Both the position numbers and the translations under genes were made by a program. The notes beneath the pieces were generated by a model. The model was not told the origin of the DNA. It did not search any database and saw only the letters and a program-made list of their open reading frames with translations. A DNA stretch of 64,000 bases from Polytrichum commune. Lineage: Eukaryota > Streptophyta > Polytrichopsida > Polytrichales > Polytrichaceae. Of this stretch, positions 1 to 64,000 are shown in pieces. Location: assembly GCA_950295325.1 (NCBI GenBank), contig OX485804.1, positions 10,852,001 to 10,916,000 of the forward strand. The letters are read 5' to 3'. Position 1 is the stretch's first letter; each line of letters starts with the position of its first letter.

Positions 1-204
1 CAAAGAGAAGATAAGCAAGAGAAGGAAGCAAAAGCGCGAAGAGAAGGGCAAAAGGGAGCTGGTGCACTTTGAAACCCTATAACCTTAAAGCAAGAGAAGC
101 AAGAGCAAAGTAGAAGGAAAATAAGCAAGAGAGGATAGAGAAGGAAAGGAAAGGCATGAAGAGCGAGGGCGAAAGGGAGCTGGAGTACTTCGAACCCTAA
201 AACA
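1..204. repeat. Two purine-rich direct repeat units
   Basis: Two imperfect copies of a purine-rich unit lie head to tail. The phrase ATAAGCAAGAGA recurs at 11 and 121, and GGGAGCTGG recurs at 54 and 175, so the offset is 110-121 bp. Both copies end in an AACCCTA-like stretch. The left edge is cut by the window, so more copies may lie upstream. Confidence 0.6.
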
Positions 205-2319
205 ATGGCGTGCCTCCACGTGTCCCTACCCCAAACGTCGCGCCCAATCGCCGGCCTATACCCTTACGTGGCATCACCCTACTGGTCTATATTTGGTATT
301 TAAATAGGGGTTTAATTTATACTTAGTTCGGTGATGTTATTGTCATATTATGTCATAATAACATCTTATGTTTATGCTAAGGCAAGTTAAAAGTCACACT
401 AAATGTCACTCTAAATATAAAATGAGCCATCTCGTTGCCTCTTCTCTTCACTTTTGATAATGAGTGAAATATTTATACGAGCTCTAGAAAGTATTCATTA
501 TTTTAGGAAATTATAGGGTGTGAGGTTGAGTAAATTATTATGTCATTGTCAACAATTAAATGACATCAATAATAATAATAAAAGCATTTTGGAACTCCAA
601 ACAATGAGAGAAACTAACTACAATTTCTAGTGTGGCCTCTATGGAGAGTGGGGGAGCACCTTTCATTAAAACCTAATATATACAAGTTATTTTTTGTGAA
701 ATGAAGTAATACACATACGATTGCAACAATAAATATACAAGCGACAATATGTATACACAAAAAAACATCCATTCATATATATTAGTCATTACTCGGGGGG
801 CAGTGTGTTAAAAAGATAAGGATATAGGGGGGTATTACTTTCAATTCTCTTATTTTTTTCACATGCTATCATTATATAAATTTCTACTTTGGGTTAATAG
901 AAAAATGGCTTGCATTACTTATAATTCCAAATTACCTATTATTCCATACCCTATACTACTTTAAAGATGTCCAATGCCATTTTTGATACCCTATATTACT
1001 CTTAAGTCCATTTATAATTTTTTGCCCCCATGTTTTTAAAATACCCTATCATTTGTTCGCACGTATGTTGCTACTCCAACCAATGATTGTCCCCCCACCC
1101 TGAGAGTCATTAACATAAGTATACAAATGCAATTATTGTCTCTAAGTCTACCATGAAATGATCAATAAGATCATATGTCCACTTGTTGTTAGCCACTTTT
1201 GATACCAACATAAACCAATCTCCACGTTTGATGAACGGTCCATCAAGTCAAATGGATCCCTATACTCCACCCAACGATTACCAAACTTCCTCCGCATCCT
1301 ATAAACTCTCCCAACAAACCAAACCTTATGAAAACTTATCCAATATGAACACTTATGATATGTAGTATAGTAACAGTACCATACAAGTACAATTATTGTA
1401 TACTTTTTAAAGGCCTTCCATATATGTACGTAACTATAAATTATAACATGTATACCATATGTATATGCAATACGGCAAGGTCCAAATCAATACCCCTCCT
1501 GTGCACTCACGTATAACTCGTACATGTTTAATACAGTGCACCCCCCGAGCTATGGAGGGGACTCTATATTTCGAGAATAGTAATAATATTCAATAAAAGG
1601 ATGTCTTGTTGATTAACTTCAGTATAAGAATTCTTTTTCTTCTCAAAGGTGGGATTCAAATGCAATTGGGGCAATATACCAATTGGCCACAAATTCTCAT
1701 GAAACTTTGCCAAGAAATACTTGTGAATCCCTCAATTATCGCAATAAGTTGTGAAACGCAATTAACAAAACCGAAACATCGAGATATGGGGTGAATTCAT
1801 ATGCTTGTAATACCTTAAACAACATTACGGATTAATTCAATCCCTCCACACATAGGTCTAAGCTTGTATTAAAACAAAATGCATGGGTATGTGTTGAATG
1901 TACATCCCTCTTGTACATTAAACAACCTTTGGGATCCATCCAATCCTTCCACACATAGGCCTCAGCTTGTATTATCGCTTATAAGTAGTAGCAAACTTGT
2001 TTATATTTGGAGTTTTCTTTCGGTGGTGAGTTGTGTTTAGGACTCGATTATAGAATACCAATATACGATCTTCAAAACCTTTCATCAAAAGTATATGTTT
2101 AAAGCAAATGGTTTAAAGCCAAAGAAAGATTTAAAAAAATGAAAGGTAAGGTTACCCCTAAATTTGCTTCACATTTGAAATGTTTATGGTTTTATTTTAC
2201 AAAATTTAAAGGTAGTCATATAGTTTTGAATTACTTCCACTTAAGGCTACACATGTATTGGGAGTTATTCAGTTAACCATGCGTACCGTATGTCGTCGTG
2301 TTTGTTCAGGGGTGGGCGG
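205..2319. other. AT-rich intergenic DNA, no gene seen
   Basis: Only short chance ORFs (about 60 codons) occur, with no recognisable protein motif and no splice-linked partners. Several imperfect repeats of ATACCCTAT lie at 930-1050. I see no RNA gene. Confidence 0.5.
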
Positions 2320-2384
2320 TTATAGGGTATAGGGTATAGGGTATAGTGTTTAGGGTTTAGGGTTTAGGGTTTAGGATTTAGGGT
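2320..2384 (+). repeat. Interstitial telomere-like tract
   Basis: Four TATAGGG-type units pass into TTTAGGG units (plant telomere type) with one TTTAGGA variant. It is short, internal and degenerate, so it is an interstitial tract and not a chromosome end. A second short tract of the opposite orientation lies at 48,172-48,190. Confidence 0.8.
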
Positions 2385-3597
2385 ACCACGTATGAACTAA
2401 TGAGAGTATCCCCCTTCTGTCACCAACTAAAAATTGCTTGCCTTTATAATATTTGGATACCCTACCCTCCCCTCTCTCCATTATGCTTTGTTGGGCTCAT
2501 AATGTTACTTAGAACAACAACTGCTATTGTTTGAGTCATTACTGTAGATAATGTACATGGGGTACTAGAAATTGTTTTTTGTCTCACGTATAGTACATTA
2601 AGAATGCTAGTATTTTTTTTTTTGAAATAAATGTTGATGTATTGAAGGGGGCCCTAAGGTTAAGAGAGGAAATTGAGAATATTGATTTTAAAGCAACCCA
2701 TAGTACACCTATGACAATAGATGTGCTACTTTCATGGCATCTAGGTGCTCAAAGTTTGTGTACGTATTAATACAATTATGTATAGGTGTATAAAAGTGGG
2801 TAAATTAAACGGGTTGGATGGTAGGGTAGTGGCAATGTAATTACTAGTTTAAATGCTAGATGAGAGGAGATAACATGATATTGGAGTGAATATCATTACA
2901 TCGTATGCAAAACAAAAAAATAGATGCTAGTTTAATTTTGAATGACACGTATTTTTATACTCCATGTACTATTGTTGTTGTTGTGGTTGATGTTTCACGC
3001 GACACTATAATTTTCTGTCTCCTAGTTCTACAATGACCTCTCAATATTAGGTACTTCAATATTATAAACCACCCCTCAACAATGTTCAATGCTCATATAT
3101 TATTAGCCAATTTTCTTTGTTGTCCACCATAAATACGTAGATGCCTTTTGCTTTGTCATTATGTGGACTCATGGTCTATGCATGTTGTCCACTATGAATA
3201 CACATTCCATTGTAAGGTTGGCACACGGAATGTAGTAATGTTAGGTTTTTATTTATAGGACGTAGTTGGTGGCTAGTATCCTATGTTGGAAAACGGATCC
3301 AAGGGAAACGATCAGTACTTAAGGGGACACCCCTCCACCAAGGGAGTCTTTTTGCATCTCAGATGTGGGTTGCGCTGCTTGGACCCTTGTAGTGTTCTGG
3401 ATGTTTATTTCGTGCAGGTATAGATCCTATTGCAATGGACCTTCTATACCCTAAACACTAAATTCCAAGCCATAAACCCATTAGTGGAGCCAATTTTTAT
3501 GTGGATTGCACTGTCTGGATCCTTATAGTGATTGATTTTTGTTTATGGCAAGTATCGTTCCTGGTGAAATGGTCCTATTATGGCGCCGCAAATCACG
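2385..3597. other. Intergenic DNA, no gene seen
   Basis: No ORF of note. A short segment near 2,640-2,675 containing GGGGCCCTAAGGTT resembles one near 39,475-39,510, which hints at a dispersed repeat. The left end of the DUF7869 element that follows probably lies in this stretch, but I could not find a convincing terminal inverted repeat. Confidence 0.4.
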
Positions 3598-4016
3598 GAG
3601 GTTTACGGACGTGCGTCCGTAAACCTTAAACCTCTTGCTTGGTTGGATATCTATTGCTGTGAGAATTGTACTTGAGCTATTTCATGTACATTGAGGTTTA
3701 CGGACGCGTGTCCGTAAACCTTAAACCTCTTGCTTGATTGGATATGTATTGCTGTGAGAATTATATTTGAGCTATTTCATGTACATTGAGGTTTACGGAC
3801 GCGCACCGTAAACCTTAAACCTCTTGCTTGATTGGATATCTATTGCTGTGAGAATTATAGTTCAGCTATTTCATGTACATTGAGGTTTACGGACGCGCGT
3901 CCGTAAACCTTAAACCTCTTGCTTGATTGGATATCTATTGCTGTGAGAATTATAGTTCAGCTATTTCATGTACATTGAGGTTTACGGACGCGCGTCCGTA
4001 AACCTTAAACCTTTTT
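3598..4016 (+). repeat. 95-bp tandem array of 28-bp palindromes
   Basis: Five copies start at 3598, 3693, 3788, 3882 and 3977 (period 94-95 bp). Each begins with a palindrome whose arms are AGGTTTACGGACG and its complement around a 2-bp centre (CG or TG); the first spans 3599-3626. The third copy has lost 2 bp in the centre. The rest of the unit (TTAAACCTCTTGCTTGATTG and following) is nearly identical between copies. Position directly upstream of the DUF7869 gene suggests a link with that element. Confidence 0.92.
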
Positions 4017-4777
4017 GTTCCATTGTTCGGTATTGCACCTGAGCTGACATCATGACCACTTGCCATGTATAGTATACCAACGAGACTGTATTACCATGAA
4101 AATTTTCTGACTCACGTACAGTAACCTAAACCTATTTGTGCTAGTAATGAGGTCCAGAGAGGTTTACGGACGCGCGTCCATAAACCTGCAAACCTTTGGT
4201 TCCATAGTTTTCACCATGTGCCATGTAGAATATTACATTGAGACTGTACGGTCAATGGAGGTATAAGATCTTTAAACCCTAAACTTACATCACCCTATGT
4301 GTCATAGTGTAATATTTTGACATTGATAAAACACAGTAGGAAGCGCGTATGTGAACCTCTTCTAATTCATAGTCGTCAGGCCTGGATATACATGTCCGTG
4401 GCACCTGGACATCTTGGTTCCCTAAACCTCTGTGTGTCTTGCACAACACTGACTTTTGACATTCGGATGTTTGGGGACGCACGTCCGTATACCTATGTTG
4501 TATAGTTTGCGAAAACATTTGCGCATGATATTGACCTCTTTGACCACGAAGAGATTTACGGGTGCGCGCCCATAAAACTGTCATGTTTTTGTTATCTGGA
4601 CCTTTCCGCCGACTATGAACAAATAAAGACATATGTATGCGCGTGCTTGCACTGATAATGTTGTTACATGGAGATATACGTACGCGCGTTCGTATACCAA
4701 TGTGTCTTTGTTTCCAGGCCATGAAATCCACTATTGTTGACATTGTGTTTCATTGACAATAAGCGTTAGGACTATCC
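4017..4777 (+). repeat. Diverged single copies of the same palindrome
   Basis: Further palindromes of the family occur at 4160-4187 (one mismatch), about 4474-4493, 4551-4577 and 4671-4697, each more diverged than the last and no longer in a regular tandem. They run up to the start of the downstream gene. ORFs here read through palindromes and are not credible genes. Confidence 0.75.
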
Positions 4778-4837
4778 ATGACATTTATTGAATGGGATAT
4801 TTTGACATACTCTTCATGTGGGTCACTTGTAGTGGCC

Positions 4838-7800
4838 ATGGATTCCAACGTCCGAGATAGTGCATTCGAGTTCTCTTCGGAAGCGTCAAGCTATGCTAGC
4901 GAATTTGAAGGTGTCATGGAACAGGAAACTACAATTGGTGTCGCCAATGCAGAGGATGATTTCATACCACCATGTGAGGGTTATTCGCGGGAACAATGGA
5001 TTGATCTTGATGTTGTCATAGTCAATGGATACGGCGTCCCCGTGGCCAATGGTGTTTGTAGGAACTCAAATCCTACGGACTGTATTGATGCAAATCCCCT
5101 TGGAGAGGAAGATGTTGGGGTGTGCATTTTGAACTCCTTACATCCATTGGAAGTACCTCCTGGTTGGAGATTCTCTCTTCGTCGATGGCCGTTGCGAAGT
5201 GTTCTTCACGATGGTGTCAGCTTGTGGAATCATGCACGTTTTTTTGAGGAAATACAAAAGACTTTGTTCGCCACAATGCGTCCTAGACAAGGTCGGCGTA
5301 AATATGATTCCGTTCGCGTGTCCCATGAACCCACGCAATATCGTCGAGATCTAACATTGGGAGACACATCTATTAGGTCCATAGCAACAAAGGATTGTTG
5401 TGCAAAAATGTGTTGCCAACTATTTCCCCGTGACAAAATCAAATCTTTGAGACAAGAGATGTGGCTTGCAGACTTTCGGATGCGATCTGCAAAGAAACTT
5501 GAAGTTCATCGCAACATGCACTTTGATGCCGAAGATCGTAACGTTGTGACCTTGGAAAATATAGAGGTATGCTGCACGGCATGGTATATTATACATGCAG
5601 TTTCAAAGGCAGATTTTTATAGGTTCCGGAACTACTCGCTGCAAGGACGGCGTTCTCGGTTCCATGGCAACTCTGGTACAAAGAAGCCCAGGGAGGCAAC
5701 ACTCCAAGCGGCTGCAACACTATCAACCATCATTATGCCATTAGCAGATGCGATGCCACACAAGACACGGACTCTGCCGTCGGGGGAAAAGGTTGTCCAG
5801 ATGGTTTTGCCTACAGGGACAAAATGGAAGAACATATTTATGGATGTTAATGAGGTTGGCAAAAAGGCTGGATGTGGGCCGATTTCGTTGTCAAAATTGA
5901 GTGTGATCAAGAATCAACAAATTGCAGAGTACATTACGAAGAGGCCTGGGGATAAGTTTGCTAGGTGTTCTGCTTGTGAGAAATATAAGGGCCTTCGAGA
6001 TGCACATCCAATAGGGACTGAGTCGCACAATAGACATCAATGGAAATACATTGAGCATGTCAATAACCAGGAGGCACACCGTCAAGACTACTACAAGAAT
6101 CGCGCATTATCGATAATGAGGCCGAATGAGGTTTTGACAATCATTCATGACAAAATGGACCATGCGAAGACTGCGTGCCTTTGTTATGCACGGAAAATAC
6201 AGGCTACAGATGGATATTTCAAGCTCCCAATATCTGTCACAGGTTCGTTGGTTTTCACATTTTTTTGCGCACCCACGTACTCATCGTTAAGAGTTACGGA
6301 TGTACGTCCGTAAATGTTTGTCTGCTTGCGAAAAAATTGAATTTCCTTATCATATATGATATTGGAATGTACTTCTCATTTGTATGTCTTAATTCAGGTA
6401 TGATTGCACATGGCCATGTGGACGTCAAGTATGCACATTATGGCTTGGATTTCTATCCGGGCGACGCCAATCATATCATAGGGTCTTTTGCAAAACTTCT
6501 ACGAGATCTTGAGAGTCTGCCAACATCATCCTCTCGCGCTCTTTTTGTTGGATGTGGAACAACACCGATTTATGAGGCTGTGCTAGAGGGGAAAGAAGTA
6601 TGTCTATCGTCACTGCAAGAACCGCCTGAACAAACTGTTCTTGCTAAACCTTTGCCTCCAACTCTACATGTGCAACTGGACAATTGTGCCAAAGACAACA
6701 AATGTCGATACGTGTTTTGTTTTTGGTCATTGCTCGTAGCCAAGGGCATTTTCAAAGAAGTGTTTGTGTCTTTTTTGATGGTTGGCCACACGCATGATGA
6801 CATTGACGCTTCATTTGGACGTTGGAGTATGAAGTTGCACGAGGAGGATTTTCCGACGATTCCTCTTCTCATGAAATCATACATGGATTTGGATAATGTA
6901 CCAGTCATCCCGCATTTGATTGAAGAAGTGTCCGATTTCAAAGCATTTATCGAACCATTCATTCTTAAGGGAGGTGACCGCTTAGTGGGCCATACCAAGG
7001 CTCAACAATTCCGATTCTATATGCGTGATGATGGTCTGCCGGCCATGCAATTCAAAGTTTTGTGCACTTCCCCGGATTGGGGTCCAGAGGAAGGGATACT
7101 CGTCTGGCGCCAAAACGAAGAGGGCAAATGTATGCTACCTGATGGGGAGCCGAAGCCTTGCAAACCCAACCCCATGAGGAATGGACCAGAAATCATCAAA
7201 GGTATATCCGGATTCATCCAATATTGGAAAGAGTTGTGCGAGGAAGACATCACAAGGCGTGTTCGGGATACCCACGAACCATTGATTACGTACTGGGATC
7301 GCATTCGCTCAACATTGCTAGCACCCGATGTTGAAACACATTCATGTTTGACACAAGGTTTTTGGCCACAAAGTCGAGTGACAATCGTGGAATCTGAGGC
7401 CATGTTCTTCGACAATGGGGACATTCGTGAAGAGTTCGCAACGGACGACCATTATGTTGGCCCAGCTCGTAATCGTCCGGCTCCATCATTTCGTGTGGCT
7501 GTTGATTGCTACGAAGGGTATATGATCCTCGTACGTCCTGGAGATGAGGAGCACCCTAAACCGATTTGGTTGGTAAAAACATTGTCATCACCAAATTTTG
7601 TTCCAACTAGCCCAAATTTTCATCAAATTGAGGTGGAATATTGCCGTCCCAACACCAAAGATCAAAATGTGCTCCGCACATATTTAGGGTGGGACACGAA
7701 AAAAGGTTTCAAATGGACAATGGACTCAGCATACGAACCAATTTGGATAAACACGGATACCATACTTTGTGCTTGGAAACCACGCAAAGGTTCCAAAACT

Positions 7801-7920
7801 GAGACAATGACCATCCCCCAAAAACATATAGATTTTGCCAAAGACAACTTGGCACGTATTGCTGCTGCAGAAAACGATGTCGAGAATGGAAATGAAGCTG
7901 AAGATGAAGATGGTGAATGA
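4838..7920 (+). CDS. DUF7869-family protein, putative transposase, two exons
   Basis: Join 4838..6242 and 6398..7920 gives about 975 residues with no internal stop. The intron (6243-6397) has a GT donor, a TTCAG acceptor and phase 1, and restores a single frame (Thr-Gly-Met-Ile-Ala). ATG 4838 (context GCCATGG) was chosen over ATG 4778, 20 codons upstream in the same frame. The central part has features I associate with DUF7869: LDNCAKDN near residue 562 and VGHTHDDID near 597; an upstream DKMDH lies near 437. These acidic positions could be a DDE-type triad, which is inference. The C-terminus is acidic. Palindrome arrays upstream, one palindrome in the intron and a tandem repeat downstream mark it as a transposon gene. 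The intact frame suggests recent activity. Confidence 0.82.
6294..6313 (+). repeat. Intronic palindrome of the TTTACGGA family
   Basis: Arms TTACGGA and TCCGTAA flank a 6-bp centre. It sits inside the 155-bp intron of the DUF7869 gene and matches the core of the upstream 28-bp palindromes. Confidence 0.8.
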
Positions 7921-7957
7921 TATTGACGTAGGTTTGGACGAAATATATATACTATCA

Positions 7958-8222
7958 GATTTACGGATGTGGAATCCAAATGTTTTTTATGTTTGTGTTT
8001 TTACGGATGTGGACCCTAAACTATATAATTATATTGCATGGATGCGTTGATTTACGGATGTGGAATCCAAATGTTTTTTATGTTTGTGTTATTACGGATG
8101 TGGACCCTAAACTATATAATTATATTGCATGGATGCATTGATTTACGGATGTGGAATCCAAATGTTTTTTATGTCTGTGTTTTTACGGATGTGGACCCTA
8201 AACTATATAATTCTATTGCAGA
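7958..8222 (+). repeat. 91-bp tandem repeat, 2.9 copies
   Basis: Units start at 7958, 8049 and 8140, an exact 91-bp period with very few differences. Each unit carries TTTACGGATGTGGAATCC and a second half-site TTACGGATGTGGACCC. The TTACGGA core is shared with the palindromes upstream of the DUF7869 gene, so both ends of the gene carry related motifs. Confidence 0.93.
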
Positions 8223-8786
8223 TACTAATTTGCAATTTCATTGGAATATTGTGTTGGCATAGTTTTGATTATCAACTGAATAATTACTATATTTAGAAAT
8301 ATATATATTCATCACATATGGATCTTTAAAACATTATGTTGCCATTGTTCCCCATGTTCCCCATGTTCGCTACGTTCACAGTATTCGCATCCGAAACTAC
8401 GGGTCCAATTTATTTTGAGACTTTCCAAAGTCTCCAATTAACGAATATAGTGTTTTATTCTACTAGATCATAAAACCATATGATGAAAGAAAACCAATGC
8501 AATAGATCCTATGCCAGAAAATTACCACCACCATGGAAATCATGGTTTCTTACCCATGGTTCTCTTCCACTAGATAGGTGATTTGCAACTTATGAATATG
8601 GATTGGGAATCTATTATTATAGTAGACCATAAAACCATTTGGTGGAAGCGAACCAATGATAAGGATTTGCAAATCATGTATTGCACACTTGAGTGGCTAC
8701 AAGTTGTTATTAATTTTAAATTGTGTGTCTCTTATTGGGAGTAGTATTGCATAATGCATAACATTAAACCCTCCCCTAACAAGCAG
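8223..8786. other. Intergenic DNA, no gene seen
   Basis: No ORF of note. An imperfect direct repeat of about 45 bp (containing CATAAAACCAT) occurs near 8,465-8,510 and 8,626-8,670. Confidence 0.5.
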
Positions 8787-9492
8787 GGATTTCACGTCAG
8801 TGCTTGTCATGTTGGGGGGGGGGGGGGTAAATTGCCGACTGCTAACAAGCAGTTGACGGGGCAAGTCGATTGTTGGAGTGCAGTTGACAAGTGACTTGAT
8901 TGCTCGGTAGTAGTCGACTTCTAAACTAAAAGATTGCTTCTTAGCATTCGACAAGCCATGTGATTGTTCATGAGCAATTGATATGTTGGTTGCATGCCCC
9001 CCCATAGGCACGTGTTGTTCTTGGGTTAGGTGGGGAGGGATCACATCCAATTGACACCCTCCATGTGGTATACATGAATCCCACCTCCATTCCACCCTCA
9101 TTTTGCAATAGCTCTAGTGGGTCCTTGGTTTTTGAACAACCATTGCCACTCAGAGACCAAGGTGAGTTGGAGGGCCCACAGTGTGGGTGCATTCGGGAAT
9201 TGTACGTTATTGCACCACATTGACATATGTGTGTCATATGTACATAAATTCTCCAATCCACAAATCACACCATAATCCATTCCGGCTGCTTTCATTTATT
9301 TAAAATATGAGATAGAGTTTTGAAACATTACTAGAACTAACAAAATGCAAACATTTTTTTTGAAGAGTTTTACAAAATAAGCTATTGTCTAGACGACATA
9401 AATGTAGGCTTTATGTGAAATAAACACATTGGGTGTTTGTGCTTGTTTTGGGAGCACTACCATTCTAAATTTAATTAATTTAATGCTCCAAA

Positions 9493-9990
9493 ATGTTTGG
9501 TCTTGGCAACAATGGTAAATTAAGAGAACACACCACCGGAACCTCTGCGTGGTGGGGATTTGGGTTCGGGGGGACCTTGGTACAAGCTCTAGGGTCAACA
9601 TTGGGAGGTGCACCCAAAAGAACAAGACCAAATGCACCAAGGGGTAGACCACAACCCATCAATTTTGAGTTGGTGCAGGATCCCAACATTCTCGCTAATC
9701 CCGGGTGGCAGGATGAGAGGGGTATGCGGATGTATGACACTATCCGAATGTATGTATAGTGGACACAATTGATGAGGATCTTCATTCCAAGCACAAATGT
9801 CGATCAAGTGTCCAAACATGAGTATGGGTTATAGAAAGAGGTGAGCCATAAGATTTTTGGAGATTGTTGCCAAGAGGTTTTAAGGTATATATGAGGGGGG
9901 GACCTGGGAGTTTGATTGCGGGCATATGCTTATGTGGTTGTACCAAATGGTGTATGTTGAGGTCATATTGGGTGTACAAATTGTCCGGTC
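9493..9990 (+). pseudogene. Decayed ORF of unknown type
   Basis: An open segment of 88 codons (9493-9759) contains a glycine-rich stretch and GRPQPINFELVQDP. The same frame continues past the stop with protein-like sequence (MRIFIPSTNVDQVSKHEYG) interrupted by further stops. I do not recognise the family. It may be the N-terminal part of the same dead gene as the ORF at 10,621-11,373, given the shared strand and element. Confidence 0.35.
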
Positions 9991-10297
9991 AACCATCCCA
10001 CGTACCACTGTAGATTCAAGAACAACGCACCAGAGTAGGTGCATACCTAATTCCATGCTATGCCATAATGTTGGCCAATAAACCCCATTGGCATGGCAAC
10101 CTCCAATGAATCCTCTAGTGGTCTAAATTTATTTTGATTTCCATTTAGTCCTAGGTCTCCACCCACATAGCCTCAACAATGTGAACACGGTGTTAGGGGT
10201 TCCCGTTGAACCACATGCCAAGCAACAAGGAATCCACATGGCACCACCACATGGATCCCACTTGGTTTGACCACTATCTTCCTTGGTTGGTGTATAG

Positions 10298-10552
10298 ATG
10301 ACATCGGAGGTTCCAACACCACCACTAGTAGATGTTGATAATGATGTGGAGGCATTGAGGGCTGAGTTGGCAAAGTGCAAGTTGGACTACAAACATGAAT
10401 TGGAGTTGGTATGTCTGGAATACACAAATGTGGTTCGAAGGTTGAGGACCCGGATTGAGGAGTTGACCATTCATGTGAGGGTAAATAATGAACATCAAGG
10501 CTTACCAACCAGGGTTGTAATTGAGGGCAGAAGTGGAAATTCGGGGGGCTAG
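10298..10552 (+). pseudogene. Fragment with coiled-coil-like sequence
   Basis: An 84-codon segment is rich in Leu, Glu, Arg and Val with heptad-like spacing (for example VEALRAELAKCKL). It lies between the two other decayed plus-strand segments but in a different frame, so one indel would be needed to join it to 10,621-11,373. Family not recognised. Confidence 0.3.
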
Positions 10553-10620
10553 GGACATGCATTGTTAGCAAATTTGGAGGCAACTAGGGTTGATTACGCT
10601 AGGGAATTAAGAGAAACTGG

Positions 10621-11373
10621 ATGTTGGAAGATACCTACACGGGCATGGTCATAGCCACCTTCATGTACGCATTGTACGAGAGGGAATTGATGGATGAGTT
10701 TGAGAAACTTAAAAGTCCGTGCGAACAATGGCTTGATTGCCAACTTCTATCCACCTCATGGCCGCTTGTGTACTTCATGTAGCCCAATGAGTTTCCCATC
10801 GATGAGCAGCATGACCCTAGCATTGATTGGAATGCAAGACCCGAGATGAATTCGAGTGGGCAACTATGGTATTATCTCACATTGTGGTACCTCTAGCCAC
10901 ACTGGCCTTGTTGTGGCCATGTGTCCCCGTGTGGTCAAGGATGGGTGCACGAGCAATTCGCCGTGCAATGGGAAACGCCTCCGGATTATGAGTACAATAG
11001 GACCCATGGTGTACCACCTACAAAATGAGGCAATCCTCATACTTACAACTAGCGGGCACGACAATATGTGAAGGACGTGTGAGGTGTATATGAAGAATCT
11101 CGCAACCAAGCACATCACAAGGGCGGTACATGAATTTTACCTTGGTTCTACACCTAAAGCATGTGGTGGGAAAGAATTTTTGTACCGAATTATGAAAGCC
11201 ATGCTGGTGATACAATGGAGTTTGTCAAAGGCCCACACCTGCAAGATTACATTTATGACTCAAATGGCAATGTGGTTGTGGAAGTATTGCTACATGGCCC
11301 AGATAGACAGAAACTCCGGTCCCTATTTAAAGGGGCCGGCGTGAATGAAGTGTCCGTTCGTATTGTCAAATGA
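10621..11373 (+). pseudogene. Decayed ORF, one frame with several stops
   Basis: One reading frame from ATG 10,621 to the stop after 11,370 stays protein-like over about 250 codons. It starts MLEDTYTGMVIATFMYALYE and its last part contains YIYDSNGNVVVEVLLHGPD, but it is interrupted by several stop codons. The pattern is that of a gene dead by point mutation and not of random DNA. No known domain recognised; probably a transposon-encoded protein because of its position inside the 8.8-13.9 kb element. Confidence 0.45.
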
Positions 11374-11539
11374 CCCGATGCCCACCAGACAAGGGGAAAT
11401 TTGGACAATACTACTCTCCCCTTCCGGGGATGGACACTATAGTAACCGGGAAACAAAATAGAGGTAACCCTCCTTAGTTGATTAGTGCGCAGTTGTGTCA
11501 GTGTTATAGTATAAGATGTAATTTGTTGTGTTTGGTGAA

Positions 11540-11760
11540 CGCCAAGTCATGTTTCCTTGGCTGGTTGAGGGAGGATGTTTAGCTACATGTAGACGTTCCG
11601 GGTTCGACTCCCGTTGAGTATGTCTGAGTGTTTAGTGTGTTATACATGACTTGGTGCTGCTAGTGATTTAAAGGCAGGAAACTTGTACCAACCAGCCGGC
11701 TCCTACCCATCTTCTTGAGCTATTGGAGTTTACTTTGTTCAATAAATAAAGGACTATTTT
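11540..11760 (+). mobile_element. tRNA-derived SINE-like sequence
   Basis: A pol III type-2 promoter pair is present: box-A-like TGGCTGGTTGAGG near 11,558-11,570 and a perfect box B, GGTTCGACTCC, at 11,601-11,611. The arms around them do not fold into a good cloverleaf, and about 140 bp of unrelated sequence follows before an AATAAATAAAGG-like tail. That fits a SINE better than a tRNA gene. The ends are approximate. Confidence 0.45.
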
Positions 11761-11809
11761 ATGATCATTGTCTTATTATTGTTATTTTGTTTGTTTGTAT
11801 ATTTATTTA

Positions 11810-12139
11810 TTATTCTGTTGGTATTGCTTGGTTGTTTTCAATTCGTCTTTTATGTAGAAGGATTGAACTAGCATATTGTATGGCAATGGCGTTTATTTCT
11901 TTGAATGTATGGTTTATAGAATTTTGAGGTAGTTTAAATGTTTGTTCAAGTTGTTTCATTGATGGGGTGTGTGTGGTTCCTCTAGCTCCGGCCGAGATGA
12001 CTATGAGTGGGTCTACCTTCCAGCCTTGTTGAGTGATGTCATTAATTAGTGGTTGATACTTTTGAATTTTATTGTCAATTGTATCTTGTGAGAATCTGTC
12101 GTTTGTGTATGTGAATTCGATAAAGTGTACGTGGCTCAA
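11810..12139 (-). pseudogene. LINE C-terminal fragment (related family)
   Basis: The minus-strand ORF aligns by eye with the C-terminus of the LINE at 40,881-42,764. It shares FIEFTYTNDRF (FTEFTYCHDRF), the block QGWKVDPLIVISAGARG (KGWKVNPLITITAGVRG) and LLHKRRIENNQ (LVLNKRKLDNKQ). Its 3' flank differs, so it is a related but distinct subfamily. It is 5'-truncated near 12,140; no target duplication seen. Confidence 0.75.
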
Positions 12140-13864
12140 TTCTAGGCGAAATGATCATGTGGGATATTGAGCACATGTGGGATATTGAGCACATGTTAGA
12201 CATTGAAATTTTGTAATTCAATATAGACATGCAAACAAACATCACCTAAGAGGTGTCGTTCAACAAGTTAGAAATTCATGTAAGGTTGAATTAGTGGAAA
12301 TATGTCTATGGCCTTATGGACGTTTGGGACGGAACCAATAGCCCTAACATGCAAGATGTGTTTTGTCATTCCCAACTCTTGGGGTTGGTTATTGGGAACC
12401 ACATGCAAACTTGTTCCCAAGCGGCTAGGGAGGCAAAAACAATGGAGTTGTGAGCCTTCAATGAAAGTAGGAATGAGGTGAGATGCAAAATCCTTCAAGT
12501 ACAAATCTAAATGGTGCAAGCTCGCGTCCCAGCCAACTCATACCAATGAGAGCAAACTCTTAATCTTATTAACTTTTTGAACACATAGTACCCAGATAGG
12601 CCTAGGAATATGATGCATTATCTTTTATCCAATTGTACATAATGCATAAATAACATGAATGCATAGATTATAACCAATCTTGTGCTCACAATCACCTTTG
12701 AGATTGATGTCAATTTGTTGCCGCTCAATGTGATTTGCTCTAGAGTCGGGTCTCGCAAACACGTAATAAATTCATGGATGTCAACCTCAAATGCATGGGA
12801 CTCCGCACTTGGATCAAATGGGTATAAAAATGAGGTGGGTGTATCAAGTTGATACAAATATTTATTTAAAATGATTGACATGTTTGTTCTCAAAAAATAG
12901 CATAATGAAATTGTCATACATGCATTCACCATTATATTTGTAATCATATAGTGTATATTACCTACATTGCAATGTCCATAAGCATATGTCCAAGTATGAT
13001 CCATATACTAAACTCTTGACAGTCTGGTAGGGCTAGGCTTGTACTCTTTGTAAACCAAATATTGTTTTTGGTGTGCGGTGCATCGGTTGAACCCCCGATG
13101 GATTGGGAGAGGCACAAAATGTTCTGTGGTTTGGTAGAACCGCCACAAGGTCACATAGTTCTTTCAAAAATATGATTGATCTTTTCTTTGCTAAAGGACA
13201 TCTTGAAAGTCCTTGAATAAATGCCATGGGAAAACTTCCTCCTTGTCACTGATGCGACATGCCGGTCTCTCTTGGGAGTCTCAGTATCCATGTTGGAGAC
13301 CATCAACCTTTCTCCTCGGTAATTGAACCCAATAGAATTTACTGAATTCTTGAATAAGTCGTAAGACTTTGAAGCTGTCGATGGCCTTGGTCGACTACTG
13401 CCCAACAACTGACATGGGTGGTCAACTACTGCCTTATAGCCAACTTTTTCAGTCAACTACTCTAGTGGATTGCTACTAACAATCAACTTCTAAGAAAGAA
13501 AGGAAAAAAAACTCAAAATTTTTTTAAAAAAAAACTTGACTTTATGATCTTATCAGATGCATGATCTAACTTTTTTTTTAAATGGATTTCTTGGATTTTT
13601 TTTTTTCCTATATGTTCATTGTTGATTTCTAGTAGCAGTAGACTAGAAAAGAAAAGAAAAGAAATTCATAAAGTTTTTGGACCATTACATCTTGCATCCA
13701 ACAAGATCTTACAGTCTATATTATTATTTTATTTTTTGCTTTTGCAATCAAACATCACATCGACTACAAAGTAGCAGTTGACCAAACCTTTGACTGGTGG
13801 TTTAACTACCCCCCCCCCCACCGAACTGTCGTTTTTGGGTTCAACACCACATCACTGTCACATG
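12140..13864. other. Remnant sequence with minus-strand ORF pieces
   Basis: Minus-strand open segments at 12,618-13,004 (128 codons) and 13,151-13,456 (101 codons) look partly protein-like, for example FEVDIHEFITCLRDPTLEQI followed by a plausible AAG/GTGATT donor. I do not recognise them and cannot join them. They are probably dead exons of the 8.8-13.9 kb element. A G/C homopolymer lies near 13,810-13,821. Confidence 0.35.
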
Positions 13865-13890
13865 ACATGACAGATACAAACGTGAAATCC

Positions 13891-14295
13891 TTGGATATGG
13901 TTGCAATTCCATTTGTAAAATCCTTACCAGGAATTCAACGATTCAAACATGATGTCACATATATAGCACTGCTCACTCATAATTTATTGTCATGAGTTTT
14001 TTACTTTAAATGAATAAATGTAATTATGAAATACCATCATTAAAGCGACTTGTTGAGAGGTGTTTGTTCCAAGTTTACTATAAAAATTCCATTCAAAATT
14101 CTTTGGTAAACTTCATTATTACTATATGGATTAAAATTTTCTTTATACACCGATATATGCATTTATGCAATTACAAATAGGTTGCTACTTTACCCATGAA
14201 AACAACCTTCAATTAGAACCAAATCACATATTAAAATTTTCTTTTTCTATCAAAGAAAAGAGTTCATATTTTTGTACAACAACCACAATAAAATA
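13891..14295. other. Intergenic DNA, no gene seen
   Basis: AT-rich sequence without recognisable features, forming the left flank of the LINE insertion that follows. The first part of an apparent ORF starting at 14,165 lies in this flank and joins the LINE only by chance. Confidence 0.5.
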
Positions 14296-14307
14296 TATCA
14301 CAAGTCC

Positions 14308-14711
14308 CAACCCATTAATTAACAACATACAAAATCAAGGATGGAAAATGAACCCCCTCATCACTATCACATCTGGCATTCAAGGAGCTATACACGAACA
14401 TTCCATTAACAAGCTAACCAACCTTAAGACCCCAAAGTCCAGCATCAAAACCCTCATGAAAAATATACACCAAAATGTCATTAAATATCTTACCTACCTC
14501 GTTCTCAACAAAAGAAAACTTGAAAATAAACAAGCTCCCATCACACCTCCCTAAAACACTGGGACTAAAACAAAACACTAGAGCCCACCTCCCAAAGAGG
14601 CATAAACCCTCATACTACAACACGGTTCGCCATGTTAAGTATTTGGATAACGGACTCATATTCATGCTAGTACCGTGTACATGCGTTATTTTTTCTTTTT
14701 CTTTTCTTTTT
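14308..14711 (+). mobile_element. 5'-truncated LINE insertion, 404 bp
   Basis: A 12-bp target duplication, TATCACAAGTCC, flanks it at 14,296-14,307 and 14,712-14,723. The insert begins exactly where similarity to the longer copy at 40,881-42,764 begins (CCCATTAATTAACA) and carries the last ~80 codons (for example KYLTYLVLNKRKLENKQ). It also has the same 3' UTR: GAGCCCACCT, then GCGTTATTTTTTC and a pyrimidine-rich tail. The tail is TTTTTCTTTTC-like and not poly(A). Truncation at the 5' end is usual for target-primed reverse transcription. Confidence 0.9.
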
Positions 14712-14723
14712 TATCACAAGTCC

Positions 14724-15151
14724 TCAAAAAAAGTTATCCATGATAAATAAACAAAAATTCAAAATAATGTGGAATGTCAATAAATTAGTGTGGGTAGTAG
14801 GCAACACTAGGCATCAACCAACTCCCATATTTTGATACAAATTTCTACAGAGCACGGTGAAAACACATTTGTTACCATTGGATTGCAGTAGTCTAAGTTA
14901 TTAGGTCAAACAATTGGGGGGGGGGCTATGAGATCGTTTAACGTTACCCCAAAATGTCAAAAATATCAATTGTATCCCGAACTCTTGTCGGTTGGGCTTC
15001 CCAAAATATCAATGTATCAAAATGTGCCAAAAAAGATCATTGTCCATGAGTCTCATTTGACCATGACATGGTCACGGGCAGGTGGCCCACTAGGACGGTT
15101 CAACTTGAATGGGCAGTTGGATAAAGAATCCTTGAAACCATTTTAGGATGA
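14724..15151. other. Intergenic DNA, no gene seen
   Basis: No credible gene; a G-run lies near 14,917. The sequence GGGCCACTTC at the right border starts the next repeat-derived block. Confidence 0.5.
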
Positions 15152-16730
15152 AGGGCCACTTCACACACGAGACTGAGAGCCCGTGCCCATTACACTTCAA
15201 ACACTCTCGTTGGTGGGAAAGGCGGTGCCGGTCCAAGTTTGCTTCACACTACGCTTGAGGGACCAATGGAGTATGTGGATGCAAGGTGGATGTAAAAGTC
15301 TACATGGATTTCTACGTGGCATCGAATGGATCATGTTTCATGGTCACTTGGACTGATTTCAAAAACCACCTCTTCGAGGTAGGCCTATGTGGTACTTTTG
15401 GGCCACCCCCTTTCGAGGGAGCCTAAAAGTATCACACAAGCCCTTCGGTGAAGGTGGCCTGCATTTGCAGGCGCCCAAGCCGAACCCGGATGATAGGTGT
15501 ATAACGTGAGTAGTTAGATTTTTAAGGGAGATTAAATATGCGTCGTAGTACCTCCGGAGGTTAGGCCTTAGTTTTTTACTAGTGTGGCTTTAAACTCCAC
15601 TAACCAATTTCATATCTAGTTCTAACCTTAACCTACAACCTATTCTACGCGCAGACGCACCAGCCTTGAAACCAAGGCAATCCTAATTTGTGAATTGGGA
15701 TGGTTCTGATACACCCAACCGGGTGTGACTCATACCACCCTAACTCAACGAACGGAATAACGACAATTTGATGGACCATTCAATTCTTCCTATTTCTTTA
15801 TTTAGTTCTATTTAGTTTTCTAAGCGGGGGAACTTGGCCTAAGTCCCACCCTTCACACAAATTCCTTCTTAATTACTTACTTTTGTTTGCACGTCCTAAC
15901 TTACTACATTAACATATTAGGCATCACCCCTTACCTCGGGTCTCTTGCCAACAAGGGTTTACGATTTATTTTGTATGTTTTGATTGTTAAATGTGTTTAC
16001 ACTGGATAGACCACGAAATGCAACTCAATGGGACCAGGGTGACGGACGACCTATAGGTTCAACCTGTTGCGCAATCTTCATAAATTGGGGCCATTACTCC
16101 CAATCTATGGGGCCAACAACATAATAGTGGATTCGCGGGTCATTAACCCCACCTTTCCACCAACAACATTCAGAGTGGTCGTGTCGGTGATTAATCCGAC
16201 TTACCACACACGAAACTTGCTAATAAATGAAGCTACTACCACAAAACATACCAAGGGCCCCCGAAAACAATGGAATTGGGTACTCCCTTGGCGGTCAAGT
16301 GGTCAAGCCACTTGACCTTACGAGATAGGTGAGTGGGTTTAGAGATGCGTACCTTAGCCGTGCTCCCTCCAATCCTAAATGGAAGGCTTAAGGTTAGTTA
16401 ATTTACCTCAATTTTCCTCGGTTGATTTGGGCTTGATGTAGGCCGAGCCGCTACCTCCTTCCTTGCTCCACTTTCCGAGCGTCGACCTTGCCTCCTTCTT
16501 TGTAACTAGTTTGGTAGTAAGCGTACCTTAGTTAACAATTAAAATATAAAGTGTTATTCTGCCCTGTAATTTAATCCTAAGCATAATATTTATACTTAGT
16601 GCACCAAATTATCTTTCCAATGATCTAAAAATCACTCTAATCGGATAAGAAATGCAAAAGTTATGAGGGTTGGAAGTGTGAGGTCGATTCAACCGACCCT
16701 TCCAACCCACCTATCTACCTTCTAACTTCA

Positions 16731-17400
16731 AAAATTCATAGCACATTCCTTACTACTTGGATCTAGGCTTTCCTTATACCATTGGAAAGCTATGAACAAG
16801 CTCTAACTAGAAAAATTATGACATCAGCAGGTTAAGCTAATAGAAATTCAGCGGACTCCTTGTAACACAGCAGTCAATCAAGAAGGCTTAAACTATGTAT
16901 CTCGCCTTCAACAATTCATATCTAATTCAAATCTTAGTCAAATCAAACGTTCTATATGACCCTGGAGAGATATTAAAAAGATGTATTTGATAAAAATATG
17001 TGATTAGAAAGGTAAGCCGAAGTGAACCCAGCAGGTCCTCTGTAATGCAGCAGTCAACCAAAAGTTCTCAAACTATGTGTCCCATCTTACACAATTCATA
17101 TCTAATTCAAATCATGCTCAAATCAAATGTTCTAAGCCATTTTGGAAAGCTACACAAAAGTTCTACTTGGGAAAAATATAATTTCTTGGAATTAAAATTC
17201 CTATTGGGCTCGCAGGTCTGATCCAGCAGCCGCTACCCACAAGACCACCCAGTTTTTCTACTCCATCTTTGAAAATCCATAACTAATTGTCATCTCAACC
17301 AAATCACAAATGGGAAACGGCTATGGATAGCTATATGAAATCTCTCTAAGAGAAAAATGATAAGTATCTTGTTCTAGCTTTTGAACTAAGCCTTCAGGGC
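16731..17400 (+). repeat. Imperfect ~180-bp tandem repeat, four units
   Basis: Units begin near 16,731, 16,913, 17,092 and 17,273. They share AATTCATATCTAATTCAAAT, a CAAATCAAA segment, GGAAAGCTA and a CAGCAGTCAA segment. Divergence is high between the outer units and lower between the two central ones. Confidence 0.75.
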
Positions 17401-17640
17401 ATTGGCAGATGAGGTCTATAATGCCTCTACTCAAAACTCTACCATCCAACCTACCTCTACAAAAGAAGGAATAATTTTGTTGGTGTGTTAATAAACACAC
17501 AACCTAACTAGGAGAGAGAGAGTAGAGGAGGTTCTCAAGCCTTTCTTTTAGACCATTGAGAATACATGCTAAGGGATTTTTCCTTAACTACATTGAAGCA
17601 GGGCTTCGCCCAAAAACTAGAGAAAGAGAGAGAGCTACAA

Positions 17641-17696
17641 GGTGGAAGGAGGGGTTTTTAAACCCTCTCACAAAAGGGTTGGACCCCTCCTCCACC
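17641..17696. repeat. Short inverted repeat
   Basis: GGTGGAAGGAGGGG at the left and the complement of GGTGGAGGAGGGG at the right form a stem of about 13 bp around an ~29-bp loop. Confidence 0.6.
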
Positions 17697-17974
17697 GGAT
17701 CCATTTTTCAAACCCTTTCCCGAAATTTTGGCTCGGGGGTTTTCCCGGTTGAGGTTGCCACCCTCTCGCCGAGGTGGCTCCGACAAAAAACCTTTAGAAA
17801 TCTTTCTAATTTTTCCGCCATCGAGTTGGCAAGGGGGCAAGTGGGCAAGTAGCCCCCTTGCTCTCTTTCTTTTTTGTCTTCAAAAGTCTTCAAGCCGATT
17901 TTCTCTTCTTACGTAAAACACCTCCAATAGTCTTGTGTGCCTCACACTAACTAATAAACTAACACTTGCTTAGC

Positions 17975-18056
17975 TAGCATTTACTAACATTTGCTTAATA
18001 ACTAGCATCTACTAATATTTGCTTAATAGCTAGCATCTACTAATATTTGCTTAGCT
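17975..18056 (+). repeat. 28-bp minisatellite, three copies
   Basis: TAGCATCTACTAATATTTGC-type units start at 17,975, 18,003 and 18,031, an exact 28-bp period with one to three differences per unit. Confidence 0.85.
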
Positions 18057-18530
18057 AGTTGTTTTTACTAGCTAGCACATTTTTTCTACTTTGCTATCTT
18101 CTAGCACTACTTAGTTTCATTTTGACCTTCCTTCTTCTAGGCTAAATGCTAAATGAACTAATTTTTCCTAAATTCCCTATCAATTCTAACTTTTAATGCT
18201 AACATTCTAACTAAAAGTGATCCCGCAGAGTGGTGGACCACTTAAAGGGTTCACAGCCTAACACAAAACCAGGAGACCATGGCACTCTGAACGCTCCCAG
18301 CCGTTGATTTATTCTATTTTGTGGTGTTTGAGGACCCGCATGGATAGAAATTTGTTGAAATAGCATTTGGTTGAGGGCCCGGTCGCATATGGCTTCACAC
18401 TACACTTGAAGGTCCGTGACCACAGTATTACATGATTTTGGAGGTGTCTTGGGACGGCCTTTGGACACTTTCTTTTGGGCTCTCACAATTTCATGGTCAC
18501 GGCTCTTGGCTTGTGTGCGAAGTGGCCCTA

Positions 18531-21500
18531 AGGTAGCTGACTCATTTTTTATCAGTTAAGCAATCTAGCATATCTGTGGTTTTAGGTATGAACAGAGAAA
18601 AATCCCCCATGTAGAGTAATAGAAATAAGAAGCAATTCAAATTTTTTTTCTCACAATGTATTTTGGAATAACCAAGTTACAATGAATTTTCTAAGTGGAC
18701 ACTCTCTTCGACCTTTATTTGTGATGTATGTTATCCTACTTCCAATCGCCAATTAATCATAAAACCGAGAACTCTTGATTCATATAATAGATAATTGTGG
18801 CACCTAAATATAATTTCAATATAAACCTAGTTGTCAACTTAACCATTGACATTTGGCTAGTTGGGAAGTTGACCATGACATGTCAACAATGATCAGAGAT
18901 TGATATTGTGTTGCACAAAATAGGATGGCCTAAGTTGCAAAAATAGAGTTGGTCTGGAATGGGTTGGCTACCCTAAGCCTTATTATGCCACGGATTTTTT
19001 GTATTTTCAAAATTAGTTATAAAGTAAGATTTGCAACCTTACTTTCATGGAAAAATGTTCATATAGAAGAATTGTTGACACAAAGTTGAAGAACACATCC
19101 ATATGGTTAGGCCTTTTACATAAGGTCATGTGATTAGTGTACTTATTTTTAAAGCAAAACCTAAGAAAAAACTTAATGAAATGAAGATGACATTAGTTTG
19201 TGTAAGCATGTTGTGGATATGTTCATTTATGAAGACTTATGATTTTTCCTAAAATACATGAAAGAATATGATGCTTTGTGAACATCATTAATCAATGAAA
19301 TTGGAAACTAGTCATTAAGTTCAACAAAGATGACATTTTATTTCAATTCTTTTGTCATGCATCCAAAATCACCTTGATGATACACATACCAAATTTGAAA
19401 TAAGAATCTTACAATTCACATTTCTTATAAATTTAGTAAACTGAATGCTATGAAAATTAACATTGACAAAAGCTCAAATGTGATATAATTAATTAATTAA
19501 TTAATTTGCAAGAAGAGAGAAAAATATTCTCAATAGCTCTCCTTTTAGAGATAAGCACCATTTGAGGGTTGCAAGTCCAGAGCCTTCACGAACATAGCGA
19601 ATTCGTTGGGAATCATTCACTAGTTAAGAGGTTGGCCATGAGCTTACTGGAGAATCATAAATCATATGGGAAACCAAAATTCACTTTTCAAACCTTCATT
19701 ATGAAGTAAACCTTGAACATTCCCCCAAACAAAATTATCTTTTCAAAAACGACCTCCAATTGATGCTAAGGGGATAGTACCCCCAGGCTTGAGACCACAA
19801 TGTGGTCTTCAGAAACATTTAGGGTAAGAAAGAGAATCTTCAATTTGGAATCTTATGAATTTGAAGTAAATTTCAATTTGGAGGGGAAATTGGACCAAAT
19901 GATATTACGTCAGTTTGTAGACTTGCAAATTATTATTTTGGTCTCCAATTGTAGATGAAGTAGAAATTTACTATGTATGGTTGAGGTTGTGATACGATTC
20001 TTTGGACATAATAGGTTCATTTTTGAATTTTGAGGCAGTTTAGGGTCACAAGTAGTGTAAGAACTATGAAATAATGAAAAAAATAGGCAATTAACGATTA
20101 TTTAGTGGAAATGAAATGAAATTGTTCCTTCTCAACTCACTGACCGTAGTCTAGAGTGGGAGAGTCACCTAGGAAAAACTACAGTCATGTGATTAATTAG
20201 GAGAACTTATGATTGTAACTATGGGCAGGCACACCGGTCAGGGAGAGAGGCTTTTGACTCGGCAATGACCATAGGCGGAAAGAAGAAGACATGATCAATG
20301 ACAACTACTTCTCATAGCTTCTTCCCTCATGTGAAAGCGAAACTATGGTCTGATACATTTACTGGGTGTAAAGCCCTATGTGATGTAAAAGTGCCTCTCC
20401 GTAATATAACATTGTGAATCTTATTTCATTTGATATGATTACACGGACCATAATCTTGGTTATGATCTTCTCAGTGAATGAAGTAAAGTAAAGATAGATT
20501 TGGCCGTGTTCTCGGCAGAGTCTCGGAAAAACCTCAAGATATAGAGAAACTAAGTTGTAAAATTATTCTTGCGAAAAGAGTAAATCCCCTCTCTCTTCCT
20601 GGTTTTGGTCATCTGTGTACATCAATCGAGGGGTGTCCAGAGTCAGAACAGAAGAGGAGATACTCATCAAGATTGATAGGGTTTAGGAACCCTCTCGAGA
20701 AGAGAGTAGACTGCGTATGGTCAACTGGACAGGACTATTGTCTGAACCATAAGTTAATTGGGTGTGAAGCCCTTCTTTCGCATACTTCTCTCCTTGAGTA
20801 ATAAGTGAATGCGAATGAGTGTTCTATGAAGCTTTGAGGAGTCCAGTGTCTTGCTTTTGAGAAATTAAGTTGAGTTGTAGAGTTGAGAAACTACAATGTA
20901 TGTCTCGTTAAGGTAGAAATACCATAACCCGTGAAAATAAGGTGATTTGCATTGAAGATCTGGTCTGACAATCATGAGATAATTTTCCAAGATAGACGAG
21001 AAGGATTCATGAAGAATGCAAGTTGTTTCATATTTTTCTGTCTTATACAAAAAATGCTACAATTTTTTAAAGTGGAAAGTTGTTCAAACCCCTACTCGTT
21101 CACTAGATTCTCCCTACACCGAACATGGTAATCCTCATTTCCATCCAGAACATCGCCTAAATCAATTACCTCATGAGTACATTAACACTTGACTCCCATT
21201 GGCTACACTAAGTGTACACGCATTGAAGTTGTTGCCGAGCCATGATCGGTCTTAGAAATGACACTTCACCATTATGACAGCGGTCTAGTGCACGGCCAGA
21301 GGGTGGTTAACGGGTTATGGTATTTCTACCTTAGTATCTCAATGCAATTCATGGTCATCTCTGAATCATCGTCATGGGGTGTGAAACCCCGAGTTTGAAC
21401 AAATAGATGTGGAGCGTAAACTTGTAATGACCATAGTTTGAGCGATCATTAGTCCTCTGTAGAATGAGGTCTTGGGTCCCTTACGGAGGCCGATGACACG

Positions 21501-22740
21501 TTGTGCAAAATTGAGAGAAGCCCAAAGATTGGGAGAATGACTCTCGGCATCGAAGAGGCTTGGGTGGGGAATTTGTAAAGTAGGTCTATGCTATGGTTTG
21601 AGGGGCTAATCACACCGGCCAGTTCAGATACCATTCATCGGCATCTCCAGATGTAATAGTGTGAAAAGTGGTGGGCCAACATCTACTTCTGAACATAGTC
21701 CCCAATAATTTCACGGCTGGAACTGGACGGAAAGTTTGGTGTGATCGGGGCATGAGAGGGAGGCAAAGAGCCAGGTAACGGAGAGACGTATTAAACGAGG
21801 GAGGAAGCGTGAAATTATCCCTTAACAATTGGGGGAGCAGTCCAAGAGCCATAATAAAAGGGAAGGAGGTCAAGTTAGTCTTTGAGAACTTGGCGCTTAC
21901 TTGTGACTAAAGACTATGGCCTACACTACACTATTTGAGATTGGTTGTTGAGGCTATGGTTGACATTCACTAGACTATGGACTAGGGGATTTGGACTCGG
22001 CCGCTTGGTTGAAAGTTTGCTTAGGTTTTGGTACTTAGTTCTCGTCACTTGCAGCCAGACTTTTGCAAATTATAACAACTATTTTTAAAGCATTAAGTTA
22101 AATGTTGGTTTGCTAATTCAAAAGAGATGAAAAGAGATTGAACACCAAATTGCTAGTTTTAATTAATCAATTTGAAGGCCTGAGCGGTGCACTTGAAAGA
22201 TGTTGTGAGCGAATGATAACTTGTGGTATGGTCTATAGTCATTGGACGCTTAAGGTAAAGACTATGAACTAAAACAAGGTGCCCTTGGCCTTGGGTTTAT
22301 GAGATTATTATTTACTGAAAAGACCATTGTTGAGCCGTGACTCCATGCCTTGCAAAATCATAATAAGAGAGATGTTATTGCGGAGTGTTGGTAGTAAGGG
22401 AGAGACTGAGCAATTGTATACACCGTATTGAGTGACCTCAATTACCCCAACCTCAATTTAATAAGTCCCAAAACTCACCTAAGAAGTTGTTTTCTCTAGG
22501 TTTGTCATACTAATTTCATTATGTAATCCTTGTAATGTATCAATCAACCTAATAGTGATACCTAGATGTTTTTGACACTTATTTAGTCTTCCCTATGTGG
22601 TTTTCTTAATTGGACCCCAAACCAAAAAACTATTTACAGAGGTTATGGATACAAACAATAAAATAATCAACAAGTAAAATCTATGGATGAATTCACCTAC
22701 ACAAACATGTTGCATGTTTTGACCGACATCTCATGTCCAT
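18531..22740. other. AT-rich intergenic DNA, no gene seen
   Basis: No ORF over 90 codons and no recognised motif. A (TTAA/ATTA)n run lies near 19,487-19,505. A recurrent phrase GGGTGTRAAGCCC/GGGGTGTGAAACCCC occurs at about 20,363, 20,758 and 21,374, suggesting an old internal repeat. Confidence 0.45.
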
Positions 22741-24470
22741 AAAAAGAGAAAGAAAAGAAAAAGGAACATCAATGCTATGACATTAACATGCAATATCCGT
22801 TTGCCACCTTCTGCCCATGTCTGCATGATCATGAAGGAGAAAAGTGGTTTAGTGCTTATTTTCATAGGTGGACCGTGGGTTAGTATTAATATCATAGTAA
22901 AGTTGTTAGTGTATTAGTTTTATTCAAGTAGGACCAAGGTTTGTTTCTTGTCTAGTTTTCTTTTGTTGAGGATGATATGTGTAAAAAATATGAGGGCAAG
23001 TTGTGAGAAGGTGTCCATTAGTTTATGTATTTTGTTTATTGGGATTTGGAGGTTCTATAGAGTGTTAGTGGTAGTGGTGTGTATGGATCCTCTTATCCTC
23101 ATGGTGATGATGGTTGGTGGTACAATTGTCCATCCCAATTGGGATAGGAGAGGGTGGAGGATGGCATATTTTTTCAATCTTCAGATTGTGACAGTTGTGG
23201 GGAATCTATCATTACAATAGGTGAATTCAAATATTTATTCTTTAAGATTCGGGCTAGGAGTGAAGGTATGGTATTGTCAGGATTGTAGTTTGTAGTTTTG
23301 TTGACGTTTGTGAGGGTAAAACATTGTGTTTTGGGGTGGGCTAGCAATGTGTTTGCTAGTGTGCATATTGCCTTGTTGTGTTGGTTGGTGCATTGATTTT
23401 TTTTTTTATTCTTTTAAAAAAATGCATCATGATAATACGTGGAGGCATGTGTTGTTTACTTGGGATGTTCATGTATTATAGGTTGGAGATATGTCTTTTT
23501 TGAGGGAATTTTTTTTTCTTTTTTTTTCTTTGTAATTACCTAAGTATTGTCCGCATTGGAATTTGTGGATTTGTGTAATTTGTGTGTTAGTGACCTAGGG
23601 GGTGCCCTAGAATATATTTGACCACTTTAAGTGGATGTCAAAGTTGGATAGCCATTTGCTTATGTAGGGTAATGTATTTTTTGCATGGGAGATGAGTGCA
23701 CTTTCGTGTTGTTTTTTCTATGTATCTTTTCAAGGTTTGAGTAGATCCGTCATGTTGTGTGGAAGTTAGTGGGATCAATGATTAGTATGGGGTCTAATGC
23801 CCTATTAGGTGGAAGGAGGTGACCAAGATGCGTTGTTGTTCCACCCCGCTTTTGGCTAGTGTATTTGCCTTGTCATTTTCAAAGATGTTTGTGTGGGCTT
23901 TGACATTTGGTATAATGATGTTATGTTGGGGTTTTTTTTTAGTATTTATGATGCGGGCTATAAGGAGTTTGTTGGGGTGATTGTATTGTGATGATGGGTT
24001 TTTGATGCAGTTGAGGAGTAGATACATGTTGTTAATGCTATCTTTGAAGATGTATGTGTCCCTAGTGAGTGTTTTAATTTGTTCTACTGCTAGTAGTAAG
24101 GTGTATAATTCAACCCTAAGAATAATTGGGTATCCAGGTTGGTGGGCTACAATGTTCATCTATAAAGGTTCATTAAACACTCATGTACCCGGGATGTTTT
24201 CGTTTCCTTCAGTGTTGGGGGTACTAATGAGCCGTCTGTGTAGTATGATTGGATAGGTGGGAAGCAGAATGGGCAGATGGTGGTTGTGGATGTTGGGAGA
24301 ATTGGTAAGTGGGCATAGGGCGGGGTTGGTAAGGGGGGTATTGCAAAGTGAGGGGTGGGATTATGATTAGAGGGGCAACATGAGATGGTTTGGGGGGGGT
24401 GGGGGTGTGGGGGGGGGGGGGGTGAGTTTGTTATCCAACTAGTCATCGTGAGAAATGATAATTATGGTGG
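22741..24470 (-). pseudogene. Decayed LINE copy (RNase H to 3' tail)
   Basis: Reading the minus strand, the order is YYTDGS, then RVELYTLLLAV, IFKDSINNMYLL and VKAHTN (RNase H motifs). Next come PYISKWLSN, YCNDRFP and LNKRKLDKKQ, ending in a pyrimidine tail near 22,741-22,766. This matches the better copy at 40,881-42,764 throughout, with many frameshifts and stops. The RNase H is inactive on paper: IYTD/IFTD has become IFKD-S and the final Asp of the GNEIAD motif has become Asn. No target duplication was recognised. Confidence 0.8.
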
Positions 24471-26058
24471 TGGAGTTGTGGTTGGTGTGTTATACTAGTT
24501 TTGCCCCATTTGATGATTTTGGGAAGGAGGCTAGGATTTGTTATGTCTTCTAAAAACTAATATTAACTAACAACTGAAGAATATAAATTACAAGTCAAAT
24601 AAGCTCAAAACAAAGAGTAAGCTCAAGATAACAAGTTTTTATTTAAAAGAATGAATTTATTTTCTCATTTCATATAAGACTAAACTATCGCTTGATTAAA
24701 TCACACCAACTAAGCTTAAGTAATTTTCCATTAAATAATATTATACTACGTTGTTAAAACCATTCACTAAATCTTTCGCTCAAGTGAAAGTAGACCGGAA
24801 GCAAGGAAAAAGTTGAGAGATAGAAGAAGATGAAGGAGCTAGCCTTTGGAGGTTCAAACCCTCCGAGGGTTGAAGTCAGAGAAGTCCCTAGATCGTGATC
24901 AAGATAAATGATGATGAAGTCTTTTTGAGAATCAAAGTTCAACCATCTTTTGAATGGTTGCCACAAGGGGGTGGGGTGAGCCTCTACATTGACTTTGGCC
25001 TTTGTTATCTCAATCGAGAGTTGTCCACCGTCCATTCATTTAGGATTTCATTCTTGAAGTCTTAGATCCCTCAAACTTTTATCTGATTTTCATATGATTT
25101 TCATCCATCCATTGACTTATTAAAGTCAAAAGACATTCATCAATAAAATCTTCTATCATCGAGGGAATTCATACTAAGTCAAGATAAGAATCCAACTATA
25201 TGTATTAAATTAACTTATTACCAATTTTTTCTAATCATCATAGATACCTTCCCTCGGATCATCTTGGGATGGCTTTTGGATCTACAAGGAATATCCATTG
25301 ATCCAATATTTTTGCAAGCCAACTAAGTCTTTTATCTTTAACTATCTCATTAAACTTAACACCCTTAAATAATTTGCTAATAATTCTTTATTAAAGTTCA
25401 TTACTTAGGCCCTCTTCTCTCTAAGCTAACTTCTATCTCTAAAACATCATAATTAAGCATATTACTCTCTTAACAACCCAAGTAATGATAATATCAAGAT
25501 TATTTGATAAAAGAATCAAATCAACCCTTCACATGTTGTTTGAAAATGTGGGCTTAAAGTTTGGTGAGTTTTTTGCTAGAATAAGCGGAAGATTTTGGCA
25601 AATTTATGATAGTGATGCTTTCGGAGCTAGATATGTGGTATATGTATTGATGAGATCTTAGAAGATGGTCTTGGTAATTAGTATTTGAGTGATCGGTGTG
25701 AAGGAGATGATAGGACGGTGTTGTGTTCTTGCAGTAATATAGATTTGTTTTAAAGAACATGTGTTCTTTGCTAGTAAGCTCTTGATGGAGTATCGGTAGA
25801 GTATTGATGAAATATCGATGGGGTATTGATGAAATATTTGTAGGATAGATTTGTTGGGAATTGGCTTCAATGAAGGTTCTTGGGTTAGACTTTGTGGGAT
25901 GTGCTCATAGCACAAATGTAACAAAAAGAAATTAAGAAGAAGAAGAAGAAGAAGAATGTTGTTGTCTCTGAGTGTTGCATCCTTATGTCATGTCTCTTAT
26001 ATATGGATTTTGCATTGCCAATCTCCATGAAACCCCTCTTCAGCGAGTTCATATGTCA
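24471..26058. other. Intergenic DNA, no gene seen
   Basis: Contains a G-homopolymer zone just before it (24,390-24,422) and an (AGA)n microsatellite at about 25,934-25,955. Short ORFs are low-complexity or chance. It forms the left flank of the Mutator-like element. Confidence 0.5.
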
Positions 26059-26068
26059 AGCATTGTTG
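26059..26068 (+). repeat. Left 10-bp target-site duplication of the MULE
   Basis: AGCATTGTTG, repeated exactly at 37,545-37,554. A 9-11 bp duplication is the usual size for Mutator-like elements. Confidence 0.9.
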
Positions 26069-26122
26069 GGGGAGTGCTATCTTATGAGCGGTGAGCGATG
26101 AGCGGTAACTTATGAGCAGTGA
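26069..26122 (+). repeat. MULE left terminal inverted repeat
   Basis: About 54 bp, beginning GGGGAGTGCTATC and containing TATGAGC plus tandem GAGCG(G/A)T units. It pairs with 37,456-37,544. Confidence 0.88.
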
Positions 26123-29100
26123 AGAAGATGAAAATTTTGGTAATAGGGCCACCAATATCCTATAACCGTGGAATTGTGGCCTTAAAAATGATGATTTTAG
26201 GGTTTAGTAATAAGAGGGTTGAGAAGGATAAACAACATGAAGTCCAAAAATTTATTCATCAGTAGTAGCACTAGACATGAAACTATCTTTTGCCTCGTCA
26301 TCTATATATATTCGAGCACCTTTGCATTGCGAATTGATTTTGGAACTATAGCAAGATTCCTCATTTGGATCCGAATCTTCGAGATTCAACATTGCAATTG
26401 CAACATTCTCGGCATATGATGGGAGACGCGGGCTACGGCTTGGACTTCGTAGGAATTGTCTATGTGCCCAAAACGGGAGACATGTCCTCTTTCCAATCGT
26501 ACTCCTGAAATCAAATCGATGAAACATGTAAATAATGTGAAGAAATAAAAATGAACCAATGAATTGAATGAAACGAATGAATTGAATAAAAATTTATTGT
26601 ATTAAAACTTACTCACACTCAAATTCAAGCATCTCCTCATCGGAGAGGTTATCATCTTCTTTTGTGAGATCTTGTATATTCTCCTTAGATGACCCTTCTT
26701 TCAAAACGTTTTCCAAAAGCGGTTTCAATATGTACTCAAACATGTCATTATCACCCTCAAATGCAAGAAGATGTCTGCCACATGCGCGTGTTGCTAGGAT
26801 AGAAGCTCCAGTGGAACATGTCAAATCAACAACGCGTCCATTCGATGGTGTAAACAATTCAATAAGATCTTGAAAAAAACGCGGCGATTTTTTATATGGC
26901 CCCCTCCAAGGTCTTCCCGATTTTTGAAGAAGCATGTTTTTTTCATCCACAAAATTGAAAAGCAAGTTTTTGCTTTTCAAATCCAGTGGCAAAAAAAGTG
27001 GAGTTTGGTTGTCTCGTGGATTTTGTGGTAGTAAAATCCCTTACCAAGACATGAGCCATAAATGCCGGAGTCTACAAAAAAATATAAATTGTGTTAAAAC
27101 TATATACAATACAAATAACACCAAAATAATTAAATAGAAACAATTGTGATATGTTATACTTACGGTGTAGGTTGGAGACTCCGGATCCTTGAACACCATG
27201 TACGAATTGAGGCAAATAAAAGTCCTAAGAACTTTCATGTTGCCGTTGTGTAAGGTTGAATTCAAAACCTTCTTGGTTTGCATATCGATAGCAGAAAATA
27301 CTATGAGGACGCCATCATCAGACAAGATGGACTTGCACAAGGACATTGTTGCAACCATCCAGTTCTTGTCATATTTATTCCAAAGAGGAATTTCAGCAGG
27401 TCTATTGGAGAGGTTGAAGTCAAGACCGTCGGGAAATTGTAGAAAAACCAAGTCAACGGCAAATGGAGTCGGACTTCCCATGACATGAAATTCGCGATTG
27501 TCTTTGAACTGAAATACCACAACATATCACAATATAAGACACAAAATAAAATCCAAATGAAAGTAAAAACATTACAGAAAATACCAAAACAATAATACTT
27601 ACGTTTTCAAGAAATGTCCGCCATTGGATCCACTCAGGAGGGCCTACTTCAACCCCTTCAGACTTGTTCTTGACAACAGTAGATCGAGCAAAAGAGAGCG
27701 TGAGAAAGTTCTTCAGTATGAATAACTCTTTTCTCAAAACATTCGTTGGCGCACGATGAATAGCGTCATAGGTGCTCGAGTAATGGAATTCCAATACATC
27801 GCACCCAGACTTTGAACTTTCGCCTCCAAGTGGATTCTTATCCAAATCATTGGAAAGAACAAGCAATTCTTCATGTTGTGAAATTTCCGATTGATCTTGT
27901 ATTTTGGTTTCAGGAACATGTTTTCTCTTACGACGTTTTTTCTCTTTTGGTTCTGGCTCTCTAAATTTAAGCTGCACAATTTGTGCTTGCAAAATTGCAG
28001 TATCACGAGGATCCACATTTTTAGCATCATTTATCTGACGGATTGTCTTCTCACTTGACGGACATGCATCCTTAGGATAATCAAGATACCAACCACAATC
28101 CTCATAGTGTGGGAGCGACCAATCCAAACAAATCTCAGTAGTGAACATGCATGAATCTCCTGCACCAGTGTCACGCCAATTTGGGAAAAAACGAGGTTCC
28201 CCTATAATGCATTTATGTGGAATCAAAACATATCGAAAATACCTACACACAAAAATATTATAAGTCAAATATTCCATGATAATTTAACAAATAGAATCAA
28301 AAAAATCAAAAAAATAATAAGATTAGGTTGTACCTGTATAATACACGTTTCATAGCAAGATCAATATTAGGTTGCTCATCCCAACCGTTGTGTTTTTTAA
28401 CTTTTCCGCTTTGGAATTCACGATAGAATATTGAATTGAAAGCCGCAAACTTCCAGGTTTGGATATACTCGGAGAGAGTAGGCACATCTGTAGGCAACTG
28501 AAGAGGAGATGAAAGAATACTTTGAAGCTCTTCGATAGCCTTTTTTCCAACTGTGCCCAATATGTAGACTTTGATAACCAATCATCAAGTGCAGAATCAG
28601 AGAGGGGCGATTTCGGGAAATGCAATGCATCTTTGTCAAATCTATTGCCATTCCAAAGCTTGAGCCATCCAACTTTGACTTCTGCATCCACATTACTGAC
28701 AGCAACACGATGAAGTTTCTCTTGTAGCATTTCAGGCACCGAAAATGAACCCCAATGGTGCTTAACTTCTTCAAGGAAAGCAGAGGTAAGGTTGATATCG
28801 GCAATCGCTAGTTGTTTCGTAAAACTAGAAGATAACATTGCACGTTTTTTGTTGACAGCTACGGACATTGCTTTTGAAACTCCGTCTGATGTCCGTTCAA
28901 GAGGATGAGTTTCATTGTACTAGTTGAGAGCAATATCGTTAGCCTCAGCAAGTTCTTGCTGAAAAATCAAACAAAAGTTAATATTTATAAGTTCATATAG
29001 ATGTAATGTAAAATGAAGGTGAATAAACATAAGGCACATATTAGCAATGGTAGAAGAACTTACACTGTACATGTAATCCAAAAAAATTGGTCGTGTCAAA

Positions 29101-30383
29101 GAATACCAAGTTTCGATGGACTTCTCCTCACATCGTTTATAACTCTTTGGATCCAGTTGCTTTCTGAAGGAAGTCAAAGGCATGGTGCCAATACTTTGCA
29201 TCCGATATAAAGTATGCACCAAATTGGTGGATACGTGAGAATTTTCGGTTGACCTAAAAGAAACATTAAATTGATTAGATTCATGATGATATAATTTGGA
29301 AAACAAAATATAAACTAGAAATAAGTGTAAAAAAATAGGAAAGAACATTACTTGTTGATGTCATGCATAGCAGTCAACAAATTTGGAATGTCGTCAGGCT
29401 CGGACGCCAAAATGATAGAATCCACAAAGACATGACGTTCATAATCTTCGGTATATACGCGGTCAATATAATTTTTCCAAACAAGAAATCTGTGATTTCT
29501 ATCCCATATAAAAAATATCTTGTTCTTGTATGACGTCAATGACAAATCTGTATCCAATTGAGATTCAAACAGGGCATTGGCTTGAGCCCAATTTGGGCTC
29601 CATTATGCGCCAACCTCATCATCCACGAATTGAAAGTTTCCCTTAGAATCGGTGGCCGATATATAAAATACACGGTCACCATCACGATAACCATTGAAAA
29701 AATCAGCCTCCAATTTAGTAATGTCACCCTTCAAAGCAGGACGCACAATCGGCATAGAAACCATGCGACATAAGGGTACACGCAAGCGAGCATTAGGTCC
29801 AGCACGGATTGAAGAAATTGTGGAAGTGAAATTGACCTTTCGTTTGTTCGTAAGTTCCCACACTTTCTCTTGATAAGTTTTATTGTCACCATCATTATCT
29901 TCAATAAGGTAAAAATTATCGAGTCAAAATTACCGAGTCAAAATTATCGAGAGATTCATTTTTTATTTTTTTTTCTTATTATGAACATTTGACGATATGT
30001 CCTGATGATGATGAACTTGTTGAGATGGACGATCTTGAGTTGAATGCATTGTGGAATCATCATCAGTAGAAATAGGAGTCGTTCTTTCCAAATCCATTGA
30101 TTGGTCCTAAAACAAATGAAATAAATTTCATAAATATTTCAAAATAAGTAGCAATACATTAGCAATAACATTACAAAAACAACAGCAATAGCAACAACAA
30201 TAACAACAGAATACCACGAACACAGGGAAGAATGACAAAAATTATCCTAGACACAGTCATTTGCACCTTTAAATATTGTACGATTAGGGTGGCCGCTCAC
30301 CCCAAAACTACAAGGCCAGACCCTGTGCGTTAACGCACAAGGGCTGTGCGTCCAACTACAGGTCTAACAAAGTTGGACGCGAG

Positions 30384-30661
30384 GTTTGGGTCGTTCGACC
30401 CAAACTATGCTCACAGTTTGGGTCGTTCGACCCAAACTAGGCAGACAGTTTGGGTCGATCGACCCAAACTAGGCAGACAGTTTGGATCGATCGACCCAAA
30501 CTAGGCAGACAGTTTGGGTCGATCGACCCAAACTAGGCTCACAGTTTGGGTCGGCCGACCCAAACTAGGTAGACAGTTTGGATCGATCCACCCAAACCAT
30601 GCTCATAGTTTGGGTGGACCGACCCAAACTAGGCTCATAGTTTGGGTCGGCCGACCCAAAC
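30384..30661 (+). repeat. Palindrome array, exact 32-bp period, nine copies
   Basis: Copies start at 30384 and every 32 bp to 30640. Each is a 22-bp palindrome with arms GTTTGGGTCG and CGACCCAAAC around a variable 2-bp centre (TT, AT, GC). Each is separated by a 10-bp spacer such as TAGGCAGACA or TAGGCTCACA. A few copies have one or two arm mismatches (GTTTGGATCG). The array lies inside the 2.07-kb first intron of the methyltransferase-like gene. The same palindrome with the same 32-bp period recurs in the transposase gene intron at 35,242-35,359. Confidence 0.95.
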
Positions 30662-30875
30662 TGTCCGCAATTTACGCCTGATTATGCGCAATTACCCAGT
30701 CACCACGAAAGTGCAAACAAACCTTGTACTGCACCTGTAGATGAGAGAGCTTGCAGCGATGACCTCAGGTCCGACGGAGGAGAGAAAAAAGACTGAATGC
30801 TTTGGGGTTGTAGCAATTTATACTACTTGTCCCTGCAGCCATATTAAGCATGGCTCTTCGTGGCCCCGCATAGCC

Positions 30876-31006
30876 GCTAGAAAGTTGCCAGCGCAGACCC
30901 TGTGCGTTAACGCACAGGGTCTACTTGCCCAACTTTGCGAAGCCTCTAGCTAGGCAAGTAGACCTTGTGCGTGAACGCACAGGGTCTGCGCTGGCAACTT
31001 TCTAGC
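30876..31006. repeat. 54-bp inverted repeat with nested palindromes
   Basis: Arms 30,876-30,929 and 30,953-31,006 are complementary with about two mismatches and a 23-bp loop. They begin GCTAGAAAGTTGCCAGCGCA. Each arm itself contains a copy of the CCCTGTGCGTT/AACGCACAGGG palindrome (30,898-30,919 and 30,963-30,984), so the arms can fold in two ways. Another isolated copy lies at 31,048-31,069. Confidence 0.9.
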
Positions 31007-31479
31007 CACTATGCGTTACCGCATACACCTTGTGCGTTAGCACATAGACCCTGTGCGTTAACGCACAGGGCCGAGACGTGAATTTGAAAAAAAACGTGTT
31101 TTTTTTTTTGTTTTTGTAAAATCTGGAAAAAATGCTAATGGGATCCAAAAAAAAAAACAAAAATATGCTATATTATCTAAATTTCCGTAGCTACAAATTC
31201 TTCTGATATTTTGTTTTGGTTTGAAATGATTTTCTTTTCTCATTCTTCTATCTATTTCCTTGTTTTGGGGAACCTCGTAGATTTTTGGTTTCGGGGCAAA
31301 AAAAAATTTATGCTATTTTGTATCATTTTCTAGCTCCTATAACGTATTTCATGAATACTTGAGTAGTCATATTTGTCATTTCTTGCATTCTAACCTCGTT
31401 TTGAATAGTTTTTTTGCTCCTATGTTCTGAACATCGATTTAAATTCATAGAATAGATATTTGTTTTAATTTTAGGCTCT

Positions 31480-32130
31480 CCTAGTCGTTTTACCTCCCAA
31501 CTTTTGGCCTTCCTAAATTGCTCTTACAAACCCTGTGTGTTAACGCACAGGGTTTTACCTCCCAATTTTGGCCTTCCTAAGTTGCGCTTACAAACCCTGT
31601 GCGTTAACGCACAGGGTTTTTCCTCCCAACTTTGGCCTTCCTAAGTTGCGTTTATAAACCCTGTGCGTTAACGCACAGGATTTCTCCTCCCAACTTTTGG
31701 CGTTATTAAGTTGCTCTTACAAACCCTTTGCGTTAACGCACAGGGTTTCTCCTCCCAACTTCGGCCTTCCTAGGTTGCTCTTATAAACCATGTGCGTTAA
31801 CGCACAGGGTTTCGTCTTCCAACTTTTTGCCTCCTAAGTTGCTCTTATAAACCCTGTGCGTTAACGTACAGGGTTTCACCTCCCAACTTCTCGCCTGTTA
31901 AGTTGCTCTTATAAACCCTGTGCGTTAACGCACATGGTTTCGCCTCTCAACTTCTCATCTCTTAAGTTGCTCTTATAAACCCTGTGCGTTCTCCTCCTGA
32001 CTTCTAACCTTCCTAAATTTCTGTTATATACCATGTGCATTGACGTATAGGGTTTCTCCTCTCCAATTTATAACCTCTATAAATTGCTACTACATGATAT
32101 GTGAGTGAACGTACAAGGTTCTCCGTCCTA
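31480..32130 (+). repeat. Palindrome array, 64-bp period, about ten units
   Basis: Palindromes with arms CCCTGTGCGTT and AACGCACAGGG start at 31531, 31595, 31659, 31724, 31788, 31852, 31916 and 31980. The period is 64 bp, with one step of 65. Two more diverged copies follow (about 32,031 and 32,095) after a 13-bp deletion. The rest of the unit reads TTTCTCCTCCCAACTT, then CCTTCCTAAGTTGCTCTTA. The array lies in intron 1 of the methyltransferase-like gene. Its period is exactly twice that of the neighbouring 32-bp array. Confidence 0.95.
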
Positions 32131-32461
32131 ACTTATAACTTATGCACTATCAAATTATGTGAACGTTGAACTGACTTACCTTTTTGTTTGTCGTCTTCTT
32201 TGAACCCGTCTTCAATTCGGACTCTGATATACGATCGTCTACATCTTCTTTGCTCTTTGCACCTTCATCATCCTCCATCGCATCAAAATCCAGTGTCTTC
32301 ACAGTTTTTTCTACTGTACTCAACAAGTTTCTTTTCCTTTCCTTTTTTGCATCATTCTTTCCCACACTAAGTCTGAACCTCTTTTTCTCGGAAGTGAAAT
32401 ACAAAGCTTTCCTACGTCTTTTCTTCGGCCTCACGGGTGTTCTCTCTATATCGTCTACCAT

Positions 32462-32983
32462 CGTTGGTGTCTATGATATGTTTTCTATCAGGTACTATCA
32501 TTTATTCTTCCAATGTATCTATCTCACAAAATCCGGCGTATATTACGATCACATGTTGTAATTGGCGTTCAATGAACGAGATAGTTCAACGCGTTTGTCA
32601 TTATGTGTTTATTTTTGTTATATCCGCCAAAATTTTCTGACACCTACTTTGTTCTATTCATAATGATCAATAATTTATTTTTCCAACCAATTTTAATTCT
32701 TTCTACATCTGCGTCAGTCCACACATATATATTTTAAATTTCTACCAATCCTTTTAGTCTTTGACGCCGTTTTGTGTATATTTTGCTCATAAATAGTCTC
32801 TGACTATTATTGTATTATGTCCACTTCTGTATTATTAGATGCTATGTATCACACGCTTTCATCTCCATCCATTATTGTATCACACGTTTTCATTTCCATT
32901 CATTTCCTCACACAACTCTATACAAAAGCAACATTCACCCCATATTTTTGTGATGTGTTGTTCATATGTTCTTTTGATTTTCT
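32462..32983. promoter_or_regulatory. Shared divergent promoter region of the MULE genes
   Basis: The two start codons (32,461 minus, 32,984 plus) face away from each other across 522 bp of AT-rich DNA. TATA-like stretches occur at about 32,724 (TATATATTTTAAAT) and 32,785 (CATAAATAG). Assignment as a bidirectional promoter rests on gene layout only. Confidence 0.45.
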
Positions 32984-35900
32984 ATGGCTACCATTAGAGC
33001 TCATGGATCTTTTGTTCCCTTCATCTTACCACTCCAAGATGATGGTCATGTGAGTGTTTCAGAGGATTTACTTAGTTTGAGATTCAACCTCCAGATAGGA
33101 ACCATGTATTTAGAGCATGAGATGTACTCTGCAGATGGAGAGGTGTATGAAACGATTTTGGTTCCAAAAAATAGAACTGATGTTGATTTTATGTGGATCT
33201 TAGGACCTGGTTCATTTAGGGTGATAGGACTTTCTGAGTCTCAAATGCAAGCTTCAACTGTCATTTTGACAAACGAATCCGGTACATCCACAGTTCAAAT
33301 TCCCTCTATCACACCTGTTAAGGTGAAACCCCTTGATGATAGTGTATTTGTGCTATCAGATTCAGAAGATGACATTTGTGCATCTGTTGATCTTTCAAAC
33401 ACATCACCATTTCCATTTAGAAGTGTAGCCAAATCCCCTTGCGGTCTTATGTACAAAAAGGTGGTTCCCCAAATCTCACCTTCTGAACGTCCTCCACTAC
33501 ACCCTTCACCTTCATCTACAGGGTTGACTATGGTTGATGCCTTGAAGCTGACAAAGTCAAGAAAAAGATCAAAGTCCGATCTTGCATCTATTGATTTTGA
33601 CAGTATAGATGTTCGTGAAGTCAAGTACTTACCATCTTCTTTTAATGGTGATGTTTTATTTCTCTTGCCTCCTGTGGCACTCAAAGCTCCAAGTACGTAT
33701 GGTCGCTCAATGGACGGCATGGACAAGATGTGCGACGGTCACCCTAGGTGCACCACCAAAACCACGAATATCCAAAATGACTTTGGACTGTCCTTCCGGC
33801 GCTCTACTTGTGCTGGTCATCTCCAATGTCATAATGACTACTGTGATTACATGAATCGCAATGGGGGCCTCCGGAACAACACTAAATGGGTCGGTTCAAC
33901 TCCTATCCCATTTGCTGTGGGTGTTGTTCCCCCTACTAAGTCCACTGTCGAGTGTAAGGTATGTCGTTCCACACCTGTGTGCATTGCTTTGTGTAATACT
34001 CAAATCATATACATTCACTCCACATCCGTTGGAATGTCCAGGGCTTGCATTCATCTTGGTGTACATGATCACCCTATGGCCAATGGCACATGCCGTGAAT
34101 CATTGGACATGGCATACCAATGCGTTGCAAATGAAGTATTGAAAACACCCACAGCAAAAAATTCAGCCATAGTTATGGCGGCGAGCAAACAATTCTTGGC
34201 CGATTACCTTTTCAAATCTCCCGTAAATGTCGAAGGCCATCACTTGGTTGGTTCATCCCTAGAGGTCGTCATGGACAAATTCAGCACTCTTGCCTCTCTA
34301 AATTGTCGTAACTTTGTATCTGGATCAAAGCGTTTTTTGCGTAGTGGAATGGGAACTATAGATAATATTATGGCGCTCAAAGACCACTCTGCTTTCAAAT
34401 TCGTCCATGGTAGTCGGTTCCCAGGGCAGTCAAAGGACAAAGTGTTTGTTTTTAAGATGTCTGTAGACCTTCCAGGTAGAGGTGTGGAGCTTATGAAGAG
34501 GATGCAAGTCGGTGGGGATATGGAGAATTCATGAATTATGTTTGACCATGTCAAACGTTTGAAGGATTGGACGACCATGGCTTGCCATATGTACGACAGT
34601 CGATACTGTAAAGTGTTGACTATTGCGTGTTGTGACATGCAATCTGAAGATGGTGCAGCGCAAATTCTCTTTTGGGAAAATTTGAATGCTGTCATGGCAG
34701 ATAATGATGTACCAAACGTAAACTTCAAAGGGTTTATGGCTGATAGTGCTCAAGCTAATTGGAATGCGGTGAGGACGATTTACGGGGATGGTGATCCAAG
34801 TCTACCTATGGTTGCACGTGAGCGTACATGTCTTTTCCATTGGTCCGCAAGCTTGGATAAGGTGACCCAAAAGTATATCAAACCATCCTTGCAATTTCAA
34901 CACAAACAAATATGCAAGGATTACAAAGACGCGAAAACAATGGACGACGCTGAGACCAAGTACCATGTGATTCATTCTTGGTGGTTGTCATCTGGAGCTG
35001 CCTCCGAAGAAGGCATCCTTGGCCTTTCAGAGTGGTTGGGATTTTGGCACTTTCGTTACAGACAATGGGGTGGCCATATGCTACTTGTAAGTACATATCA
35101 AACTTCATTATTCAATGTAATATATCCTATGTTTTTCTTATTTTTGTCTTTCTGTGTTGTTCATAGGATATGACAATAAAAGAGCGTGCGGGAATGCCAA
35201 TATGCAACCTTGCAGAGATTGTACATAACAAACAACAAACAGTTTGGGTCGTTCGACCCAAACCTTGCAGGCAGTTTGGGTTGTTTGATCCAAACCTTGT
35301 AGGCAGTTTGGGTCGTTTGACCCAAACGTGGCAGCCATTTTGGGTTGAACGACCCAAACCTAGATATATAATCTATCTTATGTTTGTCTTATCCTTGTAT
35401 TTGTGTGTTGTTCATAGGATATGTCAATAGAAGAGCGTGCGGAAATGCCAACATGCAACCTTGCAGAGACTGTACACAACAAATGGCTCCAACAGTCCGG
35501 CAACTAGATGTCTTGTTTATATGAAGCTACAGTGGACGACATGATCTGTGCCTTCATGCAAATTGCAAATTACCGGACATGGTTGAAAAGGGGGTCTGAT
35601 GGTAAAGGTCCTGATTCGGCATCCTTGAAACTCAAAGCGGCTGCCATGTGTGGAGATCCAAAAATGTTGGCCGATGCCATGAAGTCTTATCCAGGGGCAG
35701 AAGACGTCAACACTAGAGATTGTGCATTGGAAGGGTCAGAGCTCTTTGGTTCCACCAAACGCAAACTCAACCTACCACCGGGTGCTGATTGTGACTCTCA
35801 TCGACCCGACAAAGTGAACTATTCCATTTCTCGTCCGAACACCCGAGCAACTCGTCAACGCATAGAGGAATCGTTGAGTTCTACAATTCATGGTGTGGCT

Positions 35901-36785
35901 CATACTACATCCGTGTTAAAGACAGATTGTCTTGCTTCCAAGTGGCACATTGCAAGATTACCACCCAACTCAGCCAAACGATGTTGGGCACTGCAGGCCA
36001 TCACAGGGACTATGTGCAATGCCAAAGTCGGGACTGGGAAACATGGCACACCTGCTCCAACATACAAAGGGCTCAGGAAGGAATTTTGCTCTCCCAACAA
36101 TGTGGAGTATGAATTTTGGTTTTGCCCTGACGACATCAAACGTTGTGTGAGTAGCAGTAAGAAGAAATATGTGTTGGACTGGCCTATAGTACCCAACACA
36201 TGGCCGGTGAAGATAGGTACCAATCTATCGCGAGAGGAGGTTTTGGCACTTGAAGATGCTGGATTTCAACTACAGCAGAGGAAGGCATTGTCCCCTCGTC
36301 GTAGGCTTTCAACAATCGCAACTCTCCCCATCCCTCGCTCGCATTTTTCTATGCCACCAAACCCGGACGCCTACCCTACATTCAGGTTTGGAAAGACAGT
36401 GCGTCGTAATCCAACAGCACCGCTAGCGGATCACAAAAACAAATGGGAGAGCGCCGGGCTCATGGAGGGTTACTATGTGGTTGGGGTCACTGCCATTCCA
36501 TATCCGGGCTTCGGAGTGATAATCAACATTGTCTCCAAACAGGATATTACCTACCATGTCACAATTGGCGACATCCCGCATTGCACATGCCCGGATTTCA
36601 CGAAAATGTCCTCTCATGCATTGGGAAAGAAAGGAAAATGGGTGTATTGTAAACATCTTTATTATGTGTTTAGATTTTTGTGCAAGGTGGATTACGAGAG
36701 TGACAAGTTCATTCATGCACCTACATATACCTATAACGAGGTCATGCGACTACTTGAACTTGCTGGTATTGTAGAGTGTGAGTAG
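32984..36785 (+). pseudogene. MULE transposase with SWIM zinc finger
   Basis: Join 32984..35086 and 35418..36785 gives about 1,156 codons in one frame with two internal stops: TGA at 34,532-34,534 and TAG at 35,505-35,507. A cysteine-rich cluster (CAGHLQCHNDYC) lies near residue 275 and may bind DNA. The MULE catalytic domain follows, with IACCDMQSED near 549, GFMADSAQANW near 585 and ERTCLFHWSASL near 620, as in MURA-type DDE transposases. The C-terminal SWIM finger near 1,089 shows CTCPDF then WVYCKHL (CxC...CxH). The first stop falls just before the catalytic domain, so no full product is expected. The intron has a GTAAGT donor and holds a palindrome array between two copies of the downstream exon start. 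Confidence 0.92.
35110..35480 (+). repeat. Intron/exon duplication around a palindrome array
   Basis: The stretch ending TTGTTCATAG and continuing GATATGACAATAAAAGAGCG (exon-like from 35,167) is repeated as GATATGTCAATAGAAGAGCG from 35,418, an offset of 251 bp. Between the copies lie four palindromes (35,242, 35,274, 35,306 and 35,338; 32-bp period) of the GTTTGGGTCG family. The downstream copy keeps the frame and is taken as the real exon. The upstream copy runs into the array and is now intronic. Confidence 0.9.
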
Positions 36786-36989
36786 TATTGCAAATGGTCT
36801 ATTAAGTACCATATATTTGAATGTCAAAATATGACATGTTTTTGTTTGGATTTTTATAATAAAAATCAGCAATGGGCTGGAAGTATTTCAAATGATTCAG
36901 TAACTTCATTTCTATTTAGACTACGACCCAACCGTGAGCGGTTTGATTGATTGACATGGATAAATAATAACAAGTTTCTAAAAATAAAA

Positions 36990-37195
36990 AATAATTGAGA
37001 AGATTCTACGCACATCTGCGTAGTAACGTCTTCTTGGTATCCGCCTATAAATTATTCCTGCTTTATCACTAGCTCAATTTGGGATAGCACCAGTCAATGT
37101 AACCAACCGGATTCGAACCCGGGTTGATACAGACCTAATACCAGTCTCTTACACAACTCGCATCCACAGGCGGATGTCTCAAAACCTAGTAGTTA
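36990..37195 (-). mobile_element. tRNA-derived SINE-like sequence inside the MULE
   Basis: On the minus strand a perfect box B, GGTTCGAATCC, lies at about 37,107-37,117 within a strong T-arm (CCGGGTTCGAATCCGG). It is preceded by a box-A-like GTGTAAGAGACTGG. The minus-strand 3' part has a small hairpin (CTACGCA/TGCGTAG, 37,003-37,020) and a T-rich end. The cloverleaf is poor elsewhere, so a SINE nested in the MULE is more likely than a tRNA gene. Confidence 0.45.
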
Positions 37196-37245
37196 CCTAC
37201 ATATTGACTATTTCTAATATCTAATTTCCTTTCATTTGTAGATTC

Positions 37246-37362
37246 TGGGCCTTAATTCAACCCGTGAGCAGTTTGAGTGGCTCACAATTATGGCACCTAC
37301 ATGTACGTATAATGAGGTTATGCACCTACTTGAGCTTGATGGTGTTGCTTGTGCTTCATTTA
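37246..37362 (+). pseudogene. Duplicated remnant of the transposase C-terminus
   Basis: GCACCTACATGTACGTATAA and what follows (37,290-37,362) repeats the last codons of the transposase (36,717-36,779, APTYTYNEVMRLLELAG) with about 80 percent identity. A preceding segment (CCGTGAGC.GTTTGA, 37,262) also repeats sequence near 36,931. It looks like a partial tandem duplication or the remains of an alternative last exon; it is preceded by an acceptor-like TTTGTAG. Confidence 0.7.
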
Positions 37363-37455
37363 AAATATTGGCAATTTACAATTGAAAATATGCAATTAAT
37401 TTGTCAAAATTTTGGTTGTGTACCCTAAACCCGTGTGTCTTTACTAAATTTGGAA

Positions 37456-37544
37456 TCATTGCTCATATGTTACTGCTCATTGCTCATGTGTTACTGCTCA
37501 CCGCTCACCGCTCACTGCTCATCGCTCATAAGATAGCTTCCCTC
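37456..37544 (-). repeat. MULE right terminal inverted repeat
   Basis: Reverse complement starts GAGGGAAGCTATCTTATGAG and continues with GAGCAGTGAGCGGTGAGC-type units. It is longer than the left copy because it has more tandem GAGCRRT units. Confidence 0.88.
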
Positions 37545-37554
37545 AGCATTGTTG
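37545..37554 (+). repeat. Right 10-bp target-site duplication of the MULE
   Basis: AGCATTGTTG, identical to 26,059-26,068. Confidence 0.9.
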
Positions 37555-38573
37555 GAATCTTTGAGGTGTTTATATGGAAATGCTCTTGTAGTAGTAAAAG
37601 ATACAGTTGCAGATATTGGATCTTGAACCTCAGGGCGCAATGTTGGGTGTTGCTTGGGTTGTATCTTGTTTCCTCTTGTTGTGATGTTGGTGTAGCTTGT
37701 CCACTCGGGCTACGCTGGTTCGGCCGGATTGGTTGTATTTTGGGCTTTTTTTGCAATTGAATCATCAATTTGTACCAAAAAAAAATACAATAATAAAAAT
37801 GTATGTGTAGCTTGTTGTTTGCCATTCTGGATTTATTTCTTTATTTCTTTAAGTATGTGTGTTGATGCGGGCTCCATCCCTGATCCTCTTGCATCTATGA
37901 CGACCTGTTTAGTCACATGATGTTGATTGAATTGCAGATTTTTCCATTGACTTTCCAAAGAGCCCATCTAAACTTGCAAATGGACTCCAACTGTGAAACC
38001 AAAATGTAAGTCATTGCCCGTTTACGATTGTTGATTATATCAAACATAATTTTGAGCTATTTCAATTGTTAGAAATATTAGTAGAGCTGGAACATACCTT
38101 ACATATTGTGTGTTTCACCCATAAATGCTTCAAGCTACATTGCATGGTCTACTACAAACCCTTAATAAGTTTTGAAGCCCATTTTCACTTGATTTGTGAG
38201 ATTGAGAGTAGATTTAGTAGCCCCTACTTTGAAGAGGAAGTGAAATGAAAGCTATATGCAGCAATGACGTTCAAATCTACACGGAATGTATATAAACATG
38301 TGTCATCTGCACAAGCCCAAATTGAAAAGAAAAATTGAAACATGTATTGGTCTAATTCTAAAAATGTAATGAGTGCTTAATTAACTAATTTAAAGCATGA
38401 GGTCACTTTGGACATATCGAGCGCTTCAAGTGAGCACTGTATGTTCCATGTTGCACCTTGTACAAGTGGATGTGTAATAGCTAATCAGTAATTAGGAGTC
38501 GATTAAGTATGCAACGAGAGATTAAGGCCCTTAATAGAAACATAAACTGTATAATAAGACTACCATAGCTTTA
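37555..38573. other. Intergenic DNA, no gene seen
   Basis: Short ORFs only, none with a recognisable motif. It forms the right flank of the MULE. Confidence 0.5.
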
Positions 38574-38575
38574 TA

Positions 38576-39015
38576 GCAGCTTAGGCAGAAAATAAACCAA
38601 TTTTGAAGGTTTCTAAATTTTTGGGAAATTCATTTCGTTGAGTGTCTCCCACAAACAGAAATAACATTCAAAGTGTGTTTAAAATCACAATGATGCAAGT
38701 GACATCCATTGGAATCCAACAAAGTAGCATCAAATCAAAGCAAACTATGTTGCCAAGCAAAACCCTAACATACAAGTAGAAGACAAACTTTAGGGTCAAT
38801 TATGTTGGTTAAGGGAAGTGTTTAGGTTAATCGTAGCCGCCAAGATGATATTAGGAAAATTATTCATGAATTATAGAAATGACTTAAATGAATGTCCTTG
38901 GAACTTATTTCTAATTACTTTTTGAATCTACCCAACTTTACAATATTATTTTTTGGGTTGCCTAACTTAGTTTCGCACTTTGACTAATTATTAGGCAGAA
39001 AGGTGCCCAAGCTGC
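38576..39015. mobile_element. MITE-like element, copy 1 (440 bp)
   Basis: Terminal inverted repeats read GCAGCTTAGGCA at the left and, reverse-complemented, GCAGCTTGGGCA at the right, each flanked by TA. That fits a Tc1/mariner-type TA target duplication. No coding capacity. The internal block GGTTAAGGGAAGTGTTTAGG (about 38,805) recurs in the copy at 59,665-59,990. Confidence 0.75.
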
Positions 39016-39017
39016 TA

Positions 39018-40867
39018 GAGAGTTGCCGTACATAAGGCCAACCCACATTCCTAGTTACCTATGGGGAACAAGGTTCGAGGGTGCTCCCGACAATCTCCAT
39101 GTGTTCCCAATAGTCATGGACATGAGCCCGTGCCTCCCCAGTGTCCCGCCTCACCTTCTTGGTGCAACCCTACTGTAGCTTCTTTCGAGATCTCAACTAG
39201 GGTTTAAGTACAATTGGCTTTATGCATGAATTTTGGACGATTCCAACTGCCAATATGACGTACACTAGATCACAAATCTATACAAATATGGTGGTTGGCG
39301 AACATTCTAGGGGGTGGCCTCTTAATACCACGTACAAACTAACGTGACTATAAGAAGGGGTATTATTTGAGGCATTAGCATACATTGTATACATAAGGGA
39401 ATGGTATTGTTTTTTTTCGAGTGTGTACATTTAAAAAGGGTATTAAGAATTTTGAAGTAAAGGTAGATGTATAAAAAGGGGCCCTAAGGTTTAGAGGAAA
39501 ATTTGACAAGAGATGTGTTTGTTTTATCCAATTCATGTTTTCATTCATTGTTGTCATATGCTAATAGTCCTCAATGAGTATAGTGCCCGTTGTTGTTTTG
39601 GGTTCTAGGTTTTCACAAATTGGAAACCCTTGAACAAAATAGGCTCCCTTGAGTTTGCTCTCTTGATTGTGGATAAGTTATTGTGCTCTAATCTTTGTTT
39701 GTTTGGTGTAATTGTTGATTTACATGCTTTGGATGGAAATTTGTTCAATGACTCTCTCATTGGAAAGTGAAAGTGGATTTTATATGTAATAAGGGTCTAT
39801 TTAACTCGTAATTTATATATTGTATATGTAGTGGAGGCATTTATCACATTCGATTAAAAAGCTTAGTATAAATACATGAATCCATTTTCTAGCACGCCAT
39901 TAGTACATATATATTTGTTTTTCTCCATGAATTTCCCATATTTAGGGGGCTTAATTTCATAGTGACCCACGCACGTCATTTAAGTATCCAATGAAGAGTC
40001 CACCCCATGGGACAAACATGGAATACCAACATTCGAAGTTGTGGTTGTTTTGTTATTGTTGTTTGATGTTTTGTCCCCACAAGTGCACATCCCTTATTTT
40101 CTTTGGACAAGTGGTTTGTCCAAATGTATTGAACTGTTAGTTTCTCCCAATTGCCACCCTCTTCCTCAATCCTAGCTTCCAAGCATCCTTGTATTCTATA
40201 CTTTGTTTTTGAACAAGTGAAATTTTCCTTTGAACAACAAATTCAATACAACTAGGGGTTGAACCAAGCCCAAGAGATGTGGTCAAGACAACCCAATTTG
40301 GAAAGGACAAAGGGAAGGAACCAACTTACCTTATAAACTTACCTAAAAGGACCATGGATGAGACAATTCTAGACAACCTCCTCAAAAGGAGACACAACAA
40401 ATGTATTCATTCTTTCAGATGCAAGTACACCATGGATACCCCCGAAGCTTGTCGAATGAGTTCAAATACCAACCTCTAGCGTAGGGAGGTTGTGCATGTG
40501 AGAGAGGATTTTATCTATGCAATCCTACCATAGTCAAAGAGGTGGTGCTACACCATGATCCTAAGTCTTTGGTAGGGCCATTTGTCTTGGTTACTTTGAA
40601 TACGATGTTCACCAACACCAAAGTGAAGTACCACAAAGAAAGTGCCGGATGGAGTTAAATCTCCTTGTTAAATGCTTCAACAAGAGGATTGGGAGGCCAA
40701 GTTGTAAAGAACATAAGATCAATGGACCATGGCCCCACCACTGTCAAATTACTTGGACTTTGGGACATATATATATAGTTGAACTTCATCTTCCAAAATA
40801 CCCACATCACAACAAAGGTATTCCACTTATGGTAACTTCTATGGAAGGTCTAGTCTTAGTTCTCTTG
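39018..40867. other. Intergenic DNA, no clear gene
   Basis: A 66-codon ORF at 40,279-40,479 followed in frame by further stop-interrupted protein-like sequence could be a dead transposon piece, but I recognise no family. Near 39,475-39,510 lies a short match to the sequence at 2,640-2,675. Confidence 0.4.
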
Positions 40868-40880
40868 TTATTAACCGCAA
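40868..40880 (+). repeat. Left 13-bp LINE target-site duplication
   Basis: TTATTAACCGCAA, repeated exactly at 42,765-42,777. Confidence 0.9.
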
Positions 40881-42610
40881 AACTATCAGTATACAGAACC
40901 ATCACTCACGTCCATCATATGTATACATAACCAAGTTACACTGACACTAAACCCACAAACCTCACAAGAACTACAAAACATACTAAAGAGAATAACAACC
41001 ACACATATTGAAATACACCCTATCAAACCCACCCTCGCACACTACAACGTTAAATTCTCCAACAAATGGAAAAACGCCCCCCAAGTAAAAATCCTTCCCC
41101 CCCCCCCCCCCAATACCACCACAATACCCTTACCTCCCACATACTACCACATTCACCCTTTTAAATATGACCCTCAAAAATGCATATACACAGATGGCTC
41201 ATTCATCCCACCATCCAAAAACTCCGAGGGGCAAATAGAGTGCAATACCGCAGGTTTGGGAGTATATAGCCCCAACAACAATACCCAAATCTCAGAAAGA
41301 CTACCCAGATATCAAAACATCCTAAGAGCCGAACTGAATGCAATACTCATAGCCATTAAAACTATCCAAACCACCAGAAGGGACACACATATATTTACCG
41401 ACAACCTTAATAGCATATACTTAATCAACAACCACATACAACACCCAACATCCAACACCACCACCCAGACAAACTACTCATCCCAGCCATTATCCACCAA
41501 ATATATTGGACCCCACATATGATCCACATACACAAGGTACGAGCGCACACCGGCATTAGTGGTAATGAAATAGCGGATACTCTAGCAAATGAGGGAACAC
41601 AAAAAGACAAACCCAAAATCACACCACGAATACACATAGCCCACACTACCCCATATTGGCTAGCAAGTTGTCCAACTGCCACACACGATGGAGTCATCCG
41701 TAACCTCCGCACATTCATAACAAAAGAACACGAAAACCGGGAAAATAGTTCCGCCAATAGAAAGTTCCCATATGTTGACAAATGGCTATCAAATGAACAA
41801 ATCAACCAAAAACTCTCCAACCACTTATGGAAAAGCAAGCAGGTCCCCGATACGCAAATTACCCAAACTCTCAAATTTAGATATGCACAATACATGGGCA
41901 ACCATAGAAAAAACATTTTTTGGCCCCTCCAATACCAAAATCTCAATTGTACACTATGCTTAAGCAACAACAAAGACACATGGCCCCACCTACTATCAAC
42001 ATGCGAACACCCATACTTAAAAGGGCTAAGAATTACAAGGCACAACAAAGCCGTCCATCTAATCACCCAAACACTACAAGCCAACAGAAACACCAGGTTC
42101 TTTACACTGATCAATGCAGGTGACCTCAACAATCAACCGCCTGACCACATAGTACCTGAATGGCTCCTAGCATGCACATGTTCGCAAAGGAAATGCCAAT
42201 GCCAAGCCAAGCTAAGACCTGACATAATGTGCATTATAGGAGCCCCTAACCAAACACAAACACCTAAACTACCCTCCCCCAACCACACAATCCAATTTAC
42301 CGAATTCACATACTGCCATGACAGATTCCCAAAAGAAGCCCTCACACACAAACACACCAAATACGGCCCATTAATTAACACTATACAAAACAAAGGGTGG
42401 AAAGTCAACCCCCTTATCACCATTACAGCCGGAGTAAGAGGCGCTATCTACAAACATTCCATGGACCAACTAACCAAACTAAAAATCCCAAAGAACAACA
42501 TAAAAACCCTCATGAAGAAAATACACGAAAATGCCATTAAATATCTCACATATCTTGTCCTAAACAAAAGAAAACTTGATAACAAACAAACCCCTGTCCC
42601 CCCACCCTAA
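40881..42610 (+). pseudogene. LINE polyprotein C-terminus (RNase H, Zn knuckle)
   Basis: Frame 40,881 onward reads into a proline/threonine-rich linker, then RNase H: YTDGS (about 41,187), RAELNAILIAI, IFTDNLNSIYLI and VRAHTGISGNEIAD, so all four acidic positions and the histidine are present. A +/-1 shift between about 41,450 and 41,475 separates the first half from the second. The decayed copy at 22.7-24.5 kb (HPNKLLIARII) shows the expected reading there (HPDKLLIPAII). A Cys-Cys-His-Cys-like knuckle follows (CTLCLSNNKDTWPHLLSTCE), then a cysteine-rich CTCSQRKCQCQ and the conserved tail ending at 42,610. Family placement near Dualen/RandI-, L1- or I-type LINEs with RNase H is inference. Confidence 0.88.
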
Positions 42611-42764
42611 CTAAATAAATCAATATGGTACAATAATAGAGCCCACCTTCCAAAGGAGGCATAACACCCTATATTGCATCACGGGACAACGTGATCAATA
42701 CAGGGCTAACGGGCTCACATTCATGCCGGTATCTCATACTGGCGTTATTTTTTCTTTTCTTTTC
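40881..42764 (+). mobile_element. 5'-truncated RNase-H LINE insertion, 1.88 kb
   Basis: Bounded by exact 13-bp duplications. The insert is open from its first base, contains the C-terminal part of a LINE polyprotein and a 3' UTR that matches the short copy at 14,308-14,711. It ends in a pyrimidine tract (TTTTTTCTTTTCTTTTC) in place of poly(A). The reverse transcriptase and endonuclease domains lie upstream of the truncation and are absent. Confidence 0.93.
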
Positions 42765-42777
42765 TTATTAACCGCAA
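42765..42777 (+). repeat. Right 13-bp LINE target-site duplication
   Basis: TTATTAACCGCAA, identical to 40,868-40,880. Confidence 0.9.
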
Positions 42778-45700
42778 TTGCTTAATGGCAAAGTGACCAA
42801 AAAAACTTTGAATCCATAAGGGGACAGTCTTCGTGTCAAACCTTCAGCCAAGCCAATGTCGTGCCGTCAAGCAAAGATGACCATTGTTTGGAAACAATAA
42901 ACTTGTCACATAGACAATTTTGAACTTACTTTGTTAAAAATTTCAGAATGTTTGTATAACCTTTCCAAATCCATTTAAGAGGGTCAAAGACAAGATCCAT
43001 AACCTTGCAATATAAAATTATAATTTCACTTTGAACTAGTATTTAGTAAAATTGGACTAAGTTCAAGTCCATAATAATGACAAGTTGAATTCTACTATAG
43101 GACTCTCTAATAGGATTTATGATAAAGTCCTCTAATAGAATATGCAAAGTTGATTACGATAAGATCATATTAATTATTTTGATGATTGCTTTAAGTACTC
43201 AACATTTAACTATATAGGCTCAAGATTAATATGCATATGTTGAATTTCTCCATCATATTTCAATAGTATAACATTCAAGTAATCTTTGAGGATTCACATA
43301 TCTCCCACAAAGTTAAGGTATATTAGAAGTGTATCCACAACTCCACCCATAAACTAATTATGGAGGATATACTAGGATTAAAAAATGGGTAGTAAATATT
43401 AGTCGCTTAATAATGCTATGTCTCAGGTGCACTCCCCTTGATTAAAAATGTACCCCCTAAGGCAAAGCTCTTGCTGGGGGGGGGGTAATTATTATATAGA
43501 TTGACGTTTCTAAGCATCCTAACATTACCTAATTTTCCAATTAGGATATACTAACTATACTCAACTTAATCATAATCATGGCAGACATGACGCTATGTTA
43601 GTATTAGAAATTGGAATCACCTCATTGAACAATAGACTATAATTGCACATACACACTAACCTCCATAACATCATACTATGTATGTAAACATTAATTAGTT
43701 TAATGATTGAAAAAGATGATAAGTATTGAGAGAATGATGCAAAGATGCTTCCTCAAGAATTGATAAGATTAAAGAAGTTGAGAGTTAGTAAAAGTGTTAT
43801 CACATATGTGGAAAGTAGGGCTCCTCTACATGGCAAGCGAGTATCCAACGACAACTTGGTGGTTATTAAAGTTATTTCTACCTATACCATGCTAGAAAAT
43901 GACTCCAATAATGGAGATCAACAACTAAGAAGCTAGATAAAGAGACAAAGAAAGAGATGATCGTTTTAAGAAACTAAGGAGGGAAGTGTGAGAGTTGATT
44001 ATCAAAGAAAGGTCACTAAGGATTACTTGGCTACTTGGCTATGTGTTACATACAAAAGAGTTACTACAAAACACTACTAGGTTATCTAGAAACGCATAAA
44101 AGAGTCACTTGAAGGATAACTGACTACTTGGAGGAAAAAAATAATCAACTACGTGAAGTAAAAGATCATTAGCGACTTGGAGGAAAGATGATAGTTTGCC
44201 ATTTGGAAGAGAAGGGGGATCTTGGTTATTTGCACTTAGTTCCTTCATTACTTTGTTAATTTGTTCACTTAGTTATTTTGTTGCCTTGTCAACTTCAACA
44301 CTTGGTTATTTTGACACTTGGACACTTGGTTACTTGGTGTTACATGCCAGCAGAAGAAGTAACAACAAACTCCAAGACGAGACTTTGTTACAAACTAAGA
44401 GAAGTCTAGCAAACAAGAAGGAGTGGACTTCTATCAATACAATTGAACCCCGAAATCCTCACCCCCAAAGGTCATGGCAAAGGGCATCAACTTCACCAAA
44501 GTAGAAAAAAACCAAACATAACCTAATTAGATTTTTAAAAAATATTAGAAAATACAACTGCAACACATGAATCGTTGCAACACACTCAAAGAAATAGTTA
44601 TGACCTCAATCGACACCAAGTAACAATGATTGAGCTCAGAAGACAACTAGGATTTAGGAAGAGTTCCAACACTTGAAGAAAGTCTAGTACATTAATGTTA
44701 AATCACTAAAAATAAAACTTTATTGGCATATTTTACTTGAAGTGATATCACCCGGGGAGGAATCCATCCCAACAAGAAACCTCCATGAGAGATTGGAAAC
44801 TCCATTATGAACACTCTAGGTAGGTCAAGATACCCATCAACATAGTGGAAGAAACCATCTATGAAAGCTTGAAGAAGAATAATAAATGTTCGACAAGGAT
44901 AATAAGTAGTATAGTCATCTTGATTTGGATGACGTTCTCAGTCATTATGATACGGATAACCCTAGACACAAGTACAGGGAGTTGAGCTCTACACTATCAC
45001 ACATATTTAAAGGCTCCAATTTAGTTTCATGACACACTTAGAACTCCCAACCCAAAACTCATATGGCCAAATTACAATACTTCCACCCCCTAAGACTTTC
45101 CTAAACTCCACAAATGTTTGCTTCTCTGTGCATCTAGAGGACCCAACAACTCGGGACCATTATACTCATCAATACATATGAAGAACTTTATTTTCACATA
45201 CATGGTGGATCCTAAACACCCAACCTTTGAATGTGTGATGTACTTGACACTTACACAATGGAACTCATAATCCATTTGCATCACAAAGTAGCCTAACAAC
45301 CTTTAAGGCCACATCAAACATGAAAAGCAATCCAAAATTGCAAGAAATGGAAGGTGTCATGCTTGCTTGACCTTGGTAAATACCTAGTCCTTGGAAACAC
45401 ACTCACAACTTCACAAATTCCTCACACATTAACAAGTCAAAGCACCCCCAATCACATTTAATCAAGATTGTCAACCCAAGATTATCAACATGCCCATCTT
45501 CCACTAAATCCTAATCCATGTTTTCTTCAAGAGACAACATGTTTAAAAGACATATGTTTGTTGGACAGTCGAGAGAAATAGGTTGCCTAGTCCTACCTAT
45601 CAACCATGTCATATATTTCACATCCCATTGAAATGTTTCACCCTTGGAAACGGGGAATAACAAGGAACCACTTCAACCTTAGTTAGACTTTGGCAGAGCC

Positions 45701-47273
45701 TTCCAATATTTAGAATTGGCCTACAAATATATAATATATCTATATGGATATTATAAACCTATCCTATTCTATTCAAAATCTTGGGAAAATGTTGACCAAT
45801 AAACCATACCCTCTATTACTTATATATAGGATGTATGAATTTTCCATACCTATATTCAACTCAACCATTTAATGACACCTTGTCTTTTTCTCACATAATT
45901 TATTATGTATTACAAAGTATGCCCCCCCCCCCTCCCCGGGTGCTATGTTCTTCTGAAGAATTTTCTCTCAAGTTACTTAGAATGTGGGAGGGTTTGTGAA
46001 CGAAAGAAAATTTGACATGTCCAAGATATTGTCAAAGTCATGCATGCCACATGTTTCCAACCTTGAAAACATTGCACAACACCTTTGGGAATGCCACCTT
46101 GGTCATGAATTTCCACATGATCACTTGGCCAAAAGGAAGTGGAGCTATCCATGGACAATGTGAGAATCTTAAATATAAATGTGGTTGTCATTCTGTTAGT
46201 TTTTTCTTGCTCACCATCTTCTCTTCATCAAATTTATGTCTTATGATATTAAACATCAACAAAATAAGATTAAGATTTTGATCTCATCTAACTAAATTTC
46301 ACAATTATCATAAGTACATATGTGTTGATTCCTTAAATGATTTCAAAATCTCCCCCACAATCCCCTCGATTGTGTTACCAATCAAGTGGAGGAGTACTTA
46401 ATGAAATTGAGTGTAGGAGTAGGAGTATTAAGTGTAGGAGTAGTTGATGAAAGAGGTAGTCCAATGTCATTTAGCATGTGTCTTTATCATATATGTTCCA
46501 CACCATTCCAAAATAGGTCTCCAAATAATAAATTAACCAACTAAACCCATGTACCAGTATCATGTGGAGGCCACACACATTCAAAAGCTTCAGTTTCAAA
46601 TTGGAGTTTGGCAAGCCAAGGTAGAAGAATTTTGGGCTTGACATGTGCTTAAGTTCGAGGAGCTTGGTCTCAAGGTTAGTCCTTCTTTTATAGGGTATAA
46701 AACCCTAAACCCCAAACCCAAGAAAAGAGGAACCAGCCCTTCAAAAGCAAGCTCCTCCAAGTTAGGCACATGTAAAGGCCCTAATTCATTTAAGCCTACC
46801 TTGGCTTACCAAACTCTGTTTTGAAAACCGGCGTTCATGAACGTGTGTGGCCTCCCCTTCACGGTGCACTAAAGAACTCCCCACATATTGCAAACTAGGT
46901 AGTAGTGTCGTGCATTTTGGAGGAGTATAAACCACCATTTGTTCTTATTCTGAAATTTCTGTAGTATGGTATATATTGAGGCCCGCACACCACAACATGT
47001 CAACCCTAGGAATCAATACACGCAATCTCATTGTATTTGTTAGAAAATTCAAGTTTGTAGGAGCACAAAGCTCCAAATAAACCAACACCACTTCTTGCGC
47101 TAGCATGTATTATATAGTATCTTCGTCATAAACAATGATATCAACATGGCCTACGTGTAGTTTCCAACTCTCCTTTGAAGCCCAACACACACATTGTACA
47201 GACCACTGCTTCAGACCTTATACCACTAAACCCATAATCATCACTAAAGTGGCACTAATTACACTAAATGGGG
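42778..47273. other. Intergenic DNA, no gene seen
   Basis: AT-rich with short chance ORFs only (up to 102 codons at 44,196-44,504, low complexity, rich in CACTTGG/TACTTGG repeats near 44,010-44,340). Homopolymer G and C runs occur at 43,474-43,485 and 45,922-45,935. Confidence 0.45.
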
Positions 47274-47399
47274 TATAGTGGTGCGAGAAACATCGCCTCA
47301 AAAAAGTTAGTTAACTATAGTTGTGTGAGAAGAGTTGTCTCAAAATAGTTAGTTAACTATAGTGGTGTGAGAAGTGGCGCCTTAAAATAGTTAGTTAAC
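47274..47399 (+). repeat. 42-bp tandem repeat, three copies
   Basis: Units begin TATAGTGGTGYGAGAA at 47,274, 47,316 and 47,358 and end AGTTAGTTAAC, so each junction recreates GTTAACTATAG. The period is exactly 42 bp. Confidence 0.92.
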
Positions 47400-48130
47400 T
47401 AAAGTTAACTATAGTGGGTGGACTATATGGTAATAGTGCCCTAATAATGCAGATATCCCTACCTTAGGCGACTCCATCACGGAATTGCCAACTTTCTTAA
47501 CAACTATAGTTAACTATAGTGGGGCAACTATATGGCAAAGTGCCCTAATATGCAGACACCCGTGCCTTACGCGACTCCGTGACAACATTCTCTGATCTCT
47601 GAGCCAACTTTGACTTTCAAGTTTCTCTGATCTCACTTCAGTGTACTTGTTAATTCAAATCTTGTTCTCTTCCGTGTTCTTTTCTGTGTATCTTTCCGAA
47701 CCCTGAGATTTGAAGAAATTGAATTATCGGGGACAATACTAAAGGCAAGTGACGCTTATATGAACTAGAATTGCTAAAAAGGTGATACTCTGTATTCATA
47801 TTATCGGTCGAACACGGTAACGTCCGGAAATGGACTTTCACTGTGCAATGGTTCAGTTGGGTTGTTTGTTGTGGATTCATCCAGGTTCGAGTCCCTCAAT
47901 GGCATTGGTATTTTTTTCTTGCAGCCTGCTGATGAGAGTCGGCATCGTAGTTAACTATAGTGGTGCGGTAACAGGTCGGCCTCGTGGACCTATTTAACTA
48001 TAGTGGTTGCAGAAGCAGGTCAGGTTGTGCAATAGTTAACTATAGTGATGAGCAATCGGATTGGCCTCGTGGTCTAGTTAACTATAGTGATGCCCTAAAC
48101 CAAGTACAAGAAAAGTAGTTAAAATAGTTA
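47400..48130 (+). repeat. Cluster of TTAACTATAGTG motifs and 104-bp repeat
   Basis: Two units offset by 104 bp (47,405-47,484 and 47,509-47,582) share GTTAACTATAGTGG, then ACTATATGG and GCGACTCC. More copies of TTAACTATAGTG follow near 47,952, 47,994, 48,040, 48,078 and a variant near 48,127. The core overlaps two palindromes, GTTAAC and AACTATAGTT. Similar motifs recur at 61,709-61,745. Confidence 0.85.
47835..47925 (+). other. tRNA-like sequence with boxes A and B
   Basis: Box A TGGTTCAGTTGG (47,849-47,860) and box B GGTTCGAGTCC (47,884-47,894) both match the pol III consensus. The acceptor and anticodon arms are not convincing and the A-B distance is short (about 23 bp between boxes). It is followed by a T-run. 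I read it as a degenerate tRNA or SINE head, not a working tRNA gene. Confidence 0.4.
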
Positions 48131-48171
48131 ACTAGCGTAGTGGTATAAGGTCTACAGTGCTCGGGAATTAA

Positions 48172-48190
48172 CCCTAAACCCTAAACCCTA
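48172..48190 (-). repeat. Interstitial telomere-like tract
   Basis: ACCCTAAACCCTAAACCCTA, two and a half plant telomere units in the opposite orientation to the tract at 2,320-2,384. Confidence 0.75.
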
Positions 48191-49769
48191 ATCCGGCGGT
48201 TGGTTAAGATGAACCGGTTGAGTTTGAGGAACAACCAGTTGAAGTTGGAGACTTCATGAGAATTACGGATCATTTTAGAGGAATCTATATAAGGAATATA
48301 CCTCAAATGAATGAAAGCCAAACTGGAAGATTATGTCAACATATAACCGGTTGGATTTGGAATTACTAGGATCTTGACCGACTATGTATGCCGGAAAACA
48401 AACTTCCCGGGCACCGGTACAGACTAGGCATATATACTACACGCATATCATTGAGCTACAATGCATAGATTTTTTTTATATACATATTGAAATGGCAATA
48501 CTAGGTTGATAAAGTACAACCTTCACCCCAATAAGAACATCCCAAATATGTGGGTCTTTGTTCTATTTGGGGCCAATGGTGTGGGAGACCCACAAATAGT
48601 AGAGACTAAATAACACCACCCAATGAGGGCAAGGGCAACGGATGGTATAGAGGCTAGGAGAGTAAGGTCCGAAATGATTGGGATTGGGATTTATTAGGTC
48701 ATGTGCGCATTTTTTGGATAATCAAGCTCTTGGATCTAAATGAAGCATTCATTGGACGAAGACGGTCATCAATGTTGTAGTGTCTTTTGTCGTCCATACC
48801 GATTTGTCCTATTAGTGTGGGTTCTTCTTTGTGGATTTGCCATTTTCTTTATCATAGAGGGCATTTTACTTCATCTTCGCTACACTAAACATTTGATTTA
48901 GTGTGGCCCACATTGTTAAGATGCACCATCATTGACCCACATTAATTGTATTTTAATCATTGGGTGCCAACTACACATAAGGGCAATCCTACATTATGGC
49001 AAAAACCAGTTCACGCGAAGGCAATCAATTCTATTGGCTTATTAACTTTTGTAAAGTAATTGAAGCTATTTTTTTATTTATTTAGGTGCACTGCATTTCC
49101 AACATTTCAGGTTTTGCACCACAACATCTTTGTACCAAATTTATCGGGGCTTACGCCCTACCCTAGCCCAATAAATTACAACAGGATCGGTTCTTATGGC
49201 CGAGGTGTGTTGCGTCGCCGTCCCTTTTCCATTGATCATGGCGACACATAATACAAGCCATGAAGAGCACTCTAATTAACATGGAACACCGTTTCGAACG
49301 CTACACTAGATCATACGCTTAGTGTAACGTAGATGGGGCTCAAGTGGCTCGTATTCTTAAACGGACCCCCATATTTGACTGGTATGTGGTTCATTGAGAA
49401 TCAAAGAGCAATCCTCATAAATACACATGCTCAAAAGAGATTGGACTACATCTTCAAATACTAATAACTGCTATGTAGTCAATAGTGAACACAATTAGAG
49501 GATGACCTATGTATCTAGTTAAAAAATCAACAAACATGCACTTCCAATAACGACAACTAAATCAAAGGACGTCCAATTTTCAACCCGGTTTTTGCATACA
49601 TTTCATCTTAGACTTGCTAATGCAACATGAGGTTTTTGTTGTGTAAATCTACGTGGGAAAACTTGGGAAATGAACCAAATAACACCCACATGCCTTAGTG
49701 CCAAAACGTTGATTCCATGTGAGATGCAAGTTAGTTGCAACGCACGTAACGATGACACGTGGCCACCGT
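48191..49769. other. Intergenic DNA, no gene seen
   Basis: No credible gene or RNA gene. Mostly AT-rich with scattered short ORFs. Confidence 0.5.
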
Positions 49770-49779
49770 GAAGGGGAAG

Positions 49780-50600
49780 GGGTTGGGGGGGGGGGCTAGG
49801 GCAAAACAACCCGTACATTGGTTCCTGGAGGCAAGGGTTTAGGCATCCAACAAGGAACAAGTGTATGGGTCGGTTCGCCCAAATTGGGTGGGGGTGGGAG
49901 GATATTCTTGTTTTGGATTTGTGAAGGGAAAGGGGTGGGGGGGGGCTAGGGCAAAAGAACCCGTACATTGGTTCATGGAGGCAAGGGTTTAGGCATCATA
50001 AGGAATGAGTGTATGACAAAGTTCGGGAAGTTTTTGAAGCCTTAGTGGCTAATTGCCGGTAGCTGCTACGAAGGGTCGGATTTTTTCCAATTTACATTGG
50101 CAAGAGCCGGTCTTTTGTAAAATCAATCGGCCAATTGCCTATATTTTCATATTTACATTGGCCAATATCCGATTAAATGGAATTCATATCGGCACTAATT
50201 GTTTAAAAAATGTATATGAAAAGTTATTAGAAATCATTTCTTAGTACAAAATCTTGAATAAGTGAAAAGAAAGGCATGTTCAAAACTTTAAATTTGAAGA
50301 GTTAATATCCTTGGCAAGAATTGAACCTAGCAATGCCTTCACTGCTTGAAGGCCAAGGGTGCCATGAGGGGAAATCCATCGGCTAGTTCATTATCAGCCA
50401 TGAGCGGAAATCCATCGGCTGATAATGAACTAGCCGTCGGTTTTCCCCAAACATAGGTGTATGAGTGTATGGGTCGGTTCGCCCAAATTGGGTGGGAGGG
50501 AGGGACCTAGGGCAAAACAACCCGTACATTGGTTCATGGAGTTTAGGCATCCAACAAAGAACGAGTGTATGGGTTAGTTCGCCCAAATCGGGGGGAGGGG
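49780..50600. repeat. Three copies of a ~150-bp unit
   Basis: Copies near 49,785-49,900, 49,930-50,020 and 50,455-50,600 share GGGCAAAACAACCCGTACAT, then TTTAGGCATCCAACAA. Two of them share GGGTCGGTTCGCCCAAATTG. G-rich runs flank each copy. The interval between the second and third copies carries TACATTGGCAA/CATTGGCCAA motifs. Confidence 0.8.
50368..50448. repeat. 81-bp hairpin with 32-bp arms
   Basis: Arms 50,368-50,399 and 50,417-50,448 pair with three mismatches around a 17-bp loop; the last 18 bp towards the loop (GCTAGTTCATTATCAGCC) pair perfectly. Confidence 0.88.
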
Positions 50601-53600
50601 GGGGGGATGTTTTTTTCTTTTCGGATAAGAGAGACTGTTGTCCCCCTACAGTAAAGCTTACTTTAGGTTGGCTTCCATGCTACATACATAACTTACACTT
50701 GGTGCCACAGCAGATATATAGAGGCTCCCGAGAGTCCAGTCCTTGCAGATCCCAAGCCTGACACCCTGTCGGACATAGTTAGCAAGCGGTTCCATGAAGC
50801 CCACATGCCACATAAAGATCCACAGGAAGATCGAGATGCCCCTCCCTGTTGAATGGGTGCAGGGTTTAGTTTCTTTCGAGAGCCAGGGACAAAAGGCCAA
50901 CCCATGCCAGGCAGCGCAAAAGAAACAAAATTAAGTTAAAGCCCGTGCAGGTGCATGCTTGTCCCCGAAGAATGCACTGTGGCCACTTCACATGACCTCT
51001 CCTGGAAATTAAAGGCCGACTGGCAACAAAGCCCAAGTTAATGAATGCACCAACTTCACCTGCAAATTGCATACACCACTTTGTAGTGCTCGTTCAAACA
51101 CCACGATTCCGAATCGTCCGTCCAAACAGCGAAGGATTCGCGGGTGCCTCTATCGATTCATACATTGGAGAGGTGAAAAAGTAGTGAATTCGTGTGTAGT
51201 GTGGAATCGTTTGATTTTTGAAACAATCTGGGTCTGGGAATCGTGTTAGAGAGATCCCACATTGGGTTGATGAGGTCTAATTGGAATGGATTGACACTCA
51301 ACATGGAGGGGCTTATTGTTCATAGAGCCCCTCCGTCCACAGTGGATGACGTTACACAGACACCACCAGCCTTCAGCCTCCTCCAAACTTGGGTGGAAAT
51401 ATAAAGAAAGACAATTGATGTCAATGGTCATGTTTATGTTTCCATGGACCGGTTTTTCCCCATTCAAGTGGAGAGCACTTCCAACAAACTCCCTCCATGT
51501 GCCTTCCTATCCATGCATAGCACATTCTTTGGTGGATTTTAATAACTCAAGCACGATGAGTCATCCAATGACCTTTGATGTGGTCAATGACCATATTGAT
51601 TCCTGCCATAAACGGCTTCATGAAGTGGATGTCTTGAAGAATGTCATCCATTGGTTTCTTTTTTTGGTTTCTTTTATAAACAATCAAGTAGTCCTTGACG
51701 ACAAGTTTCTATGTTCAAACTTAGTAGCCCACTTCTGTTGGGACACATGTATGAGATGATCTACAAATTCAAACCAGGCCTTAATTATCTTCCTCATAAT
51801 TCTTGGAGCTCATATAAACATTTTATTAGGGATCATCATCAAGGTCTCCTGACACATCAAACATGGGCCACAAGCAATTACCAATCCAATTTGTGTGCCC
51901 AACCTATTCAATGACTTGGATGTGGCACCACAACACATTGAGGTCCTAGTCATCTTTTGGGATAAAGTATGCCACTTGGTATACTATATTTTGGAACAAT
52001 ACATTGGACTATTGGTATACATCTATGGGTTCCACATATTTGAAAAGGTTCAAAAGCTAATCAAGAAACCAAATTTGGACACCTAAAACTAGATCTACAC
52101 AACATTAGCCATCAAGGAACCTTATTGAAACTCTCAAGACATAGGCACAAAGATTTCTCGAGAATAAGTACCCTTTAGCTCAAGTATAATGAGATTTCCA
52201 ATAGTTTATATCAGTGTTTGTTTGGTGTTATGGGGCTTGTACATAAATGTTGTAACATATTGCAGTTGTGTTTTTAATTTGATAACATGGTAATGTAATA
52301 GAGTTGTATCACATTCCAATGTTTGGGTCTCATGATCAATGTATGTAATAAATATATTTCTATTTCTTTGTGATTTGCTCGTTTGTTTTGAAACCATCAT
52401 TGTTGTGAAGTTTTTCTATATACTATGATATTTTTCAAGCCATGTGCTATTGGCAAGAATTTGCATTCTTGCCAATAATATTTGTAAGATTTATCCTCCA
52501 CTCTAAGGCTTTGAATTTTTTTCCCAAACCATTCTAGATTGTTGTGTTCAACAACAAGAATCAAGATTTTCAAATAAAAGAACCAAGATTTGTAGATCAA
52601 CAAAGGTGCAATTGTTGTCAATTGTAGGCAACATTGAGAATTCATTCTCTTTACATTTAGGTGATAAGATGAATGTTCATTTTGTTTTTATCCATCATCT
52701 ATGATAGCATATCTTGAAACACACATGTGGAGTATTTTTTAACTAAATTTGGACTTTATTTCTTGTTTTTGTGGGTGGTCCAAGTGTATCGACTTGGGGG
52801 GGTGCAATTATTCAAGTACTAAATATTTTACCCGAATTGACATGAACTTGCATGCCCCAATATTTCAAGCATTGCAAGATAACACAGCAATCTTGAAGGC
52901 GATTCGACAAATCAAGTAATAATCATAAACAACTCCTTAAGGATTTCAGATTGAGAGCTTGCTTGCTAAATTTGACAATTAGTTCAAATTACACTTGCAT
53001 GTACACTTTTCAAAAATTTGTGGGGTGACCCCACCCAAGTGCAATGGAAGCCTCAATTCCCTCCATGAAATGAGTTCAGCTAACGTCGTGGACAACTAAG
53101 GGTTAACCATGTCAACAAAGGAGAATCTTACATGTTGTATATATGCCTTTAACACGCAAGGATCTATATGAATAGTACTAGTCGTCTTCATTACATTATC
53201 TTCACCCGTGGCATACGTTACATTATTTGTTTTGCACCTACTATACTATTAAACTACTTTCATGGGCCATGCACCTAATTACAAAAATGATATAGTATGA
53301 AAGGTTTCATTAAACCGGCTCTGTGATGGCCTCTCACATACTTCACAAGAAATTTTGCACATGCATTCTGTAAGGTAGTACCGTACATGTGTTTTTTCCA
53401 TATGGAATTGACAACATTGCCTTTACATGAACAAAAGTATTCAGTACTGAATAAAAGATGTTCCTGTTATGTCAACTTAACATAAACCGCATAAAATTGC
53501 AACGTTCTTCTGTTAAATGTCCAAAAAACCATTGAACTAGGTACACATGTCTTTGTTTTCATAATGGTGTTATGATTCAGTAATTCCCAAACCCTGTTGC

Positions 53601-54789
53601 GTTTGGTCATCATCAAGGTAGTGTATATATCTTCCCCATCAATTGATGTCAATAACACTTGACAAACCAGGTCTAGTTTGGAGTATTGTTTAAATGACAC
53701 AACACTACCAAATCCTCAATACTTAACTTGTTATTGTACATCAACTTTTACTTCTCATCTTCAATGTCCATGCCATCATCAAGTTGTGTCAGAACACACA
53801 TACACACACAAGAATACTACCTAGTACGTAAGCATTTGGATTCGGGACATGTCAACATAATGCACACTGATATGACCTAAAAACAGCTGCTACTTGTAGA
53901 TTCAGTTCAGAAAGTCGTTCTCAAATTCAAAAGGACGTTCTTGGCAAACCCTACCAACTTCTTCAAGGCCTTCAATGCCCAACTGCAGATGTATCATGTG
54001 CAGTTGCCAAATTCAGCAATTACATTGCTAATTCACAAGATATGCAGTAGATATGTGCAGTAGGGTGTGCAGCTCCCTTCTCTACCCTAAAACTGCATCG
54101 AGTCAGAATTTTGAGAATAGAAAACAAGTGTCATTCAACCCATGCCTGTCATTCGCGAAGCTATAATTAAGTAAAGTTCAACTATTCTTGATATATATTA
54201 ACTCTTTTGACCATAACATCATCAAGATGTCAAGTATCCTACTCTACGTCTGAGTCTCAACGATTAGGACCAGATGGACAAGGCAGCTTGGGATTTATGA
54301 TATTGGGGTCCAGTGAGCCCTGTCATAATTGGCTGTTTCAATATAATCTCTCTAGACTAATTCAGGATCTCTTATGATATTTCCGAAGTCAGCTCAGCAA
54401 AAAAGGAAAAACTCTGGGGTTCTCAACGTATTTGCCTTTGACACCCATTGGCCCTTTGACACCTAAACCTCCCCATTTGTCCTCATCAGAAATTCGGCTA
54501 CAGTGGCAACGCAATAATGCAAGTGGTATTAACCTTATACTCCAAATCTGCATTTTCTATTTGCTATGCATATTACACTTGGAAGCACCAAAAAGACTAA
54601 CAAAAAACATGCACGCAATTGCAAAGCCCGATAAATAATCACTTTTGAAGCACTGTATGGATTTGTGATACACAGAACCCACATGAACAACCAGTGAACC
54701 CTCTTGTGGCGACAATGAAGCTCTCAGAACACTTCCACCTCGTGATTAAATATCTTAACGGATACAAGCCCACAATACTCAAAAACAAT
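50601..54789. other. Intergenic DNA, no gene seen; possible TRIM start
   Basis: No supportable gene. At about 51,245 the phrase TGTTAGAGAGATCCCACATT resembles the 5' end of common plant TRIM/LTR repeats, but no partner LTR or primer site was found. The last ~150 bp before 54,790 are expected to be the 3' UTR of the ribosomal protein gene on the minus strand. Confidence 0.45.
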
Positions 54790-56972
54790 CTAGGCCATCC
54801 TCTGTGCTGCTTCCTTGGCCAACACACGCTCTCTAGCTTTGGTCTTTGCCTGGGACTTGACACCCATGATACCCCCACCCCAGTGTCTTCTGTACTCATC
54901 AAATTTGTCGTTGAAGTTGGCCTGCGCAACAATATTTACACCAACATGAATCAGGTTTTACAAAGACATAACTATCTGATATACCCTACAATGCATTCAA
55001 AGCCCAGGCTTCTGTACAAACCTTGGCACAATATTCTGTACATCCTCAACAAAAGTCTACAATCCCCATGTTCAGATAAACGATAATATTGACATAAACA
55101 TTAATTTGGACATACACTAAATTCATCTCAAATGGTGCGAAGCTCTGGTTATAAAAGGCCAGCACTTAGGTGTCTCAAGTGCACGGATGGATACACAGAA
55201 AGGTACATGGGAGAAGGTAGAAACTATACCTTGACAGCCTCAACAATTTTCGAGAAGTCATGCTTGTCTTCATTCTTCACTGAGGTCAAGCACAGAGCAG
55301 TTGCGGTTCTACTGTGCACTATCTGCAACACAATGCCAACAGGAAACTTATATACTGTCTGGAAGATAGAATGCACAATGCAACGTGTGAACATCACAAG
55401 AATTCGACGATCACAATTAGAAGGGATTTAGTTTACCTGTCCAAGGCGCGATTTACCCTTGACAATAGCGTAGGGCACTCCCATCTTGCGGCAAAGGGCA
55501 GGCAGCCAAACAACCAACTCAATTGGGTCGACGTCGTGTGCAATCACCACAAGCTGTGCCTTGCCCTGTGAAATGCAAACATAGACATAGAATTTCGCAC
55601 ATGTTTCAAAATCCTGACAATCCCAAACTGGTGTAGGCATGTTTTTAAGGGTTTCAGACTTGAAAAGTCCACAAGAGTCTACTAGCCCTAACAATTAGGA
55701 TGAAATGATGCATCACTTGGATGGTTATCAAGTGATATGATTTATATTGATACATACTTGAGGAAGCACGGCAACATATAGAAAGTTACAAGACATTCTG
55801 ACACTGAGAGAAATGATGCACCAGCTAGACAATGTAAAACTAACATACGTGGTTGATAAAACTAAGACTACGAACACACCAATGGTTTCTCCATAAAGAC
55901 CAAGTAGGGACTCCCAACATTACCAAAACAGTGCATCCAAAACGATTGTGCTTTCAGATACCTGCTCAATCAGGTAGGTCACATGGTTGATACCATACTT
56001 CACCACAATAGGCTTCTTGGTTTCCAATGTCTTGCCCTCGGCCTCTGCCTTAGCCTTGTTAAGAAGACGCTCCTTCTTGGCTGCCTTGTCTTCAGGACGG
56101 TATTTCAACAGCATTTTGAATAGGCTGGTGGCTGATTAAAACAGAAAAACCGACAAATATATGTATATCAGAGCTCCGTGAGCAGGCCTTATTTACACAT
56201 GATGAGATCAGGGCTCAATGGAGTATTAGGGTCACCATCAATGCATAATGTACGTGCAATAAAGAGAATTCCAAACACCAGACGGAAAACTCCAATTTAC
56301 TTGCCACGTCATAAGTCTTACTCACCAAGGTTTTTATCAAGGGTTTTGGTGAACTGGTTCAAAGCAGGTGGAACCTTCAACCGCTGGTTCAACACACGGC
56401 GCTGACGCTGGATGCGAACGTACTTGGGCCATTTCACAAACCTGTGAAGATCCCTCTTGGGTGGAAGAGCTCCCCCAATTCCGAACTGCTTCGGCCTCTT
56501 CTCAAACAAGGGGTTCACAGTCTTCTCGGGAACCTGTCCACGTTCCAGTATAATACTCAACACATACTTCGTGACATGACTTGTACAAGAGATCAACAAT
56601 CACATCAAGACCACAAAAAAACAGATATGAAGACATCATAAGAGAGTAGTCGCTACAGTCTCTCACCTTCTTCTTCTCCACAGGTGCTGGGACCGCAGTT
56701 TTTAGGGTACCCTTCTTGGGAGCCTGACAACCACAAAATCATGTAGAAGTGTTAGTAATGAACAAGGCAACGCAAAATACTCTAGCAAGATCCGCATCTC
56801 TCAAGACATTAGCAGCTAACAATTTCTCCAAAACCCTCACAAACCCTAACAAACCCTAAATTGTATGCTTCGATGTGGGAAGCATTGCATAAACTTCACG
56901 ACATAATTACGAACGAAAATAACATACAAACGGCAAAGAAAAGCATGGAAGTTGAGTCGATGTGCGTACCAT
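54790..56972 (-). CDS. 60S ribosomal protein eL8 (L7a), seven exons
   Basis: A core protein of the large ribosomal subunit that binds rRNA through its L7Ae-type domain. Exons: 56972-56970, 56723-56667, 56533-56326, 56131-55962, 55565-55437, 55322-55230 and 54921-54790, all GT-AG. They total 792 nt and encode 263 residues, against about 257 in Arabidopsis. Exon 1 contributes only the ATG, as in many ribosomal protein genes. The protein starts M-APKKGTLK. It contains [33 protein letters not shown] and [18 protein letters not shown], then the L7Ae core: [38 protein letters not shown] and VKGKSRLGQ. It ends AKEAAQRMA. No defects seen. This is the only clear host gene in the window and is surely functional by conservation. 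Confidence 0.98.
56831..56859 (+). promoter_or_regulatory. Telo-box cluster in intron 1 of the eL8 gene
   Basis: AAACCCTCA (56,831), AAACCCTAA (56,841) and AAACCCTAA (56,851) occur at exact 10-bp spacing inside the 246-bp first intron. Telo boxes are known in promoters and first introns of plant translation-related genes, so a role in expression is plausible. A further AACCCTAG lies at about 57,076. Confidence 0.6.
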
Positions 56973-57200
56973 TGTGGACAGTGGAATCCGGACTGCGTGT
57001 GGAGGAAACCACCGGCAGCGAAAGAGAGAGCTCGAGCAGGTGGCGCTCCCTCTCTACACTCAGGAGGACCTCCCAACCCTAGCTCTTGCTATGGATCCGA
57101 ACCTGGCGGCTCCCCTGACCCTGAGCTCTGGTTGGGGTCGAGCCTCGCAGTCCGTTCGATCGGCCCCCCGATCCGTCGGCTGTCCAGTGGTGGTATATTT
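56973..57200 (-). promoter_or_regulatory. 5' UTR and proximal promoter of the eL8 gene
   Basis: This stretch is clearly more GC-rich than its surroundings (for example CGGCCCCCCGATCC near 57,162). It lies immediately upstream of the start codon and holds an AACCCTAG telo-like motif near 57,076. No clear TATA box was recognised; the transcription start is not determined. Confidence 0.5.
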
Positions 57201-59662
57201 TTTTAACCGGTCATTAACTAAGCCTCTTCAATCCATATACAGTATCTTATATCCGAGTCAATTTCACTACTCTAAAAATATTTTTCCCTCCATGATTTCT
57301 ATTACCTATATAATAATTTACATATGTAATTAAATTAAACTAAACTAAACTATTTTTACATATTATATAGTTAATTAAATCATCATAAACATGAAATATA
57401 TTAAAAAGTCATACAATTTTCACAAATTATGTAATATACATACATATAATTTTGGTGAGGTCAAAATTGTTCTATAGTAATCTAAACATGAAATTTTACT
57501 GAAAAAACATGTCATATAGTATATATGAAAATCTAAACTTGCAAAGTTTGCATATACATTAAAATGCTTTGATTTCTCTCTTTTTTAACCTATAAAGAGG
57601 AAAAGAAAGCAATTATCAAGAACTACCAAATCCATCGTCAAGGCAAAATTAAAGGTTGATCAACTAAAGCATTCAAGGGCCTCCTCATGGGAATGAACAT
57701 TAACAACATCTTCCTTGCTTTATTTGCTCCTCCAACCTCACTTTTGGAGGGGGCAAGAGGTGGAGAGAGAAGAAATTTAGTCAATTCCCTTAATTAACAA
57801 AAACTTAATTTTAGGTCAATTCCAATATGGGCATCTCAACCCATCTCGATGAGGATTTTCATAAATTACGGAAAGTGCCAACAAATATACTCTATATCCA
57901 CATCTTCTTACCAAAATATGTCAATTGTGTCAATTTTCCAACATTTTGAATTTTTAGTCCTCAAAAAATTTATGTGTTTAAGAATGTCTAGTTGTATCTC
58001 GTCAATGTCATTGGTGAAAGTCTAGTGATATAGAATAAGTTGATGTATTATTACATTGTTGAATGATGGGATAAATTAACATTTTAAATTTTGATTCATG
58101 TGATGATTTCAATAATGAGGTTACTCATCCTATGTAATGATATAATAGTACTCTTTTTAGTTGTATTTTTTCATTTAGTTTCTTAGATATAATGTTTGTA
58201 TATGCCAACGTTATCCAATTATAGATGATAAGTATGGTCTATTGTTTATAATTTCATGTTATTGGAGAACATATATAACAATACTCTAGTAAATATGGAA
58301 GCAAGAAATTAAAAACACGATCAAGTATAGATTTCTTAAAAAATTGACATTGTATATTATGACATTTACACTTTGATCAACAGTAATCCCTCCAATTTTC
58401 CTAAAATACTTAACATTCATATTTGAATTGTATTGAATTGACACAAGCATTGGGCGCCGATGTAGATAGAAGTGCCCGCCAATTTTTTCAGAGGACATCA
58501 CTTGATTTAATTCTTGCACAAGAAAATACATGTGAATCATTGTCCCATTATCTTTATGCATCGTAAGGACCTAGCCCCATGACATTCTAGAAAACAAGGG
58601 TGCACCCCTTAGGCTCTTACCCTTAAGTGTGTCCTTGTTTTCCAAAATGCTCCAATGCTTGGGTTTCACGTACTACATAAAGTTAATGAGGCAAAGACAC
58701 ATGGATCAGTAGCTATATATTTCACAAGAAAGAGTGTGGATACTCTACATTGTTTTAAACATCTTTTAATGCTTCTATAGTCAATTTTTGAATGTTGTAT
58801 GTTTTATATATTTGGACGTCAATGGACTTGTGAACAAGATATTTTTTGCAAACTTTTGGTGATGTAAATGGGCATAACTTGTAGTTCAATTTTGATACTA
58901 ACATGCACCTTAACAAAACAATGAGGTCAAAAGAGTTCAAGACAACACACAACCAGAAAAAAACCAAAACACTCTCCATCCGATGGACTCCTTGATTGAC
59001 ACCCATGTAAGATCCTTGGATCCAAGTTTGTGCTTCTAAATTGTCTTTGACTTTCATAGATATTGTGTTTTTTTTATTAAATCGCAAACCATGATTATAA
59101 TTATGATGTAAATAAACATGGGTAAAATATTTGTCCAAAAAGAATATTGCATGTGAGACTCTCAATTTTGCCATCAACAGATGTACATTGCCTTTTTTTG
59201 AAATACAAAGAGAGGAGAAAACTTTGAAAAGATAATGGAAACCCTAATTTAACATACTTTGAGAAGCAATGTGGTTGAAACACTGATGTGTATTGTGCAT
59301 AATTAACATCACATATGTGCAACTTTAGGAGAGTGTTTGCAAGAAGAGAGATATTCCACATCTATATTCAATTTATGTTATTTTTCTACAGGGCATGCTA
59401 TTTGAAAAGCATGTATACAATCTCATCATCTCCAAAATTTCATGCAAAATCTCTAGATTTACCTAATACATGGGTTTATAAAGGGGCCTTTGCATATGAG
59501 CATAGTTGAAACAAAGGTGATGTAATGTTTTGCACATGATTTATTTACAAAGTATTGCAATGAATACTAGATACCACAATGTAGACAATGTTAATTAATT
59601 ATAAGGACACCCAAACATATTACCTATGATTATCTTGAAGGAACCAAACAAAACACTTACCC
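57201..59662. other. AT-rich intergenic DNA, no gene seen
   Basis: Only chance ORFs. Nothing recognised. Confidence 0.5.
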
Positions 59663-59664
59663 TA

Positions 59665-59990
59665 GCAGCTTGGGCTGAAAATAATAGATTGTTAAGGTGC
59701 CTAAATTTACGGGAAATTAATTTTGATGAGTGTCAAAATAATAATAATTATAATAATTTAAAGAGTGCCTAAAATCATAATAATTTTGGTTAAGGGAAGT
59801 GTTTAGGTTAATCGTGGCTATCATAGATGAAATTAGAAAAATCATCCATGAATTAAAGAAATGACATGGATGAATGTCTAACTTATCTTAAATTACTTTT
59901 TTTAATATGACCAAAATTAGAATAGTAAGTTATGGGTTGCGTGACTTACTTTGGCACTTTAATTAATTATTAAGCAGAAAGAGAGCTATG
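59665..59990. mobile_element. MITE-like element, copy 2 (about 325 bp)
   Basis: The left end (TA)GCAGCTTGGGC matches copy 1 at 38,576-39,015. The internal block GGTTAAGGGAAGTGTTTAGG, TTAATCGTGGC and the right-hand TAATTATTAAGCAGAAAG also match. The right terminal repeat is eroded (GAGAGCTA), so the end is approximate. No coding capacity. Confidence 0.65.
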
Positions 59991-60647
59991 CATCTTTTTC
60001 TTACACTAGAGTCATCTCTTGATTCAAATAAACTTTTCATCCATTGGTTGGTTTGGATACAAGTATTTACACATGTTTAGTTTTGTGGTTCATGCTTGGA
60101 GGTAGTGTCAAATAAGTTTGAAGAGCAAGTTATTCTAGTTCAAACTCATTTCCCCCTCATTGTCGATAAAAAGTCCCCTTGATTCTAAAGGACAACTCAA
60201 TTAGGAGCAATTCAAATCAAATTAGTGTATCATGTCATCAAAATATACCCACAACGGCCCTTCCCTACGGGTGAGAACACTATATTAAACATTTCGGGAC
60301 TTTAAAGACAAATTTGGGACTATCTTCAAGATAGGGGGAAGACATAGGGAACACATTGGGAACATGGAAGCCACATATGCACGCATTGAAATATAGGGGT
60401 TTGTGCACCATAAAGGGCATTTGCCAACACGTACACATGGGCAACCCAAAGAATGGGAATGTAGGTATATTCAAAACCTACGATTTTATTGAATGAAAAC
60501 CGTATGTCATACAATCAATGGGAAGTACACCAAAATGTAATTCAACTGAACACTAGGTCTATACTAGGAAGATTTGTAATGGACAAATCTTGTGACACTC
60601 TAGAGCCATAAGGCATGTGCTTTATAAAAGTCTAGGATGAAATTATG
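59991..60647. other. Intergenic DNA, no gene seen
   Basis: Short chance ORFs only; presumably includes the 3' flank of the possible gene on the minus strand. Confidence 0.45.
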
Positions 60648-61615
60648 CTAATTTATTGAAAGGTTATTGACATGGTTGATCATCATATGTAAGTCAGGAT
60701 GGAGTAGGTAATCTAAATGAGGTTCGATTTCTTGAGTGGTTGACCACATAACTGTCTCCATTAAGTACAAATCTGGAATATGTTGTTGGAGGGACTCCAC
60801 TTGGGGGATGGTGAGCCCTATATGTTCAGCAACATGCACCAATCTCCCAAGCATGTATGCTTGCATTCCAACCACCTGGCATGCTTGATATCTATCTAGA
60901 GCAGTGGTCATGGTCTTTTGTAGTCTCATGAAATTTCCTGTGCACTCATCAATCTGATTAGCTAAGTAGTTAAACTCGTCATCCATACATCTCACATCAT
61001 TGGAACTCTAAATGACGTGTGTAGGTGATTATGAAAATAATTCCCCTATATACATAAAGACTATACATAAAATCAAAGGTATATGTCATAGGTACCGATA
61101 CCCTACATAATAAATTTATATATTTTATCACAAGGTTTTCAATGTAATGTGATGATATGCCTCAACTACATCCCAACTACATATAAAAAATCAAAAGAAG
61201 AATGTGTTTTTTTTTTTTGTTAGTCATGTAGCTTGCGAATGAGAAAGGCATTGAAGATTTTTATTCATCCATAGGACATATCTTATAAAAATATTACCAT
61301 AAAACATACTTCATTTAGAGGCAGGGTAATGAATTGGATGATACTAGCACATTTATCATCAATTTTTTTTGTGAATTTAAGGACCCCCTTTTGTACATCT
61401 AGATCTACTTTGAAAGCCTCAATAACCTTTCTAATTGTGCACACTAGGAGAAAATAATACCTCCCCTTGTATACTTCTTCAAATAATACTTTGTTGGCTC
61501 TGTCTGTAGGACAGAGACTATGCATCAACTTCTTCGTTTCAAGAGCAAATTTCCTAACCACTTTGTGTTCACACTTGGACGTTACTTGTTTAACGTGGAT
61601 GGTGAAAGTTTGCAT
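60648..61615 (-). CDS. Possible two-exon gene, unknown protein (221 aa)
   Basis: Joining 61615..61310 and 61007..60648 across a 302-bp intron (donor GTATGT, acceptor ATTTAG, phase 0) gives one open frame of 221 residues from ATG 61,615. The N-terminal exon is Lys/Val-rich (HVKQVTSKCEHKVVRKFALE). The second exon reads helical (ECTGNFMRLQKTMTTALDRY; QQHIPDLYLMETVMW). I recognise no domain. No signal peptide or membrane segment stands out. TTAACTATAG motifs lie 100-180 bp upstream of the start, similar to the cluster at 47.3-48.1 kb, so it may be a transposon-linked gene. It could also be two chance ORFs; the matching splice phases are the main support. Confidence 0.38.
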
Positions 61616-61708
61616 ACCTTGGACAACTAGCAAACAAATTCAACTCTTAGTTAACTAGTTGCCTTTCGTAATTATAATTGTTTGTGATTTGACCTGCCCA
61701 AAAATGTA

Positions 61709-61790
61709 GTTAACTATAGTTATATACATTTAGTTAACTATAGTTGTTCCCTAAAATGTATTGGAAAAATTTGATTGACTATAGTTGGTT
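61709..61790. repeat. TTAACTATAGTT motif pair
   Basis: AGTTAACTATAGTT occurs twice, at about 61,709 and 61,733, and a weaker GACTATAGTT follows near 61,777. The motif is the same as in the 47.3-48.1 kb cluster. Confidence 0.8.
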
Positions 61791-61799
61791 ATAGGTATA

Positions 61800-64000
61800 A
61801 TAAATAGCCATGAACTGACATGAGCAAAATATACCACTACAATTATAGTCTTTCATAAGAGAGGACAGAGCCTCACGTTTCTACCGTTTTCTTGTTTACA
61901 CTCACGTTAGTTTGTACATGGTTATGAAGAATGCACCCAAGGAGTCCCTTGTGCCCCTTCCCACCTAACTATACAAAATAACCAAAAGTCTCTCCTAAGA
62001 ACCGGGTAAAGCTCTCCCGGTTATAGTGGACTAGGCATCCAGCTATCCCAACGCACATACAAGAACTTGGTCCGGAGATTTTCAAGTAGGTTTTAGTTCA
62101 GTAGCTTTCACACATGTTCATTGGTTCATCTACCAAGCAATGAATGTTGGATAGTTTTTGTCCCATCCTAAAATGCCTTACTACTCATCTATCTTACCAT
62201 CGCTTTGTGTTAATGAAGCTCCTCGTGCCCTCACAGATAAGACTAAAAGCAACCAATCACAAGGGCAGGAGGCGACACTTTTAAAAGTCCTACATTCCTC
62301 ATGTCTAGGAACGCAATGGGAGGGTCAGTGCTTGAGGCTTAAAACATCCACTTTTAAACCATGCCACATCATCTGCCAACTAAGCTCGGGACTAGATAGT
62401 GCCAATGGTGTGAAGACCATGTTTTAAAAACCAACTTTTAGGCTCAACTAAAGTCAAGTGGGAAGGGGGCATTATCCAAACATACAATAATTTATTTATT
62501 TTTTAAAATACATTCAAAAGCCCAAATTTTTCTGACATGGTTGGTAGAAAATATTCGATATCCATTTACATTAAGTGGAGCACTTAAATTTTTTTTATTT
62601 TGAAAATCAACTGTGGCGAACATCATCATGTAACAACTTATGGCCTTAGCCTGGTATCATTCATTTCAACAATTTAAAGCTCAGAGAAGTTTAGTTTGGG
62701 TTGAGGTAAACAAGCCTAAAGCATGATTTTTTCATCTTCTTCTTCTGCGTTAAACTCATACTAAACACGCATGAAATATGCCAAGTCGTAAAAATGAGCA
62801 ACAAACACACATAAAAGTTATATCGGCATTTCCCAGTCATTTTCATTCATGATTTTTGGAACTATATGAGATCGCTCTTCATCATCCAGAACCTATTTGT
62901 GAGTGCCAAGTGGCACACGGCGAGTTTCATAATCAAGAACGGACACCCAAAAAGCATGACATGGTATGATGAGATTGGATTATGAACTTAGATTATATTT
63001 GACCATTTCTAAAATAAGTTAAACTGTCAACATGTTTACGAGGACTTATGCAACCACCAAGTCAAGAGAAAGAGGATCTTGACTTCCACCTTGCATAGCA
63101 GCTTTCAAAGCGCAATTCCAATTCTGAGACTTAAAATGAATAAGTGTCGTGAGTCACAATTGCGAATCGAATGAGACAATTCCCAATATGTATACGATTG
63201 GACATAATTGTGTGGGGAGTTCGAAACACCTACAATAGGGGCCACACAGAACCCTTAAGACTCGCAATCACAAAGTCAAAGCGCATCTCCATGATCGGGT
63301 GAAGATGGGACAACGTCAAGATGTGGTGGCCGCATCCCTTGTGCGCGCTCAACTCTAAATTTGTTCCCCAATAATTTCATTTTGCAACCAGGCTGATCAC
63401 GATGCATGCCTCGGCTCGTCTTGAATTGAGATTATTCTTCATGGTTTAAATTTGAGGAAGCGGCTTTGATCAAGGGTGAAGTGTCTCTTTTTAAGCAGTT
63501 CATGTGTTAAGATTTTGGAGCTCACATCCAACTACTTGTGTGCTGCTGGTCGATTTCATGAGCAGTTTCATCCGACCATGCGCCTGAATTTCATCACAAC
63601 TGGACAGGCCGTTACTCGCCGACGATTTAAACTGCTGGATGCTGGGATTAAGGTTCTGAAATTCTCCTAAATTTGCTGATTTGCAGGAGATGGAACTTTG
63701 TGAGCGATGGGATATGGAGAGGAGGAAGTTCGATTTACCGTGCTTAATTTGGGGTATCTGAATGAATCGGGAGTGGGGGTGATGATGATCAAGTTTCAGA
63801 TTGTTGTGTTTGGATTGTTGAATTGTGATCATAGTGCGGCTAGGTCCTCCTCCGGAATAGTGGATGAGGATGATGACGAGGGATGGTGATCGAGTCACCC
63901 TGCTGGATGATTGAATTAAGGCTCTCATGTAGTTCTAGTTTTCATGAATTGTGTTTATTTGCACTGTTGAATCGGTGCAGTGGTCATATATATTGAGGAT
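61800..64000. other. Intergenic DNA, no clear gene
   Basis: No supportable gene. Between 63,476 and 63,890 two plus-strand ORFs of about 60 codons and an acceptor-like TTGCAG (63,685) occur in DNA of higher GC, which could be the first exons of a gene that continues beyond the window, but nothing is recognisable. Confidence 0.35.

Follow-up and report, generated by a model that had tools for sequence, protein, structure and literature searches.

The window analyzed here is a 64-kb stretch of Polytrichum commune DNA (OX485804.1), whose positions serve as coordinates throughout. It contains an 11.5-kb DNA transposon with an eight-exon accessory gene on the minus strand (26252–32461), divergent from the transposase of the same element. 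We sorted the diverged versions of this gene into families A to G, with the window copy belonging to family A. The features of the element are as follows:

26059–26069, left target-site duplication (TSD) AGCATTGTTGG (9-bp reading CATTGTTGG), 11-bp direct repeat
26070–26241, accessory-side TIR and subterminal repeats, DNA common to family B and C elements at 75–78% identity
26242–32170, putative cassette of accessory exons 2–8 and palindrome arrays, without A/C homology at E ≤ 1e-5
26252–26504, minus strand, accessory exon 8, terminating at the stop codon
26613–27071, minus strand, accessory exon 7, PWRG (motif X region) and motif I VVDLTCSTGAS...AFEGD
27164–27508, minus strand, accessory exon 6, motif IV DLVFLQFPDG in place of DPPYG
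27603–28242, minus strand, accessory exon 5, linker and basic stretch
28334–28958, minus strand, accessory exon 4
29064–29253, minus strand, accessory exon 3
29352–30106, minus strand, accessory exon 2, WDGNHRxxAW region (ParB-like by motif only; WDRNHR here)
30384–30662, A2 palindrome GTTTGGGTCGnnCGACCCAAAC array, 32-bp period
30895–31065, A1 palindrome CCCTGTGCGTTAACGCACAGGG, scattered copies
31487–31990, A1 palindrome CCCTGTGCGTTAACGCACAGGG array, 64-bp period, in intron 1
~32180–32461, minus strand, accessory exon 1, K/R-rich N terminus, partly common to family C elements
32939–35161, plus strand, transposase exon, with stops in the window copy, 80% identical to the family B transposase (750 aa)
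35240–35361, further GTTTGGGTCGnnCGACCCAAAC-type palindromes between the two transposase open frames
35508–36785, plus strand, transposase C-terminal open frame with a SWIM-like CxCx(n)CxH zinc-finger motif
37348–37544, transposase-side TIR and subterminal GCTCACCGCTCAC repeats
37545–37555, right target-site duplication AGCATTGTTGG, 11-bp direct repeat

With the exons, the TIRs (ends at 26070 and 37544) and an 11-bp direct repeat all located, the eight-exon gene in a TIR- and TSD-bounded element described in a first-pass annotation of this DNA was confirmed. Both ends were located in four of the eight elements tested, the window included, and a single end in the other four; flanking direct repeats of 10–12 bp were present in all four elements with both ends, the exact TSD length being ambiguous (9–12 bp). 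Target-site duplications of 8–11 bp and TIRs are hallmarks of Mutator-like elements (MULEs), and the window element has both. The MULE label given in the first-pass annotation stands on the TSD length, the TIRs and a weak match of the SWIM-like finger (13.2 bits against a Pfam SWIM cut-off of 19.6), but not on a Pfam match to the MULE transposase domain PF10551, which was not among the 150 scored of 271 candidates. Comparison of the transposase by hhalign gave no match to the L039 and L040 frames that hit PF10551, nor to further frames from L039–L043 that may be the wrong ones. Scanning the window for Rfam families and tRNAs likewise gave no match.

The summed exon lengths predict an accessory product of ~1,170 codons. 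Its motif I exon has at least 151 matches at E ≤ 1e-5 in the 408-Mb genome; those listed gave a family A set of 144 places once second matches per locus were removed. The family B set comprises 17 places. Splice sites are kept in most of 13 aligned family A sequences (window copy included), and Ka/Ks between subfamilies was 0.19–0.41 in 11 of 11 pairs over the exons compared, and 0.44–0.52 for two methyltransferase exons alone. The gene has thus been under selection, and because splice sites are conserved and Ka/Ks is 0.19–0.41, a chance mirage of exons can be rejected. Between recent copies, Ka/Ks was 0.77–1.24. Comparison with other genomic copies pinpointed the damage that disrupts the frame of the window copy: exon 2 has gained 28 bases, a repeated 14-bp unit, and lost one base elsewhere, exon 4 has also lost a single base, exon 7 has gained one, and there are in-frame stops. 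None of the 13 family A sequences is intact over exons 2–8; L014 is without exon 2 and most of exon 3, and L007 has an insert within exon 2.

The accessory gene regularly accompanies the transposase in divergent orientation, with a version of it (A–D) beside 52 of the 59 listed transposases. A family A or B gene lies 3–14 kb from 45 of the 59, in divergent orientation. Among the other 14, the fetched DNA contains family C at L044, L045 and L049 and family D at L050, while a family C exon lies 4.6–5.6 kb away on the opposite strand at C3:34399276, C1:46510490 and C5:30523673. Four more have a family A gene in the expected orientation at 17–28 kb, distances that perhaps arose via nested insertions, and the last three (C3:8740843, C1:438539 and C3:52974600) are without an assigned accessory gene. 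The fetched family F element also has a methyltransferase-like gene opposite to its transposase. No intact element lacking the gene was demonstrated among the 59, in a set in which no copy was shown to be intact. The occurrence of several diverged versions at the same position rules out a host gene captured once by one element.

Profile comparisons identify the C-terminal domain of the accessory protein as a relative of beta-class N4C/N6A amino-methyltransferases, bearing out the class first assigned to it from its motifs, all of which (DLVFLQFPDG, SDDGVLIVF, PWRG, VVDLTCSTGAS and AFEGD) are present. The spliced family A domain matched Pfam PF01555 over positions 30–218 of 221 at 21.1 bits (E = 3.3e-4), under the cut-off of 26.7, whereas family B scored above it (32.4 and 35.3 bits). 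Further matches were obtained to PHROG 67 "DNA methyltransferase" (family A domain, E = 5.4e-8), to DpnA in the PDB (E = 8e-4) and, by hhalign, to phage ParB-methyltransferases (96.8%, E = 2.1e-10). The motif order IV – X – I emerged from alignment to the phage enzymes together with family comparison. Phage fusions of ParB and N6_N4_Mtase (L016, L032, L033, L035–L038) can be aligned to the methyltransferase domain over 205 columns but, unlike the accessory gene, have no introns and encode 408–484 aa, and L016 combines DPPYG with a true ParB_N Pfam match. The N-terminal region of the accessory protein is ParB-like in motif resemblance: motifs of the WDGNHRxxAW type are shared by families A, B, C and F, and G has WEGNHR. 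This region was negative in Pfam, PHROG, PDB-profile and hhalign tests, its structure prediction (pLDDT 42) gave an unusable fold, and a tblastn search of phages with the family B region led nowhere.

Upstream of the accessory gene lies a repeated, CpG-containing palindrome, which is a different one in each of families A–E; families F and G likewise have palindrome arrays, so that each of the seven families has a palindrome of its own. The core common to families is CG-n4-CG, except that the second family A array has CG-n2-CG, and variation among the 92 copies of the A2 palindrome (palindrome copy numbers cover the fetched loci only) is confined to the central two bases. Conservation of the core relative to its flanks is inflated, since resemblance to the core was the basis on which copies were selected. 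Genome-wide, the A1 palindrome has 444 exact copies and its reversed control none. The A1 palindrome is absent from the fetched stretch of family A copies L002, L007 and L014. In a cross-test on the first 50 listed of the 444 A1 palindromes (all C1) and of 70 C palindromes (C1–C6), which are not random samples, 45 of 50 A1 palindromes lay near family A genes and none near C genes, while 43 of 50 C palindromes lay near family C genes and none near A genes, all of them upstream; family C was here taken as 64 places at identity of at least ~69%, one on a small contig being left out. Array type and gene type are therefore matched in families A and C, which lends indirect support to the targeting idea put forward in the first-pass annotation. 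CpG was kept at 137 of 150 sites in A1 palindromes and at 1078 of 1210 in exons, and this decay, no better than in exons, gives no sign of protected CpGs within the palindromes, an idea that we rejected on this ground. A separate transposon in the window (3598–8220) also has palindrome arrays, with no sign of an accessory gene.

The two genes of the element have diverged incongruently. Transposases of families A, B and C are 82–91% identical (Ks 0.09–0.51), whereas their accessory genes are saturated (Ks at least 1.9); between A and C, the transposase has a Ks of 0.09–0.21 and 90–91% aa identity, while the accessory gene is saturated, with 43% aa identity in exon 2. Families C and F show the reverse pattern, with transposases 47% identical and accessory exons 60–65%. 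When A elements are aligned with C elements, DNA homology stops sharply within intron 1 at one border and immediately after the stop codon at the other, and homologous DNA flanks these borders on both sides. The accessory gene and palindrome array hence seem to have been exchanged between elements as one unit. The protein that binds the palindromes might be the transposase or a host factor rather than the accessory product, but across families A, B and C the palindromes differ and the transposase hardly does.

Active N4C/N6A DNA methyltransferases carry a motif IV of the form [DNS]PP[YFW], in which the aromatic residue of known enzymes stacks against the base being modified. This form is not found here, and DPPY occurs in none of the families in which motif IV was readable (A, B, C, E, F and G, but not D). 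In newly fetched copies, family A has QFPDG in 18 of 20 (QFSDG and QFPNG in the other two) and family B has DIPDG in 8 of 11 (IPYG, KIPNK and EIPNG in the rest), while family C has DYPDG (three loci), family F EYPDG (two loci), family G DIPEN and family E DIYDG and DINDW. The 20 further family A copies rule out that damage to the window copy merely obscures a catalytic motif that is otherwise intact. The earlier proposal that the family marks its own DNA was thus not supported as stated: because DPPY is replaced, marking by amino-methylation is doubtful as chemistry, such activity is unlikely in the window's own family, and the accessory protein has probably lost methyl transfer. We consider it improbable that an active enzyme places N4C or N6A methylation at or near the palindromes, protecting or advertising the element. 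Motif I and the PWRG region are recognizable in families A, B, C and F, palindromic sites fit a dimeric or type II enzyme, DIPYG occurs at one family B locus and IPYG in one diverged B copy, and the same activity is put forward, as a proposal only, for an algal Sola1 protein in the available text of PMC12477816. Against this stand the alteration of motif IV in all six readable families and a base-stacking aromatic position that is mostly acidic.

The reading that we favor, at a probability of roughly 55%, is that the second gene of this MULE-type transposon encodes a DNA-binding protein that reads the palindromes of its own family, within an exchangeable self-recognition cassette. The product would act in the nucleus as a sequence-specific DNA-binding protein with a prokaryotic-type methyltransferase-fold scaffold, perhaps also ParB-like, and the cassette would consist of this gene plus the palindromic array that its first intron contains. 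By binding these palindromes, the protein would control the chromatin or expression state of family copies; an anti-silencing or autoregulatory role is the most likely one. Cassettes of differing specificity would have been exchanged under a common transposase and TIRs, and such exchange would free sister families from shared silencing or cross-regulation. Weighing against this reading are the exon-like CpG decay in A1 palindromes, the arrays of the 3598–8220 transposon that has no sign of the gene, the three family A copies lacking A1 palindromes, the damage in all 13 family A sequences and the negative profile tests of the ParB-like region. At somewhat less than even odds, we suppose that this amounts to a specificity-cassette system, in which a catalytically altered methyltransferase-fold reader and its cognate array are shuffled as a block while the transposase is kept, a process resembling the exchange of specificity subunits among restriction-modification systems.

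We think it unlikely that the protein acts as a repressor or copy-number control that shuts its own family down from the array, so that cassette exchange would be an escape from trans-repression; the arrays do sit between two divergent genes and the palindromes are family-specific, but selection would less easily maintain a purely self-restraining gene when the family numbers more than 100 copies. Less likely still are arrays that are hairpin or small-RNA features of transposon introns beside an unrelated passenger gene, a view that suits the variable palindrome centers (as hairpin loops) and the presence of arrays in the different transposon of the window, but sits poorly with arm sequence conserved within a family (among copies picked by core likeness) and with A/C array type tracking the accessory gene though the transposases are 90% alike.

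The accessory gene and its palindromes can be read, under the favored self-recognition reading, as analogous to the VANC proteins and motif arrays of Arabidopsis VANDALs, and the family-specific arrays in noncoding regions typical of VANC systems are present; we know of no methyltransferase fold in VANC. According to the available portions of PMC5735166 and PMC10398659, VANC proteins bind short motifs in noncoding tandem repeats of VANDALs and remove DNA methylation. Shared with the accessory gene are a second type of MULE gene, sequence specificity (proposed for the accessory protein) directed at noncoding tandem-repeat motifs, and fast divergence of protein and motif (PMC5735166, PMC10398659). 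VANC motifs are ~8 bp and are not called palindromes in these portions (the main text of PMC10398659 nowhere contains the stem "palindrom"), and anti-silencing, shown for VANC, is inferred for the gene described here.

A closer counterpart in domain content is Sola1-1_Ec32 of Ectocarpus, a transposon-borne protein with ParB-like and N4C/N6A methyltransferase domains, reported in PMC12477816, which also cites green and red algal cases. Compared by description, both combine an amino-methyltransferase domain with a ParB-like one (by motif only here), both genes lie opposite the transposase strand, and the products are of 1104 aa and ~1,170 codons, respectively; they differ in transposase superfamily (Sola1) and host (alga versus land plant), and palindrome arrays, cassette exchange and a changed catalytic motif are not described for the Sola1 protein in the available text of PMC12477816. 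The first-pass statement that no MULE with such a partner had been described held insofar as our literature search found no MULE or land-plant case of a transposon-borne ParB-methyltransferase, but transposon-borne proteins of this kind are reported from algae. Bdelloid rotifer N4CMT is likewise a eukaryotic gene of bacterial amino-methyltransferase type, linked to transposon control (PMC8885841). Unlike the accessory gene, N4CMT belongs to the host rather than to a transposon, and its product has a chromodomain and demonstrated 4mC activity.

Detailed knowledge of how transposons recognize themselves and escape silencing is limited to a few systems. Here, one genome offers well over 100 natural copies and seven diverged versions of an accessory gene, for each of which there is a candidate binding site, and self-recognition, cassette exchange and the fate of a methyltransferase fold without its catalytic motif are therefore directly testable. 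The element extends transposon-borne ParB-methyltransferase proteins (ParB-like by motif) from algae to a land plant, Polytrichum commune, and every accessory version now has a candidate target sequence. The specificity cassette, if true, would represent a modular change of epigenetic identity for plant transposons.

The host genome (G000; 408 Mb, seven large contigs) gave four matches to the LEAFY SAM domain (PF01698), against none in 14 prokaryotic control genomes, and the host is therefore taken as a land plant or a near relative of one. In the window, on contig C2, the element and its divergent gene pair comprise the following parts:

26070 and 37544: TIR ends, with the direct repeat AGCATTGTTGG just outside both
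26252-32461, minus strand: accessory gene, eight exons
32939-35161 and 35508-36785, plus strand: transposase, divergent from the accessory gene
Accessory intron 1, between the divergent genes: A1 array, palindrome CCCTGTGCGTTAACGCACAGGG, 64-bp period
Accessory intron 1, between the divergent genes: A2 array, palindrome GTTTGGGTCGnnCGACCCAAAC, 32-bp period

Flanking repeats of 10-12 bp were present in all four elements for which both ends were found, among eight tested. The TSD length, the TIRs and a SWIM-like finger in the transposase (13.2 bits, below the Pfam cut-off of 19.6) suit a Mutator-like element (MULE). PF10551 was not detected in the transposase, and hhalign of the transposase against PF10551-hit frames gave no match. 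The TIR and TSD boundaries proposed in the first-pass annotation stand; the assignment to MULEs is likely rather than proven. Elsewhere in the window, open frames at 40875-42610 contain an RNase H domain and probably represent a retrotransposon remnant.

The eight-exon structure proposed for the accessory gene was borne out, with minus-strand exons whose splice sites are mostly kept across 13 aligned rows of family A, the version carried by the window (window row included). In none of these rows are exons 2-8 intact: the window copy carries stops and four coding indels relative to the majority, exon 2 of locus L007 contains an insert, and at locus L014 exon 2 is absent, as is most of exon 3. 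At L014 (G000:C2:65340100-65345500) the missing exon sequence is replaced by DNA unalignable to other family A copies, and this locus is perhaps a recombinant copy. Between family A subfamilies, Ka/Ks was 0.19-0.41 for the accessory gene (11 pairs), or 0.44-0.52 when restricted to the two methyltransferase exons, compared with 0.77-1.24 for four pairs of recent copies. From the low subfamily values and the high recent-copy values, we concluded that the gene was under purifying selection during the spread of the family and decayed once inserted.

The accessory gene is a regular partner of the transposase. At 45 of 59 listed transposase places, the opposite strand carried a family A or B accessory gene at a distance of 3-14 kb. 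Among the remaining 14, the fetched DNA contained a family C gene in three (L044, L045, L049) and a family D gene in one (L050), and the match list of the family C exon-2 search placed a divergent family C exon 4.6-5.6 kb off in three, so that an accessory gene of some family accompanies 52 of the 59 places; in four others the nearest family A gene considered lay 17-28 kb away, and three had no assigned accessory gene. As a genome query, the family C exon-2 region gave 150 scored matches, many without stops. Compared piece by piece, the other families are 22-49% identical to the family A protein. The family F accessory gene has a transposase beside it that shares 46-49% identity with the B transposase. 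For families E and G the accessory genes are what is known; in one family E element (L048, L012), part of the framework DNA is shared, along with a transposase fragment of 63 aa, and no transposase was found near the family G gene in the 8 kb fetched. Family F (L085, L086; G000:C3:16431300-16446500) is a diverged lineage with accessory exons largely or wholly free of stops, and is perhaps the youngest family. Family B elements additionally contain an open frame resembling a protein kinase (PK_Tyr_Ser-Thr match at 24.7 bits, above the cut-off of 23.1):

L020, 5600-6764, and L023, 2387-3499: protein-kinase-like gene, family B, between transposase and accessory gene

Profile searches upheld the suggested relationship to beta-class methyltransferases. 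The accessory C-terminal domain matched PHROG 67 (E=5.4e-8), an A+B profile matched DpnA in the PDB (E=8e-4), and hhalign to phage ParB-methyltransferases gave 96.8%, with QFPDG aligned onto DPPYG. The Pfam match of the family A domain (E=3.3e-4) fell below the cut-off and the family B domain scored above it; A and B match each other at 36% identity (E about 2e-14). By these similarities, the domain is a diverged relative of the beta-class amino-methyltransferases.

Motif IV, the catalytic motif, departs from the canonical form in every family in which it was readable, namely A, B, C, E, F and G (family D was unreadable). Of 20 newly fetched family A copies, 18 have QFPDG, one QFSDG and one QFPNG; of 11 such family B copies, 8 have DIPDG and the other three IPYG, KIPNK and EIPNG, and locus L019 of this family has DIPYG. 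The motif reads DYPDG at three family C loci, DIYDG and DINDW in E, EYPDG at two F loci and DIPEN in G. Since the position expected to be aromatic is mostly acidic in these non-canonical motifs, we infer that ordinary amino-methylation has probably been lost or changed. Exon 2 bears a WDGNHRxxAW motif, which we take to be typical of ParB/sulfiredoxin-like domains; no profile test run confirmed a ParB-like identity for this region, and its predicted fold was unusable. Small contigs of the assembly (L015, L016, L028-L031) appear to be bacterial or phage contamination, and one of them encodes a 443-aa phage-type fusion of ParB and N6_N4_Mtase.

Each of the other families has a palindrome of its own:

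Family B: TTGTGCGCTGGCGCACAA
Family C: GTGGCCGTTAACGGCCAC
Family D: GGTTTCGGTACCGAAACC
Family E: TAGGGCGTTAACGCCCTA
Family F: GCCGGCACCGGC, eight copies, two unlike arrays
Family G: GGGTGTCGTTTACGGCACCC, imperfect

All share CG-n4-CG, as does A1; the exception is A2 (CG-n2-CG). The A1 core scored 8.9 against 5.3 for its flanks (0-9 scale, 71 copies), and variation in A2 was confined to two central bases over 92 copies, although choosing copies by likeness to the core inflates core conservation. The A1 core is kept within different spacers in diverged subfamilies (L001, L013), and no A1 copies occurred in the fetched stretches of L002, L007 and L014. A2 recurs at 35240-35361, between the two transposase open frames, and the same site therefore stands on either side of the divergent gene pair. 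Once this element and a transposon at 3500-8300 are set aside, the remaining 47.7 kb of the window holds four palindromes with no repeated core among them, one inside a 2.7-copy tandem repeat (47294-47406).

Across the genome, the A1 22-mer occurred 444 times and the family C 20-mer 70 times, with no occurrences of the reversed controls. Among the first 50 listed places for each (those for A1 all on contig C1), 45 A1 places lay 3.3-8.2 kb upstream of family A exon 7 and 43 family C places lay 0.3-1.8 kb upstream of a family C gene; no A1 place was close to a family C gene, nor any C place to a family A gene. The five A1 misses form one cluster and the seven C misses four.

Transposase and accessory gene differ sharply in divergence. 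Transposase Ks was 0.09-0.21 between A and C (90-91% amino acid identity) and 0.45-0.51 between B and either; among the same three families the accessory genes share 25-43% identity, and their Ks ranges from 1.9 to saturation. Between C and F the order is reversed, with transposases 47% and accessory exons 60-65% identical; the C accessory gene is therefore closer to that of F and the C transposase closer to that of A. The palindromes of C and F differ despite their closer accessory genes. When the window was compared with three C elements, DNA homology covered 26068-26241 in the two whose fetched sequence reached this stretch, was absent over 26242-32170 (E<=1e-5), and resumed at 32171, continuing as far as the transposase-side DNA had been fetched. 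Because this gap lies between homologous flanks, accessory exons 2-8 and the arrays form one block, bordered within intron 1 and immediately past the stop codon. Saturated accessory genes beside low-Ks transposases can be explained by exchange of this block or by homogenisation of all the surrounding DNA, and the comparison of C with F favours exchange. Fast evolution in place cannot easily saturate the synonymous sites of one gene while the adjoining transposase stays at Ks 0.1-0.2.

A transposon-borne ParB-methyltransferase gene is of a kind already known, since the Ectocarpus Sola1 transposon, in the part of PMC12477816 available, carries an opposite-strand ParB and N4C/N6A methyltransferase gene, and green and red algal cases are cited there (Iyer 2011; Petroll 2025). 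The Sola1 protein is described as ParB-like in that portion of the publication, whereas the likeness of accessory exon 2 is one of motif only. In the openly licensed literature searched, mostly titles and abstract starts, we found no MULE or land-plant case and no such palindrome arrays or cassette exchange. The main text of a Mutator survey (PMC6446971) contains none of the terms methyltransferase, methylase and ParB, and the available part of a eukaryotic 6mA survey (PMC12695648) mentions neither ParB nor Mutator.

An unrelated transposon-like gene at 3598-8220 (DUF7869, E=4.8e-40) has flanking arrays of its own: in one the palindrome TACGGACGCGCGTCCGTA recurs with a period of 95 bp, and the other is built of a 91-bp repeat. 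No relative of the accessory gene was found beside it. CpG decay showed no sign that the palindromes are protected from methylation. Given these two results, it is by co-inheritance and specificity that protein and array are linked, and binding between them is putative. Among systems worked out in detail, the closest parallel is VANC of the VANDAL elements, which, according to the available parts of PMC5735166 and PMC10398659, binds short motifs in their noncoding tandem repeats and removes DNA methylation. In the mechanism that we propose, the accessory protein would bind its cognate palindromes as candidate sites and, once bound, would set the state of the copies of its own family.
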